Shown here: positions 1 through 64,000 of the stretch, in pieces
How positions within the stretch are numbered: the stretch's first letter is position 1
Layout: every line of letters starts with the position of its first letter
Origin: Aureimonas ureilytica DSM 18598 = NBRC 106430
GTDB taxonomy: Bacteria; Pseudomonadota; Alphaproteobacteria; Rhizobiales; Rhizobiaceae
Direction of reading: 5' to 3'
DNA: 64,000 bases
Assembly: GCF_000382705.1 (NCBI RefSeq)
Contig: NZ_ARQE01000013.1
Span: 1 to 64,000 of the forward strand
The notes under the pieces: model-generated
The model's input: only the letters and a program-made list of their open reading frames with translations
Told to the model about the DNA's origin: nothing
Database searches by the model: none
Translations under genes and position numbers: made by a program

Positions 1-2
1 AC

Positions 3-278
3 ATCGTCGTCATGGATAACCTCGGCTCGCACAAGTCGGCCGAGATCCGCCGGATGATCCAGGCGGCCGGGGCACGGCTCTGGTACCTGCCGCCCTACTC
101 GCCCGACCTCAATCCGATCGAACAGGCCTTCGCCAAGATCAAGCATTGGATGCGCATGGCCCAGAAGCGGACCATCGAGGAAACGTGGCGACACGTCGGC
201 CACCTCGTCACCACCATCCCGTCCGACGAATGCGCAAACTACTTCGAAAACGCAGGCTATGCTTCCGTCAAAACCTGA
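3..278 (+). CDS. IS630-family transposase, C-terminal part (cut by window edge)
   Basis: The frame is open from the first bases and ends with TGA at 276-278, so the 5' part lies outside the window. The visible 91 residues are the end of a DDE-type transposase of the IS630/Tc1-mariner group. The stretch [12 protein letters not shown] carries the second catalytic Asp, and [17 protein letters not shown] carries the third acidic residue in the family's typical SPDLNPIE context. The enzyme cuts and rejoins element ends at TA dinucleotides. The coding part looks intact as far as it can be seen. Whether the full element is functional cannot be judged from here. Confidence 0.9.
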
Positions 279-286
279 AACGCTCT
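268..286 (+). repeat. Probable right terminal inverted repeat of the IS630 element
   Basis: Directly after the transposase stop the sequence runs AAACGCTCTAG. IS630-type elements end a few bases past the transposase gene, next to a duplicated TA, and a TA is present at 284-285. The left end is outside the window, so the inverted repeat cannot be paired here. The exact boundary is therefore inference. Confidence 0.4.
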
Positions 287-338
287 AGAGGCTCGCTCGC
301 GGAATCTGGTGCGGTGCGGAGCGTGTCCCGACAACGAG

Positions 339-365
339 AAAGCCCGGGCGCTCGGCCCGGGCTTT
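339..365 (-). terminator. Rho-independent terminator for the DEAD-box helicase gene
   Basis: A perfect 11-bp stem (339-349 with 355-365) encloses a 5-base loop, just past the helicase stop codon. Read on the minus strand the stem ends in a short T-rich tail. Read on the plus strand it also ends in TTT, so it may also stop transcription coming from the insertion sequence. Confidence 0.7.
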
Positions 366-409
366 CGTAGGGTTACGGCGTCTCAGCCGCAAAGAGGGGT
401 CGCGCCGCG

Positions 410-2287
<1,878 letters not shown>

Positions 2288-2678
2288 CGAACTTTGGCCG
2301 AACCGGCCGCCGCCTCCTGTCATGGCTCCATTGGTGACATGGGATCTTGAGTCCCATTCGCGGAGCGGGGCTCGGTTTCCGGCGCTCAAATCCAGCCGGA
2401 GTATCGCCTCAACCGCGAGAACGCGCAGTCTATAAGCGCAAACGCGAGAAAAGACCACCTCTGGAGCAGATGATTGCCCAGCGATCATTCGAGGTCAGCG
2501 AAGAGAGGACGCGGCTTGCGAAGGCCGACGACGACGACGGGGCAGAATTTTCTCTTTCAGCGTCTTTCGGGAGCGGATTCTTTTCTTCTGCAGGGGTGGC
2601 AGGGAGAGCGGCCCGCCTTGTTCGAAGCCGGTCTTTAGAAGAGAATCAATCTATTCCAACGATGGAGTTTGGCCATCC

Positions 2679-3695
2679 ATGACACGCTTGCGCACCGGGC
2701 TCCTCGCGATCGGTCTTTCGCTCGCCGCCGTGCTTCCTGCCACCGCGCAGACCGCGCTCCTCAACGTCTCCTACGATCCGACGCGTGAGCTTTATCGCGA
2801 CTACAACGCGGAGTTCTCGAAGTTCTGGACAGGCCAGGGACACGAGGCCGTGACCGTGCGCCAGTCGCATGGCGGGTCGGGTGCGCAGGCGCGCACGGTG
2901 ATCGACGGGCTCGACGCCGACGTCGTGACCCTGGCGCTCCAGGCCGATATCGACGCGATCGCCAAGGCGACCGGCAAGATTCCGGCGGATTGGCGCACCC
3001 GCCTGCCGCACAATTCCGCGCCCTACACGTCGACCATCGTGTTCCTGGTTCGCAAGGACAATCCGAAGGCGATCAAGGACTGGAACGACTTCGTGAAGGA
3101 TGGGGTGGAGGTCATCACGCCCAATCCAAAGACCTCGGGCGGTGCGCGCTGGAACTATCTGGCCGCCTGGGCCTACGCCAACAAGGCCTTCGGCAACGAT
3201 CCCGAGAAGACGAAGGCCTTCGTCGGCGACCTTTATCGCCACGTTCCGGTTCTCGACACGGGCGCGCGCGGTTCCACGACGACCTTCGTCCAGCGCGGCA
3301 TCGGCGACGTCCTGCTCGCCTGGGAGAACGAAGCCTTCCTCGCGCTCGAGGAACTCGGCCCCGACCAGTTCGAGATCGTCGTGCCCTCGATCTCCATTCT
3401 CGCCGAACCGCCGGTCGCGCTGGTGGATGGCAATGTGGACGCGAAGGGATCGCGCGAAGTGGCGACGGCCTACCTTCAGCACCTCTACAGCCCGGAAGGC
3501 CAGACCATCGCGGCCAAACACTATTACCGCCCGTCGGAGCCGGAGAAGGTCACCGACAAGGCGCTGCTCGATCGCTTCCCGAAGCTCGACCTCGTGAAGA
3601 TCGACGACGCGCAGTTCGGTGGATGGGCGAAGGCGCAGCCCGAGCATTTCGGCGACGGCGGCATTTTCGACCAGATCTACAAGCCCGCTCGCTGA
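2679..3695 (+). CDS. Sulfate/thiosulfate ABC transporter periplasmic binding protein
   Basis: This 338-residue protein is the periplasmic receptor that delivers sulfate (or thiosulfate) to the CysTWA importer. A Sec signal peptide covers about residues 1-24 (cleavage after ATAQ). The mature part begins [17 protein letters not shown], the hallmark of Sbp/CysP proteins, and contains the conserved HGGSGAQAR anion-binding loop. GGAG at 2664-2667 lies 11 bases before the ATG. It is the first gene of the cysT-cysW-cysA operon and is separated from cysT by 186 bp holding two hairpins. Sbp and CysP cannot be told apart by eye. Confidence 0.95.
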
Positions 3696-3702
3696 ACGGG
3701 CT

Positions 3703-3738
3703 CTCCCCGACACGTCGTCCTCCCGACATCTCGGGGAG
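3703..3738 (+). other. Hairpin 1 in the sbp-cysT spacer
   Basis: CTCCCCGA (3703-3710) pairs perfectly with TCGGGGAG (3731-3738) across a 20-base loop, just past the binding-protein stop. No T-run follows, so it fits an mRNA 3'-end stabiliser or processing signal better than a true terminator. Confidence 0.45.
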
Positions 3739-3742
3739 TTTG

Positions 3743-3768
3743 GCCCGGCAGGACTTGTCCTGCCGGGC
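3743..3768 (+). terminator. Strong 11-bp hairpin in the sbp-cysT spacer (attenuator or mRNA stabiliser)
   Basis: GCCCGGCAGGA (3743-3753) pairs perfectly with 3758-3768 around a 4-base loop. The following bases are not T-rich, so partial termination or protection of the binding-protein mRNA is more likely than a full stop. Such a structure would let the receptor be made in excess over the permease subunits, as is usual in ABC importer operons. Confidence 0.55.
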
Positions 3769-3881
3769 ACATTGCACGCATCATGCCGGCTGACGGCAGG
3801 TTTGAAGGGGTTCTCATGCTTCATCGGAATGCTGTCCGGCATCGGCCTTCGGGTCCGCCGGCAAGAGGTTGCGCCTGATCC

Positions 3882-4733
3882 ATGGCGTCGTCCGCGTTGC
3901 CGCGTTTTCGCGCACCGAGCGTCATTCCCGGCTTCGGCCTCGCGCTCGGGTTCACCCTGGCCTATCTTGGGCTTCTGGTTCTCATTCCCCTGTCCGCCCT
4001 CGTCATTCGCAGCTCCAGCCTCGGCTGGGACGAGTTCGTGCGTCTGGCGCTCGACCCGCGCGTGCTCGGCGCGCTTCGCCTGTCCTTCGGCGCGTCCTTC
4101 GTGGCGGCGGCGATCAACGCCGTGTTCGGGCTTCTCATCGCCTGGGTCCTCGTGCGCTACGATTTCCCCGGAAGGCGTCTGGTGGATGCGGTGATCGATC
4201 TGCCCTTCGCGCTGCCCACTGCCGTCGCGGGCATCGCGCTGACGGCGCTTTATGCGCCGAACGGCTGGGTCGGCCAGTATCTCGCTCCCCTCGGGATCAA
4301 GGTCGCCTACACGCCGCTCGGCATCGTCGTGGCGCTGGTCTTCGTGTCGCTGCCCTTCGTGGTGCGAACCGTCCAGCCGGTTCTCGAAGAGATCGACGCC
4401 GAGGTGGAGCAGGCGGCGGCGACGCTCGGCGCCAATCGCTTCCAGACGGTGACGCGCGTCGTCCTGCCGAGCATCACGCCCGCGCTGCTGACGGGCTTCG
4501 CCCTGGCGCTCGCGCGCTCGGTCGGCGAATACGGCTCGGTCATCTTCATCGCCGGCAACATTCCCTATGTCTCGGAAATCGCGCCGCTTCTGATCGTCAT
4601 CCGGCTGGAGGAGTTCAACTATGGCGGGGCGACGGCCGTCGCGGCCATGATGCTGGTCATCTCCTTTCTGATGCTGCTTGCCATCAACCTCATTCAGGCC
4701 TGGAGCCGGCGGAGATACGGTCATGGTGCTTGA
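3882..4733 (+). CDS. cysT: Sulfate ABC transporter permease CysT
   Basis: This 283-residue inner-membrane protein is one of two permease subunits of the sulfate importer. Six hydrophobic segments are visible. The cytoplasmic EAA loop is [18 protein letters not shown], followed by the conserved [18 protein letters not shown] typical of CysT/CysU. Its stop overlaps the cysW start by 11 bases, so the two are translationally coupled. Length and motifs are normal for the family. Confidence 0.95.
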
Positions 4734-5616
4734 GGCCTCGTTGAACCCCGCGACGACCCTCGCGCGCCCCAAGCGCCGTCCGGTGACGACCGAGGCGCCC
4801 GCCGTGAAATGGACGCTGATCACGATCGCGCTCCTGTTTCTGGGCTTCTTCCTGTTTCTGCCGCTGGTCGCGGTGTTCGTGGAAGCGTTCCGCAACGGCG
4901 CGGCGATGTACTGGGCGGCGATCGTGGAGCCGGAGGCCTTGGCCGCGATCCGGCTGACGCTGCTCGTCGCCGCGATCTCGGTTCCGCTCAACGTCGTGTT
5001 CGGTCTGGCGGCGGCCTGGGCGATCGCCAAGTTCGAGTTCAAGGGAAAGGCGCTGCTGATCACGCTGATCGACCTGCCGTTCTCCGTCTCGCCGGTGATC
5101 GCGGGCCTCGTCTACATCCTCCTGTTCGGTGCGCAGGGCTATTTCTCGCCGTTCCTGCAGGGGACGGGTATCCAGATCGTCTTCGCGCTGCCGGGCATCG
5201 TGCTTGCCACCGTCTTCGTCACGCTGCCCTTCGTCGCGCGCGAGCTGATCCCGCTCATGCAGGAGCAGGGGACGGGCGACGAGGAAGCGGCCATTTCGCT
5301 CGGCGCCAGCGGCTGGAAGACCTTCTTCCGCGTCACCTTGCCCAACGTGAAATGGGCGCTGCTCTACGGCGTTCTCCTGTGCAACGCCCGCGCCATGGGA
5401 GAGTTCGGAGCGGTGTCCGTCGTTTCGGGCCGTATTCGCGGCGAAACGAGCACGATGCCGCTGCAGGTCGAAATTCTCTACAACGAATACGCTTTCTCCG
5501 CCGCCTTCGCCGTCGCCTCCCTTCTCGCCTTCCTCGCGCTTCTGACGCTGGGCCTGAAGGCGTTTCTGGAATGGCGCTATGCCGGCGACATCGCTTCCGC
5601 GCGCGGCGGACATTGA
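4723..5616 (+). CDS. cysW: Sulfate ABC transporter permease CysW
   Basis: This second permease subunit has 297 residues and forms a heterodimer with CysT in the inner membrane. It has six membrane segments and the EAA loop [17 protein letters not shown]. The motif [19 protein letters not shown] is diagnostic of CysW. The ATG at 4723 lies inside the 3' end of cysT and has GGAGAT six bases upstream, which supports this start over an in-frame start 45 bases earlier. cysA follows after 12 bases. Confidence 0.95.
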
Positions 5617-5628
5617 GACGAAGGAACG

Positions 5629-6678
5629 ATGGTCATGGACATTCGCGTTCGCAACATCCGCAAGGAATTCGATCTCTATCCCGCCCTGCACGACGTCTCG
5701 CTGGACATTCGCTCGGGCGAGCTGATCGCTCTGCTCGGGCCGTCCGGCTCGGGCAAGACCACGCTTCTCCGGCTCATCGCGGGGCTGGAGTTTCCGACCG
5801 CCGGGCAGATCTTCTTCGGCGACGACGACGCGTCGGAGAAGAGCGTGCAGGAGCGCAATGTCGGCTTCATGTTCCAGCACTACGCGCTGTTCAAGCACAT
5901 GACCGTCGCCGAGAATATCGGCTTCGGCCTCAGCGTGCGCGAGCGCGCGACGCGCCCGTCCAAGACGGAAATCCGCCGGCGCGCGAGCGAGCTTCTCGAT
6001 CTGGTGCAGCTTTCGGGCCTCGAGAAGCGCTATCCGCAACAGCTCTCGGGCGGCCAGCGGCAGCGCGTGGCGCTCGCCCGCGCGCTCGCCATCGAGCCGC
6101 GCGTTCTGCTTCTCGACGAGCCCTTCGGCGCGCTGGACGCCAAGGTGCGCAAGGAACTGCGCCGCTGGCTGCGCGAGTTGCACGACAAGATCGGCCTCAC
6201 CACCGTCTTTGTCACGCATGACCAGGAAGAGGCGCTGGAGCTTGCCGACCGCGTCGTGGTCATGAGCCAGGGCCGCATCGAGCAGGTGGGGTCGGCCGAC
6301 GACATCTACGACCGACCGAAGACGCCGTTCGTCTTCTCCTTCATCGGCCAGTCCAATCTCGTGCCGGTGGACGTTCGGGGCGGCGAAATCCGCCATGGCG
6401 AGACCGTGCTCGGGCAGACGTCGGAAGCGGACGGGCGCTGGAATCTCTATGTCCGCCCGCACGATCTCGACATCGTGGAGCCGGGGGCGCCGGCCTTGAG
6501 CGGCACCGTGTCGCTGTCCCGGCGGGCCGGCGGGTCGCGCATCTCGGAGTTCGAACTGGGACCGGACCGGCATCGCATCGAGGTCGAGCTTCCGGCCGAC
6601 CGGGGCGGCGAGCCGGGCACGCAGCTGCATGTGCGCCCGCGCCGCTGGCAGCTCTACCGGGACGGGGCTTCGGCGTAG
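5629..6678 (+). CDS. cysA: Sulfate/thiosulfate ABC transporter ATP-binding protein CysA
   Basis: This ATPase of the sulfate importer has 349 residues. The Walker A motif is GPSGSGKTT (about 38-46), the signature [15 protein letters not shown] (about 139-153) and Walker [13 protein letters not shown]. The H-loop is VTHDQEEAL. The C-terminal ~110 residues form a TOBE-like regulatory domain ending PRRWQLYR. It is the last gene of the sulfate operon, with a 10-bp dyad after it. A second ATG two codons in is possible. Confidence 0.95.
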
Positions 6679-6686
6679 GACAAGTC

Positions 6687-6722
6687 GGCACCGCTCACGC
6701 CCGAGGGGCTAAGAGCGGTGCC
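6687..6722 (+). terminator. Dyad downstream of cysA, likely operon terminator
   Basis: GGCACCGCTC (6687-6696) pairs perfectly with 6713-6722 across a 16-base loop, directly after cysA and before a convergent gene. There is no T-run, so intrinsic termination may be weak. Confidence 0.45.
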
Positions 6723-6771
6723 GAGCGATCCGATAAGTCGGCCTTGAACGGGAACGTGCGCCGAGCGCTCG

Positions 6772-7440
6772 TCAGTTCGATTTCATGCGCGCGGCCAAGC
6801 GCTCGATCCGCGCCTTGTCGGTCAGGCGCTCGCTGGCGAACACATCCGCCTCGATGCCGAGGATCGCATCCATCGCGGCTTTCGCGGCGGCCTGTTTCAC
6901 GTCGAAGGGCTTGGACGGCTTCTGGGCGCAATGGATCAGGCAGAGGGCCGCTTGTTCGCGATGCTTCCCGCGCGTTCCGCTGGCATATTTGATGATGCCC
7001 TTGATCTTGCGTTTGCCCTGATCGAGCACGGTCACGCCCGTTCCGAGCAGGACACCCGCGCCGTATCCCGCGACGCCGCCCGCCACCGTTCCGGCAACCG
7101 GAACGATCGAGCCCACCGTCGCGCCCGTCGCGGCGACACCGACGGCGATCGCGACCTTGGAGCCGCCGATCACCAGCTTCCGCTGCGCCTTCACGGTCTT
7201 CTTCCCGCGCGCATGGAGGATCGCGCGCTTCACGTCTTCGGGGGCGATGTCCTTGTTGTCGTAGGACTCGTCGCGCGCCTGAAAGTAGATCTGCAGGATG
7301 TCGCTGAGGAGCGACGCCTTGTCGGCCGCGGCCGCCGCCGACATGAAGTCGCCGGCCCCGGCGACGAAATGGCTCGCGACGCCCTTGCCGAGGTTCCAGT
7401 TCCCCATGGCCATGCGGGAGGCGGTGATCGGGTTGTCCAT
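6772..7440 (-). CDS. Hypothetical protein with central glycine-rich hydrophobic segments
   Basis: This 222-residue protein was not recognised. No signal peptide is visible. Residues ~85-140 hold two hydrophobic Gly/Ala/Val-rich stretches (VAIAVGVAATGATVGSIVP and GGVAGYGAGVLLGTGVTV). They resemble glycine-zipper membrane segments seen in small pore-like or membrane-inserting proteins. The flanks are charged and helical, and the C-terminal ~80 residues contain two Cys (CLIHC). It converges on cysA and lies upstream of the response regulator gene on the same strand, 157 bp away. No function can be assigned. Confidence 0.6.
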   Translation of the reverse strand: MDNPITASRMAMGNWNLGKGVASHFVAGAGDFMSAAAAADKASLLSDILQIYFQARDESYDNKDIAPEDVKRAILHARGKKTVKAQRKLVIGGSKVAIAVGVAATGATVGSIVPVAGTVAGGVAGYGAGVLLGTGVTVLDQGKRKIKGIIKYASGTRGKHREQAALCLIHCAQKPSKPFDVKQAAAKAAMDAILGIEADVFASERLTDKARIERLAARMKSN

Positions 7441-7597
7441 CGGGGGCGCGGCTTTCGGGCTCGGTTGCGTCGGTCGAGCCTACGCAATCGGGGGGAGTTC
7501 CGCATCCGGAATTGCAAGTTGCCGTTACGAAATCCTCTCGGCGGCGCGTTCCAGCCGCAGCGGCCATTCATCCCCGATTGGCGCGACCCGCGCGCCG

Positions 7598-8527
7598 TCA
7601 GCTTTCACTCAAGGTCTTCATCACCAGAAACGTCGCCGACGCGCGGTTCTCGACGCCGAGCTTGGCGAAGACGACCTCCAGATGCTTGTTCACCGTGCGG
7701 GGGCTGAGGTCGAGAATGGCCGCGATGTCCCGGTTCGACTTGCCGCGCACCAGCCAAAGCAGGACGTCCGCCTCGCGCGCCGTCAGCCCGAAATGCTGGC
7801 GAAGGAGCGCTTCCTCGCCGGCCGTGTCGTCCACGGTCAGGCGAAACAGATGCTCGTCCTCGGCCACCTTGCCGAGCGCGCTGAGTTGCAGGCGCATTCC
7901 CGCCTCGGACGGCAGATCGCCGGCGGCCCCCAGCGGACCCGTCGCCCCCGCTTCCAGCCAGGCGCGCACCGGCGTGGGCAGGGCGGGGCGGCCGTCGACG
8001 GGCTCTGCCGCGCCGGTGAGAAGCCGCGTCGCCTGCGGCGTCGCCCAGAGGATGACGCCGGCTCCGTTGCTCGCCAGAAGGAACCGGCCGGCCGTGTCGA
8101 GCGCGGCGCGCGTGTTCTGCGCCGCGCGTGCATTGGCGAGATGGACGCGCATCCGCGCCAGAAGCTCGTCCGGCACGATGGGTTTGGCGACATAGTCGAC
8201 GCCGCCCGCTTCGAGGCCCTGCACGACATGTTCGGTGTCGGCGAGCCCGGTCATGAAGATGACGGGCACATGGCGCAGCGTCGGATCGGCCTTCAGCCGC
8301 CGCGTCGTCTCGAACCCGTCCATGCCGGGCATGATCGCGTCCATGAGCACGATGTCGGGCGTGATCGCCTGCGCGATGCCGAGCGCCTGTTCGCCGTCGA
8401 GCGCGACGAGAACCGTCGAGCCACCCTGTTCGATCGCGTCCGTCAGAAGCCGCAGCGTGTCGGGCGAATCGTCCACCACCAGAACGATGTCGCGCTCGCG
8501 GCCCGGCCCGGCCTTGGGGTCAGTCAT
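7598..8527 (-). CDS. Response regulator with receiver and LuxR/FixJ-type HTH domains
   Basis: This 309-residue protein has an N-terminal receiver domain with VVDDS (acidic pocket), phospho-acceptor Asp63 in LMDAIMPG and KP at the switch end (YVAKPIVP). A middle region of about 90 residues looks like a degenerate sensor or linker. The C-terminal helix-turn-helix (about 240-300) reads LTAREADVLLWLVRGKSNRD, typical of NarL/FixJ/LuxR regulators. Its ATG overlaps the 3' end of the upstream permease-kinase gene by 8 bases, so kinase and regulator are almost certainly a cognate pair. Its target may include the divergent urt operon (inference). Confidence 0.9.
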   Translation of the reverse strand: MTDPKAGPGRERDIVLVVDDSPDTLRLLTDAIEQGGSTVLVALDGEQALGIAQAITPDIVLMDAIMPGMDGFETTRRLKADPTLRHVPVIFMTGLADTEHVVQGLEAGGVDYVAKPIVPDELLARMRVHLANARAAQNTRAALDTAGRFLLASNGAGVILWATPQATRLLTGAAEPVDGRPALPTPVRAWLEAGATGPLGAAGDLPSEAGMRLQLSALGKVAEDEHLFRLTVDDTAGEEALLRQHFGLTAREADVLLWLVRGKSNRDIAAILDLSPRTVNKHLEVVFAKLGVENRASATFLVMKTLSES

Positions 8528-11500
8528 CGGGCGCGGCCTCCAGAAGGGCGACGATGCGGCGAAGATCGAACGCGCCGAGAGGAACCCGCATCGCGTCCAC
8601 GAAGGGTTTCATGCCGGCCTCGTTCTCCAGATTCGCGAGCACCTGTTCGATGCCCTTGGCATAGCCGATCCGGCCGAACTGAAGAAGCTGCGCGCGAATG
8701 GCGGGCGCGGGATAGCGCAGCGGCGCGGAATCAGTGGCCTCCGTCGCCGGCTCGCCTTGCGTCCATTCGAGCCCGAGCACGTCGCCGACGGTCGCCAGCA
8801 ATTGTCTGACGTCGAAGGGCTTGGGCAGCTGGGCGGCCGCCTCGGGGCCGGTCTCGCCGACGCCTGGCGCTTCGGCGAAGGTGGCCGACAGCATCACGAT
8901 CCCGCCTTTCTGCCCGTTGGCGCGCAGCGCCTTGGCGAGGTCCCAGCCGCTCATGCCGGGCATCTGCACGTCGAGAAGAAACAGGTCGGGGCGCATCTCC
9001 GCCGTCAGCGCCAGCGCGGCCGGGCCGTCGGGCGCCGTCAGCACGATGAAGCCGAGCGGGCGCAGAAGCTCCACCATCAGATCGCGATGCGTTTCGTCGT
9101 CGTCGACGGCCAGAACCGTGCGGCGCGGCCCGCCATAGCCTCGGATCGCATGGGCGGCGCCGCGCTCGGGGGCCGTCGGCAGGGGCGAGGCGCGGCCGGG
9201 CGGAAGCGCGGAGAGCATGACGCGCACTTCGAACCGGCTTCCCGCCCCGGGCTCGGAGATGACCTTGATGTCGCCGCCCATGAGATTGGCGAGAAGGCGG
9301 GTGATCGTCAGGCCGAGCCCGAGGCCCGGCGCCTTGCCCTGAGCCGCGCTCCCGCGCTCGAACGGCTCGAAGATGCGGCCAAGCTCGGGCTCGGCGATGC
9401 CGGGGCCCGTATCCGACACGGTGAGAATGGCGACCTGGCTGCGATAGGCGACCTCGAAGGTCACGCCGCCGGTTTCCGTGTATTTGACCGCGTTGGACAG
9501 GAGATTGATGAGGATCTGCCGCAGGCGCTTCTCGTCGGTGCGCACGACCTCCGGCAGCGTGTCCGGGCGCACGAACTGAAAGCGCAGGCCCTTGGCGCTC
9601 GCCTGAAGCTGAAACATGTCGACGAGCTGGGCGAGGAAATCGGCCAGCCGCACCTCGCTTCGCTGGAGTTGCAACCGGCCGGTCTCGATCTTGGAAATGT
9701 CGAGAAGTCCGTCGATCAGGCCGGACAGATGCTCGGCCGAGCGGCGGATGGTTCGGATGCCGCCGATCTTGGCCGGCGGAATGGCGACGTCCTGTTCCAG
9801 AAGCTGCGCATAGCCGAGCACGGCGTTCAGCGGCGTGCGCAGCTCGTGGCTCATGCCGACGACATAGCGGCTCTTGGCGAGGCTCGCCGCTTCCGCGGTT
9901 TCCTTGGCTTTCTGGAGCGCGGCGTCCGTCTGCCGATGCGCCTCGATCTCCTTCAGGAGGAGGGCGGTCTGGCGGGCGGATTCCTCCTGCGCGACGCGCC
10001 GCGATTCCTGCGCCAGCACGAAGAACCATGTGGAAATGCCGGCCACGATCATCAGGACGAAGAAGGCCGCCCAGAGCGCCCGCGCGATGACCTCCGTGTC
10101 GTCGGGGCTCGCTAGAACGGCTTGATAATAGATCAGCGCCAGGACGACCGAGATGACCCCCGCGAGCAGGGCGAAGCCGCCGATATAATGGCCGACCTTG
10201 GCGTCGATCCGCTTTCGCAGCGGTGCAGGCAGCGCGGCGCCGAGCGAGGCGACCTGCGCGGAAAAGCGCGCGTGCGGTTTGCAGAGATCATGGCACCGCG
10301 CGTCGAGCGAGCAGCAGAGCGAGCAGATCGGCGCGGCATAGGCCGGGCAATAAGCCATGTCTTCGGGCTCGAACGGCAACTCGCAGACGCCGCAGGTGAT
10401 CTCGCGGCGTTTCGCCCATTCGGCGCGCGGCTTGCGGGCGAGATAATAGCGCCCGCCCGTCGCATAGGCGATGAGCGGGGCGGTGACGAGCGCGACGCCG
10501 AGCGCGACGAAGGCCGAAAGCGCCTGCGCCACCTCGCCGAACGCACCCGCGAAGGCGAGAAGCGAGACGAGCGTCGCCAGCCCCATGGCGCCGAGGCCCA
10601 CCGGGTTAAGGTCGTAGAGATGGGCGCGCTTGAACTCGATGCCGGGGGGCGAGAGGCCGAGCGGCTTGTTGATCGCCAGATCCGCCACGATCGCGCCGAG
10701 CCAGGCGACCGCGACATTGGCGAACAGGCCGAACGTCACTTCGAGCGCCTCGTAGATGCCGAGTTCCATCAGCAGAAGCGCGATCGCGACGTTGAAGACG
10801 AGCCAGACCACGCGGCCGGGATGGCTATGGGTGAGACGCGAGAAGAAATTCGACCAGGCGAGCGAGCCCGCATAGGCGTTCATCACGTTGATCTTCAGCT
10901 GCGAGACCACCACGAAACCGGCCGTCAGCAACGCGGCAGCTTGCGGCGAGGGGAGGACGAAGCCGAAGGCGACCTGATACATCGCCGCCGGCTCCGCCGC
11001 ATGATCGGGCGACACGCCCGCCCGCAGCGCCAGCACGGCGAGAAACGAGCCGAAGAAGAGTTTGGGCACGCCGAGAACGATCCAGCCCGGTCCCGCCGCC
11101 AGAAGCGCCAGCCACCAGGAGCGGGCGGCGCGATCGCGCAAGGACGCGCGGCGCGGCTCGGGGAGAAAGCGCAGGATGTCCACCTGCTCCCCGATCTGCG
11201 GCATGAGCGCGAGAATGACGGAGGCCGCCGCGCCGAACTTCACCAGACTCAGCCCGTCCGCCTCGCTCATGCCGTCGAGACCCGGAAAGTTCAGCCAGGC
11301 GTCCACCGCACCCCAGTCCTGCCAGAGAATGAAGCCGATCGGCAGGATGTTGAGGCCGATCCAGATTGGCTGCGTCGCCAGCTGGAACCGGCTGATCCAG
11401 GTGACGCCATGCGTGACGAGCGGCACGACGGCGAGGGCGGAGACGATATAGCCGAGCCAGAGCGGCACGCCGAAGGCGAGCTGCAGGGCGGCCGTCATGA

Positions 11501-11906
11501 TCGAGGCCTCCACCGCGAAGAGGATGAAGGTGAAGGTCGCGTAGATCAGCGAGGTGATGGTGGAGCCGATATAGCCGAAGCCCGCGCCGCGCGTCAGAAG
11601 GTCGATATCGACGCCGTAGCGCGCGGCATAGAGGCTGATCGGCAGGCCGGTGACGAGCAGCACGAAGCCGACCACTATGATCGCCAGCGCCGCGTTGGAA
11701 AAGCCGAAGGAGAGGGTGATCGCGCCGCCGATCGCCTCCAGCGCCAGGAAGGAGATCGCGCCAATCGCGGTCTGCGACACTTGCGGGGCGGACCATCGCC
11801 GCGCGCGCTTGGCGGTGAAGCGCAGCGCGTAGTCTTCCAGCGTTTGATCGGCGACCCAGCGATTGTATTCGCGTCGGACGGGAAGAATGCGTTGACGCGC
11901 GGCCAT
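8520..11906 (-). CDS. NCS1-type permease fused to hybrid histidine kinase (with Cys-rich linker)
   Basis: This 1,128-residue multidomain sensor begins with a ~485-residue membrane region of about 12 hydrophobic segments, like NCS1 purine/cytosine permeases (start RREYNRWVADQTLEDYALRF; YGVDIDLLTRGAGFGYIGS). Residues 505-542 hold eight Cys (CGVC at 505-508, CSLCC at 528-532) and look like a zinc-ribbon. Two more membrane segments follow (about 575-595 and 610-630), then a coiled linker and HisKA with His687 in SHELRTPLN. HATPase, a receiver (LLDVQMPG) and a ~75-residue tail close the protein. It probably senses a nitrogenous solute and phosphorylates the overlapping regulator. An alternative ATG lies at 11951. 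Fusions of this kind parallel CbrA, which uses an SLC5 domain. Confidence 0.88.
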   Translation of the reverse strand: MAARQRILPVRREYNRWVADQTLEDYALRFTAKRARRWSAPQVSQTAIGAISFLALEAIGGAITLSFGFSNAALAIIVVGFVLLVTGLPISLYAARYGVDIDLLTRGAGFGYIGSTITSLIYATFTFILFAVEASIMTAALQLAFGVPLWLGYIVSALAVVPLVTHGVTWISRFQLATQPIWIGLNILPIGFILWQDWGAVDAWLNFPGLDGMSEADGLSLVKFGAAASVILALMPQIGEQVDILRFLPEPRRASLRDRAARSWWLALLAAGPGWIVLGVPKLFFGSFLAVLALRAGVSPDHAAEPAAMYQVAFGFVLPSPQAAALLTAGFVVVSQLKINVMNAYAGSLAWSNFFSRLTHSHPGRVVWLVFNVAIALLLMELGIYEALEVTFGLFANVAVAWLGAIVADLAINKPLGLSPPGIEFKRAHLYDLNPVGLGAMGLATLVSLLAFAGAFGEVAQALSAFVALGVALVTAPLIAYATGGRYYLARKPRAEWAKRREITCGVCELPFEPEDMAYCPAYAAPICSLCCSLDARCHDLCKPHARFSAQVASLGAALPAPLRKRIDAKVGHYIGGFALLAGVISVVLALIYYQAVLASPDDTEVIARALWAAFFVLMIVAGISTWFFVLAQESRRVAQEESARQTALLLKEIEAHRQTDAALQKAKETAEAASLAKSRYVVGMSHELRTPLNAVLGYAQLLEQDVAIPPAKIGGIRTIRRSAEHLSGLIDGLLDISKIETGRLQLQRSEVRLADFLAQLVDMFQLQASAKGLRFQFVRPDTLPEVVRTDEKRLRQILINLLSNAVKYTETGGVTFEVAYRSQVAILTVSDTGPGIAEPELGRIFEPFERGSAAQGKAPGLGLGLTITRLLANLMGGDIKVISEPGAGSRFEVRVMLSALPPGRASPLPTAPERGAAHAIRGYGGPRRTVLAVDDDETHRDLMVELLRPLGFIVLTAPDGPAALALTAEMRPDLFLLDVQMPGMSGWDLAKALRANGQKGGIVMLSATFAEAPGVGETGPEAAAQLPKPFDVRQLLATVGDVLGLEWTQGEPATEATDSAPLRYPAPAIRAQLLQFGRIGYAKGIEQVLANLENEAGMKPFVDAMRVPLGAFDLRRIVALLEAAPDD

Positions 11907-12023
11907 GCCTGTTTTCTGGGTCGTTCGATGGGTCGGCTGAATTTTGAGCATTGTCCACGTCGCACCGCAGAAGCGCAAGAGCCGGCGTCTCTCCCGCATC
12001 CACGTCCGGCATGGAGGCCGACC

Positions 12024-12039
12024 TACGTCGTTTGACGTA
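12024..12039. promoter_or_regulatory. 16-bp palindrome, candidate operator between the permease-kinase gene and urtA
   Basis: TACGTC-GTTT-GACGTA is a perfect 6+6 dyad with a 4-base spacer. It lies about 100 bases upstream of urtA and 120-190 bases upstream of the kinase start, depending on which start is used. Short dyads of this form are typical of dimeric NarL/FixJ-type regulators. Binding by the neighbouring regulator is inference. Confidence 0.4.
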
Positions 12040-12136
12040 TGGGCGAAGCGCGGAAGCCCGGCCGATAGTCCTCTCCGACAGCGAACGCAGGCGCCGAAAC
12101 GGGCGGTGCGACGCGGCACGAAGAGGGGAACGCACC

Positions 12137-13441
12137 ATGACTTTCAAGGCTAGGCTTTGCGGCGTCGCGCTGGCGGCAGCGCTGTCCACCACCGCGCTTC
12201 ATGGCGCGCTCGCGGCCGAGGACACGATCAAGGTCGGCATCCTTCATTCGCTCTCGGGCACGATGGCGATTTCGGAGACGACCCTGAAAGACGCCATGCT
12301 CATGCTCATCGACGAGCAGAACAAGAAGGGCGGCCTTCTCGGCAAGAAGCTCGAAGCCGTGGTCGTGGACCCCGCCTCCGACTGGCCGCTCTTTGCGGAA
12401 AAAGCCCGTCAGCTGATCGCGCAGGACAAGGTCGCCGCCACCTTCGGCTGCTGGACCTCGGTGTCGCGCAAGTCGGTTCTGCCGGTCTTCAAGGAGCTGA
12501 ACTCGATCCTCTTCTACCCCGTGCAGTACGAGGGTGAGGAATCCGAGCGCAACGTCTTCTACACGGGCGCCGCTCCCAACCAGCAGGCGATCCCCGCCGT
12601 CGACTACCTCATGAAGGAAGGCGTCGAGCGCTGGGTTCTGGAAGGCACGGACTATGTCTATCCGCGCACCACGAACAAGATCCTCGAAGCGTACCTCAAG
12701 TCCAAGGGTGTCGCCGCCGAGGACATCAAGGTGAACTACACGCCCTTCGGCTTCTCCGACTGGCAGACCGAGGTCTCGGCGATCAAGGATTTCAGCGGCT
12801 CCGGCAAGAAGACGGCCGTGGTCTCGACCGTGAACGGCGACGCCAACGTGCCCTTCTACAAGGAACTCGCGAACCAGGGCGTCTCGGCCGAGACGACGCC
12901 GGTCATGGCCTTCTCGGTCGGCGAGGAAGAGCTCGCCGGCATCGACACCGCGCCGCTCGTCGGCCACCTCGCCGCCTGGAACTACTTCGAATCGGTCGAT
13001 ACGCCGGAGAACGAAGAGTTCATCGCGAAGTGGAAGGAGTTCACCAAGAACGACAAGCGCGTCACCAACGACCCGATGGAAGCCCACTATATCGGCTTCA
13101 ACATGTGGGTGAAGGCCGTCGAGGCCGCCGGCACGACCGATCCGGACAAGGTGATCGACGCGATGGTCGGCGTCGCCGTTCCCAATCTGTCGGGCGGCTA
13201 TTCCTCGATGGGCGCGAACCACCACATCACCAAGCCGGTGCTGATTGGCGAGATCCAGGCCGATGGCCAATTCGAGATCGTCGATCAGACGCCCGGCCTC
13301 GTGCTCGGCGACGAATGGTCGGACTTCCTGCCGGAATCGGCGCCGCTGATCGCCGATTGGCGCAAGCCCATGAGCTGCGGCAACTTCAACACGCAGACCG
13401 GCAAGTGCGGCGGTTCGGACGCCAAGGTGGCCTCCAACTGA
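12137..13441 (+). CDS. urtA: Urea ABC transporter substrate-binding protein UrtA
   Basis: This 434-residue periplasmic urea receptor belongs to the branched-chain amino-acid receptor superfamily. A Sec signal peptide spans about residues 1-26 (GALA cleavage). The mature protein starts with IKVGILHSLSGTMAISETTL. UrtA hallmarks such as ATFGCWTSVSRKSVLPVF and YPVQYEGEESERNVFYTGAA are present. The ATG at 12137 gives a normal signal peptide and follows an AGGGGAACG stretch. It is the first gene of urtABCDE. A hairpin separates it from urtB. Confidence 0.97.
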   Translation: MTFKARLCGVALAAALSTTALHGALAAEDTIKVGILHSLSGTMAISETTLKDAMLMLIDEQNKKGGLLGKKLEAVVVDPASDWPLFAEKARQLIAQDKVAATFGCWTSVSRKSVLPVFKELNSILFYPVQYEGEESERNVFYTGAAPNQQAIPAVDYLMKEGVERWVLEGTDYVYPRTTNKILEAYLKSKGVAAEDIKVNYTPFGFSDWQTEVSAIKDFSGSGKKTAVVSTVNGDANVPFYKELANQGVSAETTPVMAFSVGEEELAGIDTAPLVGHLAAWNYFESVDTPENEEFIAKWKEFTKNDKRVTNDPMEAHYIGFNMWVKAVEAAGTTDPDKVIDAMVGVAVPNLSGGYSSMGANHHITKPVLIGEIQADGQFEIVDQTPGLVLGDEWSDFLPESAPLIADWRKPMSCGNFNTQTGKCGGSDAKVASN

Positions 13442-13450
13442 GACACGTCG

Positions 13451-13477
13451 AGCGGCTCTCCCGACAGGAGAGCCGCT
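13451..13477 (+). terminator. 11-bp hairpin in the urtA-urtB spacer (attenuator)
   Basis: AGCGGCTCTCC (13451-13461) pairs perfectly with 13467-13477 around a 5-base loop, followed by TTTCT. It begins 10 bases past the urtA stop. Partial termination here would leave urtA mRNA more abundant than the permease/ATPase message. Confidence 0.65.
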
Positions 13478-13515
13478 TTCTGTCGCCTTCTTCCATCTAC
13501 CGATCCGGGACCCCC

Positions 13516-15171
13516 ATGTTGAATCATCTCCGCGCCGTTCTGACGGGCTTTCTGGAAGTGCTGGCGCTCAGCCTCGCGCTTCTGGCGGGCGCGTTCGTGG
13601 CGTTCGGCGGCACGTCCTTCGCGCAAGGGGCCGACCCCGCCGCCATCATCTCGGACTTCGCCGGCAAGAAAGGCTTCGAGGACACCGAAGCGACCGTCCG
13701 CGCCCTCGCCGCGACGGGCGACCCGCGCGTATCGACGGTGCTGGACGCATTGGCTGCGGGCGATCTCTATTATGGGAAGAGCGACAACCGCGTCGTGATC
13801 GCGACCGGCAAGGGGGCTTCGCTCGCCATTGCCGATCCGCTGACGGGAGGCTCGCTCGGCGAGGCGCCGAAGGCGAGCCTCGAGAAGGTGCGCGTCAAGA
13901 ATTCCATCCGCGCGCTCGTGGCGGAGTTGAAGGGCGGGCTGACGCTCGGCTCCAGCGACCCGGCCGAGCGCATGGCGGCGGCCGTCGGCCTGTTCGATAA
14001 AGCCGCGCCCGATCAGATCGCGGTGCTCGACGGCGCCATCGCCAAGGAAACCGACCCGGCGATCCGCGCGCGCTTCGCCGAGGCGAGGGCGGTGGCGGTG
14101 CTGCGATCCGACCGCCCTTCCGAGGAGCGGCGCGACGCCGCGCAACTCGTCGCCGCGCGTGGCGACCGGGCGGCGCAGAACGTCCTTTCGGCCTTCGTCG
14201 ATGATCCCGATCCGGCTGTCGCCAAGGCGGCGAGCGCGGGTTCGGCGTCGATCGCCCAGAGAATCGCGCTTTGGGGGCAGGCGCAGAACATCTGGTACGG
14301 GCTTTCGCTCGGCTCGGTCCTGCTTCTGGCCGCGATCGGCCTCGCCATTACGTTCGGCGTCATGGGCGTCATCAACATGGCGCATGGCGAGATGGTGATG
14401 ATCGGCGCCTACACGACCTTCGTCGTGCAGCAGGCGCTGCGTCTCCATGCGCCGCAATGGCTCGACTGGAGCCTCGCGCTCGCCCTTCCGCTCGCCTTCC
14501 TCGTCGCCGGCTTCGTCGGCTTCGTGATGGAACGCGGCATCATCCGCTTCCTCTACGGGCGTCCGCTCGAAACCCTGCTCGCGACCTTCGGCGTGTCGCT
14601 GATCCTTCAGCAGGCCGTTCGCACGCTCTTCGGGCCGACCAACCGCGAAGTGTCCAACCCCTCGTGGATGTCCGGCTCCTTCGATGTCGGCCTCATGGCC
14701 GTCACCTGGAACCGCCTCTGGATCATCGTCTTCGCGCTCGCCGTCTTCGCCGCGCTTCTCTTCGCGCTGAACCGCACCTCGGCCGGCCTCAAGATGCGCG
14801 CCGTGACGCAGAACCGGCGCATGGCCGCCGCCATGGGCATCCGCACGCCGATGGTGGACGCGATGACCTTCGCGCTCGGCTCCGGCATTGCCGGCATGGC
14901 GGGCGTCGCGCTCAGCCAGATCGACAATGTCTCGCCCGACTTGGGCCAAGGCTACATCATCGACAGTTTCATGGTGGTGGTCTTCGGCGGCGTCGGCAAT
15001 CTCTGGGGCACGCTCGTCGGAGCCATGAGCCTCGGCATCGTCAACAAGTTCCTCGAACCCTATGCCGGCGCGGTGCTCGGCAAGATCGTGGTGCTCGTCC
15101 TCATCATCCTCTTCATCCAGAAGCGCCCGCGCGGCCTCTTCGCCCTCAAGGGAAGGTTCGTCGACGCATGA
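13516..15171 (+). CDS. urtB: Urea ABC transporter permease UrtB
   Basis: This 551-residue permease has an N-terminal signal/anchor (about 1-36) and a ~225-residue soluble extension typical of UrtB. The C-terminal ~290 residues form the LivH-like membrane domain, with GVMGVINMAHGEMVMIGAY and TFGVSLILQQ. With UrtC it makes the transmembrane channel for urea. The stop codon overlaps the urtC start as ATGA (15168-15171). Length is normal for the family. Confidence 0.95.
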   Translation: MLNHLRAVLTGFLEVLALSLALLAGAFVAFGGTSFAQGADPAAIISDFAGKKGFEDTEATVRALAATGDPRVSTVLDALAAGDLYYGKSDNRVVIATGKGASLAIADPLTGGSLGEAPKASLEKVRVKNSIRALVAELKGGLTLGSSDPAERMAAAVGLFDKAAPDQIAVLDGAIAKETDPAIRARFAEARAVAVLRSDRPSEERRDAAQLVAARGDRAAQNVLSAFVDDPDPAVAKAASAGSASIAQRIALWGQAQNIWYGLSLGSVLLLAAIGLAITFGVMGVINMAHGEMVMIGAYTTFVVQQALRLHAPQWLDWSLALALPLAFLVAGFVGFVMERGIIRFLYGRPLETLLATFGVSLILQQAVRTLFGPTNREVSNPSWMSGSFDVGLMAVTWNRLWIIVFALAVFAALLFALNRTSAGLKMRAVTQNRRMAAAMGIRTPMVDAMTFALGSGIAGMAGVALSQIDNVSPDLGQGYIIDSFMVVVFGGVGNLWGTLVGAMSLGIVNKFLEPYAGAVLGKIVVLVLIILFIQKRPRGLFALKGRFVDA

Positions 15172-16325
15172 TCACCGCCCGCTTTCTGGGACCCCGCGCC
15201 CTCTGGCTCGCTGGCCTCCTCGTTCTCGTCGCCGTGCTCGTGCCCGTCTCGAACCTCGCGCTCGATGTCGGCCATCCCTTGCGCGTGCCGGATCATCTCG
15301 TGCCTCTGTTCGGCAAGTATCTCTCCTACGCGATCCTGGCGCTCAGCCTCGATCTCGTCTGGGGCTATGTCGGCATTCTCTCGCTCGGCCATGGCGCGTT
15401 CTTCGCACTCGGCGGCTATGCGATGGGCATGTATCTGATGCGCCAGATCGGCAGCCGGGGCGTCTATGCCAATCCGGTCCTGCCCGATTTCATGGTCTTC
15501 CTGAACTACAAGGAACTGCCCTGGTTCTGGCAGGGGTTCGACCAGTTCTGGTTCGCAGCGCTCATGGTGCTGCTGGTGCCGGGCCTTCTGGCCTTCCTGT
15601 TCGGGTATTTCGCCTTCCGCTCGCGGGTCACTGGCGTCTACCTCTCGATCATCACGCAAGCCCTGACCTACGCTTTGCTCCTCGCCTTCTTCCGAAACGA
15701 CATGGGGTTCGGCGGCAACAATGGCCTGACCGACTTCAAGGACATTCTCGGCTTCCCCATCCAGGCCGGATCGACGCGCGCCGCGCTCTTCGCCGCGACG
15801 GCAATCGTGCTCGCGCTCTTCGTGCTGATGGTCTCGGCCGTGACGCGCTCCAAGCTCGGGCTTCTGATGGTCGCCGTGCGGGACGCGGAAAGCCGCACGC
15901 GGTTCCTCGGCTGGCGGGCCGAGCATGTGAAGCTCTTCGCCTTCACGCTCTCGGCGGTGATGGCGGGCGTTGCCGGAGCGCTCTACGTGCCGCAGGTCGG
16001 CATCATCAATCCCGGCGAGTTCGCGCCGCTCAACTCGATCGAGGTCGTGGTCTGGACGGCGGTTGGCGGGCGCGGAACGATCCTCGGTCCGGTGCTCGGC
16101 GCGCTGCTCGTCAATGGCGGCAAGAGCTACTTCACCGCCGCCGCGCCCGAAAGCTGGCTCTTCGTTCTCGGCTCGCTCTTCGTGGTGGTCACGCTCTTCC
16201 TGCCGCGCGGCATCGTCGGCACGATCGACCAGGGCTGGCGCGCCCTGTCCGAGCGCCGCAGCGCGGCCCGCGCCGAGAAGGGCACCGCCTCGGGTGCTGC
16301 CACCAACCCCAGCCCGGCGGAGTGA
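15168..16325 (+). CDS. urtC: Urea ABC transporter permease UrtC
   Basis: This 385-residue LivM-like inner-membrane permease partners UrtB. It has about nine to ten hydrophobic segments. The conserved LDLVWGYVGILSLGHGAFFA lies near residue 60, and the cytoplasmic coupling region AVRDAESRTRFLGW lies near 240. The gene starts with the ATG of an ATGA overlap with urtB, which fixes the start. urtD begins 5 bases after its stop. Confidence 0.95.
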   Translation: MITARFLGPRALWLAGLLVLVAVLVPVSNLALDVGHPLRVPDHLVPLFGKYLSYAILALSLDLVWGYVGILSLGHGAFFALGGYAMGMYLMRQIGSRGVYANPVLPDFMVFLNYKELPWFWQGFDQFWFAALMVLLVPGLLAFLFGYFAFRSRVTGVYLSIITQALTYALLLAFFRNDMGFGGNNGLTDFKDILGFPIQAGSTRAALFAATAIVLALFVLMVSAVTRSKLGLLMVAVRDAESRTRFLGWRAEHVKLFAFTLSAVMAGVAGALYVPQVGIINPGEFAPLNSIEVVVWTAVGGRGTILGPVLGALLVNGGKSYFTAAAPESWLFVLGSLFVVVTLFLPRGIVGTIDQGWRALSERRSAARAEKGTASGAATNPSPAE

Positions 16326-16330
16326 CCCTC

Positions 16331-17170
16331 ATGACCATGACGAGTTCTGCCCCGGCGCGTATTTCGCCGCACCCCTATGCAACGCTTCTGGCCGAAGCGC
16401 GTGAGAGGGAAGCGGCCGGCCGGCCGCCGCGCGGCGAGACGCTGCTCTACCTCAATGGCGTGACCAAGAGCTTCGACGGGTTCAAGGCGATCAACGATCT
16501 GTCGCTCGTCGTCGCGCGCGGCGAGATGCGCGCCATCATCGGCCCGAACGGCGCCGGCAAGACGACGATGATGGATATCATCACCGGAAAGACCAAGCCC
16601 GACGCGGGCGAGGTCTATTTCGCGGGTGATACCGACCTGACGCGGCACGACGAGGCCGACATCGCCTCCATGGGCATCGGCCGCAAGTTCCAGAAGCCGA
16701 CCGTCTTCGAAAGCCACACGGTGGAGGACAATCTGGTTCTCGCCCTGTCCGGCCAGCGCGGCGTCTTCTCGACGCTGTTTCACAAGCGCACGACGACGGA
16801 AAAGGCGCGGATCGACGCGATCCTGGAGACGGTGCGCCTGACCTCGCGCCGCGACAAGCCGGCCGCCGACCTCAGCCACGGGCAGAAGCAATGGCTGGAA
16901 ATCGGCATGTTGCTGGCGCAGGACCCCGAGCTTCTTCTCGTGGACGAGCCGGTCGCGGGCATGACGGACGCGGAAACCGAGGAGACGGCCAAGCTCCTGC
17001 GTGAAATCGCCGAGACGCGCTCCGTCGTCGTGGTCGAACACGACATGCACTTCGTCCGCGCACTCGGCGTGAAGGTCACCTGCCTCCACGAGGGCCATGT
17101 TCTGGCCGAGGGCCCGCTCGATCAGGTCTCGGCCGATCCACGCGTCATCGAAGTCTATCTGGGGCGCTGA
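16331..17170 (+). CDS. urtD: Urea ABC transporter ATP-binding protein UrtD
   Basis: This ATPase subunit has 279 residues and a ~35-residue N-terminal extension before the core, as is common in UrtD. Walker A is GPNGAGKTT. The LivG-type variant signature reads DLSHGQKQWLEIGMLL, and Walker B is LLLVDEPVAGM. The H-loop is VVEHDMHFV. An in-frame ATG two codons downstream is an alternative start. urtE follows 2 bases after the stop. Confidence 0.95.
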   Translation: MTMTSSAPARISPHPYATLLAEAREREAAGRPPRGETLLYLNGVTKSFDGFKAINDLSLVVARGEMRAIIGPNGAGKTTMMDIITGKTKPDAGEVYFAGDTDLTRHDEADIASMGIGRKFQKPTVFESHTVEDNLVLALSGQRGVFSTLFHKRTTTEKARIDAILETVRLTSRRDKPAADLSHGQKQWLEIGMLLAQDPELLLVDEPVAGMTDAETEETAKLLREIAETRSVVVVEHDMHFVRALGVKVTCLHEGHVLAEGPLDQVSADPRVIEVYLGR

Positions 17171-17172
17171 CC

Positions 17173-17865
17173 ATGCTGACTGTTTCGAATGTCGATCTCT
17201 TCTATGGCGCGGCGCAGGCTCTGCGCGGCGTCTCCCTGAACGCGCAGAAGGGGCAGATTACCTGCGTCCTCGGCCGCAACGGTGTCGGCAAGACCTCGCT
17301 GATGCGCGCCATCGTCGGGCAGCAGGCGATCCGCTCCGGGCAGATCGCGCTGGACGGCAGCGACCTGAAGGGCGAGGCGCCCTACACGCGCGCCCGGCGC
17401 GGCATCGGCTTCGTGCCGCAGGGCCGCGAGGTCTTTCCGCTGCTCTCGGTGAAGGAAAATCTCCAGACCGGATTCGCGCCGGTGAAGCGCGGCGAGCGCA
17501 CCATTCCCGACCATGTGTTCGAGCTGTTTCCGGTGCTGAAATCCATGCTCTCGCGGCGCGGAGGCGATCTGTCGGGCGGCCAGCAGCAGCAGCTCGCCAT
17601 CGGCCGCGCGCTGGTGACGCGCCCGAGCCTCCTCGTGCTGGACGAGCCGACCGAGGGCATCCAGCCCTCGATCATCAAGGATATCGGCCGCGCCATCCGC
17701 TACCTGAAGGACGCCGGCATGGCCGTGCTTCTCGTGGAGCAATATCTCGAATTCTGCCGCGAGCTCGCCGACAAGGTTTACATCATGGATCGCGGCCAGA
17801 TCGTGTTCGAGGGCGTCGGCGCCGATCTGGACGACCCCGAGGTACGCAGGCACCTGACCGTCTGA
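17173..17865 (+). CDS. urtE: Urea ABC transporter ATP-binding protein UrtE
   Basis: This 230-residue LivF-like ATPase completes the urea importer. Walker A is GRNGVGKTS, the signature LSGGQQQQLAIGRAL and Walker B LLVLDEPTEGIQPSI, the last being characteristic of UrtE. It is the last gene of the operon. Imported urea would be split by urease, but no urease gene lies in this window. Confidence 0.96.
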   Translation: MLTVSNVDLFYGAAQALRGVSLNAQKGQITCVLGRNGVGKTSLMRAIVGQQAIRSGQIALDGSDLKGEAPYTRARRGIGFVPQGREVFPLLSVKENLQTGFAPVKRGERTIPDHVFELFPVLKSMLSRRGGDLSGGQQQQLAIGRALVTRPSLLVLDEPTEGIQPSIIKDIGRAIRYLKDAGMAVLLVEQYLEFCRELADKVYIMDRGQIVFEGVGADLDDPEVRRHLTV

Positions 17866-17881
17866 GGTCCAATCCTGAAAT

Positions 17882-17921
17882 CGGGCCGGTCGCGAGGGGA
17901 TGCTCAGCCCTCAGGCCGGCC
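17882..17921 (+). terminator. Imperfect stem-loop after urtE, possible terminator
   Basis: GGCCGG and GAGGG on the left arm pair with CCCTC and CCGGCC on the right arm, with a small internal loop and no T-run. It lies 17 bases past the urtE stop. Confidence 0.3.
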
Positions 17922-18008
17922 GCGCCGCGCCCTCTCGCCAATCCCGACACGCGCCATCACGAATTCCGAAGCTCTTCGATTTAACCATGCGAACGTCCAG
18001 AGCTCTTA

Positions 18009-18170
18009 GAGCGCCTAACAAAACCTCCGGGCGGAGGATGGTCGAGGGATTTTCGTCAGACCGTGCGGAGCAAAGCGCAGTCGATGCCGGCGGCATCGGC
18101 GAGCATTTGCGACAAAGCGGCTGGCGAAAAGAACCGATCAGCCGACCCCGCGAGGTATTGTTAGGTGCTC
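18009..18170. mobile_element. MITE-like non-coding element, 162 bp, with TTA target duplication
   Basis: The ends are inverted repeats: GAGCGCCTAACAAAACCTC at 18009-18027, and at 18152-18170 a sequence whose complement reads GAGCACCTAACAATACCTC (17 of 19 match). Each side is flanked by TTA (18006-18008 and 18171-18173), as expected for a 3-bp target duplication of the TNA type made by some IS5-family groups. The 124-bp interior has no convincing gene. It fits a miniature element mobilised in trans by an IS5-like transposase. The family assignment is inference. Confidence 0.65.
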
Positions 18171-18216
18171 TTAAGACTTGCCGGGCATGATGGCGTGCTG
18201 AGGCAAGGATCGCTTG

Positions 18217-20304
18217 ATGATTTCGACGGTCGAATTTCTCGGGATGCGTTTTCTCGACGCCAATCCCTCCGGCGTCCGCGCCGCCCTGTGCGACGCGCTG
18301 AAGGGACCGTTCGGATACGTCGTCACGCCCAATGTCGATCACGTCGTTTCCTATCATCGTGGCGACGCAGGCTTGCGCGCCGCTTATGACGGCGCGGCGT
18401 TTCAGATCTGCGACAGCCGGGTCCTGGCCAAGCTCGCCTCCCTTAACGGATTGCACCTGACGCCCTTTCCGGGCTCCGATCTGACGCGCGAGCTTCTGGA
18501 GCAGCCGCTTCATTCCGGCCTGCGCATGGCCGTGATCGGACCGGACGAAGCGGCGTTTCGCGATCTTCGGGCGCGATTTCCGTCCGTCGATCTCGTGCAT
18601 ATTCCCTGCGCCGCGCAACTCGGGGTCGGCACGGGAGAGTGGTGGCAGACGGTCGGACGCGCCGCCGCGGCGGATTGGGATCTTCTCTTCGTCTGCCTGT
18701 CCTTTCCCAAGCAGGAACTCTTCGCGCGCGATCTCGGCCGCACCGGGCGCGAGCGGGGCCTGGCGCTGTGCGTCGGCGCGAGCATCGACTTCCTGACCGA
18801 TCGCCAGACGCGCGCGCCGAAGGCGATGCAGCGGGCGAATCTCGAATGGCTCCATCGTCTCGCGAGCGATCCTCGCCGCATGGCGCGGCGCTATCTCCAA
18901 CGCGGCCCGGCGATCTTTGGCCTCGCCGCACGCGCATGGCGGGCGGAGCGGGGCAGGGACCGCACGTCTGAGCGGCGGCGTGTGCTTGTCTTGTCCACCG
19001 TCCTGCCGCATGGCCGCAGCACGGGGGGCGAGATCGCCTCCATGAACTTCATCGAAGGGCTGCGCGCGACGGGCTGCGAGGTCGATATTCTCGCCTATCG
19101 GCGGGAGGGCGACGATCGGGAGCCACCGCCGGGCTTCCTGTCGCCGCGCGACTGGCCGATCGAAAGCGCGGGACGCCCTGTTCGAGCCGCCGCCTGGATG
19201 GGGCGCGCCTATCTCGCGCGCCGGCCCTACTCGGTTCAGAAATATGTCGGCGCTCGGATCAAGCGGCTCCTGCGCCTGCGCCTTCGAACCGCGCCGCCCG
19301 ATCTCGTGGTGGTCGATCACGCCCAGGCAAGCTGGCTCCTTCCGCTCGTCCCGGCCCATCTCCCGGTGGTTCTGATCGCCCATAACGTGGAGCATCAGCT
19401 CTATGGAAGTCATGGCGACGCTGTCGGGGGAGCCGGGAAGGCGAGCCCGAAGCAGCGTTTGAAAGGTGCCGTCTACAAGCGGGAGGGCGAGCGCCTTTCC
19501 GCCGTCGAGCGCGCCGCCGCCCTCCGGGCGCAGGAAATCTGGACGCTGACCGACGACGACGCCGCCGCCTTCGCGCAGATGGCACCGGGGCGCGTCGTGC
19601 GCAGCTTCGGTGTCCCGGGACAGGCCTTTCGCGGCGCCTGCGAACCGCTGCCTGAGCCCAGCGTCGATGTCGGGCTTCTCGGCAGCTGGACCTGGGACGT
19701 CAATCGCGCCGGGCTCGACTGGTTTCTCAAATCCGTCGCGCCCCGCTTGCCGAAGGACCTGCGCATCACCGTCGCCGGTCGATCCGACCATGCGCCCGGC
19801 ACGGTGCGCAGCAATGTCCGCTTCGCGGGCTTCGTGCCGGATGCGGGCGCGTTCCTGCGCAGCTGCCGCGTCGTGGCGATCCCCAGCACGGTCGGTTCGG
19901 GAATCCAGATCAAGACGATCGAAACCCTCGGGCTCGGCGTGCCCACCGTCGCGACAACGGTCGCGCTGCGCGGCATCGACGATCCGCCCCTCGATCTTCG
20001 GGTCGCCAACGGAGCGACCGACATGGTGAGCGCCATTCTGGAAGCGCTCGACGCGCCGAGGCCGGACGGGCGAGACGGCGCGGTCTGGCGGCAAGCGCGC
20101 GAGCATGCCTTCCGGACCGATCTCGCCCATGCGCTCGACGCATTGTTTGAGGAAGCCCTGCTCGAGCGACCCTCGCATGTCGCAAGCGAGGCGGCCGGAG
20201 AGAAGGGCTCGATCCTGGAAGGGCCTCACGTCGAGCGCAGCGAGGATGGAACGAGCACCCCGACCGAGCAGGCACGGCTCCGCATGGGAGCTATGCGCCG
20301 ATAG
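18217..20304 (+). CDS. Fused glycosyltransferase: GT26 (WecG/TagA) domain plus GT4-like domain
   Basis: This 695-residue protein begins with a GT26 (WecG/TagA/CpsF) domain of about 245 residues: VTPNVDH, CDSRVL with the conserved Asp, FPKQELFARDLG, and the closing LEWLHRLASDPRRMARRYL. From about residue 255 a GT-B fold of the GT4 type starts (VLVLSTVLPHGRSTGGE; IAHNVEHQLY), with a nucleotide-sugar region near 560-610 (GSGIQIKTIETLGLGVPTVA). The protein would transfer two sugars in succession to a lipid-linked or surface glycan. The ATG at 18217 has AAGGA seven bases upstream, better than a TTG one codon earlier. It stands alone, just after the MITE. Confidence 0.85.
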   Translation: MISTVEFLGMRFLDANPSGVRAALCDALKGPFGYVVTPNVDHVVSYHRGDAGLRAAYDGAAFQICDSRVLAKLASLNGLHLTPFPGSDLTRELLEQPLHSGLRMAVIGPDEAAFRDLRARFPSVDLVHIPCAAQLGVGTGEWWQTVGRAAAADWDLLFVCLSFPKQELFARDLGRTGRERGLALCVGASIDFLTDRQTRAPKAMQRANLEWLHRLASDPRRMARRYLQRGPAIFGLAARAWRAERGRDRTSERRRVLVLSTVLPHGRSTGGEIASMNFIEGLRATGCEVDILAYRREGDDREPPPGFLSPRDWPIESAGRPVRAAAWMGRAYLARRPYSVQKYVGARIKRLLRLRLRTAPPDLVVVDHAQASWLLPLVPAHLPVVLIAHNVEHQLYGSHGDAVGGAGKASPKQRLKGAVYKREGERLSAVERAAALRAQEIWTLTDDDAAAFAQMAPGRVVRSFGVPGQAFRGACEPLPEPSVDVGLLGSWTWDVNRAGLDWFLKSVAPRLPKDLRITVAGRSDHAPGTVRSNVRFAGFVPDAGAFLRSCRVVAIPSTVGSGIQIKTIETLGLGVPTVATTVALRGIDDPPLDLRVANGATDMVSAILEALDAPRPDGRDGAVWRQAREHAFRTDLAHALDALFEEALLERPSHVASEAAGEKGSILEGPHVERSEDGTSTPTEQARLRMGAMRR

Positions 20305-20374
20305 GGGTGCCTCCCGTCCCCCGAACATGGTTCAAAGGACGGGCAACACTTCCTCCCAGATCGTTGCACGTTTC

Positions 20375-20414
20375 GAGCCCGCTCTGTCCTCCCCAGAGCG
20401 GGCTCTTTTATTTT
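20375..20414 (+). terminator. Rho-independent terminator after the GT26-GT4 gene
   Basis: GAGCCCGCTCTG (20375-20386) pairs perfectly with 20394-20405 around a 7-base loop, followed by TTTTATTTT. It sits between convergent genes and touches the end of the phospholipase D-like gene. Confidence 0.85.
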
Positions 20415-21922
20415 CGGTCCTTGTCCCGGCGATGGCGCCGCAGGCGACGGAAAAGTCCGCGCTTCTCGAACGGCTCGAACATCTCCTCCGGTCCTTCCGG
20501 GTCGAGGACTTCATTGTCGGCCAACCATTCCTCGATCCCCGACAGTTCCGGCCTCTCATAGGGGCGCAGCGTCTTGCCGTGTCCGCGCAGCGCTTCGATC
20601 GCCCCGATCAACGAACCCGACCTCTCGATTTGAGCCGTGACGACATCGCGGCCGACGCCCAGATGCTCGGCCAGAAGATCGTCCCGCAGCATCGTGATCG
20701 TCGAGCCCTTGTCGAAATTGCCGGGCAGGGACGTGTCGATCGTCACGTCGCATTCCGTGTCGAGCCGCATGGAGCGGTTGTTGAGATTGGAGGAGCCGAC
20801 GCGAAGAACGCGATCGTCCACGATCAGGATCTTGGCATGGACATAGATCGGGTCGCCGCCTTCGGTGAACGGATGATAAATCCGAAAGCGCCGGTGTGGA
20901 TCATGCAGGCGCAGGGCCTCGTGCAGGCGGGCGCGCGCCGTGTCCATCGCGAGCGGTTCCAGCCAGCCTTGGGCCGACAGGGGGTTGATGAGGACGATTT
21001 CCGGTCCGTCTTCTTCCTCCAGCCGCTTGGCGATCGCCTCGGCGATCCGCCGCGAGGCGAAATACTGGCTTTCGGCATAGATCGTGCGCCGCGCGGAGGC
21101 GATCTGCTCGAGATAAAGCGTCTCGATTTCGCGGATCGGCCCGTGCGTATGCGAGGGCGGGCTCGACCGAGACACGGCCATGCGCACGTTCTCGAAATGC
21201 GGCTTCAGTTTTTCCGGCCACGCGTCGTAGGTCCGGTCCAGCGGCTCCATGGGCCGGCCGCCCGCATCGTGCCAACGGTCGCGCGACACCTGGGCGAGCG
21301 CCAGCGCCATCGGCCCGTCCACGGCGGTCGAGGCGTCGTGCCAGGGCTTGTGCGGCTTGCCGCTCACCAGACGCCGGCGCGGGTCGCGGTGAATGTGTTC
21401 GCGCGTGTCCCAGCGCTCCTCCGTCATGTCGATGCCGCCGCAAAAGGCGAGGCTTTCGTCGATCACGACGATCTTCTGGTGATGCGAGGCGCCGGGCGGG
21501 TGCGTGCTGTCGAGCTTGGTGTGGATGCGCCGGTGGCTCATCCACTTCATCACGGTGAAGATCGTCGATCCGCGAACGAGCGTCTTCAGCGCGCCGAGGT
21601 CCCATCGCAGGAGATAGACCTCCAGGGCGGGGTTCTGGTCCACCAGCCAGTAGATGAAGTCGCCGACCTTTTCGGGCGCGTTGTCGCCTTCCGCGCGACC
21701 GAGCCGGATGCGCGCGTCGAAATCCCAACCGATCAGGACGATGCGGCGCTTGGCCCGCAGCATCGCCGCGCGCGCATGGGTGAAGTAGTCGTCGGCATCA
21801 ACGATCAGCGCGGCGCGGTGCGCCTGCGCGACGCACAGGCAATCCGCCCCCGGATGAAACGGGGCGGAGTCCGGCGCCTGCGAGAGCGGGGAAGCGATCG
21901 ACTCCGAACTGTGACCGTGCAT
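20408..21922 (-). CDS. Phospholipase D / cardiolipin synthase-like protein
   Basis: This 504-residue PLD-superfamily protein has two HKD catalytic motifs: HHQKIVVIDESLAFCGGID in the N-terminal half and HAKILIVDDRVLRVGSSNLN in the C-terminal half. Together they form the phosphodiesterase/transferase active site. There is no clear signal peptide. The layout resembles the soluble PLD proteins of proteobacteria more than membrane-anchored cardiolipin synthase. The ATG at 21922 has AGGGA six bases upstream. An ATG at 21958 would add 12 residues. Substrate is unknown but likely a phospholipid. Confidence 0.88.
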   Translation of the reverse strand: MHGHSSESIASPLSQAPDSAPFHPGADCLCVAQAHRAALIVDADDYFTHARAAMLRAKRRIVLIGWDFDARIRLGRAEGDNAPEKVGDFIYWLVDQNPALEVYLLRWDLGALKTLVRGSTIFTVMKWMSHRRIHTKLDSTHPPGASHHQKIVVIDESLAFCGGIDMTEERWDTREHIHRDPRRRLVSGKPHKPWHDASTAVDGPMALALAQVSRDRWHDAGGRPMEPLDRTYDAWPEKLKPHFENVRMAVSRSSPPSHTHGPIREIETLYLEQIASARRTIYAESQYFASRRIAEAIAKRLEEEDGPEIVLINPLSAQGWLEPLAMDTARARLHEALRLHDPHRRFRIYHPFTEGGDPIYVHAKILIVDDRVLRVGSSNLNNRSMRLDTECDVTIDTSLPGNFDKGSTITMLRDDLLAEHLGVGRDVVTAQIERSGSLIGAIEALRGHGKTLRPYERPELSGIEEWLADNEVLDPEGPEEMFEPFEKRGLFRRLRRHRRDKDRK

Positions 21923-22182
21923 GGCATCCCTGGATCGTTCATCGTTTCCGCCCCGCATCCTTAGACGTATGTCGCCTCGTCCGGATGACAGGAGCGTGGT
22001 TCACGGTGGCGCGAGGGAAGATGCGTCGTTCCGTCCGCTCGGCAAGCCGCAAGCCGGCCTCACCGGGGTTTTCGTTTCGAAGACACGGGATTTCGATGGG
22101 TCGGAGGCCGAGATCGGGCGAACTCTCGCCACGCTTATGCTGCATGGCAATAGAACCCGATGCCGGTTTTCGGTGTTGCTAG

Positions 22183-22220
22183 GGTCCCGTCCGTGCCGAA
22201 GCAGCTGTCAGGACGGGACC
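22183..22220 (+). other. Leader hairpin upstream of the MscS-type gene
   Basis: GGTCCCGTCC (22183-22192) pairs perfectly with GGACGGGACC (22211-22220) across 18 bases. It lies about 80 bases before the TTG start in the otherwise featureless 378-bp gap between the divergent PLD and MscS genes. A role in mRNA folding, or a transcription factor site, is possible. Confidence 0.4.
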
Positions 22221-22300
22221 GACGAAGCTCGAACCCAGGAAGCCCCGTTCCCGCCATCGATCGGGACGGGCCGGTTCGAGCCCAACCGAACGAGGACCTC

Positions 22301-24601
22301 TTGCTCAGACTTTTCGCCGCGATCGCTGCGCTTTGCCTGCTTCTGATCCCCGCACAGATTCAGCCGGCCCTGGCCCAGGTGCCGCTCATCCCCGGTCTCA
22401 CCGCGCCGGCCAAGACGACCACGCCCGAGGCCGCGCCCGCCAAGGAAACGGAGGCCGACCGCGAAGCCCTGCAACGGGTGATCGGCCTTCTCTCCGACGA
22501 CACTCGCCGCGCCGCGCTTCTGAACGAGCTGCGCTCGATCGAGGGTGCGCTGAACCAAGGTGCGCCGACCAAAGCCGATGGCACGACGACGTCCGCCGAG
22601 GGCGCTCCGGCGGAACCGGCGGCGGAAGGCGAGACGGCGCCGATCATCGGCGACAAGGGCCTGATCGGCGCGATCTCGTCGAGCCTTGCGGAAACCGGGG
22701 ATGGCGTCGAGGCCAACGCGCTCGGCGCGCCGGTGGAAGAAAAGCTGACGCTGGCCGCCGACGAGCTTCAGTCGCGCGTCGAGAACGCCTTCGGCGGTCA
22801 GGCGACCTTGGATTTCCTGACCTGGGCTTTGCCCGGCGCGGCGGTCGTCATCGGCCTGTGTATCCTTCTGTTTCGAAACGGGTGGCTGCGCCGGCGTCGG
22901 GAATTGCAGGAGCGCCCTGCCGGCACGAGCTTCCAGATCGCGCGAAAGATCGGGAAATGCATCCCGTTCGGCATCGTGCCGCTCCTGGTCGTGATCGGTA
23001 CGGCCTCGGCCTGGGCGGCGGCTTTCGCGCCGACCTGGCGCGACGGGCGCCTGTTCGTCGCTCTGTTCTCGCCGCTCTTCGCCGCGCTGCTGACGCGGCA
23101 GGTGTTCTACTATGTGCTGATGGCGCTCGGGCCTTCACGCGGCTGGCGGCTCGTCGGCTACGCGCAGCGGCGGCTCCTGAACTGGGTCGCGACACTCGCC
23201 GCGCTCGCGGCCACGGCGGCCATCCTGCGCGAGTTCTCGCTGCGCATCGTCGTCGGCTTCAATCTTGCCGACGTGACGTCGTTGGTTCTCGACCTCGGCC
23301 TCGCCCTTCTGACCGCCGCCTTCATCCTGCGCCATCGCCTGACCGTGCGCAGCCTTTTGATCCGCGGCCATCGGCAGGATCGCGGGAGCGCGCATTCCTC
23401 CGGCGTCCTGTCGTCCGCCTTCCGCGCGCTCGCGACCTATTGGCATCTCGTCGCGCTGGCCTTCGTGGTCGCCAATGTCGTGGCGCGCCTGACCGGCACC
23501 GGCAACGGCATGTTCATTCTCGAAAGCTCGGGGGCGCTTCTCTACATCTTCGGCGGGCTCGCGCTTCTGGCGGTGGCCAATGCCGGCTTCAAGCGCCTGT
23601 CCCATTCCATGAGCCGAGGCCGCGTCACGCTGCGAAACGCGATCCTGCGGCGCTATCTCGACATCTTCCATCTGCTTCTGCAGATCGCCGTCGCGGCCTT
23701 CGTCGTGGTGCAGGCGGTCGATGTCTGGGGCTTCGATCTGGCCGGATGGATCGCCTCGGAGCGTGGCCAGCGCTTCGTGCATCCGCTTCTCTCGCTGATC
23801 ATCGTCCCGGCGGTGATCTACGCGATCTGGACGACGATCGACACGGCCGTCACCCATTCGCTCGAGCCGACCGACAGCCGAGGGCGGGTGCGCAATCGCT
23901 CGGGCCGTATCCGAACGCTTCTGCCGCTCCTGCGCAATCTCGTCTTCGTGGTTCTGTCGATCGTCACGGTCATCGCGATGCTCGCCAATATCGGCGTCGA
24001 CGTCACGCCGCTTCTGGCCGGCGCGGGCGTCATCGGTCTCGCCTTCTCCTTCGGCGCCCAGCAACTGGTGCAGGACGTCATCACCGGCTTCTTCATCATC
24101 TTCGAGGACACGATCGCCGTCGGCGACGTCATCTCCACCGGGGATCGGACGGGAACCGTCGAGGGCCTGACCATCCGCACCGTGCGCATTCGCGACGCCA
24201 ACGGCGCGCTGCATTCCGTGCCCTTCAGCCAGATCAAGGCGCTGCAGAACAACTCGCGCGGCTTCGGCATCTTCCCGCTCAACGTCTCCATCGCCTTCGG
24301 AGCCGATGCGGATCGCACGATGGACATCATGCGCGAGGTCGGAGCCGAGCTTCTGACCGACGACACCTATGGCGCCGACATGCTGGCGCCGCTCGAAATC
24401 TGGGGCCTCGACGGGTTCACGCGGGAGGGTGTCGTCATCAAGGGCGCGATCCGCTGCAAGCCGCTCCAGCAATGGGGCGTCGGGCGCGAGTTCAACCGTC
24501 GCCTCAAGCGGCGTTTGGATGAGGAGCAGATTCGCTTCTTCGCCGCCGAACAGCGCATCGCCGTTCAGGACGAATCGATGATCCGCGTCGCCGCCAATTG
24601 A
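22301..24601 (+). CDS. Large MscS-family mechanosensitive ion channel
   Basis: This 766-residue inner-membrane channel opens under membrane tension and releases solutes in osmotic downshock. A TTG start at 22301 preceded by GAGG gives a clean signal peptide (LRLFAAIAALCLLLI to PALAQ). Upstream in-frame starts would bury it. A periplasmic region of ~140 residues is followed by about ten membrane segments. The MscS core near 570-680 includes the pore helix (LLAGAGVIGLAFSFGAQQLV) and QDVITGFFIIFEDTIAVGD of the beta domain. The size matches the large MscS/YbdG- or YnaI-like group, not minimal MscS. Confidence 0.9.
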   Translation: MLRLFAAIAALCLLLIPAQIQPALAQVPLIPGLTAPAKTTTPEAAPAKETEADREALQRVIGLLSDDTRRAALLNELRSIEGALNQGAPTKADGTTTSAEGAPAEPAAEGETAPIIGDKGLIGAISSSLAETGDGVEANALGAPVEEKLTLAADELQSRVENAFGGQATLDFLTWALPGAAVVIGLCILLFRNGWLRRRRELQERPAGTSFQIARKIGKCIPFGIVPLLVVIGTASAWAAAFAPTWRDGRLFVALFSPLFAALLTRQVFYYVLMALGPSRGWRLVGYAQRRLLNWVATLAALAATAAILREFSLRIVVGFNLADVTSLVLDLGLALLTAAFILRHRLTVRSLLIRGHRQDRGSAHSSGVLSSAFRALATYWHLVALAFVVANVVARLTGTGNGMFILESSGALLYIFGGLALLAVANAGFKRLSHSMSRGRVTLRNAILRRYLDIFHLLLQIAVAAFVVVQAVDVWGFDLAGWIASERGQRFVHPLLSLIIVPAVIYAIWTTIDTAVTHSLEPTDSRGRVRNRSGRIRTLLPLLRNLVFVVLSIVTVIAMLANIGVDVTPLLAGAGVIGLAFSFGAQQLVQDVITGFFIIFEDTIAVGDVISTGDRTGTVEGLTIRTVRIRDANGALHSVPFSQIKALQNNSRGFGIFPLNVSIAFGADADRTMDIMREVGAELLTDDTYGADMLAPLEIWGLDGFTREGVVIKGAIRCKPLQQWGVGREFNRRLKRRLDEEQIRFFAAEQRIAVQDESMIRVAAN

Positions 24602-24628
24602 TCGGAGAAGGGCTGGTCACGAAACGCG

Positions 24629-24656
24629 ATGGGGAAGAGCAGTCGCTCTTTCCCAT
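24629..24656 (+). terminator. Stem-loop after the MscS-type gene
   Basis: A 12-bp stem with one G-T pair (ATGGGGAAGAGC with GCTCTTTCCCAT, loop AGTC) followed by TTCC begins 27 bases after the stop. It is a likely terminator. Confidence 0.55.
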
Positions 24657-24799
24657 TTCCCGCTGGGGCTCGTCGGTCGATGCGGATCGAGCCCCACGCA
24701 TTCGGCCCGGCGAGGGCGCATGGCACACGCGACTTTCGTGAGCACAGGTTCAACGAACCTGAGAGCCTGTCGTACGATCGGTGCAAGTCTCTGAGAAAA

Positions 24800-24874
24800 T
24801 GGTGGGCGCGACAGGGATCGAACCTGTGACCCCCTCGGTGTGAACGAGGTGCTCTCCCGCTGAGCTACGCGCCC
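24800..24874 (-). tRNA. tRNA-Val (anticodon CAC)
   Basis: On the minus strand a 75-base cloverleaf starts GGGCGCG, pairs with CGCGCCC at the acceptor end, and ends in an encoded CCA. The anticodon stem CCTCG/CGAGG holds loop TTCACAC, so the anticodon is CAC (reads GUG). The T arm contains GGTTCGATCC. It stands alone between the MscS-type and HAD genes. No integrated element is evident at its 3' end. Confidence 0.96.
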
Positions 24875-24985
24875 GCTCCGGCCGGTCAGTGCCGGCTAGC
24901 GGATGAAGGGTCGTATAGAGGCGAACGAGCGGGCCGTCAATCGAAGATGCATCCGTTTGTCGACAACGGATGCAAGCCGCTCAAA

Positions 24986-25759
24986 CTAAAGCGCTTTTGC
25001 CTGGATGCGGTTCGGCGACAGGAGCGAATCGATGAGAGCGGGCGTCAGGTCGCAGAACCGGTCCAGCGTGCAAGTCGCGCCAGCGCGCGCCGCTTCGCCG
25101 GGATCGTAGCCGAACAGGACGAGAATCGAGGGCGTGTCGGCGGCGAGCGCCGCGCGAATGTCCGTGTCCGTGTCGCCGACCATGACGGCCGAGGTCGCGC
25201 AGCCGCCGGCGCGCTCGATCGTGCCGAGGAGATGGATCGGATCGGGCTTGCGGGCCGGAAACGTATCGGCGCCGCAGATCGCCGCGAAACGCTGGGCTAA
25301 CCCAAGTTCCTCGAGCAGCCGGACGGCGAGACGCTCCGTCTTGTTGGTGCAGACGGCCAATCGCGCGCCGGACGCGGCAAGCCGGTCCAGCATGGCGACG
25401 CCGCCGGGGAAGACCTGCGACTCGTCGGCGATATGCGCCTCGTAATGCGCGAGGAAGCAGCGTGTCTGCTCGGCCAATTCCTCGGGAGGGAGTGGCCGCG
25501 CGGCCAGCCGATAGGCTTCGCGCAGCATGGCCTGCGCCCCATGGCCGGCATGGGGCCGGACATCGGCCAGCGCCAGCGGCGGCAAGTCGACGCGCTCGAG
25601 GCAATGGTTGAGGCTGGCCGCAAGGTCGGGCGCCGTGTCCACCAATGTCCCGTCGAGATCGAACACCACGGTGGGCCGCGATTCGACCGGCTGCGGGAGG
25701 GTGGACCGGGAACGGGCGAGGCCTGCGGCGTCAAGCGGGATCGGACGAACTGCGCTCAT
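24986..25759 (-). CDS. gph: Phosphoglycolate phosphatase-like HAD hydrolase
   Basis: This 257-residue HAD subfamily IA phosphatase has motif I VVFDLDGTLVDT with the nucleophilic Asp, motif II VCTNKT, a conserved Lys in FPARKPDP, and motif III MVGDTDTD. The alpha-helical cap lies between motifs I and II. It probably removes phosphate from 2-phosphoglycolate made by DNA repair or oxygenase side reactions. A ~28-residue N-terminal extension precedes motif I. It is divergent from rpiA across 236 bp. The close HAD-IA relatives make the exact substrate uncertain. Confidence 0.85.
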   Translation of the reverse strand: MSAVRPIPLDAAGLARSRSTLPQPVESRPTVVFDLDGTLVDTAPDLAASLNHCLERVDLPPLALADVRPHAGHGAQAMLREAYRLAARPLPPEELAEQTRCFLAHYEAHIADESQVFPGGVAMLDRLAASGARLAVCTNKTERLAVRLLEELGLAQRFAAICGADTFPARKPDPIHLLGTIERAGGCATSAVMVGDTDTDIRAALAADTPSILVLFGYDPGEAARAGATCTLDRFCDLTPALIDSLLSPNRIQAKAL

Positions 25760-25995
25760 GGTCGGACTTTGGCTGGAGAGGAAGCGAGGTCAAGCCGATC
25801 CACTAGGGAACGACCCCTCCGGCCCGCTCCGGGCGCCGTTCCGTCGGCGGCCTGAAGCGTCCCGGCCACAGTGTAAGGTCTCACGAACCAACAAATGCTT
25901 AGTGCGCGGGCAAGCTTGGGAGCGCGTCGGGTTTGGCCTGGCGGCTTCGATGTCGTAAAGCGACGGTCGGATTTGAGGCATCAAGGGAGACGAGC

Positions 25996-26691
25996 ATGGA
26001 CGCGGCGGCAATGAAGGACGAGGTGGCGCGCGCCGCCCTGGCCCATATCGAACCCGGAATGCGCCTGGGGATCGGGACGGGCTCGACGGCGGAAGCCTTC
26101 ATCCGCGTGCTGGCGCCCAAGGTGCGCGAGGGCATGCGCATCGTCGGCGTGCCGACCTCCGAGCGCACGGCCAAGCTTTGCGCCGAGCTCGGCGTGCCGC
26201 TCGCGACGCTCGAAGACCTGCCCGAGCTGGACCTCACGATCGACGGCGCCGACGAGGTCGATCCGCGCCTGCGGCTGGTGAAGGGCGGGGGCGGGGCCTT
26301 GCTGCGCGAGAAGATCGTGGCGGCGGCATCAAGCCGGATGCTGGTGATCGCCGACCGCTCCAAGAAGGTCGAGCATCTCGGCGCCTTTCCGCTGCCGATC
26401 GAGGTCAACGGGTTCGGCCTCCTGTCCACGACGCTCGCCATCGAGCGGGCCGGCGCGATGCTCGGTCTCGCCGGGCCGATCCAGCTGCGCATGGCCGGCG
26501 ACAAGCCCTTTATTACGGACGGTGGCCATCTCGTGATCGACGCATCATTTGGCCTCATTCCCGATCCAGAAGCCCTATCTGCTGCTTTGCACGCCATTCC
26601 GGGCGTGGTCGAGCACGGCCTTTTCCTCGGCTTGGCCACATCCGTGCTTCTGGCGGGGCGCGATGGAATCGAGCGTCTGGGCGCGGCGTGA
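25996..26691 (+). CDS. rpiA: Ribose-5-phosphate isomerase A
   Basis: This 231-residue enzyme interconverts ribose-5-phosphate and ribulose-5-phosphate in the pentose phosphate pathway. The signatures [35 protein letters not shown] and the catalytic Asp/Glu/Lys of RpiA are all present. The ATG at 25996 has AAGGGAGA about nine bases upstream. An earlier in-frame ATG adds 21 atypical residues. The order rpiA-DUF2059-gor is familiar from related Hyphomicrobiales. Confidence 0.95.
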
Positions 26692-26786
26692 CGCCAAGCG
26701 GCGTTCGCGACACGCTAGGGGCTTGCGGCTCGAACCGGAGTTTGGCACGGGTGCGCCGACCAGGAATTGATGGAGAAGGAAGTCCG

Positions 26787-27314
26787 ATGGTTTTCAGCCG
26801 AACGCTGCGTGGCGGTCTCTATGCCGTCGTGGCCCTCGCGGGTCTCGCGAGCGCGCCCGCCATGGCGCAGGAGATCAGCGCGTCGCATCTGGCGGCCGCG
26901 CGCGAGGCTGTCGACGCGATCGACACGACCGAGCAGTTCGATCAGATCCTTCCCAACGCCGCGACGCAGATCAAGGCCGAACTGATCGTCAACAATCCGG
27001 ACCTTCAGTCGAAGATTTCCGAGATGGTGGACGATGCGGCCATCGCGCTCGCGCCGCGCCGCGCCGATCTCGAAAACGAGATCGCCCGCATCTACGCCAA
27101 GATCTTCACCGAGCAGGAGCTGCGCGAGATCGGCCAGTTCTATAGTTCGGAAGCCGGCCGCAAGCTCATCAAGCAGGGCCCCCAGGCCTCGCGCGAGATG
27201 ATGGCTGCCGCCGACGTGTGGAGCAACGGGATCGTGCGCGATCTGCGCGACAGCGCCCAGAAGGGCATGGCCAAGCTCGCGCCTCCGGCCGCGGCTCCGA
27301 CCAAGACCCAGTGA
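26787..27314 (+). CDS. Exported DUF2059-domain protein
   Basis: This 175-residue protein has a Sec signal peptide (about 1-28, ending APAMAQ). A helical domain of the DUF2059 family follows, with FTEQELREIGQFYSSEAGRKL as its typical C-terminal motif. It should be periplasmic. The biochemical role of DUF2059 is unknown. It lies 95 bases after rpiA and ends in a strong terminator, so rpiA and this gene may form a unit separate from gor. Confidence 0.85.
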   Translation: MVFSRTLRGGLYAVVALAGLASAPAMAQEISASHLAAAREAVDAIDTTEQFDQILPNAATQIKAELIVNNPDLQSKISEMVDDAAIALAPRRADLENEIARIYAKIFTEQELREIGQFYSSEAGRKLIKQGPQASREMMAAADVWSNGIVRDLRDSAQKGMAKLAPPAAAPTKTQ

Positions 27315-27344
27315 CGTCAGACGATCGTCCGCTATAAGAACGCG

Positions 27345-27375
27345 AGGGCGGCCCGTCGGCCGCCCTTTCTTTTTT
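27345..27375 (+). terminator. Rho-independent terminator between the DUF2059 gene and gor
   Basis: AGGGCGGCC (27345-27353) pairs perfectly with 27358-27366 around CGTC, followed by TTCTTTTTT. Only about 15 bases separate it from the gor start, so gor must use a promoter overlapping the end of the upstream gene, or rely on readthrough. Confidence 0.85.
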
Positions 27376-27390
27376 GCAAGGAGAAGCGCC

Positions 27391-28791
27391 TTGGCTACGT
27401 CTGGCTTCGACTACGACCTGTTTGTGATCGGCGGCGGTTCGGGCGGCGTGCGCGCCGCGCGCCGAACGGCGGCTCTGGGTCGGAAGGTCGGGATCGCCGA
27501 GGAATATCGCTATGGCGGCACCTGCGTCATCCGGGGCTGCGTTCCCAAGAAGCTCCTGGTCTACGCGTCGCAATATTCCGAGGCCTTCGAGGACGCGGCG
27601 GGCTATGGCTGGTCGGTCGGCGAAACCCAATTCGACTGGCCGAGCCTGATCGCCGCCAAGGATCGCGAGATCGACCGACTGGAGCAGATCTACCGCCGCA
27701 ATCTGGAAAAGGCCGGCGCCGAGATCCTGAAGAGCCGCGCGGTGCTGGAAGGCCCGAATGAAATCCGCCTTCTGGCGACCGACAAGGTCGTCACCGCCGA
27801 GCGCATCCTGATCGCGGCGGGCGGACGCGCCAATCCCTTTGCCGACATGCCGGGCGCCGAGCACTGCATCACGTCCAACGAGGCCTTCCACCTCAAGCGC
27901 CTGCCGGAATCGATCGTGATCCTGGGCGGGGGCTATATCGCCGTCGAGTTCGCCAACATCTTCCTCGGCCTTGGGTCGGAGGTGACGCTGGTCTATCGCG
28001 GCAAGGAAATCCTCCAGGGCTTCGACGACGACCTGCGCCACGAGCTGCATGAAGCCATGGTTCGCAAGGGCTGCCGCATCCGCTGCGAGGACACGCTGGT
28101 GCGGGTCGACCAGAAGGCGGACGGCCGGTTCCAGGCCCATCTCAAGGGCGGCGAGTGCCTCGACGCGGACGAGGTGATGCTGGCCGTCGGCCGCCAGCCG
28201 AACACGATCGATCTCGGCTGCGAGAAGGCCGGCGTCGAGCTCGACGGCAAGGGCGCCATCAAGGTCGACGACTATTCCAAGACCACCGCCGACAACATCT
28301 GGTCGATCGGCGACATCACCGGCCGCATCCAGCTGACGCCTGTCGCGATCCACGAGGCCATGTGCTTCGTGGACACGGTGTTTCTGGACAAGCCGACCAA
28401 GCCCGACTTCGACCTGATCCCGACCGCCGTCTTCTCGCAGCCCGAAATCGGCACGGTGGGAATGACGGAAGCCGAGGCGGCGAAGGCGATCGGCGATCTC
28501 GACATCTTCCGCGCGCGCTTCAAGCCCATGCGTCACACGCTGACGGGCCGCGAGGAGTTCATGCTGATGAAGCTCGTCGTGGACGCCCGGACGGGCGTCG
28601 TCGTTGGCGCGCATGTTCTCGGGCCGGACGCCGGGGAACTGGGGCAGCTTCTCGGCATCTGCGTCAAGGCGAAGTTGCGCAAGGAGGATTTCGACCGCAC
28701 CATGGCGCTTCACCCATCGGCGGCCGAGGAACTCGTGACCATGTACGAAGCGAGCTATCGCATCCGGAACGGAGCGCGCGTGGATGGCTGA
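27391..28791 (+). CDS. gor: Glutathione-disulfide reductase
   Basis: This 466-residue FAD/NADPH enzyme reduces oxidised glutathione. It shows the FAD-binding GGGSGGVRAAR, the redox-active disulfide GTCVIRGCVPKK, the NADPH Rossmann motif ILGGGYIAVEFA, and the C-terminal active-site HPSAAEELVTM. The start is TTG at 27391, backed by AAGGAGA six bases upstream and by the N-terminus MATSGFDYDLFVIGG. It overlaps the next gene by 8 bases, linking glutathione reduction and turnover. Confidence 0.95.
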   Translation: MATSGFDYDLFVIGGGSGGVRAARRTAALGRKVGIAEEYRYGGTCVIRGCVPKKLLVYASQYSEAFEDAAGYGWSVGETQFDWPSLIAAKDREIDRLEQIYRRNLEKAGAEILKSRAVLEGPNEIRLLATDKVVTAERILIAAGGRANPFADMPGAEHCITSNEAFHLKRLPESIVILGGGYIAVEFANIFLGLGSEVTLVYRGKEILQGFDDDLRHELHEAMVRKGCRIRCEDTLVRVDQKADGRFQAHLKGGECLDADEVMLAVGRQPNTIDLGCEKAGVELDGKGAIKVDDYSKTTADNIWSIGDITGRIQLTPVAIHEAMCFVDTVFLDKPTKPDFDLIPTAVFSQPEIGTVGMTEAEAAKAIGDLDIFRARFKPMRHTLTGREEFMLMKLVVDARTGVVVGAHVLGPDAGELGQLLGICVKAKLRKEDFDRTMALHPSAAEELVTMYEASYRIRNGARVDG

Positions 28792-29431
28792 GGGAGAGCG
28801 TCCGATCCATCCCGATGAGCCGAGGCTGGAAGAGCTCGCCCGCGAAGGGCGGGTGATCGGCTATTTCGGCTACGGCTCGCTGGTGAACAAGCGGACGCTG
28901 CGCACGAAGTTTCTGGGCATTCGCCGTGCCGAGGTTCGCGGCTGGCGTCGCGCATGGCTGCCCCGCAAGGGGCAGTCCATGGCGCTTCTGTCGGTTCGGC
29001 CGGAAGACGAGGCGCTGACGCAGGGCGTCGTCGTCTATGATCTCGCCGACCATCTGCCGGCCGTGGACGAGCGCGAGGCGGCCTATCACCGCCGCGTCGT
29101 CATGCCCGATCACGTGACCATTCGCGGCGGGGCCCTGCGGGACGTTCCCTTGTTCATCTACGAGGGCAAGCCGGAACAGCCCGACGCGGCCCAGACCGGC
29201 GCGGCGATCCTCCAGTCCTATCTCGACGCGGTGCTTCAGGGCTTTCTTTCGCTCTACGGCGACGCGGGCCTTCGCCGCTTCATTTCGGAGACGGACGGGT
29301 TCCGGACCGCGATCCTCCAGGACCGCGCTTCGCCGCTCTATCCGCGCCCGGTGACGCTCGCCGATGGCGAGGCCGAGCTGTTCGATCGGCTGGTTCTGGA
29401 GGCCGGCGCGCGCTTCATGCCCGTCTCGTGA
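28784..29431 (+). CDS. Gamma-glutamylcyclotransferase-family protein
   Basis: This 215-residue protein has the cyclotransferase fold marker FGYGSLVNKRTL near residue 29 (substrate-binding YGSL). A catalytic Glu candidate lies in VDEREAAYHR. Family members cleave gamma-glutamyl amino acids, or glutathione as in ChaC, to 5-oxoproline. The 8-base overlap with gor supports a role in glutathione turnover. Which subfamily it belongs to (GGCT, GGACT or ChaC-like) cannot be told by eye. Confidence 0.82.
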   Translation: MAEGERPIHPDEPRLEELAREGRVIGYFGYGSLVNKRTLRTKFLGIRRAEVRGWRRAWLPRKGQSMALLSVRPEDEALTQGVVVYDLADHLPAVDEREAAYHRRVVMPDHVTIRGGALRDVPLFIYEGKPEQPDAAQTGAAILQSYLDAVLQGFLSLYGDAGLRRFISETDGFRTAILQDRASPLYPRPVTLADGEAELFDRLVLEAGARFMPVS

Positions 29432-29592
29432 GCGGCTGATCGGTAAACGCTTTCGTGACAAAACCTTCCGTTCGTGTCACACCCGCCCGACCGAGCGTCG
29501 ATGGCCCATTGATCGGCCTGCCGCGAAGCCGTCCCGAGACATGCGAAACCCAAGGGGAGACGGCCGGACGTCGTTCGGGTGAGGAGAGGTTC

Positions 29593-30978
29593 ATGGCCAA
29601 GGATTGGAACCCCGCGAGCTGGCGCAGCAAGGCGATCGAGCAGGTGCCTGCGTATCCCGACGCGAATGCTCTTGCGGAAACGGAAAAGCGCCTCGCCTCC
29701 TTTCCCCCGCTGGTGTTTGCAGGTGAGGCGCGGAAGCTGAAGAAGGCGCTCGGCGAAGTGGCCGAAGGGCGCGGCTTCCTGCTGCAGGGCGGCGACTGCG
29801 CCGAAAGCTTCGCCGAGCATGGCGCGGACAATATCCGCGACTTCTTCCGCGCCTTCCTTCAGATGGCCGTCGTCCTGACCTTCGGCGCGTCCTCGCCCGT
29901 CGTGAAGGTGGGCCGCATCGCCGGGCAGTTCGCCAAGCCGCGCTCGTCGGGCACCGAAACCAAGAACGGTGTGTCTCTGCCGTCCTATCGCGGCGACATC
30001 ATCAACGGGATCGAGTTCGAGGAAGCCTCGCGCATTCCGAACCCCGAGCGGCAGGAAATGGCGTACCGCCAGTCGGCGGCGACGCTCAACCTTCTGCGCG
30101 CCTTCGCGCAGGGCGGCTATGCCAATCTCGACAATGTGCATCAGTGGATGCTCGGCTTCGTGGCCGGCTCGCCGCAGGCGGAGCGATACGGCCAGATCGC
30201 CGATCGCATCTCCGAGACCATGGCCTTCATGCGCGCCATCGGCATCGATTCGGAAACCCATCCCGCGCTGCGCGAGACGGATTTCTTCACCAGCCACGAG
30301 GCGCTGCTGCTCGGCTACGAGCAGGCGCTGACGCGCGTCGATTCGACCAGCGGCGAATGGTACGCCACGTCGGGTCACATGATCTGGATCGGGGACCGCA
30401 CCCGCCAGCTCGACAACGCGCATGTCGAATATTGCCGTGGCATCCGCAATCCGCTCGGCGTCAAATGCGGCCCCTCGCTGTCGGCGGACGACCTCCTGCG
30501 TCTCATCGACATCCTGAACCCACAGAACGAGCCGGGCCGTCTGACGCTCATCAACCGCTTCGGTCACGAGAAGGTCGGCGAGCATCTTCCGCGGCTCATT
30601 CGCGCGGTGGAGCGGGAAGGGCGCAAGGTCGTGTGGTCCTGCGATCCGATGCATGGCAACACGATCACGGTGAACGACTACAAGACGCGGCCCTTCGACC
30701 GCATCTTGAGCGAAGTCGAGACCTTCTTCGAGGTACACCGGGCCGAAGGCACCCATGCGGGCGGCATCCATGTCGAGATGACCGGCAAGGACGTGACCGA
30801 ATGCACCGGCGGCGGCGCGCGTCCGGTTCTCGCCGAGGACCTGTCGGATCGCTACCACACGCATTGCGACCCCCGCCTCAACGCCGATCAGGCGCTGGAG
30901 CTGTCCTTCCTGATCGCCGAGCGCATCAAGAAGGAACACGAGGCCCGCCAGCTGCCTCGCACGGCCGTCAACTTCTGA
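29593..30978 (+). CDS. Class II 3-deoxy-7-phosphoheptulonate (DAHP) synthase
   Basis: This 461-residue enzyme catalyses the first step of the shikimate pathway, joining phosphoenolpyruvate and erythrose 4-phosphate. It is the plant-like class II type. [19 protein letters not shown] opens the protein. The metal-site and core motifs [30 protein letters not shown] and GGIHVEMTG are all intact. GAGGAGAG precedes the ATG at 29593. It forms a single-gene unit closed by a strong terminator. Confidence 0.96.
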
Positions 30979-31003
30979 TTGGCCACCAAGTTCCGAACAA
31001 GCG

Positions 31004-31032
31004 AAAGGCCGGGTCGTCGACCCGGCCTTTTT
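31004..31032 (+). terminator. Rho-independent terminator after the DAHP synthase gene
   Basis: AAAGGCCGGGTC (31004-31015) pairs perfectly with 31019-31030 around a 3-base loop, continuing into TTTTT. The converging DedA gene ends at 31066. Confidence 0.85.
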
Positions 31033-31065
31033 CGTATCTCGGGTTTGCCATCTCGGCGAAGGCGC

Positions 31066-31752
31066 CTAGCGCCGCCGCTTGCTGTCCGACGTCCGGTCGC
31101 GCGACGAGGGCGCGATCCGCGCCTCCACCGGATCGCCGCGCTTCGGCTCGCCCGGATGCTTGCGGACGCGGTTGAACAGGCGATCCCGGAGGACGGAGCC
31201 GCCCTGCTGCCACGCAAAGAAGGCGATCAACGCGATGGCGAGCACGGCAAGGAAGATCAGCATGCCATGCTCCATCATCTCGAGATGCTGGAACACCGAC
31301 GCGATCGAATAGCCGAACACGTAGCCGATCGTTGTGAAGATACCGGCCCAGATCGCCGCGCCGAAGAAATTCAGGATCAGGAAGCGCGGCACGCTGATCG
31401 AGGAGAGGCCGAGCGCGATGAGGCCGGGCATCCGCAGACCGTAGATGTAGCGGTTCACGATGACGAAATAGGCCTGGAACCGATCCACCAGCCGCAACGC
31501 CTTGGTGAATTTGGGCTTGCGCTTCCAGCGCGTCACCCAGTCGCTATTGGAGAAGTAGCGCGAGAAGAGAAACACGGCCAAGTCGCCGCAGAAGGAGCCG
31601 ACGAAGGCGAGCCCGCTCATGAGCCATAGGGGATGGGTGCCGCGATAGGCCAGGAAGCCGCCGATGATCGCGAACACCTCTCCCTCGAAGAACGTACCGA
31701 CGAAGACGATGCCGAGCCCGAAGCGGTCGATCAGTGCAAGGATTTCGTTCAC
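31066..31752 (-). CDS. DedA-family membrane protein
   Basis: This 228-residue inner-membrane protein belongs to the DedA/SNARE-associated (VTT) family. Members help recycle undecaprenyl phosphate or flip phospholipids. Typical features are FEGEVFAIIGGFLAYRG with the conserved acidic residue, FFGAAIWAGIFTTIGYVFGY, and several membrane helices. The start is GTG at 31752 with GGAG six bases upstream. Upstream in-frame codons give an unlikely polar extension. The C-terminal ~40 residues are basic and cytoplasmic. Confidence 0.88.
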   Translation of the reverse strand: MNEILALIDRFGLGIVFVGTFFEGEVFAIIGGFLAYRGTHPLWLMSGLAFVGSFCGDLAVFLFSRYFSNSDWVTRWKRKPKFTKALRLVDRFQAYFVIVNRYIYGLRMPGLIALGLSSISVPRFLILNFFGAAIWAGIFTTIGYVFGYSIASVFQHLEMMEHGMLIFLAVLAIALIAFFAWQQGGSVLRDRLFNRVRKHPGEPKRGDPVEARIAPSSRDRTSDSKRRR

Positions 31753-32009
31753 GCAAGCTCCGGGTGACTCGGCGGACTCTTCTTGTCCGCCCGCCCTATG
31801 TCGGGCGTGACGGCTATTTTGCAAATGCTAAGTGCAGCGTGGTCGCTTCGGTGTCCATTCGGCGGGGGCTCTGTTGCCTGAGGGCGTCGATACCCGTTCA
31901 ACGCGCAGCGCTTCCAACGCAGGGCAGCGGACGTTCCGTCTCGGCCCGATCTCGCGGCAGCCTTCCATTTGCCCTATGACATCCCATCGAACGCAGGAGC
32001 GACCCCGCC

Positions 32010-32327
32010 GTGCCGCCTGATCTTCCGCCTCTTTCCGACATCGCAACCGCCTTCCTGTTCGTCGGGGCGCTCTTCGTCCTGCGCTTCCTCCTCGCCTTGC
32101 GGCGGCTGCGGAGCGAAACCGGCGCGCAACCGGGCTTCGCGCTCTCGGATTTTTCGAGAACGCGCCGCCTCAACGCCTTCGGCGCCGAACACGAGCCCGA
32201 GCGACGCCATGCGGTTCGTCAGCTTTACACCGGCCTTGCCTTCCTCGCCCTCGGCGTCGGCCTGTTCGGTTGGTTGCTCGCCGCGTCGCTTTTGGGGTTC
32301 GCGGTGCCGGCGGCGCGTCTCGCCTAG
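32010..32327 (+). CDS. Small membrane protein of unknown function
   Basis: This 105-residue protein is predicted from a GTG at 32010 with GGAG ten bases upstream. It has two hydrophobic helices (about 10-30 and 72-98) separated by a charged Arg-rich loop. No family was recognised. gltX starts 30 bases after the stop, so co-transcription is likely. The 257-bp region before it, shared with the divergent DedA gene, shows no clear promoter. Confidence 0.5.
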   Translation: MPPDLPPLSDIATAFLFVGALFVLRFLLALRRLRSETGAQPGFALSDFSRTRRLNAFGAEHEPERRHAVRQLYTGLAFLALGVGLFGWLLAASLLGFAVPAARLA

Positions 32328-32357
32328 CGGTCCACGTCCGTTGCGGGAGAGCGGGCC

Positions 32358-33749
32358 ATGCGCTATCGCCGGCCCATGACCGTCACCGTTCGCTTCGCGC
32401 CGTCTCCGACCGGCTACCTCCATATCGGCAATCTTCGCCCGGCCCTGTTCAACTGGCTGTTCGCGCAGCGGGAGGGCGGGCGCTTCGTCCTGCGCTACGA
32501 CGACACCGACACGGAGCGATCGCGCCGGGAGTATGCCGACGCTATCCTAGAAGACATTCAGTGGATCGGCATCCGGCCCGACGAGATCGTCCGGCAGTCC
32601 GAGCGCATCGCCCTTTATGACGCCGCCGCCGAGCGCCTTCGCGAGAAGGGCTTGCTCTACCCCTGTTTCGAGACGCCGGACGAGTTGGAGCGCCGCCGCA
32701 AGCGCCGCATGGCGCGCGGCCTGCCGCCGATCTACGGCCGCGAGGCGCTGAGCCTGACCGAGGCCGAGCGCGAGGCCTTCGAGGCGGAGGGCCGACGCCC
32801 GCATTGGCGCTTCCGGCTTCCCAATTTCCGCGACGATCCGCAGAGCCCCGAGCGCACCGAGGTGCACTGGGACGATGTGGTGCGCGGACGTCAGACGGTC
32901 GTTCTCGCCTCGCTGTCCGACCCCGTATTGGTGCGCGAGGACGGAACCTATCTCTACACGCTGCCCTCGGTCGTGGACGATGGCGAGATGGGCATAAGCC
33001 ATGTGCTGCGCGGCGACGATCACGTCACCAACACCGGCGTTCAGATCGCGCTTTTCGAGGCGCTGGGCTACGCCGTGCCGCTCTTCGGGCACTTCAATCT
33101 GCTGACGACGATCGACGGCGAAGGCCTGTCGAAGCGCACCGGCGCGCTGTCGCTGCGCACCCTGCGGGCGGAAGGCTACGAGCCCATGTCACTCGCCTCG
33201 CTCGCGGTGCTGACGGGCCTCTCGGGTTCGATCGAGGCCATGCCGGACCTCACCGCGCTGGGGAAGAGGCTGGATTTCGGCGGCGTGTCGGCGTCGAGCT
33301 CGAAATTCGACCCTGTCGAACTCGACCGGCTGAACGCCGAACTCGTTCACGCCATGCCCGTCGAAGCCGTGTCGGAACAAGTCGCAGCCTGGGGCGTGCC
33401 GGAGGCGGAGCGCGAGGCGTTCTGGACGGCGGTGCGCGGCAACCTGACCAAGGTGCCGGATGGCAAGACCTGGGCCGACATCCTTTATCGCGACCTCGAC
33501 CCCGCGCCGAGCTTCAACGACGAGGATACAACCTTCCTGCGCGCGGCCTTCGACCTCCTGCCCGACGCACCGTTCGAGCGAACCATCTGGAAGAACTGGA
33601 CGGATCAGGTGAAGGCGCAGACCGGCCGCAAGGGAAAGGGGCTGTTCATGCCCCTGCGCCTGGCGTTGACCGGGCTCGACCACGGGCCGGAACTTGCCGA
33701 ACTGCTGCCCCTGATCGGCCGCGATCGGGCTTCGAGCCGCCGCCCCTGA
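32358..33749 (+). CDS. gltX: Glutamyl-tRNA synthetase
   Basis: This 463-residue class I aminoacyl-tRNA synthetase has the HIGH-type motif [12 protein letters not shown] near the N-terminus and the KMSKS-type motif in the form GLSKRTG. Residues for the acceptor-binding domain and the anticodon-binding C-terminus follow. Its length is typical of bacterial GluRS. Alphaproteobacteria often carry two GltX copies, one of which may charge tRNA-Gln. Which of the two this is cannot be decided here. A GGGAGAG stretch precedes the ATG, and a second ATG six codons later is possible. Confidence 0.93.
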
Positions 33750-33782
33750 GAGGGGCGACGGTTTGCCATGCGGGCCGGTCGC

Positions 33783-36095
33783 TCAGCGACCGGCTTCGCC
33801 CTGCTGAACGGCCTGCGCCACGGCGATCGCCGCCATGTTGACGACGCCGCGCGAGGTGACCGAAGGCGTCAGGATATGCGCCGGGCTCGCTGCGCCGAGC
33901 AGGATCGGGCCGACATGCAGCGCGTCGGTCATGACCTTCACGACATTCATCGAGATATTGGCCGAGTCGAGCGAGGGGAAGAGCAGGAGATTGGCGTCTC
34001 CCGTCAGTGTCGAATTGGGCATGACGCGCTGACGCAGGACCTGCGACAGGGCCGCGTCGCCATGCATTTCGCCGTCGATCTCCAGATCCGGCGCGCGCTG
34101 GTGAACGAGCGACAGCGCCTCGCGCAGCTTGGTCGCGTCCGGATAGTCGCTGGTGCCGAAATTGGAATGCGAAAGGAACGCCGCGCGTGGCGTGATGCCG
34201 AAGCGCTTGACCTCCTCCGCCGCGAGACAGGCGATCTCGGCGAGTTCCTCGGCGTTCGGGTTTTCCTGCACATAGGTGTCCGCGAAGAACACCGTGCCAT
34301 ACTGAGACAGGAGAAGGCTGAGGCCCGACAGGCGCTTCACGCCCGGCGCGATGCCGATCACCTGCTTGATATCCCGGATATGGCGCGAGAAGCGCCCGCC
34401 AAGGCCGCAGAGCATGATGTCGGCGTCGCCGCGCGACACGGAAACGGCCGCGATCACGGTCGTGTTGGTGCGCACCAGCGCGCGCGCCGTATCGGGGTTG
34501 ACGCCGCGGCGACCGACCTTCGAGAAATAATGATCGACATAGTCGCGGTAGCGCGGATCGTCTTCGGGGTTCACCACCTCGAAATCCTGGCCCTGGCGAA
34601 TGCGCAGGGCAAAGCGCTCCAGCCGGGTCTGAATCACGCTCGGACGGCCGACCAGGATCGGCTGGCCGATCTTTTCTTCCAGCATGACCTGCGCGGCGCG
34701 CAGCACGCGCTCGTCCTCGCCATCGGCGAAGATGACGCGCTTGCCCGAGTTCCGCGCGATCTGGAAGATCGGCTTCATCACGAGGCCGGAGCGGAACACG
34801 AAGCGGTTCAGCCGGTCGATATAGGCGTCCCAATCGGCGATCGGCCGTGCGGCGACGCCCGATTCCTCGGCCGCCTTCGCCACCGCCGGCGCGATCTTCA
34901 GGATCAGGCGCGGGTCGAAGGGCGAGGGGATGAGATATTCCGCGCCGAAGACCGGCGTTTCCGAGCCATAGGCCTTGGCCGCGACTTCCGAGACTTCCTC
35001 GCGCGCCAGCGCCGCGATCGCGTCCACCGTCGCGATCTTCATCTCCTCGTTGATCGTCGTCGCGCCGCAGTCGAGCGCGCCCCGGAAGATGAAGGGGAAG
35101 CAGAGGACGTTGTTGACCTGGTTCGGGAAGTCCGAGCGGCCGGTGCAGATGATCGCGTCCGGGCGGACCTCGCGGGCGAGATCGGGCATGATCTCCGGGG
35201 TCGGATTGGCGAGCGCCATGATGAGCGGCCGGTCGGCCATGCGCTTCAGAAGCTCGGGCTTCAAGACGCCGGCGGCCGAAAGACCGAGGAAGATGTCGGC
35301 GCCGTCGATCACGTCGGCGAGCGAGCGGGCGTCGGTCTCCTGCGCGTAGACCGCCATCCAGCGGTCCATCCGGCCTTCGCGGCCCTTGTAGACCACGCCG
35401 TCCTTGTCGGTGCAGAAGATGTTCTCGACCTTGGCGCCGAGCGAAACCAGGAGGTTGAGGCAGGCGATGGCCGCCGCGCCCGCGCCGGACGTGACGATCT
35501 TCACGTCCTCGATGCGCTTGTCGCCGAGCAGCAGCGCGTTGCGCACCGCCGCCGCGACGATGATCGCCGTGCCGTGCTGGTCGTCATGGAAGACCGGGAT
35601 GCCCATGCGCGCCCGAAGCCGTTCCTCGACCTCGAAACATTCCGGCGCCTTGATGTCTTCGAGATTGATGCCGCCGAAGGTCGGCTCGAGCGCGGCGACG
35701 ACATCGACGATCCGGTCGATTTCCTGCGCGTCGATCTCGATGTCGAACACGTCGATATCGGCGAATTTCTTGAAGAGGACAGCCTTGCCCTCCATCACCG
35801 GCTTGGAGGCGAGGGGGCCGATATTGCCGAGACCGAGCACGGCCGTGCCGTTGGAGACCACCGCGACGAGATTCGAGCGGCTCGTATAGTCGGCCGCGAG
35901 ATTGGGGTCCTCCGCGATGGCGAGGCAGGGCGCCGCGACGCCGGGCGAATAGGCGAGCGCGAGGTCGCGCTGATTGCCGACGGGCTTGGTGGCCTGGATC
36001 GCCAGTTTACCGGGCTTGGGATGGCGATGATAGAAGAGCGCCTGCTCGTTCAGATCGGCGGCGGCGTTCTGCCGCTTGGTTTCTTCGGCGCTCAT
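33783..36095 (-). CDS. NADP-dependent malic enzyme with C-terminal phosphotransacetylase-like domain
   Basis: This 770-residue multimodular malic enzyme (MaeB/Tme type) decarboxylates malate to pyruvate. The N-terminal malic domain includes [17 protein letters not shown]-like [15 protein letters not shown] and FHDDQHGTA. The NAD(P) motif is TSGAGAAA. From about residue 430 a phosphotransacetylase-like domain follows ([16 protein letters not shown]), which regulates activity and usually lacks transferase function. The ATG at 36095 ([10 protein letters not shown]) follows GGAGAG. A dyad overlapping the stop (33774-33794) may end transcription. Confidence 0.94.
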
Positions 36096-36293
36096 GCTCT
36101 CTCCATCGCTTGCGAACCGGGCGGACGCAACGGTTCGGTTACCCTGCATCCACCCCCGCGAAGCCTGTAGGACAGATGCGCCCCAAAGGGCAATCGGCAA
36201 GCGCCCCCGGCGCGTGCCGCGCTGCGTCATACGCCTGCAACAGGCTTAATGCAGATTAAGACCCGTGAGGCGCGAAGAGAACTGGACGGTCCG

Positions 36294-37127
36294 ATGGAAC
36301 AGTGGAACGCGACGCGGCATGTGCGAACCCTGTTCCTGTCCGACATCCATCTCGGGTCGCGGGCGGCGCAGGCCGATCTTCTCATCGACTTCCTGCGCTG
36401 CCACGACGCCGAGAAGATCTATCTCGTCGGCGACATCGTGGACGGCTGGCGCCTCAAGCGCTCCTGGCACTGGCCGCAGTCGCACAATGACGTCGTTCAG
36501 AAGCTGTTGCGCAAGGCGCGCAAGGGCACCGAGATCATCTACGTGCCCGGCAATCACGACGACTTCCTGCGCGATTTCGTCGGCTCGCATTTCGGCGGCA
36601 TCGAGGTGCGGCTGAACGACGTGCATGTGACCGCCAACGGCAAGCGGCTCCTGGTGATGCATGGCGACGAGTTCGACGTGGTGGTGCGCCACGCCAAGCT
36701 CATCGCGCATCTCGGCGACTGGGCCTATGACATGGCGATCGCCATCAACGTCGTGCTCAACTGGACGCGCCGTCGCCTTGGCTTCGGCTACTGGTCCTTC
36801 TCGTCCTGGGCGAAGGGCCGCGTGAAGCGCGCCGTCAACTTCATCGGCGCCTTCGAGGAGGCGCTGTCGGGCGAGGCCAAGCGGCAGGATTGCGAAGGCG
36901 TGATCTGCGGCCACATCCACCACCCGAAGATCGAAGACCTCGGCGACATGCTCTACGTCAACACCGGCGACTGGGTGGAGAGTTGCTCGGCCATCGTCGA
37001 GCGCCACGACGGAACGCTCGAACTCGTGCGCTGGACGGCGCTCGAAAAGCTCGACCCGACGACCGACCCGCGCGTCGGGATGCGCTTCCTGAAACCCCGC
37101 GAGCGGATGCCCGAAGCAGCGGAGTAA
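36294..37127 (+). CDS. UDP-2,3-diacylglucosamine diphosphatase-like metallophosphoesterase
   Basis: This 277-residue calcineurin-like enzyme has an intact metal site: FLSDIHLGS, LVGDIVDGW, PGNHDDF, MHGDEFD and GHIHHP. Homologues in alphaproteobacteria are annotated as LpxH-type lipid A enzymes that split UDP-diacylglucosamine to lipid X. A central segment (about 140-175) is amphipathic and may contact the membrane. The start at 36294 (MEQWN) is preferred for homologue-like length, but an ATG at 36249 would add 15 residues. LpxI or LpxG might do the lipid A step instead, so function is probable, not certain. Confidence 0.75.
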   Translation: MEQWNATRHVRTLFLSDIHLGSRAAQADLLIDFLRCHDAEKIYLVGDIVDGWRLKRSWHWPQSHNDVVQKLLRKARKGTEIIYVPGNHDDFLRDFVGSHFGGIEVRLNDVHVTANGKRLLVMHGDEFDVVVRHAKLIAHLGDWAYDMAIAINVVLNWTRRRLGFGYWSFSSWAKGRVKRAVNFIGAFEEALSGEAKRQDCEGVICGHIHHPKIEDLGDMLYVNTGDWVESCSAIVERHDGTLELVRWTALEKLDPTTDPRVGMRFLKPRERMPEAAE

Positions 37128-37200
37128 GCCTCTCCGGGGTTTGCCCCGTCGGAAGGCCTTTGATAGGGGACGGCAAGGCTCGTCCTCGAAAGCGCTCGCC

Positions 37201-38454
37201 ATGGTTTCGCATCCGCCGATCTCGTCCGACCCGAAGCGGCGGTTCGATCGGCGCATGTCCTTGGTCTTTGCCGGCAATTTCGTCTCGCTCGGCATCTTCT
37301 TTCCCTTCTTCCCGGTCTGGCTGGCCCATGAGGGGCTGAATGGCGAAGAGATCGGCCTGATCCTGGCGCTGCAGATCGGCCTTCGCGTTCTCGTCTGCCC
37401 GCCCGTTCTCCGCTTGGCCGACCGCTCCCGCGACAGGGCTCATCTGCTGATCGCCACGAGCGTCGCCAGCTTGGCGGCCGCCTGCGTCTACACGATCGTC
37501 GATGGCTACACGCAGATCCTCGTCGCGACTCTCGTTCTGGCGGCGGTCTGGTGCCCCGCCATTCCCTTAAGCGATGCGATCGCCTTGTCCGGCGTGCGGC
37601 GTCTTGGATCGGATTATGGGCGCTCCCGCCTTTGGGGATCGCTCAGCTTCATCCTTGCCAATGTGGTCGGCGGTATCGCGCTGGGGCATCTGGGGCCGGG
37701 CGGCTTCCCAATGGTTCTGTCGCTGACCTTTCTCGCGACCGTCGCGGTCACGCTCTTTGCGCCGCGCATGGGACGACCCCTTCGCGCCTCGCCGCTTCCG
37801 CTCTCGCCCTCGCAGGAGCCCTGGCTGCCGCAGCGCTCCTTGACCTCGCGTCTTCGCCGGCTGGCCCCCGCGCCGGACTTGCGCCGGCTCCTGCCGTTTC
37901 TCCTCGCCATCGCCCTGATCCAGGCGAGCCACGCGCTCCTCAACGGTTTTGCCTCGCTCGTCTGGGCGCGGCTCGGCTACAGCGCGATGGAGATCGGCTG
38001 TTTCTGGGCGATCGGCGTCATTGCCGAAGTCGTGCTCTTCCGTCTGGCAGCCAAGCCCTTGCGCCGCTTCGGCGTGCGCAGCTTCCTGATCGCCGCCGCG
38101 CTGACGGCCTCGGCGCGGTGGACGCTTCTGACCTTCGATCTTGGCCTTCTGGGCTTTGCCGTCCTGCAAACCGCCCATGCGCTCACCTTCGCGGCGACGC
38201 ATGTCTCGCTTCAATCCCTGATCGGCTCCTCGGTCGCCGAAAACCGGTTCGGCGCGGCGCAGGGGTTGAGCTTCGCCTTGCAGACGATTCTCATGGCCGC
38301 CGCGACCTTGGGCGGCGGCCTTCTCTACGAGACGATCTTCTCCAGCGCCTTCTACGCCATGGCTGCCATGGCTCTCACGGCCTTCGCCATCCTGCTTCTA
38401 GCGCCTCAGCCCCAGAGCGAGGGCTCGGGCGGAAAGACGAGCGAGCCTTCGTAG
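37201..38454 (+). CDS. MFS transporter (MFS_1-like / PPP family)
   Basis: This 417-residue inner-membrane protein has about 12 hydrophobic helices. FVSLGIFFPFFPVWLAHEGLN at its start and the SDYGRSRLWGSLSFI loop resemble the HcaT/LacY-like MFS_1 group. The substrate is unknown. The ATG at 37201 lacks a strong ribosome site, and a TTG at 37141 is an alternative. Its 3' end overlaps the convergent epimerase gene by 49 bases. Confidence 0.8.
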   Translation: MVSHPPISSDPKRRFDRRMSLVFAGNFVSLGIFFPFFPVWLAHEGLNGEEIGLILALQIGLRVLVCPPVLRLADRSRDRAHLLIATSVASLAAACVYTIVDGYTQILVATLVLAAVWCPAIPLSDAIALSGVRRLGSDYGRSRLWGSLSFILANVVGGIALGHLGPGGFPMVLSLTFLATVAVTLFAPRMGRPLRASPLPLSPSQEPWLPQRSLTSRLRRLAPAPDLRRLLPFLLAIALIQASHALLNGFASLVWARLGYSAMEIGCFWAIGVIAEVVLFRLAAKPLRRFGVRSFLIAAALTASARWTLLTFDLGLLGFAVLQTAHALTFAATHVSLQSLIGSSVAENRFGAAQGLSFALQTILMAAATLGGGLLYETIFSSAFYAMAAMALTAFAILLLAPQPQSEGSGGKTSEPS

Positions 38455-39392
38455 CGCAGCCCGTTCGGGCGATCCTCCCGCAGGAGGAGCGGGCCGTCGA
38501 GATCGACGAGTTCGGCGCCTTGCGCCAGGATAAGCGCAGGCGCCATGCCGAGCGATGTGCCGACCATGCAGCCGACCATGACCCCGAAGCCGAGCCGACG
38601 CGCCTCGGTCAGGAAGACCAGCCCTTCGGTGAGGCCGCCGGTCTTGTCGAGCTTCAGGTTCACATAGTCGTAGCGCCCGATCAGCTCGTGCAGGTCCGCG
38701 CTGCCATGCACGGATTCATCCGCGCAGATCGGAACCGGATGCGGCGTGCGGGACAGGATCTCGTCCTTGCCGGCGGGCAGGGGCTGTTCCACGACGAAGG
38801 CCCCGATCGAGGCGGCCGCAAGAAGGTTGGATTTCAGATTGTCCGGTGTCCAGCCCTCGTTGGCGTCGATGATCAAACGCGCCCGAGGGGCCGCCTCGCG
38901 CACCGCGCGCATCCGCGCCGGGTCGTCCTCGCCGCGTCCGACCTTGACCTTGAGCACCGAGCGATGCGCGACGAGCCGCGTCGCCTCGGCCATCTCCTCG
39001 GGCGTTCCGAGCGAGATCGTGTAGGCCGTTTCCACGGCATCGAGGGCGGGCAGGCCGGCGAGGTCCGCCGCTCGGCGTCCTTCTCGCTTGGCTTCCATGT
39101 CCCAAAGGGCACAATCCACCGCATTGCGCGCCGCGCCGGGTGGCAGCAGAGCCTTAAGCGCCGCGCGATCCGCCCCCCGTTCCAGATCGGCGCGGATGCT
39201 CTCGATCGCGGCGACGACCGTCTCGACACTCTCGCCGTAACGCGCATAGGGAACGCATTCGCCGCGCCCGTTCACGCCGTCTCGCGCGAGAGTACAGGAA
39301 ACAACCACCGCTTCGGTCTTCGCGCCGCGAGCGATCGTGAATTGCTTCGCTAGCAAAAAAGCGTCCACTGTGACCGAAAGACGACTCGTCAT
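38406..39392 (-). CDS. Enolase-superfamily epimerase/racemase (DgcA or dipeptide-epimerase type)
   Basis: This 328-residue member of the muconate-lactonising subgroup has the catalytic residues in place: the Lys pair in LKVKVG, metal ligands in DANEGW, EQPLP and ADES, and the second Lys in NLKLDKTGG. These match L-Ala-D/L-Glu epimerases and N-acetyl-D-Glu racemases (DgcA). The first would act in murein peptide recycling. AAAGGA lies six bases upstream of the ATG. It is transcribed away from the Mla operon. Confidence 0.85.
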   Translation of the reverse strand: MTSRLSVTVDAFLLAKQFTIARGAKTEAVVVSCTLARDGVNGRGECVPYARYGESVETVVAAIESIRADLERGADRAALKALLPPGAARNAVDCALWDMEAKREGRRAADLAGLPALDAVETAYTISLGTPEEMAEATRLVAHRSVLKVKVGRGEDDPARMRAVREAAPRARLIIDANEGWTPDNLKSNLLAAASIGAFVVEQPLPAGKDEILSRTPHPVPICADESVHGSADLHELIGRYDYVNLKLDKTGGLTEGLVFLTEARRLGFGVMVGCMVGTSLGMAPALILAQGAELVDLDGPLLLREDRPNGLRYEGSLVFPPEPSLWG

Positions 39393-39400
39393 TTTAATCC

Positions 39401-39416
39401 TTTAGCCGATCTTAAC
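39401..39416. promoter_or_regulatory. CtrA-like half-site pair upstream of the Mla operon
   Basis: TTTA-N7-TTAAC matches the CtrA consensus TTAA-N7-TTAAC in all but one base. It lies between the divergent epimerase and mlaE genes, about 100 bases before mlaE, and it partly overlaps the ribosome site of the epimerase gene. A chance match is possible. Confidence 0.25.
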
Positions 39417-39517
39417 GCCTCTATTCGGCGTCTTTTTGCGACGCTACGTGTGCAACGCGAGGAGTGGAAGAGCCTGATTGGGCCATTCCTGCTCAATCAA
39501 GGGCTTGAACTCTCGGA

Positions 39518-40702
39518 ATGCTGGACAAACCAAAGCCAGACGGGCGCAACGGCCAGGGAAACCCGGACGCGGCCACGCCCTCGATCGAAGCGGAAAAAGG
39601 CAAGACCGGCATCGTCCTGAAATTGGGCGGAGACTGGCTCGCGCGCACGATCGGGTCGATCGAAGACAAGGTGGACGAGACGGCCCGTGCCGATCTCGGA
39701 CAGACGATCGTGCTCGACTGCGCCGGGATCGGCCGGATGGACACGTCGGGCGCCTACCTGATCGAACGCCTCGCCCGCCAGATGGGCGAGAAGGGCGGCA
39801 AGGTCGAGTTCAAAGGCGACGACAAGGACCGCACGCTGTTCGAGGCGGTGCGCAAGTCGCTCGACGTCAAGCGTCAGCCCCCCTCGGCCAAGACCTCCTC
39901 GCCCGTGACGGACTTCTTCGCCAGGATCGGCGAGAACATGTTCGCCATGGTGCGCGAGGTTACGACCGGCCTCAACATCATCGGCGCCGCGCTCTACGGC
40001 GCGGGCCGCCGGATGACCGGGCAGACGCAGATTCGCCCCGCCGCGATCGTCAATCAGATGGATCGGATGGGCGTCCGCGCCGTGCCGATCATCTTTCTCA
40101 TGAGCTTCCTGATCGGCGCCGTCATCGCGCAGCAGGGCGCGTTTCAGCTCCGCAATTTCGGCGCCGAGATCTTCGTGGTCGATCTCGTCGGCATCCTGCA
40201 GCTGCGCGAAATCGGCGTGCTGCTCACCGCGATCATGATCGCAGGCCGCTCGGGTAGCGCCATCACGGCCGAGATCGGCTCGATGAAGATGCGCGAGGAG
40301 GTCGACGCACTCCACGTCATCGGCCTCAATCCGATCGGCGTCCTGATCTTCCCGCGCCTCGTGGCCCTGGTGATCGTCCTGCCGCTCCTGGCCTTCATCG
40401 CCGACATTGCGGGACTTCTCGGCGCGATCATCGTGACCTGGATCTATTCCGGCATCACGCCGGACGCGTTCATCACGCGCATGCGCAGCGCGATCGACGT
40501 CGGCACCGTGTTCGCGGGCCTGATCAAGGCACCCTTCATGGCCATCGTCATCGGCATCGTCGCCTCGATGGAAGGCATGAAGGTCGGCGGCAGCGCCGAA
40601 AGCCTCGGCCGCCACGTCACGGCCTCCGTCGTCAAATCCATCTTCCTCGTCATCCTGATGGATGCTGTTTTTGCGATCTTCTATGCCGCCATCGGATACT
40701 GA
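39518..40702 (+). CDS. Mla-type lipid ABC transporter permease with N-terminal STAS domain
   Basis: This 394-residue permease keeps phospholipid asymmetry of the outer membrane together with MlaF and MlaD-type partners. Residues ~25-115 form a STAS domain (QTIVLDCAGIGRMDTSGAYL), i.e. an MlaB-like part fused to the permease. The MlaE domain follows, with FQLRNFGAEIFVVDLVGI, RSGSAITAEIGSMKMREEVDAL and five to six membrane helices. The next gene starts inside its last 20 bases. Confidence 0.92.
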   Translation: MLDKPKPDGRNGQGNPDAATPSIEAEKGKTGIVLKLGGDWLARTIGSIEDKVDETARADLGQTIVLDCAGIGRMDTSGAYLIERLARQMGEKGGKVEFKGDDKDRTLFEAVRKSLDVKRQPPSAKTSSPVTDFFARIGENMFAMVREVTTGLNIIGAALYGAGRRMTGQTQIRPAAIVNQMDRMGVRAVPIIFLMSFLIGAVIAQQGAFQLRNFGAEIFVVDLVGILQLREIGVLLTAIMIAGRSGSAITAEIGSMKMREEVDALHVIGLNPIGVLIFPRLVALVIVLPLLAFIADIAGLLGAIIVTWIYSGITPDAFITRMRSAIDVGTVFAGLIKAPFMAIVIGIVASMEGMKVGGSAESLGRHVTASVVKSIFLVILMDAVFAIFYAAIGY

Positions 40703-41525
40703 AACGACGCGTCCGGCCGAGGACAAGGACATCATCATCCGCGCGAGCGATGTGACGGTCCGCTTCGGCTCCAAGACGATCCTCGACGGGCTGAACCTCG
40801 ACGTGCGACGGGGCGAGATTCTCGGCTTCGTCGGCGCGTCCGGCACCGGCAAGTCCGTGCTTCTGCGCACGATCCTCGGTCTGAACCCCAAGCAGGGCGG
40901 CAAGATCGAGGTCTTCGGCACGGATTACGACAAGGCCAGCGAGGCCGAGCGGCTGGCGGTCGAGCAGCGCTGGGGCGTCCTGTTCCAGCAGGGCGCGCTG
41001 TTCTCCTCGCTGACGGTGCTCGAGAACATCCAGGTTCCCATGCGGGAATATCTGGATATCTCGCCCAAGCTCATGGAAGAGCTCGCCCGGTTGAAGATCG
41101 ATCTCGTCGGTCTCGCGCCGGACGCCGCCGAGAAATTTCCCTCCGAGCTTTCGGGCGGCATGATCAAGCGCGCGGCGCTCGCCCGCGCGCTCGCGCTCGA
41201 TCCCGACATCGTCTTCCTGGACGAGCCGACCTCGGGTCTCGATCCGATTGGCGCGGCCGATTTCGACGAACTCATCATGACGCTGCGCGATACGCTCGGG
41301 CTCACCGTCTATATGGTGACACACGACCTCGACAGCCTATTTATGGCGTGCGATCGAATCGCGGTCCTCGGGCAGAAGAAGGTCCTCGTGGAAGGACCGC
41401 TCGAGACCATGCTGGAGCACGACGACCCCTGGGTCCGCTCCTATTTCCACGGCAAGCGCGCCCGAACCGTCGTGCCGAAAGACGAGAATCCGCACTACGC
41501 GGTAAAGGACAGTGATGGAAACTAG
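40683..41525 (+). CDS. Mla-type lipid ABC transporter ATP-binding protein
   Basis: This 280-residue ATPase energises the MCE lipid transporter. Walker A is VGASGTGKSV, the signature ELSGGMIKRAALARAL and Walker B IVFLDEPTSGLDPIG. The GGMIKRAALARA form is characteristic of MlaF. The ATG at 40683 overlaps the permease gene by 20 bases, and its end overlaps the MCE gene by 11 bases. This indicates tightly coupled translation of the three subunits. Confidence 0.94.
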   Translation: MPPSDTETTRPAEDKDIIIRASDVTVRFGSKTILDGLNLDVRRGEILGFVGASGTGKSVLLRTILGLNPKQGGKIEVFGTDYDKASEAERLAVEQRWGVLFQQGALFSSLTVLENIQVPMREYLDISPKLMEELARLKIDLVGLAPDAAEKFPSELSGGMIKRAALARALALDPDIVFLDEPTSGLDPIGAADFDELIMTLRDTLGLTVYMVTHDLDSLFMACDRIAVLGQKKVLVEGPLETMLEHDDPWVRSYFHGKRARTVVPKDENPHYAVKDSDGN

Positions 41526-43182
41526 AGCGAATTACGTCCTCGTCGGCATCTTCACGGTTGTCGTCCTCGCCCTCAGCTTCGGCTTCGTCTACTGGTCCGC
41601 CAATGTCTCCGACCGCGACCAGCGCACGACGCTCCTGATCCGCATCGAGGGCTCGGTCTCCGGCCTCAGCCAGGGCAGCGCCGTTCTGTTCAACGGGTTG
41701 AACGTCGGCACGGTGCAGAGCCTTCGCATCGACCCGAACAATCCGCGCGTGGTGATCGCGACGACGCAGGTCGATCGCACGACGCCGATCACGACATCGA
41801 CCACGGCCACGATCGGCTTCCAGGGCCTCACCGGCATCGGCTTCATCGGCCTGACGGGCGGCAACGTGAACGATCGCAACATCCTCCAGTCGGCGATGGA
41901 GCAGGGCACGACGCCCGTGATCCGCGCCAACCCGTCCGATGTCACCGACATCCTGGCCACCGCGCGCGATATCGCCGACCGCGCCAACAACATTCTCGGC
42001 GAGTTTGAATCGATCGTTCAGGCCGTCGGCCCGTCGGTCCGCACGACGGCGGAAAACGTCGCGCAGACCTCGACCAATGTGCGCACCTTCACCGACAGCC
42101 TGGCGGCCAATGCCGATCAGATCGACGATTTCCTCGGTAGTCTGGCGCGCCTGTCGACCAGCGCCAACAATGTCGCCGAGCGCCTGCCGCCGCTGATCGA
42201 CCGGGTCGGAAACTTCCTCGCCGCCCTGAATGTCGGCGCCGTCAACGATTCCATCCAGAACGTCGCCGCCATCACGCAGACGGTGCGCGGACAGACCGAC
42301 AATTTCGTCACCGCACTGGATTCGATCGGCGAAACCGCCCGCAGCCTCGGCTCGATCGGCGACGTGATCCGTCAGAACACGCCGAGCCTCAACGCCTTCC
42401 TCGGCCGTCTCGACCCGATCAGCGAGTCCGCGAGCCGCGTGGCGACCCGCCTCGACGGCACGCTGGAAAACGTCAATCGCATCACTGCGGCCGTCAATCC
42501 GGATGAAGTGCGCTCGGTGGTGGACAATGTCTCGGGCTTCGCCTCGGCGCTGAACGGCCAGTCCAGCCGCATCGGCACGGTGGTGGCCGCGACCGACACG
42601 GTTCTCGCCACGCTGAACAACGCGCTGACCGGCCTGAATGGGACCCGCGCCCGCGTCGACGGTCTTCTCGCCGGCATCCGCGCCGATGATATCTCCCGCG
42701 CGGTCAACAACGTCTCGTCGGCCACGACCAATATCGCGAGCGCGGCCGATTCCGTGCGCAATGTCGCCAACGACATCGGCAACCGCCGCGAGGATATCGA
42801 CGCGATCATCAGCAACACCAAGGACACGACGTCGAACCTGAAGACGGCTTCGGCTCAGGCACAGACGCTGATCAACTCGGTCAACAACCTCGTCAACAGC
42901 CCGGATGGCCGAGGCCTGACGGTGGAGGCGCGCGAGACGCTGCGCACGATCCGCCAGACGGCGCAGACCATCCAGGCCGCCGTCGGCCCGATCTCCTCGA
43001 ACCTCAACAGCTTCACGGGTCAGGGTCTGCAGGAGGTGCGCAACCTCATCCGCGAGGCGACGCGTGCCGTGACGCGGATCGAGCAGGCCGTGACCAACCT
43101 GTCCGATAATCCGAGCCGCATTCTCTTCGGCAACGACGGCGCCGGCGAGATTCGCCAGTACGACGGACGCGCCCGCCGCTGA
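41515..43182 (+). CDS. MlaD/MCE-domain lipid-binding protein
   Basis: This 555-residue protein carries one N-terminal membrane helix (about 7-28) that anchors it in the inner membrane. The MCE domain follows (about 38-115; SGLSQGSAVLFNGLNVGTV). The remaining ~400 residues are predicted long alpha-helical, with repeated Asn/Ser/Thr-rich heptad-like units. This is typical of alphaproteobacterial MlaD proteins, which are far longer than the 183-residue E. coli form and could reach across the periplasm. AAGGA sits five bases before the ATG at 41515. A GTG one codon earlier is less well spaced. Confidence 0.92.
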   Translation: METRANYVLVGIFTVVVLALSFGFVYWSANVSDRDQRTTLLIRIEGSVSGLSQGSAVLFNGLNVGTVQSLRIDPNNPRVVIATTQVDRTTPITTSTTATIGFQGLTGIGFIGLTGGNVNDRNILQSAMEQGTTPVIRANPSDVTDILATARDIADRANNILGEFESIVQAVGPSVRTTAENVAQTSTNVRTFTDSLAANADQIDDFLGSLARLSTSANNVAERLPPLIDRVGNFLAALNVGAVNDSIQNVAAITQTVRGQTDNFVTALDSIGETARSLGSIGDVIRQNTPSLNAFLGRLDPISESASRVATRLDGTLENVNRITAAVNPDEVRSVVDNVSGFASALNGQSSRIGTVVAATDTVLATLNNALTGLNGTRARVDGLLAGIRADDISRAVNNVSSATTNIASAADSVRNVANDIGNRREDIDAIISNTKDTTSNLKTASAQAQTLINSVNNLVNSPDGRGLTVEARETLRTIRQTAQTIQAAVGPISSNLNSFTGQGLQEVRNLIREATRAVTRIEQAVTNLSDNPSRILFGNDGAGEIRQYDGRARR

Positions 43183-43292
43183 CGCGGCGGTCGAGAACGG
43201 CTCCCTCTGCCCCGCCGCACTCTCGGGTTCGGCGGGCATCCCAACTTCGGGTGGCTTCCTGGCCGACCCAAACCCCGTGCCGAGGAAATAGA

Positions 43293-43892
43293 ATGTCAGG
43301 CAAGGCCTCTCTCAAGCTGCTTTCGGTCTCGCTTCTGGCCGCGCTTCTCTCCGGCTGCGCGTCGTTGAAGGAGCCACCCGCGACGTTCGAGCTTTCCCCA
43401 CCGCCGCCAGCGAGCACCCGCGCGGCCGCGACCAAGGCGCAGATCCTGATCCCCGAGCCGACCGCCTCCAAGTCGCTCGACAGTCAGCAGATCGTCATTC
43501 GCCCGACGCCGCAGACGATCGAGACGCTGGGCTCCAGCCAGTGGAGCGATCGGCTCCCGCGCCTGATCCAGCTCCGTCTGCTCCAGGCGTTCCAGAACAC
43601 GGGCCGCGTCGGCGCGGTCGGCGTTCCCGGCCAGGGACTCGCGATCGACTATCAGATCGTCACGGAACTGCGCCGCTTCGAAGTGGTGGTGGATGGCGGC
43701 GCCTCGACCGCCGTGGTGGAACTCTCCGTGAAGGCCCTGAACGATCGCACCGGCGTCGTTCGCAGCACACGCATCTTCCGAGGCACGGCGCCCGTCACGG
43801 CCGCCGGCAATCCGGCCTATGTCGCGGCGCTGGATCAGGCGTTCGGGCAAGTCGCCGACGAGGTCGTGGCCTGGACGCTCAAGCTCATCTGA
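43293..43892 (+). CDS. ABC-transport auxiliary lipoprotein of the Mla/MCE operon
   Basis: This 199-residue lipoprotein has a signal ending in the lipobox LLSGC (Cys22), so it should be lipidated and inserted in a membrane. The rest fits the ABC-type transport auxiliary domain found in PqiC-like proteins (SSQWSDRLPRLIQLRLLQAFQ). It probably docks the MCE system at the outer membrane. GAGGAAAT precedes the ATG at 43293. It is the last gene of the operon and is followed by a terminator. Confidence 0.9.
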   Translation: MSGKASLKLLSVSLLAALLSGCASLKEPPATFELSPPPPASTRAAATKAQILIPEPTASKSLDSQQIVIRPTPQTIETLGSSQWSDRLPRLIQLRLLQAFQNTGRVGAVGVPGQGLAIDYQIVTELRRFEVVVDGGASTAVVELSVKALNDRTGVVRSTRIFRGTAPVTAAGNPAYVAALDQAFGQVADEVVAWTLKLI

Positions 43893-43921
43893 CCGCGCCA
43901 ACACATTCGGTCGCAATGCCA

Positions 43922-43947
43922 AGCCCGCCTTTCGAGGCGGGCTTTTT
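43922..43947 (+). terminator. Rho-independent terminator of the Mla operon
   Basis: AGCCCGCCT (43922-43930) pairs perfectly with 43935-43943 around the stable TTCG tetraloop, followed by TTTTT. Confidence 0.9.
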
Positions 43948-44195
43948 CGTGCGCGGGACGATTACCTCTCGAGCCTCGCAAGTGATGCAGCGTAGTCGCT
44001 GACGCGAGGGTTCCACGCGTCCACCGCTGACTCACGACCTGACCCAGTTGGCCTTGAGGACGCCATTCAGGTTTCGAGAGCCGTCCCACGTCGGACTAGA
44101 GAACCGACATTCCGACTTGAAACGTCGCTCCGACCGAGACGGGTTGGCGCGCGGTTCGGCGCGCCGCATCGCCTAACGCATTCGCCCAAACGAAA
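43948..44195. other. Non-coding gap between convergent Mla and GPR genes
   Basis: No gene, RNA or repeat is convincing in this stretch. It lies between two terminators of convergent units, so it is probably spacer. Confidence 0.5.
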
Positions 44196-44220
44196 ACGGG
44201 CAACCCGAAGGCCGCCCGCT
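44196..44220 (-). terminator. Terminator of the GPR-homologue gene
   Basis: On the minus strand a GC-rich stem (AGCGGGCGGCC to GGGTTGCCCGT, with a small mismatch and a TTC loop) is followed by TTTCGTTT. It lies 28 bases past the GPR stop. Confidence 0.65.
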
Positions 44221-44247
44221 CGAATGTCTCGTCTTTGGTGTCCGCGC

Positions 44248-47200
44248 TTACTCGAAGCGGCCCGAGGCGTGGGCGAGCATCGTGTAGACCTTGCCCGTGT
44301 CGGACGAAAGGTAGCTCTTGCTCTTCGCATTGTCCGGGTCGTTGCGGGACGCTTCCTGCAGCAGCATCTCGAAGTCGCCAATATAGCGGTCCACCGCGCT
44401 CTTGAAGCTCGCGTCGCGCTGATACTTGCGACGGATCTCGTCGAACGTCTGCTGACCCTTCATCGTGTAGAGGCGGCGCGTGAAAACGTTGCGCTCGCCG
44501 CTGCGATAGCGGTCCCAGAGTTCGACCGAGACATTGTGGTCGATCGCGCGGGCGATATCCACCGACAGCGAGTTCAGCGAGTCCACGACATGAGCCTGCG
44601 TGCGCTCCTGCCGGTCCGACGCCGTTTCGCTCGCCGCAGGGGCGGGGGCGGCCGGCTCCTGCGAGCCTTCGTCCTCTTCCTGCGAGGCGCGGCGGAGGAG
44701 GTCGGAGACCCAGCCCCCCTGACGCTCACCCTCGCCACCCGCCTGCGGACGCTCCGGCAGAGCGGCCGGGCGAAGCGGCGACAGGTCGGAGCCGCGCGGC
44801 GCCGGAGCGGCCGGAGCCGCAGGACGCGTCTCCACATGGCCGCGCGTGTCGCGGGCCAGGTTGCCCTCGTTCACATAGCCGCCGGCGAGATAGGCCTCCG
44901 GCGCGGCGCGCTCGGCCGCTTCCGCAGGCTGCGCGGCGGGACGGGCGGGCGCCCGGACATCCGTCGAGCGGGCCGCCAGCGGGGCTGCCGGGCGAGCGGA
45001 TACGGCGCTCGGCGAGCGCACGTCGAGCGAGCGGCCGGACTGCGTGACGATGTCGGTCAGCTCGCGCAGGGCGCGGATCTGGTCGGACACCGCGCGGCGC
45101 ATGGCACGCGTGCTTTCCTTGGTTTCCTCGGGCAGTTCGAAGACGCCCTTGCGGATTTCCGTGCGCGCGTTTTCCAGCTCGCGGCGGATGTCGGCGGCGG
45201 CACGATGCATGTCGCTCGTCGCGCTGCCGAAGCGCTGCGTGGCTTCTTCCACCACGCCGCGGATCGTCTCGCGCACCTGACCGGCGGCGGCGGCGGAGCG
45301 GCGCTCCGTTTCTTCCATCTGACGGCCCGCTTCGTCCAGCGACGCGGTGAGATCGCCGCTGATCGTCTCGACGACGGACTGCGTGCGACGCTCGGCTTCG
45401 GCGAAGAGGCGATCCACCACGCCCTCGAAGGACAGGAGCATCCGGCCGACATCGTCCGAACGGGTCGCAAGACCGCTGGCGAGCGCTTCCAGACCTTCGC
45501 GGCGGCCTTCCAGCGTTTCCTGCAGATTGTTCTGCGAGGAGTCGAGAAGGGCGGCGGCTTCCGTCAGCATGCGCTCGTGCTCGCCAAGCTTCTCGCCGAG
45601 GGTCGACAGGCGATCCAGGGCCTGGGCCGTGGTGTCGTCCATCCGCACCACGTTGCGCTCCAGGCGCTCCGAGGAAGCGGCGATCTCGCCGCCCACGCGG
45701 TCCGCCTCGTCGCGGAAGCGGGCGCCCGTCTCGTTGAGCGCGGTTTCGGCGCGGCCCATGTTCTGGGCGGCATCGTCCAGAAGGTTGCGCAGGGCCGAAT
45801 TGCCACTTTCGAGCCGTTCGGCCAGAGAACCGATGTCGCTCGCCAGAAGCTCGCGGGCATCCGAGATCGACGAGGTGAGCGAGCCGGAGCGGTCGTCCAG
45901 CGCGGCCAGAAGGCCGGAGGACGAAATGCCCAGATGCTCCACCGTCTCCTCGGCGCGGCGAACGAAGTCCGCCACGATGGCTTCGTTCTCGCTGCGCAGG
46001 CGCTCGGCCACCTGACGCGCGGCGGCTTCCAGCGCTTCCACGGCCTGCGAGCCGGTGGAGGACAGGCGCTCGACGATCGGACGGGTTTCGGTGTCGATAA
46101 GGCGGGCGATCTCCGCGTTGCGGCCGGACAGAAGGTCCGCCAACTCGCGGGTGCGCTGGTTCATCGAGTCGCTGACGGCCTCGGCGCGGGCCACAAGCTG
46201 GTTTTCGGACGCTTCCACGCGCTGGACCAGTTCGTTGCCGAACAGGCCGGTGGATTCGGCGATCTGCTCGCGAATGCGATCGGCCTCGACGCGGATCGCG
46301 GTCGCGACACCCGACAGGCGCTGCGTGATCTCGGAGCCTTCCGACATGAGGTTCTGACGGGCGGCCTGCGCGTCGCGCAGGATATTGCCCGCGATGTCGG
46401 TCGCGTCCGAGCGCATCGTCCCGGTAACCGAGACGATCTCGTCGCGAATGAGGTTCGCCGCGCTTTCGATCTCGGCCCGAAGAACGGCGGCCGACTGCGT
46501 GAGGTCCTCGCGGACGCCGTCCGTGGTTCCGTCGAGAACCTGCGAGAGCTGCACGGACAGTCCGGCGAGCTCCGTCGCGAAGCGCGTGGCGCGCTCGTCG
46601 AGGGTCGAGGAGGAGCGGTCCGTCTCGCCCCGGATGAGGGCGGCGGCATCCTGCACGCGGTGGGCGAAGGCTTCCGCATCGCCCGACAGGCGGTTGCGGG
46701 CGGCTTCAGCCTGTTCGCTCATCGACAGGGCGACGGCGTCGAGTTCTTCCGACAGGCGAAGCGCTTCGGCCGCCAGACGCTCGCGGGTTTCCCCGGCGCC
46801 GTTCTGCAGTCGATCGGTCGCCTGCGTGACCTCGTCCACGATGCGGCGGGCCTGTTCGGCGACTTCCAGCTGCAGACGATCCGTCTCGCCGCGCATGGCG
46901 GTGGCGACGGAGCCGACCTGTTCGGCGATGCGTCCCGCATCCTCGAGGAGAAGGCGACGCGACGTCTCGCCCGCTTCGTTGAGGTTCCCGCTGGCGGTCT
47001 GGAACTCTTCCACCAGACGGCGGGTCTGCTGGGCGACGTCCTGCTGAAGCTGGTCGGCCTCGACGCGCATGGCGGTGACCATCGAGCTGACCTGCTCGGC
47101 GACACGGCCCGCATCCTCCAGGAGGAGGCGACGCGAGGTCGCGCCGGCTTCGTTGAGATTGCCGCTGGCGTTCTGGAACTCTTCGACGAGGCGACGCGAC

Positions 47201-50200
47201 TGATCCGCGACGTCCTGCTGAAGGCGATCGGCCTCGATCCGCATGGCGGTGGCCACCGAGCCGACCTGCTCGGCGATGCGACCGGCGTCTTCCAGAAGGA
47301 GACGACGCGAGGCTTCGCCCGCCTCGTTCAGATGGCTGCTGGCGTTCTGGAACTCCGCGACGATCGCGGCGGACTGTTCGGACACCTCGCGGCGCACCAG
47401 GTCGGAATTCTCGCGGATCTGCGTCGCGGCGTTGGCGACCTCCTCGCGGATCTGGCTGGCGTCCACCGCGAACTGCTCGCGGGTCTGCGTGCCGACGATG
47501 CGCAGCTTGTCGGCGGCGCCTTCCACATCGGCGGAGAGGGCCACGGCCTGATCGGCCACGAGACGACGCGCGGCTTCGGCATCGTCGCGCAGACGCTGCG
47601 CCATGTCTTCCAGGCCGCCGGCGAACTCGTTGGCGACCTCGGCGAGACGCTCGCGCGCCGCTTCCGCTTCGGCGCGCATCGCGAGCGACGCTCCGCCGAT
47701 CTGCGTCGAGAAGCTCGTGCCTTCCAGGGCCAGCGCCTCGCGCACTTCCTCGGCATCCGTGCGCATCCGCACGGCGACCTCGGCCACGGTCTGGCCGAGA
47801 GTTTCGGCTTCCTGCGCAAAGCGCTGGCGCGCTTCGTCGCTGAGGTGGCGGATCGTCTCGGCGGAGGCCGCGATGCCTTCCGCGACACGCTCGCTCTCGC
47901 CGGTCAGTTCCGTGCGGGCGAGAGCGGACACGTCCTGCACCGACTGCGCGACGGCACGCATCCGGTCCTCGAACTTGCCGACTTCCTCGGCGAAGCGGGC
48001 CTGCGCTTCCTCGGACGACGCGCGGAACACGCTGCCGAGTTCACCGATGACGATCGCGATCTTCTGGGTTTCGGACTGAAGGCCGAGACGCGCCCGGTCG
48101 GCCTCTTCGCCCATCGTCGCGGTGGCGCCGACGATCGTGTCGCGCAGCGTGTCGGCGATCAGCGTCGCGCGACCCGACAGGGTGCGCTCCACATTGGCGA
48201 GGCCGCGCTCCAGCGTCGAGGTCATCGACTCGGTGCGCTCGTCCACGGCAAGGGCGAGCGTGACGACGCCGGCTTCCAGCGCGGCGACGATTTCCTCGCG
48301 CTTGGCTTCGAGCGAGCGGGTGACGTTGCCCGTGCTCTGCTCCAGGACGCGGCGCACGTCGTCCGCCCGGTCGCCCAGCGTCGCGGCGAGCGAGCTCGCG
48401 ACATCCTCGATCGCCGAGGTGAGGTTTTCGCGGCGCTCGTCCATGGCGGCGGCCAGCTGGCCGTCGGATTCCAGAAGCGCGTCCCGCAGCGCGCCGATGC
48501 GCTGGTCGAGCGTCTGAGCGATGGCCGAATGGCCCTTGTCGAGTTCCTCGCCGAAGCGGACCGTGCGGGCCTCGAGATCGGTGAGCAGCGAGGACTGCGA
48601 CGCGTCCGCAAGCTCGCGCATCGCGATGACGCGTTCGTCGAGACCGTCGAGCAGCGCCAGACGCGCGGTTTCCACACTGTCGCGAAGCTGCGTGCCGCGA
48701 CCTTCGAGCCCGTTCGTCAGCGAGGACACGGCGGCTTCGACGGCTGCCAGGATGCTGCGGGTCGTTTCCTCGGCTTCCTGCGAGAAGGCGCCGCTGCGCG
48801 ACTCGAGGCTTCCGACCAGCGTGTCGCGCGAGTTGTCGATCAGGGCGCGCAGCTCGTCGACCCGCGCCTGCAACTCGCCGGCGATGCGCTCGACCGAGCT
48901 TTCGAAGGCCGCCTCCACACCCGAGGTCTGGAGTTCGAGCCCGGCGAGGAAGGCCTGCCGACGGTCGTCGCCCATCGCGAGGACGCTTTCGAGACGGCCG
49001 ATGACGTCTTCGCCGACGCGGGCCGTGTAGAGCTCGAGCGATTCGGTCAGCCGCTCGCCGCTCGCCCGCATGAAGGCTTCGCTGGCGGTGAGGCGATCCG
49101 AGAGGTTGGTCGAGATCGCGCCGGAACGCTCGTCCAGCTCGTCCAGGAGGCGCGTGGAGCGCTCCGTGATCATGTCGCGCAGCGTCGTCGTGCGCTGATC
49201 GAAAGAGCCGGCGAGGTCGCGCGAGTGTTCGTCCAAAACGACGTTGATCGCGTCGCGCTTCTCGGCGAGCAGGGCGTTGATGCGCGTCAGGCGATCGTCG
49301 AGATCGCTGCCGAGGAGGGCATGGCCATCCTCGAGGAGGCGCTGCACCTTGTCGGCATGATTTTCGAGCGAGAGGCGGATTTCGTTCGCCTTGCCTTCGG
49401 CGCCCGCCGCGATGCGCGTGTCGGCGCCTTCCAGCGCCCCTTCGATGCGCGTGACGCTCGTGTCGACGGACTGGGTGATCGCGTTGCCGCGCTCCTCCAG
49501 CGTCGCCGCGAGCGACTGCTGCGCGAAGGCGAGCGAGGTGTCGATGTCGGCGGCGCGGTCGCTCAGCACGGAGCCGAGCGTGCCGATGCGCTGCTCGAAC
49601 GTGTTGCGTAGTTCGACGGTCTGCGACTGGAACACGGCGTCGACATTGGCGACGGCGTCGCTGGCAGCCTGCGAGATCGTGGCCTGACCGGTCGCGAAGG
49701 CGCGGCCGATCTCGCCGGTGCGCTCCGACAGGACATTGGCGAACTCGCCCGTGCGCTCGCGCAGGGCGTCGGAGATGCGGTCGGCGGAGCGATCGATCGC
49801 CGCCGCGCGGTTCTCGATCGTGGTGACCAGCGCCGTGCCCTTGCCGGACAGCGCTTCCTCGAGCTGCGCCAGACGCTCGTCGAACCGGCCGAGAATATCG
49901 GCGTTGCGCTCGGTCAGAAGCGCCGCCGCCTTTTCGATCCGCGCGTCGAAGCCGCTGTCCATCAGCGAGATGAAACGCTCGGCCTCGGACGACAGCGTCG
50001 CGACGCGCTGGTCGAGATTGTCGGCGATCGAGCCCACGAGGGCTTCGCCATCGGTGCGCATGCGCTGCGAGCGGGTGTCGATCGTATCGGCGAGCGTGCG
50101 GTCGAACTCCGCGCTCTGCGTGGCCAGGCGCTCGGCGCGATCGGACAGGACCTGGAGCAGCGCCTCGTTGGAAGAGGCGAGGCGGGCCCGCGCTTCCTCG

Positions 50201-51735
50201 TTGACGGTGGAGACGTTCTGCAGAAGCTCGGCGGAGCGGGCCTTCAAGGCCTCCATCTGCTCCGCCAGCGAGCGGGCGATCTCTTCGCCGGTCTGGCGGA
50301 GCTGGCCCGTCGTCGCTTCGGCGGTTTCGTTCAGGCGATCGACCACGGCGGCGCTGCTGCCGAGGAGCGCGCCGTCCACTTCGTGGCGACGTTCGTCGAA
50401 GAGCGCCATGAGCGCGCGGCTGCGCTCGTCATAGGCGCGGGAGATTTCGGCGCTGCGCTCGTCGAGAAGCGTGTTGAGGCGGGCCGAGGCTTCCTCGACC
50501 TGAGACAGGATGCGGGTGGAGACGCTGTCGACGTCGCCGACCAGCCGGTCATGCGAGCCGACGATCGACGCGCGCAGGCGCTCGGCATGAGACAGCATCG
50601 CTTCGCGTTCCGATCCGAGATCGGACACGAGCGAGCGGATCTTCACTTCGTTGTCGGCATAGGCGCGCTCGAGCGAGGAAACCTCGGCGTTCACCAGGCC
50701 TTCCAGCTCGCCCATGCGCGCCAGAGCCCGCTCGACGCCTTCGCCGAGCACCGCCACTTCGCGGCGGACCGCCTGCCCGACCGTGCTCACGCGCTCGGAC
50801 GCCAGACCCTCGGGCTCGGCCAGACGCAGCGCGACCTCGGCGAGCGAACGGCTCATCAGGCGCAGGTCCTGCGAGCGCTTGATCATCACCGACAGGCCCA
50901 TGACCATGAGCGGCGGCAGGACGACGGCGGCCGCGAGCGGCGCGAGAAGCGGAACGAGATTGGCGGTCAGCGCCGGCTCGCTCGTCAGGAAGGAATAGGA
51001 GGCCGACGCCGAAAGCGCCGCCCAACCGGCGGCGATCACGCCGCCGATGACGAGCGGCCGGTTCGAGGAGCGACGGCTGAGAAGTGCGTCGGCCATGACG
51101 GCGGCGGAGCGCTGCTCGTCATTGGCGACATCGGTCTTGAAATTGCGGGAGGCGCGGGCCGGGGGCTCGGCGAGCGGCGCGCTGGCGGAGCGGCGCGGGT
51201 CGCCGGTCGGCTGCGCCGGCGTGCGCGAGCGGCGCTCGGAGCGAATGCGCGAACTGGCATCGGCGGCCGCCAGAACCGCCGGAGACGCGTTCTCGGCGGC
51301 ATCGAGCGTCACGTCCGGCGCAACGCTCGGCTGCGGCGCGGCGGTCTCGGCGCGCGGGGCCGCTCCAGCCTGGCTCAAGGCTTCCGGTGATACATCGGCC
51401 ATGTCGTCGAACTTGAAGTCGGTGAGATCGGGGATCTCGGCGGAAGCTTGGTTTGCGGCGGGAGCGGTAGGGGCGACCGAAGCCGACGACGCAAGACCTG
51501 CATCCTCGCGAAGGGCGCGGGTGGCCTCCTCGACGCTGCGATCGAAGTCACTCAAGGCGAATTCGATCGAGATGTCCTCCGCGCGAAGCGTCTGGCTCTC
51601 AACATGGCCTTCCGCCTTGCCCGTCAGACGGTCGGCATCGCCTTCGAGCTTGAGGAAGTCCTCATCCTGAAGAGCCGCCTCCAACTCGTTGACCGCTTCG
51701 TCGGAAAGCTGTTCGGCCGTCTTGATCTTCGACAT
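44248..51735 (-). CDS. Giant apolipoprotein-like coiled-coil protein, growth pole ring (GPR) homologue
   Basis: This 2,495-residue protein has a cytoplasmic N-terminal region (about 1-225), two membrane helices (about 227-249 and 257-284), and then ~1,900 residues of continuous amphipathic helix. The helix carries many Ala/Glu/Arg-rich units of the type ERLASQSAEFDRTLADTID. A Pro/Ala-rich linker leads to a conserved C-terminus that includes YRSGERNVFTRRLY. This layout matches GPR of Agrobacterium tumefaciens, which organises a ring at the growing pole and is about 2,100 residues long. The start at MSKIKTAEQL (51735) is chosen over one 43 codons upstream. Three near-identical 58-residue units occur internally. 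Similar proteins are sometimes mislabelled kinesin-like. Confidence 0.85.
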   Translation of the reverse strand: MSKIKTAEQLSDEAVNELEAALQDEDFLKLEGDADRLTGKAEGHVESQTLRAEDISIEFALSDFDRSVEEATRALREDAGLASSASVAPTAPAANQASAEIPDLTDFKFDDMADVSPEALSQAGAAPRAETAAPQPSVAPDVTLDAAENASPAVLAAADASSRIRSERRSRTPAQPTGDPRRSASAPLAEPPARASRNFKTDVANDEQRSAAVMADALLSRRSSNRPLVIGGVIAAGWAALSASASYSFLTSEPALTANLVPLLAPLAAAVVLPPLMVMGLSVMIKRSQDLRLMSRSLAEVALRLAEPEGLASERVSTVGQAVRREVAVLGEGVERALARMGELEGLVNAEVSSLERAYADNEVKIRSLVSDLGSEREAMLSHAERLRASIVGSHDRLVGDVDSVSTRILSQVEEASARLNTLLDERSAEISRAYDERSRALMALFDERRHEVDGALLGSSAAVVDRLNETAEATTGQLRQTGEEIARSLAEQMEALKARSAELLQNVSTVNEEARARLASSNEALLQVLSDRAERLATQSAEFDRTLADTIDTRSQRMRTDGEALVGSIADNLDQRVATLSSEAERFISLMDSGFDARIEKAAALLTERNADILGRFDERLAQLEEALSGKGTALVTTIENRAAAIDRSADRISDALRERTGEFANVLSERTGEIGRAFATGQATISQAASDAVANVDAVFQSQTVELRNTFEQRIGTLGSVLSDRAADIDTSLAFAQQSLAATLEERGNAITQSVDTSVTRIEGALEGADTRIAAGAEGKANEIRLSLENHADKVQRLLEDGHALLGSDLDDRLTRINALLAEKRDAINVVLDEHSRDLAGSFDQRTTTLRDMITERSTRLLDELDERSGAISTNLSDRLTASEAFMRASGERLTESLELYTARVGEDVIGRLESVLAMGDDRRQAFLAGLELQTSGVEAAFESSVERIAGELQARVDELRALIDNSRDTLVGSLESRSGAFSQEAEETTRSILAAVEAAVSSLTNGLEGRGTQLRDSVETARLALLDGLDERVIAMRELADASQSSLLTDLEARTVRFGEELDKGHSAIAQTLDQRIGALRDALLESDGQLAAAMDERRENLTSAIEDVASSLAATLGDRADDVRRVLEQSTGNVTRSLEAKREEIVAALEAGVVTLALAVDERTESMTSTLERGLANVERTLSGRATLIADTLRDTIVGATATMGEEADRARLGLQSETQKIAIVIGELGSVFRASSEEAQARFAEEVGKFEDRMRAVAQSVQDVSALARTELTGESERVAEGIAASAETIRHLSDEARQRFAQEAETLGQTVAEVAVRMRTDAEEVREALALEGTSFSTQIGGASLAMRAEAEAARERLAEVANEFAGGLEDMAQRLRDDAEAARRLVADQAVALSADVEGAADKLRIVGTQTREQFAVDASQIREEVANAATQIRENSDLVRREVSEQSAAIVAEFQNASSHLNEAGEASRRLLLEDAGRIAEQVGSVATAMRIEADRLQQDVADQSRRLVEEFQNASGNLNEAGATSRRLLLEDAGRVAEQVSSMVTAMRVEADQLQQDVAQQTRRLVEEFQTASGNLNEAGETSRRLLLEDAGRIAEQVGSVATAMRGETDRLQLEVAEQARRIVDEVTQATDRLQNGAGETRERLAAEALRLSEELDAVALSMSEQAEAARNRLSGDAEAFAHRVQDAAALIRGETDRSSSTLDERATRFATELAGLSVQLSQVLDGTTDGVREDLTQSAAVLRAEIESAANLIRDEIVSVTGTMRSDATDIAGNILRDAQAARQNLMSEGSEITQRLSGVATAIRVEADRIREQIAESTGLFGNELVQRVEASENQLVARAEAVSDSMNQRTRELADLLSGRNAEIARLIDTETRPIVERLSSTGSQAVEALEAAARQVAERLRSENEAIVADFVRRAEETVEHLGISSSGLLAALDDRSGSLTSSISDARELLASDIGSLAERLESGNSALRNLLDDAAQNMGRAETALNETGARFRDEADRVGGEIAASSERLERNVVRMDDTTAQALDRLSTLGEKLGEHERMLTEAAALLDSSQNNLQETLEGRREGLEALASGLATRSDDVGRMLLSFEGVVDRLFAEAERRTQSVVETISGDLTASLDEAGRQMEETERRSAAAAGQVRETIRGVVEEATQRFGSATSDMHRAAADIRRELENARTEIRKGVFELPEETKESTRAMRRAVSDQIRALRELTDIVTQSGRSLDVRSPSAVSARPAAPLAARSTDVRAPARPAAQPAEAAERAAPEAYLAGGYVNEGNLARDTRGHVETRPAAPAAPAPRGSDLSPLRPAALPERPQAGGEGERQGGWVSDLLRRASQEEDEGSQEPAAPAPAASETASDRQERTQAHVVDSLNSLSVDIARAIDHNVSVELWDRYRSGERNVFTRRLYTMKGQQTFDEIRRKYQRDASFKSAVDRYIGDFEMLLQEASRNDPDNAKSKSYLSSDTGKVYTMLAHASGRFE
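46918..47350 (-). repeat. 174-bp tandem repeats inside the GPR-homologue gene (about 2.5 copies)
   Basis: Units start at 46918, 47092 and 47266, exactly 174 bp apart. Each encodes a 58-residue helix unit containing SRRLLLEDAGR and AEQV. Similarity is high at DNA level as well, which suggests recent duplication or ongoing gene conversion. The third unit fades after about 85 bp. Confidence 0.8.
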
Positions 51736-52114
51736 CGTGCGCCGCGCCTCGATACTCGTTACATTGGGTCCGTCAGGGCCGTTCGGGCATGCCTTGGGCA
51801 GGCCGATCAGCGCCGCGAAGGACCTCGCCACCCTCTCGCCACCGAACGGGCGGCAAGACGGCATGATCCTAGCTCATAAGGTAAATAGGAGAGCTCGGGA
51901 AAGAAACCGCAAAAGCGGGCGAAACCTACAAGTTTAAACATTTGGTTAACGCCGCCCGATGGTTCTGCGAGCCGAGTGTGTGGTTCTGACGCCAAACGAC
52001 GACTCGCAAGTCCGGTTCATGAGCCCACAATGACCAACATGCGATAGGGCCGCCATTCCAAACCCGGGATATTTGTGATTTTCCCCCGATTTCGTTCGCC
52101 TTTTCATACCGGAA
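51736..52114. promoter_or_regulatory. Divergent upstream region of the GPR homologue and the HPt gene
   Basis: This 379-bp AT-richer gap must hold both promoters. A TTAA-N8-TTAAC pair at 51934-51950 resembles a CtrA site with one extra spacer base. No small gene is convincing. Confidence 0.35.
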
Positions 52115-52465
52115 ATGAAGATGTCGTCGTGTTCCCAAGATTTGCCAGTGTTCGATCGAACCATTCTGCTGACGAACTGCGGGGGTGACGAAACATTGGT
52201 CGGGGAGATCGAGGGGCTTCTGCTCGCCCAATTGTCGGTCGCAAGACGCAGTCTGCGAGAGGTCGCGCCGGACGAGCGAATGGGGATCGCCCATGCGTTG
52301 AAAGGCACGGCGCGCAGCTGCGGCGCCTTGCGGCTGGGGGATCTAGCGGCCCGCCTGGAAGGGGAGCCGGAGGCGGAGGAAAATGTCGCGTCGGTGACGG
52401 AAGCGATCCTGTCGCTGGAAGAAACGCTTCGTGCCGATCTGGCGTGCGTGACCGGCGCCGGTTGA
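52115..52465 (+). CDS. Histidine phosphotransfer (HPt) domain protein
   Basis: This stand-alone HPt protein has 116 residues. The phosphorylated His is His60 in AHALKGTARSCGALRLGDLA, the standard HxxKGxA helix. Such proteins shuttle phosphate between hybrid kinases and response regulators. A hybrid kinase partner could be one of the two in this window, but there is no direct evidence. An ATG two codons later is an alternative start. The ferredoxin gene follows after 31 bases. Confidence 0.85.
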   Translation: MKMSSCSQDLPVFDRTILLTNCGGDETLVGEIEGLLLAQLSVARRSLREVAPDERMGIAHALKGTARSCGALRLGDLAARLEGEPEAEENVASVTEAILSLEETLRADLACVTGAG

Positions 52466-52496
52466 CCTTGCCGGCTCACCGGTCTACCCGACCGCC

Positions 52497-52817
52497 ATGA
52501 CAGCCATCGTCTTCCTCGCCCATGACGGCACCCGCTACGAGATCGACGCCGCGAACGGTTCGAGCGTGATGGAGAACGCCGTGCGCAACGACGTTCCCGG
52601 CATCGACGCCGACTGCGGAGGCGCCTGCGCCTGCGCGACATGCCATGTCTATGTTGAGGAGGCCTATCTGCCGCTTCTCCCGACCATGGAGGCGATGGAA
52701 GAGGACATGCTGGATTTCGCGATCGACGTTCGCGCCAATTCACGCCTGTCCTGCCAGATCCGCATCCGGCCGGAACTGGAGGGGCTCACGCTTCGGGTGC
52801 CGGCCCGCCAGCCCTGA
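52497..52817 (+). CDS. 2Fe-2S ferredoxin (adrenodoxin/putidaredoxin type)
   Basis: This 106-residue electron carrier has the four cluster ligands Cys40, Cys46, Cys49 and Cys86 (CGGACACATC and LSCQ), in the C-x5-C-x2-C ... C spacing of vertebrate-type ferredoxins. Rhizobial relatives (FdxB, FdxE) serve cytochrome P450s or Fe-S assembly. No partner reductase or P450 is nearby. Confidence 0.93.
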   Translation: MTAIVFLAHDGTRYEIDAANGSSVMENAVRNDVPGIDADCGGACACATCHVYVEEAYLPLLPTMEAMEEDMLDFAIDVRANSRLSCQIRIRPELEGLTLRVPARQP

Positions 52818-52841
52818 CGGCTGGGGGGCCAAGCATCGGGA

Positions 52842-53444
52842 TCAACGCTTCGCGACGCGGCTCTGATTTTCCTGAAGCTTGCGCTTGAGGCGCGCGTCGA
52901 TGCGCTTGGATTCGGCGGCGTCGAAAGCGATCTGTTCGCTTTCATGCTGCTTCAGGAGCGTGCGGACGGACTCGTTCACCCGCGCCTCCATCGCCGAACA
53001 GGTTCGCTCGGGCGGGAGCGTGCGCAGCTTGGCCTCGATGCGCTTCAACCAGAGTTTGGCGATGTGGGAGTGCTCGGCTTCGTGCGTGGCGATATCCTCA
53101 CGCAGCGTCTTCCAGAGCGTGCGCGTGTCGGGCGAGCTGTTCGCGGGCGAGGCCCAGCGCGGCAGAGTGGTGTGAAGGTCGAGTGTCACCTGCGCGTGCC
53201 TGATGCCGCAGCCGCCCGGTTGGTTCTTGTAACTGACATTGGACTTGAACGACACTTCGGTGGACCCGGCATGGCGGGCGCCACGGCCGAGATCGGGTCC
53301 GTTCATTCCGAGCTGGCGGTTCAACTCGTCGAAGGTCTTTCCCCGGACCATGAAGAAGGTCGTGCGTTCTCGAATCTCCCCCGCTAGCGCTGGCCCGACG
53401 GAGGCGGCACACAAGACAAAGCACAGGGCGAGACGTCGTTTCAT
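52842..53444 (-). CDS. Exported DUF922 protein, putative zinc-dependent protease
   Basis: This 200-residue protein has a Sec signal peptide (about 1-23, GPALA). It contains THEAEHSHIAKLW, an HExxH-like metal-binding motif (HEAEH) typical of DUF922, whose members are predicted metalloproteases. Three other Cys residues may form disulfides in the periplasm. GGGAGA lies six bases upstream of the ATG at 53444. It is divergent from folP. Confidence 0.8.
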   Translation of the reverse strand: MKRRLALCFVLCAASVGPALAGEIRERTTFFMVRGKTFDELNRQLGMNGPDLGRGARHAGSTEVSFKSNVSYKNQPGGCGIRHAQVTLDLHTTLPRWASPANSSPDTRTLWKTLREDIATHEAEHSHIAKLWLKRIEAKLRTLPPERTCSAMEARVNESVRTLLKQHESEQIAFDAAESKRIDARLKRKLQENQSRVAKR

Positions 53445-53567
53445 GCCATTCTCCCGGAAGCTTGAAACTTTCGACCACCACGCTACCCGATCAGAAACGC
53501 GGCACAAGCCGTCTGCGCGAGGATTTTTTAACGTGTCTCCGGTTCGTCTCCGATCTTGGGTGCGGTC

Positions 53568-54434
53568 ATGATCGATGGGCAGGCCTTCGCGCCTCGTGTC
53601 TGGCACCTGGCGCATGGGCGGCAGATCGAACTCGGACCGCGCTCCGTCCTCATGGGCATCCTCAACATGACGCCCGACAGCTTTTCCGACGGCGGGCGCT
53701 ATGGCGGCGATGTGTCGCGGGCGGTGGAGGCTGCGCTTGGACTCGTGGAAGAAGGGGCCGGCATCATCGACATCGGCGGGGAGTCGACGAGGCCCGGCGC
53801 CGTTCCCGTAACGGCCGACGAGGAGATGGCGCGCATCCTTCCGGTCATCGAAGCCCTAGCGAAGCGCTCGGACTGTCTGATCTCCGTCGATACGTACCGA
53901 TCCGAGACGGCCGCCGCCGCCGTGGAGCGCGGCGCCCATATCGTCAACGACGTGTGGGGCGCGCAGCGGGACCGGGCGATCGCCGATGTCGCCGCGCGTA
54001 CGGGAGCCGGCCTCTGCCTGATGCACACGGGCCGCGACCGAGAGCGGCTGGCGGACGTAATCGAGGATCAGGTCCAGTTTCTCGAGGTCTCGCTGGCGAT
54101 CGCCGCGAAGGCCGGCGTCGAGACGTCGCGGATCGTTCTCGATCCAGGCTTCGGTTTTGCCAAGAACGCCCATGAGGACCTAACGCTCATGATGCGCCTC
54201 GGTGCGCTCCACCGTTTCGGGCGGCCGCTCCTCGTCGGCACCTCGCGCAAGCGCTTCGTGCGGGGAACATTGACCCATGAAACCGCCGATTCCGATGCAG
54301 CGACGGCGGCGACCAGCGTTCTTCTGCGCGAGCGCGGGGCGGCGATCTTCCGCGTGCACCAGATCGGGCCGAGCCGGGATGCGCTGGCTCTGACCGACGC
54401 CGCCCTTTCGACCCTGCGCGAGGGCGAGCCATGA
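53568..54434 (+). CDS. folP: Dihydropteroate synthase
   Basis: This 288-residue folate-pathway enzyme joins dihydropterin pyrophosphate and p-aminobenzoate, and it is the sulfonamide target. MGILNMTPDSFSDGG, the pABA loop IDIGGESTRPGA and LVGTSRKRF are all present. The ATG at 53568 is chosen; a TTG at 53556 is possible. The stop overlaps folK as ATGA. No folB lies between them. Confidence 0.95.
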   Translation: MIDGQAFAPRVWHLAHGRQIELGPRSVLMGILNMTPDSFSDGGRYGGDVSRAVEAALGLVEEGAGIIDIGGESTRPGAVPVTADEEMARILPVIEALAKRSDCLISVDTYRSETAAAAVERGAHIVNDVWGAQRDRAIADVAARTGAGLCLMHTGRDRERLADVIEDQVQFLEVSLAIAAKAGVETSRIVLDPGFGFAKNAHEDLTLMMRLGALHRFGRPLLVGTSRKRFVRGTLTHETADSDAATAATSVLLRERGAAIFRVHQIGPSRDALALTDAALSTLREGEP

Positions 54435-54949
54435 ACCGCGCCTGGATCGGATTGGGGGGCAATGTCGGCGATCCGCTCCATCGGATGGCGGCGGCGCTAC
54501 GCCGGCTCGACGCGCATCCCGAAATCTCGGTCGAGATCGTGTCGCCAGTCTATCGCACGCCCCCTTGGGGGAAAACGGATCAGCCGGATTTCCTGAACGC
54601 CTGCGCCGGTCTGCGCACCGAGATCGAGCCGGCCGCGCTTCTCGACCTCTGCCTCGAAGTCGAGCGCGCGCTGCATCGCGAGCGGCGGGAGCGCTGGGGG
54701 CCTCGCACGATCGATATCGATCTTCTCGATTATGATGGCCGACGCGTCGCGACGGATCGGCTCGTCCTCCCGCATCCGCACATGACGCAACGCGCCTTCG
54801 TGCTCGTGCCGCTGGCAGAGATCGCGCCAAAGCTGACCATCGACGGCGAGACGGTCCAGGTCTGGCGCGAGCGGATCGCGACCGGCGGGATCGAACTGTC
54901 GGAGGCCGGCGGCGACTGGTGGCGGGATGAAGCCCGCGCCGAGGATTAG
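54431..54949 (+). CDS. folK: 2-amino-4-hydroxy-6-hydroxymethyldihydropteridine pyrophosphokinase
   Basis: This 172-residue enzyme makes the pyrophosphate substrate used by FolP. Conserved residues are seen in WIGLGGNVGDP, TPPWGKTDQPDFLNA and the metal-binding RWGPRTIDIDLLDYDG. Its ATGA start overlap with folP implies coupling. Its end overlaps the convergent unknown gene by 4 bases. Confidence 0.95.
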   Translation: MNRAWIGLGGNVGDPLHRMAAALRRLDAHPEISVEIVSPVYRTPPWGKTDQPDFLNACAGLRTEIEPAALLDLCLEVERALHRERRERWGPRTIDIDLLDYDGRRVATDRLVLPHPHMTQRAFVLVPLAEIAPKLTIDGETVQVWRERIATGGIELSEAGGDWWRDEARAED

Positions 54950-55479
54950 TCGATCGACGCGCGCTTTACCGTCTCGTCCCGCTTCAGCTGCATCCCGATT
55001 ACCGGCACCAGCTCGTTGGCGACCTGAACCGAAATGGTGATGAGCAGCTTGTCCTTGGACTTGCCGTCGAGCCGGGCGACCATGGCGCCCTTCAGCTGCT
55101 TGCGGTCGAGGCCGACGGTGATCTTGTCGTTGGAGACGTTGCCGGAGACGATGTCGAGGCCCTTGCCGGAGGAGCCGTCGAGGAACGAGCCCTTGTAGGA
55201 CGAGCCGCCCTTGACGAACGTCGCCGTCATCGGCTGCGAGAACATGCCGACACGGCAGGTTCCGTCGAGCGACATGCCGACATCCTGCGAGGGCTTGGCG
55301 CCGCTGAGATCGCAGACGAATTTCGTGCCCTTGTACTTTCCGGCGACGATTTCGCCGGGGCCGACCCAGCGCCCGAAAACGGTCTGGAAGAAGGCTTCGT
55401 CCTTGTCCGCGGCAAAGGTGGGCGCGGAGAGGCCGGACAGGACCACGAGAGCGAGGCTGGCAGCGAGAGAGCGAACCAT
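54946..55479 (-). CDS. Exported protein of unknown function
   Basis: This 177-residue protein has a Sec signal peptide (about 1-23, APTFAA). The mature part is beta-rich with many Gly/Lys residues (FGRWVGPGEIVAGKYKGTKFVC), suggesting a small periplasmic beta-barrel or sandwich. Two Cys could form a disulfide. No family was recognised. It converges with folK and shares 4 bases with it. Confidence 0.65.
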   Translation of the reverse strand: MVRSLAASLALVVLSGLSAPTFAADKDEAFFQTVFGRWVGPGEIVAGKYKGTKFVCDLSGAKPSQDVGMSLDGTCRVGMFSQPMTATFVKGGSSYKGSFLDGSSGKGLDIVSGNVSNDKITVGLDRKQLKGAMVARLDGKSKDKLLITISVQVANELVPVIGMQLKRDETVKRASID

Positions 55480-55600
55480 GAGGGACCTTCCGGCACGTTC
55501 GGGAAGCGGATCGATGCTCCTTTTATCACGCCGGAGGGTTAATCAAATCTTTCTCGTAACGGCCCTCGATCGCTCGAAACGACGATGTTGCCGGAAGGAC

Positions 55601-56656
55601 TCACCGCGAGCCGGACGTCGCGGAACTCGTGAGATCGCGCAGGAAATCGCCGATCTTCGGTCGCTGCACCGACAGGAACGGGAGCGGTCGGCAAAGGTCC
55701 ATCGCCGCCAGGCCCACCCGGGCGGTGAGAAGACCGTTGACGACACCTTCGCCGAGCTTGGCGGACAGCCGCGCCGCCAGCCCATGCCCGACCACCTGCT
55801 GGACCACGCTGTCGCCGACCGCGATGGAGCCGGTGACGGCGAGATGCGCCAGAACGTCGCGTGTCAGGCGGATGAGACCGATCGTGCCCGGACGCGCGCC
55901 GTAGAGTTCGGAGACCATGCGGATCACGCGCAGCGTCTCGAACAGGACGAAGGCGAGATCGACGATGGCGCGCGGGCTGACCGCCGTCACGACCGACACG
56001 CGCTTGGAGGAGGCGAGCACGAGAGCGCGCGCCTTGGCGTCGAGCGGCAGGAGAAGCTCGCGCTCGGCGAGCCCGATGAGATCGCGGCCGTCGATCACGT
56101 CGTCGGCGGTGGCGCGCATCCGCTCGCGGCCCGCCGCCGTGTCGGGCCGGCTCGCCAGGATGGAGACGAGGCGCTCGACGACGGCACGCGCCTTTCGCTC
56201 GTCGTCGGTGCGGAAGGCTTCCATTCCGTCGCGGCGCTCGCGCTCCACCACGCCGAGGCGGAAGAGCCCCCGCACTTCACGCCCGACGACGCCGAGGAGA
56301 CCGACGAGAGCCGCCGCCGTCAGCCCGACCGCCACCCAGCCCAGCCAATCGGCGCGGGTGAAGAGGTCGCGAATGAAGGCATCGAGCGCGAGACCGAAGG
56401 TGATCGAGACGATCGCCGCGAGCGCCGTCATGAGCAGCTTGCCGAAGGAGAAGCCCTTGCGGCGGCGCGCCGTGGCGGGCGGGGCGTCCAGCGCTTCCAT
56501 CGCCGCCGCTTCCAGCGTTTCATCGGGCTCGATCGCGACGCGGCCGAGATCGGCGATGGCGCGCGGCGAGCGCGGCGCGGTTTCGACGGCAACGGGCGGC
56601 GGCGCCGGCGGGTCCATCCGAAACGCGGCGGGGCGGCGGGGCGTGTCCTCGCTCAT
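55601..56656 (-). CDS. YcjF/TIGR01620-family membrane protein
   Basis: This 351-residue protein belongs to the DUF697/YcjF group. It has a proline-rich N-terminus, two membrane helices near residues 72-125 and a C-terminal domain with VSPRAIVDLAFVLFETLRVI. It starts inside the last codons of the ycjX-like gene (ATGA overlap at 56653-56656). The YcjX-YcjF pair is thought to act in envelope stress, but the mechanism is not known. Confidence 0.87.
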   Translation of the reverse strand: MSEDTPRRPAAFRMDPPAPPPVAVETAPRSPRAIADLGRVAIEPDETLEAAAMEALDAPPATARRRKGFSFGKLLMTALAAIVSITFGLALDAFIRDLFTRADWLGWVAVGLTAAALVGLLGVVGREVRGLFRLGVVERERRDGMEAFRTDDERKARAVVERLVSILASRPDTAAGRERMRATADDVIDGRDLIGLAERELLLPLDAKARALVLASSKRVSVVTAVSPRAIVDLAFVLFETLRVIRMVSELYGARPGTIGLIRLTRDVLAHLAVTGSIAVGDSVVQQVVGHGLAARLSAKLGEGVVNGLLTARVGLAAMDLCRPLPFLSVQRPKIGDFLRDLTSSATSGSR

Positions 56657-58110
56657 GCCAGACGATCTCCCAAAAGAAACTGAAGCGCCCGGTCGAGGCG
56701 GATATGGGGAAGCGACAGGGTCAGCCCGTCTTCCGAGCGCTCCAGCCGGGGCGGGCGAAAGCGCACGAAGGCGATCGAGGAGGGCGAGGGTGTGCGCGTC
56801 TCGGCCTCGCGAAGAAGGCGGCCGGGATCGCTCGGCAGGTCGCCCGGAAAGACCGCCGTCTCCGTTCGCCCATCGAACCACTCGTCGCCGATCCGCTCGC
56901 CTTCGATCGGCGTGCCGACGATGACGGGCAGCGTGTCGCCGCGATCCGTCACGCTGGCTTCGCGCGTCGCGCGGATCGCGGCCATGGCGATGACGTCGGT
57001 CTGCGCGCCCGAGAAGTCGGCCCGCGCCATGGCATCCTGCACCAGACGACGCACGATGTTCTCGAGCTTCTGGTGATCGCCGCGATGCAGATGGTCGGCC
57101 TTGGTCGCGGCCACGAGGATGCGATCGATCCGCCGTTTCAGGAAGGAGCCGAGCCAGCTCGCCCGGCCCGGGCGGAAACAGGAGAGAATGTCGCTGAGCG
57201 CCAGTTCCAGATCGCGCACCGCTTCCGGCCCCGCATTGATCGCCTGCAGCGCGTCGATCAGCAGGATTTGCCGGTCGAGCCGAGCGAAGTGCTCGCGGAA
57301 GAAGGGTTTCACGACGACGGTCTTGTAGGCCTCGTAGCGCCGCGCATGGAGAGCGCCGAAGCTTCCTTTCTCGTAGGTCTCGTCCGCCCGAACGGGCAGC
57401 GGCGCGAATGTCAGCGCCGGCGAGCCCTCGAGATCGCCCGGCATCAGGAAGCGGCCGGGCGGCAGGGTGGACAAAGCGGTGCGGTCGGCCCGGCAGGCGC
57501 GCAGATAGTCCGCGAAGGTGGTCGCGAGCTTCACGCTGGTCGGCTCGTCGGCGGGCGCGTGGAGATCGATGCCGGCCAGAAGCTCGAGGAAGGGGCGGGC
57601 CATTTCGGCGCGGGAGGGAAGGCGCGCGCGCTCAAGAGATTCGGCCGAGAAATCCGCGAAGCTCTTGTCGATCAGGGGCAGGTCGAGCAGCCATTCGCCG
57701 GGATAGTCCACGATGTCGAGCGAGAGCTTGCCGGCGGAGAAAAGCCGCGACCAGCCGGACGCGGACTCGAATTCGATCGTCAGCCGCAATTCGGAAATCG
57801 CCCGCGTCGATTGCGGCCAGAGCCGGTCTTCCAAAATGGCCCGAAGATGCTCCTCGTATTGGAAGCGGGGCACCGCGTCGTCGGGCTGCTCTTCCAGATA
57901 GGCGCGGCTGATTCGACCCTCGGCCTGTGCCTGAAACAGGGGGAGGCGCCCGCCATGAACGAGATTATGGACGAGCGAGGTGATGAAGACGGTCTTGCCG
58001 GCGCGCGAAAGACCCGCGACGCCGATCCGCAAGGTCGGATGAAACAGGCCGGCGCCACGATCGGCGAGATTGTCGAGAGCGATTCGGGCTTCGTCGGCGA
58101 AGGATGTCAT
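56653..58110 (-). CDS. YcjX-family GTP-binding protein
   Basis: This 485-residue P-loop NTPase of the DUF463/YcjX family has Walker A GLSRAGKTVF near residue 30 and IVDYPGEWLLDLPL near 130 (G3-like DxxG analogue). A G4-like AATKAD lies near 330. YcjX proteins are dynamin-like stress proteins. The start at MTSFADEARIALDNL (58110) fits homologues better than a start 92 codons upstream. It is coupled to the YcjF-like gene. Confidence 0.9.
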   Translation of the reverse strand: MTSFADEARIALDNLADRGAGLFHPTLRIGVAGLSRAGKTVFITSLVHNLVHGGRLPLFQAQAEGRISRAYLEEQPDDAVPRFQYEEHLRAILEDRLWPQSTRAISELRLTIEFESASGWSRLFSAGKLSLDIVDYPGEWLLDLPLIDKSFADFSAESLERARLPSRAEMARPFLELLAGIDLHAPADEPTSVKLATTFADYLRACRADRTALSTLPPGRFLMPGDLEGSPALTFAPLPVRADETYEKGSFGALHARRYEAYKTVVVKPFFREHFARLDRQILLIDALQAINAGPEAVRDLELALSDILSCFRPGRASWLGSFLKRRIDRILVAATKADHLHRGDHQKLENIVRRLVQDAMARADFSGAQTDVIAMAAIRATREASVTDRGDTLPVIVGTPIEGERIGDEWFDGRTETAVFPGDLPSDPGRLLREAETRTPSPSSIAFVRFRPPRLERSEDGLTLSLPHIRLDRALQFLLGDRLA

Positions 58111-58409
58111 AGGCGGGGCGGGGGCCTCGATGGTGGCGCTGCACCCTATATAAGTACCCTTCGCCAAGGCAGAACCTCGGCAAGGCCGGGTTTTGGCGCT
58201 CAATCGCGTGAAGCCTTTTTGGGCGGCGCGAGAGACCGGCCGAAGCCGCCCTTTCGATGTAACCGCGAGTCGTGAAGGAGAGGGCGCGCCCGGCCCGTGC
58301 CGATGTGACGCCAAATGCGGCGGAGACCCGCGCGCTGCCTCATTAAAAGTCCTTGTGTGGCGGAAGCTTAGGCGTCTCTTGGGCAAAATCGAACAAAGCG
58401 GAGAGGCGC
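58111..58409. other. Divergent non-coding region between the ycjX-like gene and dksA
   Basis: No gene is convincing in this gap. It contains a TATATAAG block close to the ycjX start that could be its -10 region, and it must hold the promoter for both genes. Confidence 0.4.
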
Positions 58410-58437
58410 TTGTTCACCGCCGACGGCATGGTTATAA
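58410..58437 (+). promoter_or_regulatory. Candidate sigma70-type promoter for dksA
   Basis: TTGTTC (58410-58415) and TTATAA (58432-58437) are separated by 16 bases, about 30 bases before the dksA start. The -10 is good, but the -35 matches only partly. Confidence 0.4.
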
Positions 58438-58465
58438 GCGCCTCAATTCGGCTTGGAGGCGGCAG

Positions 58466-58882
58466 ATGAGCGAAACCTTACCAATCGGAACTGGTGTTCC
58501 AGAGGACGGGCCGTTCATGAACGATCGGCAGAAGGAATATTTCCGGCGCAAGCTGCTGGCCTGGAAAACCGAGATCCTTCGCGAAGCCAAGGAAACCCTG
58601 GAAGCACTCGCCACGGAAAACGCCAATCAGGCCGACGCGGCCGATCGGGCCTCCTCGGAAACGGACCGTTCGATCGAACTTCGCGCGCGCGACCGGCAGC
58701 GCAAGCTGATCGCCAAGATCGATGCCGCGATCGAGCGGATCGACGACGGCACCTATGGCTATTGCGAGGAAACCGGAGAGCCGATCAGCCTGAAGCGGCT
58801 CGACGCTCGCCCGATCGCGACCATGACGCTGGAAGCGCAGGAGCGCCACGAGCGCCGCGAGAAGGTCTATCGCGACGAATGA
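58466..58882 (+). CDS. dksA: RNA polymerase-binding transcription factor DksA (single-Cys form)
   Basis: This 138-residue protein acts with ppGpp on RNA polymerase, down-regulating rRNA promoters in the stringent response. The coiled-coil tip residues Asp57, Asp60 and Ala62 (ADAADRAS) are conserved. Of the four zinc-finger Cys in E. coli DksA only one remains (Cys100 in YGYCEETGEPI), so zinc binding by the usual site is lost. Relatives in alphaproteobacteria share this change. GGAGG lies seven bases before the ATG. Confidence 0.94.
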   Translation: MSETLPIGTGVPEDGPFMNDRQKEYFRRKLLAWKTEILREAKETLEALATENANQADAADRASSETDRSIELRARDRQRKLIAKIDAAIERIDDGTYGYCEETGEPISLKRLDARPIATMTLEAQERHERREKVYRDE

Positions 58883-58920
58883 GCGCGGCGAGAGCCGGGC
58901 CCAACGACCCGACGACATGA

Positions 58921-58947
58921 AAAAGGGCCGCGCAGTGCGGCCCTTTT
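58921..58947 (+). terminator. Rho-independent terminator after dksA
   Basis: AAAAGGGCCGC (58921-58931) pairs perfectly with 58937-58947 around GCAGT, with a run of six T. It may serve the convergent FliO-like gene as well, since the A-tract reads as T on the other strand. Confidence 0.9.
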
Positions 58948-58995
58948 TTCGTTTTCGCATTCCGCAACATCCGGCGGGTCGAAGCCCGACCGGCG

Positions 58996-60795
58996 CTAGC
59001 GCCGGTCGGAAACGTCGAGCGTGAAGTCGTGGAGCAGGCGCTCCATTTCCTCTTCCAGCGTCATCTGACGCTCCGTTCGCGGCGCTTCCTCGGCGGGCTC
59101 GACCGGCTTGGCGACCGGCTGCGGCTCCTCGCCTCGCGACGCGCCTTCCTGAACCGGAGCAGAGACCGGCTCGCTCGGAAGCGGGCGCGCGTCGATCTGC
59201 GGCGCAGCGGGTGCGGGCGGTTCGATGCGAGCGGCGGGGAGCGGAGGCGCGACCGGCAGCGGCAAAGGCGTCGTGCGGCGGGATTGGATCGTCGAGGCGA
59301 AGCTGCGCACGGTCAGCGGCGAACGCGCATCCGCCTCGTTATCGTCGCCATTCCTTTCGCTTTGCGGCTCGGGCTTGTCCGCATGATCGGTCGGCTCCTG
59401 CTCACGGCGATCCCCCGTGACGCCGGGCGCGGGCGGCACCGTTGCTTCGGCCTGCGGAAGGGCAGGCGGTTCGACACGCGGCGCAGGGCTCGGCGCGCCG
59501 ACCGGCGGAAGCGGCGACCAGAGCGCGCGGGCGCTGATCGGCTGCGGCGCGGCGGGCTGAGGCACCGAGGCCTGAGGCGCCGCGGCGCGTTGCGGCTCCA
59601 CCGCCGGCGGGGCGGCCGGAAGGGGCGGAGGCGAGATCGGCAGAGGGGGACGGGCGAAGGAGGGCAAGGTCGGCGTCGCCATGGAGCGAGGGGCGACCGG
59701 CTGGCTCGCCGGCTGCGCCACGGGCGGAGCGACAGGCGGAATGGGTGCCGACGGAGCCGGCGCCTGGGGCAAAGGCTGGCTCGCAGACGGCGTTTCGACA
59801 GCGTCACGCGCCTCGTCGACCGGCTTGGGAGCCGTGTTTTCCTCCGCTGCGGCAGAGGTCGGCAGAGCCGGTTGAGGCGCGCGTGTCTCGATCGCGGGCT
59901 TAACCACGGGGGCCTGCGGGATCTGCTGCGCCGATGGCTCGGGCGAGGGCATCGGGCGGGCCAACGGAGCGGGCGCGAGAACGGGGCTGAGCACAGGCTC
60001 CGGCTTCTCGGCGACGGGTTCCGGCACGACCGGCTTCGGCGGCGCGGGGATGGGGCGCGGCAAGACGGGCGGGGCCATCACGATAGGCGGAGCCGGGGGC
60101 TGGGGGCGAGGCTCCGGCGCGCGGGGCGCTTCGGGCGCGGCGCGAGGAGGCTCGGGCGCGCGAACTGGGAGCGGCGGCGTGCGCACGGCCTCGGGCATGG
60201 CGCGACGCGGCGGCTCGACGGCTGGAGAAGGCTGCGGTTCGAACGCGGGCTCGCTTCTCACGGCTGCGGGTTCGCGCACGGGCTCCACCACCGGATCGGC
60301 CGCGCGGGCGTTCTGGATGGCGGGCGGCACTTCGGGGACGATCGGCTCGGGCGAGGCGGCACGCGGCGTACCCTGAGAGGGTTGCGGCGGCTGCGGTTGC
60401 TGCGGCGGGACGCGGCGATGCGGCACCGGGCCGTTGACCGCCCCCGCGAACTCCGGCTCCTGACGCGGCGCACCGGGGGGGCCGCGACGCGCGCCCTGAC
60501 CACGATAAACGCCCTGTTCCACGAGGAGATCGTTTGCGCCACCGATCAGGATCAGATGCTCGGCATCGTCGCGGCGAACCAGCACGAGCTTGCGGCGTTG
60601 ATCGACTGGCAGAACGTCGAGTACGGCCAGACGCGGCGCCCGGCCCCGGCCGCCGATTCCGCCGGTGCCTGCGAACACGCGCTTGGCCAGCCCCACGAGC
60701 AGCAGGACCAGGAGTATGACCACCGCCGCGGCCAAGATCACCGAGACGATCGGCGCCAGACTCTCGCCGACCACGCCGGCCAACCAATCACGCAT
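58996..60795 (-). CDS. FliO-like membrane protein with long proline-rich tail
   Basis: This 599-residue protein has one membrane helix (about 13-38). A short FliO/MopB-like domain follows (about 53-96; RLAVLDVLPVDQRRKLVLVRR), as in the flagellar export-gate assembly protein. Residues ~100-530 are low-complexity Pro/Ala-rich, and the last ~30 residues are acidic-helical (MTLEEEMERLLHDF). FliO proteins are usually near 120 residues. No other flagellar gene is nearby. GGAGGTGA precedes the ATG. Flagellar function is uncertain. Confidence 0.65.
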   Translation of the reverse strand: MRDWLAGVVGESLAPIVSVILAAAVVILLVLLLVGLAKRVFAGTGGIGGRGRAPRLAVLDVLPVDQRRKLVLVRRDDAEHLILIGGANDLLVEQGVYRGQGARRGPPGAPRQEPEFAGAVNGPVPHRRVPPQQPQPPQPSQGTPRAASPEPIVPEVPPAIQNARAADPVVEPVREPAAVRSEPAFEPQPSPAVEPPRRAMPEAVRTPPLPVRAPEPPRAAPEAPRAPEPRPQPPAPPIVMAPPVLPRPIPAPPKPVVPEPVAEKPEPVLSPVLAPAPLARPMPSPEPSAQQIPQAPVVKPAIETRAPQPALPTSAAAEENTAPKPVDEARDAVETPSASQPLPQAPAPSAPIPPVAPPVAQPASQPVAPRSMATPTLPSFARPPLPISPPPLPAAPPAVEPQRAAAPQASVPQPAAPQPISARALWSPLPPVGAPSPAPRVEPPALPQAEATVPPAPGVTGDRREQEPTDHADKPEPQSERNGDDNEADARSPLTVRSFASTIQSRRTTPLPLPVAPPLPAARIEPPAPAAPQIDARPLPSEPVSAPVQEGASRGEEPQPVAKPVEPAEEAPRTERQMTLEEEMERLLHDFTLDVSDRR

Positions 60796-60833
60796 TCACT
60801 TCACCTCCGCCGTTCCGGCGGCCCTCAGCGTCG

Positions 60834-60862
60834 TTGACGTTTCGGTGCCGCAATCGGTATTC
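60834..60862 (+). promoter_or_regulatory. Candidate promoter upstream of cckA
   Basis: TTGACG (60834-60839) is followed, 17 bases later, by GTATTC. The -35 is strong and the -10 weak. It would give a leader of about 155 bases. Confidence 0.3.
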
Positions 60863-61024
60863 GGTTCTTATGTCGCAACCCGCCCCAATCCAGTGCCAGG
60901 TCAGCTTCGGCCCATACTGCCGTGTGACAATGGCGAACGGCAATGACGGGCGCAATTTCGTCAGATTCTCGTGCGCTTCGCGCCGTTCGGTCGTAACCTT
61001 TCCAGCCCGTTATCGGAAGGGCCG

Positions 61025-63598
<2,574 letters not shown>

Positions 63599-63633
63599 CG
63601 GATCGCGCTCGGCGCAGATCTTAAGAGGGGACC

Positions 63634-63669
63634 ACCGACGGGGCCGCATTCGGCCCCGTCGGTGTTTTT
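63634..63669 (+). terminator. Rho-independent terminator after cckA
   Basis: ACCGACGGGGCCG (63634-63646) pairs perfectly with 63651-63663 around CATT, followed by GTTTTT. It lies between cckA and the convergent psuG. Confidence 0.9.
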
Positions 63670-63674
63670 GACGA

Positions 63675-64000
63675 TCAGGCTTTGGGGCGCTTGGCGAGCG
63701 CCACGGCGATCTCGGCCGCGAGGCGCGCATTGGAGCGCACGAGATCGATATTGGTGGCGAGCGAGCGACCGTCGCTGAGTTCGAAGATGCGCTGGAGGAG
63801 GAAGGGCGTCGTCGCCTTGCCCTCGATGCCTTGAGCATCGGCATCGGCCAGCGCCGCGTCGATCCAGCCGCCGATGGTCGCGCCGTCGATTTCCAGCTCT
63901 TCCGTCAGCGGATTGGCGATCAGCATTCCGCCCGTGATCTCCAGCCGCTCGCGCACGCGCTGGAAATCCGCGATTGCGTCCGGCGTGTCCATGCGGATCG
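63675..64000 (-). CDS. psuG: Pseudouridine-5'-phosphate glycosidase, C-terminal part (cut by window edge)
   Basis: The 5' part lies outside the window. The visible ~108 residues match the end of PsuG: RMDTPDAIADFQRVRE, EGKATTPFLLQRIFELSDG and NARLAAEIAVALAK. The enzyme splits pseudouridine 5'-phosphate to uracil and ribose 5-phosphate, releasing the base for reuse. Its kinase partner would lie upstream on this strand, outside the window. Confidence 0.9.
   Translation of the reverse strand, partial: IRMDTPDAIADFQRVRERLEITGGMLIANPLTEELEIDGATIGGWIDAALADADAQGIEGKATTPFLLQRIFELSDGRSLATNIDLVRSNARLAAEIAVALAKRPKA

Follow-up and report, generated by a model that had tools for sequence, protein, structure and literature searches.

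The window, i.e. the whole stretch of 64 000 nucleotides that was analyzed, contains a hybrid sensor kinase gene and a response-regulator gene on the minus strand, which face the genes of a urea importer on the plus strand. The genes and protein domains of this locus are as follows.

7598–8527, minus strand: response regulator of 309 amino acids with a receiver domain (REC; residues 15–126, including Asp63) and a LuxR/GerE helix–turn–helix (HTH; residues 248–299), from Pfam
8520–8527, minus strand: overlap of 8 bases between the stop of the kinase gene and the start of the regulator gene
8520–11906, minus strand: hybrid sensor kinase of 1128 amino acids, with the start ATG at 11904–11906
10455–11837, minus strand: NCS1-derived 12-helix membrane domain, residues ∼24–484, from profile comparison and fold
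10278–10394, minus strand: zinc-finger-like eight-cysteine module, CxxC...C...ICSLCC...C...CK, residues ∼505–543
9987–10202, minus strand: two extra long helices (residues 568–598 and 600–639) in the interval between the cysteine module and HisKA, from the structure model
9678–9875, minus strand: HisKA, with the codon of the invariant His687 at 9846–9848, from Pfam and alignment
9216–9539, minus strand: HATPase_c, from Pfam
8787–9116, minus strand: receiver domain of the kinase (Response_reg), with the codon of Asp979 at 8970–8972, from Pfam and alignment
12137–13441, plus strand: urtA, urea ABC substrate-binding protein (TIGR03407, 554.4 bits; cut-off 492.75)
13516–15171, plus strand: urtB (TIGR03409, 433.3 bits; cut-off 250.3)
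15168–16325, plus strand: urtC (TIGR03408, 435.9 bits; cut-off 296.2)
16331–17170, plus strand: urtD (TIGR03411, 383.5 bits; cut-off 304.1)
17173–17865, plus strand: urtE (TIGR03410, 336.5 bits; cut-off 285.8)

Residue numbers of the kinase are counted from the ATG at 11904–11906; those counted from 11951 are 15 higher. The protein has the make-up of a hybrid histidine kinase, with a HisKA domain that includes the phospho-acceptor His, a HATPase_c domain and a receiver that includes the Asp, and the nearest protein among the database matches listed (98% identity over the searched region) was from Aureimonas ureilytica. The first-pass annotation had described a transporter-like domain, a histidine kinase, a receiver and a cysteine-rich linker in one protein, a regulator gene overlapping the kinase gene by 8 bases, and divergence of this pair from urtABCDE. 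Domain, profile and fold analysis confirmed the first of these, the overlap was located at 8520–8527, and the divergent operon occupies 12137–17865. The importer is a Urt urea ABC importer, UrtA to UrtE all scoring above the curated cut-offs. The N-terminal ∼250 residues of UrtB (13516–14280) precede the TIGR03409 part, for which the match covers residues 257–547 of 551.

The regulator, with its REC and GerE HTH domains, is of the FixJ/NarL type. It lies directly downstream of the fusion kinase on the same strand at 155 of 159 fusion loci, and its HTH is nearly invariant across 68 rows. Of the four exceptions, L070 stops at a contig edge, and L082, L088 and L132 have a regulator of another kind that is common to all three. 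Two of these, L082 (7502–10153) and L132 (7666–10302), encode fusion-kinase paralogs that have no receiver and adjoin FmdA and FmdB. The only kinase seen without a membrane domain was a relative at L276 (6357–8213) that lacks the NCS1 domain, adjoined at 8309–9205 by a regulator gene that is of the same type and in convergent orientation. In the window, a 222-amino-acid open reading frame (ORF) without a Pfam or NCBIfam match (6772–7440) is located directly downstream of the regulator gene.

A protein search returned at least 8000 matches at E = 0.001 or better, which may not all be fusions. Matches were found in 33 of 150 genomes of the order sample, or 30 after removal of the weak, partial, kinase-less cases G031, G055 and G121, and in 59 of 398 genomes of the phylum sample, or 52 without the weak or partial cases G309, G328, G356, G370, G420, G428 and G517. 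The 159 fusion loci comprise 78 and 80 loci from two genome sets, some genomes being in both, and the window; two others were left out before counting, L137 because it encodes a standalone permease and L138 because it gave no match at E = 1e-8. Linkage markers (urtA-type, formamidase, aliphatic amidase and urease) were sought by tblastn over ∼8–9 kb on each side, as far as the contigs permitted. At 154 of the 159 loci, a marker was located near the kinase: the Urt importer, an importer resembling Urt (in most cases accompanied by formamidase or amidase) or urease. After thinning by identity, linkage was retained at 100 of 103 loci at 90% and at 60 of 62 at 80%. The lack of conserved linkage, named in the first-pass annotation as a refutation of its proposal, was not observed; linkage is strongly conserved. 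At four of the five unlinked loci (L080, L088, L133 and L211) the contig ends 0–0.8 kb upstream of the kinase, and the flanks of the fifth, L203, are full.

Two types of importer are present at the fusion loci: Urt1, which resembles that of the window, and Urt2, with a UrtA that is ∼40% identical to the window UrtA and that, in the one example scored, reached 526.8 bits and thus exceeded the UrtA cut-off. Urt2 loci mostly contain FmdA and FmdB, and often an aliphatic amidase. Eight fusion loci have urease genes without urtA, one of which (L117) has urtCDE. In the order sample, 29 of 30 fusion genomes versus 54 of 120 others had a UrtA scoring above its cut-off (Fisher p = 5e-8, with genomes taken as independent); the 54 latter genomes indicate that Urt does not need the kinase–regulator pair. 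In a quick tree with 73 rows, seven changes are required for the partner labels, one of which is the outgroup, against a minimum of four; this indicates that partners have been exchanged, yet among urea and amide functions.

The membrane domain is homologous to the NCS1 permease family according to profile comparison (99.9%, E = 2.3e-34; 99.8%, E = 9e-28), and a fold search returned the LeuT-type fold, with the cytosine carrier CodB and the hydantoin carrier Mhp1 as the closest structures. The domain was not recognized in Pfam, NCBIfam or PDB sequence searches, and none of 64 members reached the gathering score of PF02133 (Transp_cyt_pur); this silence is not counted against NCS1 ancestry because the profile comparison and the fold search agree. 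No SLC5 (SSS) membrane domain was found in the kinase. A phmmer search of a standalone relative against the PDB produced only a spurious synthetase match, and the weak Pfam rows, among them CcmH and DUF6526, were regarded as chance.

To compare the binding pocket, CodB residues (PMC9379551) were mapped by alignment onto the 64 sequences. The column of CodB Trp108 (TM3) is occupied by Phe in 42 and by Leu in 22 sequences, while Leu replaces Phe204 (TM6) and Thr replaces Gln105 in all 64, so that the NCS1 stacking aromatics (Trp in TM3 and Phe/Trp in TM6) are not kept in this family. The Na2 ligands are likewise not kept in the 64 sequences: the Thr278 column corresponds to Lys338 in all of them, a match that presumes an ungapped TM8, where the alignments put a three-residue gap, and the Thr279 column contains Ile in 63 and Val in one. 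Glu133, four residues past the Trp108 column, is invariant in the same sequences and is taken to be at the position of Mhp1 Gln121, with Mhp1 Trp117 presumably being the equivalent of CodB Trp108. Candidate residues of the pocket are Glu133, Gln237, Glu240 and Lys338. Since the protein lacks a Pfam match to the family as well as its stacking aromatics and its sodium ligands, it was not filed as an NCS1 permease. The standalone NCS1 protein at L137 (7949–9439) has the same glutamate as the kinases, with Arg where these have the lysine, which indicates that part of the pocket change arose before the fusion or apart from it.

The first-pass annotation had described a purine/pyrimidine-permease fusion. 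In a rival explanation, the NCS1-derived domain would sense a nucleobase or ureide (uracil, hydantoin or allantoin), and urt would be induced since such compounds yield urea. Although the nearest folds are indeed those of cytosine and hydantoin carriers, the residues by which CodB and Mhp1 hold nucleobases are replaced here, whereas the two substrate-stacking aromatics of CodB are described as conserved throughout NCS1 (PMC9379551). Furthermore, the recurring neighbors noticed are urea, formamide and amide genes rather than those of base catabolism, which were outside the marker set. Nucleobase sensing is accordingly improbable, and a purine or pyrimidine is not the preferred candidate; with the stacking aromatics and sodium ligands replaced, a nucleobase appears less likely to be the ligand than urea or a short amide. 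Ring-less ligands can be accommodated by the fold, as an NCS1 carrier of the linear compound metformin indicates (PMC13390362). The window genome contains urease alpha and gave no PF03069 formamidase match, which makes urea the simplest ligand here.

The domain may alternatively still transport urea or an amide, with kinase activity following transport instead of static binding. The structure model retains the 12-helix LeuT-type fold intact, and CbrA, an SLC5 kinase, is described as combining transport and signaling (PMC13022988). The Lys–Ile pair in place of the Na2 threonines argues against transport, subject to the TM8 alignment noted above, although a sodium-independent carrier would be compatible with this replacement; we consider such a transporting receptor unlikely.

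A third explanation places the sensor, for zinc, nickel or redox conditions, in the cysteine module, the urea genes responding on account of nickel or the redox state. All eight cysteines are invariant in 60 of 60 sequences. When the module was folded and searched on its own, including a comparison with RING and treble-clef zinc fingers, the matches were too weak for naming a fold. Urease is a nickel enzyme, and several urease-linked members are adjoined by genes that we take to be HupE/UreJ-like, with no family match in a profile search. However, at most loci the linked genes are those of Urt or of formamidase/amidase and not of urease, and the polar residues that are invariant in the membrane domain suggest that the receptor is located in that domain, which makes a sensing cysteine module very unlikely.

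The intergenic region between the kinase and urtA contains two candidate regulatory elements.

12024–12039, no strand assigned: TACGTCGTTTGACGTA, palindrome TACG-N8-CGTA, predicted to be the operator bound by the regulator, from conservation and controls
12064–12069, plus strand: GATAGT, proposed −10 element of urtA, from conserved A and T columns in 32 Urt1-type rows

The palindrome, which is matched once in the window, lies 97 bp before urtA. Among 109 loci at which the kinase and the importer are adjacent and divergent, 94 contain it (41 of 42 for Urt1 and 53 of 67 for Urt2); the spacer of 8 accounts for these 94 loci and any other spacer of 0–15 for none or one in the same intergenic regions, and Markov-simulated control sequences contained the palindrome in 0.15% of cases. 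In the 15 adjacent regions without the exact site, nine have a seven-of-eight variant, which is uncontrolled and not counted, and six have none. Where the genes are not adjacent, the exact site is found within 500 bp upstream of urtA at 33 of 35 loci and upstream of the kinase at one of 35. The divergent arrangement of most loci had suggested that the palindrome might serve the kinase promoter, but these 35 loci, where it follows urtA, argue against this as its main role. Overall, 127 of 144 loci (41 of 54 at 80% identity) have the palindrome upstream of urtA, the exact site being missing at 17. In the window genome of 5.09 Mb, TACGTCNNNNGACGTA is matched with at most one mismatch at 12024–12039 alone (one match for the reversed-pattern control), and the loose pattern has five matches (87 for the reversed-pattern control).

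The palindrome was absent from stretches of ∼3–4 kb in all 40 fusion-negative order genomes with UrtA that were sampled from the 54, and from the upstream regions of all nine urtA or Urt-like genes that are unlinked to the pair within fusion genomes; one of these genes, at L272, has a palindrome match inside the gene. By computation, the palindrome depends on the presence of the kinase–regulator pair. Nor was it found at the two formamidase-only loci that were scanned or at the eight loci that are linked to urease and have no urtA; a looser pattern, T[AG]CG-N8-CG[TC]A, produced scattered, patternless matches at the urease-linked loci and was set aside. Sites near the kinase occur at three loci: L203 has the exact site directly upstream of the fusion kinase (8903–8918) and lacks urt, formamidase and urease markers over ∼9 kb, L276 has the variant TGCGTTAAATAACGTA upstream of the kinase, at 6106, and L164 has a site upstream of both the kinase and urtA. 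These sites make autoregulation of the pair possible.

The palindrome could instead be bound by another regulator that merely co-occurs, with the kinase–regulator pair acting elsewhere. What ties the regulator to the site is its co-occurrence and position, and at L203 and L276 the site or its variant is near the pair without urtA. The absence of the site from the fusion-negative and unlinked urtA upstream regions, however, leaves the pair as the common factor, and the regulator HTH is nearly invariant; binding by a different protein is thus quite unlikely, and the regulator encoded beside the kinase remains the predicted ligand of the palindrome.

In 32 nonredundant Urt1-type rows, a conserved A at +40 and T at +44 from the start of the palindrome fit a −10 element; the window candidate is shifted one base further than these columns. 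Urt2-type rows have no conserved −10 columns of this type, and a scan of 11800–12200 for consensus σ70 promoters and terminators found nothing. The −10 position would put the center of the palindrome near −43.5 (∼−44.5 in the window), and class II activators sit at such a position.

Given the linkage to urea or amide genes at nearly all loci surveyed and the matching site before urtA, the pair probably switches urea uptake on. The earlier reading, a sensor for nitrogenous compounds that possibly regulates urt, is supported by this linkage and by a candidate operator that tracks the pair. In the proposed mechanism, the NCS1-derived membrane domain would be the receptor, its LeuT-type conformation changing when urea or a short amide is bound; the cysteine module and the two extra helices would relay this change to the HisKA dimer. 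The kinase would then phosphorylate the REC–LuxR regulator encoded by the overlapping gene, as suggested by the domains and the pairing, and a regulator dimer would bind TACG-N8-CGTA, centered ∼43–45 bp before the inferred urtA start (near 12076), to activate urtABCDE. Taken together, a two-component system of this kind, controlling the acquisition of urea and elsewhere of short amides, is in our judgement likely. The broader proposal is that the NCS1 fold has become a dedicated receptor for urea or short amides in a large, undescribed class, in which an invariant lysine replaces sodium ligands, the base-stacking residues are lost and a novel cysteine module leads to the kinase, with the regulator activating urea, formamide and amide uptake via TACG-N8-CGTA in lineages of alpha, beta and gamma type within the phylum; towards this we lean only slightly.

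Fusions of transporters to kinases are known, as the first-pass annotation had stated for CbrA with its SLC5 domain, in agreement with PMC13022988. In CbrA and CrbS/MxtR (SLC5–STAC kinases), a transporter-type domain is likewise fused to a histidine kinase whose response regulator controls nutrient use, and CrbS is described as a hybrid kinase as well (PMC13022988, PMC7918813, PMC5715377). However, their membrane domain is SLC5 rather than NCS1, their linker is STAC rather than an eight-cysteine module with two helices (compared by description), and their ligands are histidine and acetate. The present arrangement would thus work like CbrA/CrbS, yet it is not one of the SLC5 kinases. The Amt–histidine kinase of the anammox bacterium Kuenenia also joins a transporter domain for a nitrogen compound to a kinase (PMC5764959), but has the Amt/Rh fold and senses ammonium, its membrane domain being unrelated. 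CodB and Mhp1 share homology and fold with the membrane domain of the kinase family, which differs from them in its replaced stacking aromatics and Na2 threonines and in the kinase fusion. In operon III of Ectopseudomonas guguanensis G3, a hybrid kinase and a LuxR regulator are annotated next to a second set of urtABCDE genes, and the locus number of fmdA is a neighboring one (PMC13296017). Judged from its annotation, this pair is very probably a member of the same system; the available text of that source gives annotation only, with the permease domain, site and function absent. In the open-licence literature, no study of the fusion system was found beyond this annotation.

A widespread kinase family with a defined receptor, regulator, operator and target would make urea and amide sensing directly testable, and the site together with the urtA promoter would provide a ready reporter for ligand finding. 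The family would add a second large transporter superfamily branch to the small number of transporter–kinase fusions that have been studied, and gives a likely function to proteins that are now listed merely as hybrid sensor histidine kinases. To our knowledge, few bacterial urea sensors are known, such as UreR, and for amides AmiC–AmiR.

Elsewhere in the window, a WecG/TagA-type and a group 1 glycosyltransferase are fused in one ORF (18214–20301), and the sole RNA gene found is a tRNA-Val (cac) at 24800–24874. A minus-strand ORF of 2538 amino acids (44251–51864) contains nine apolipoprotein-type helical stretches and lies opposite a plus-strand ORF of 1795 amino acids without a Pfam match.
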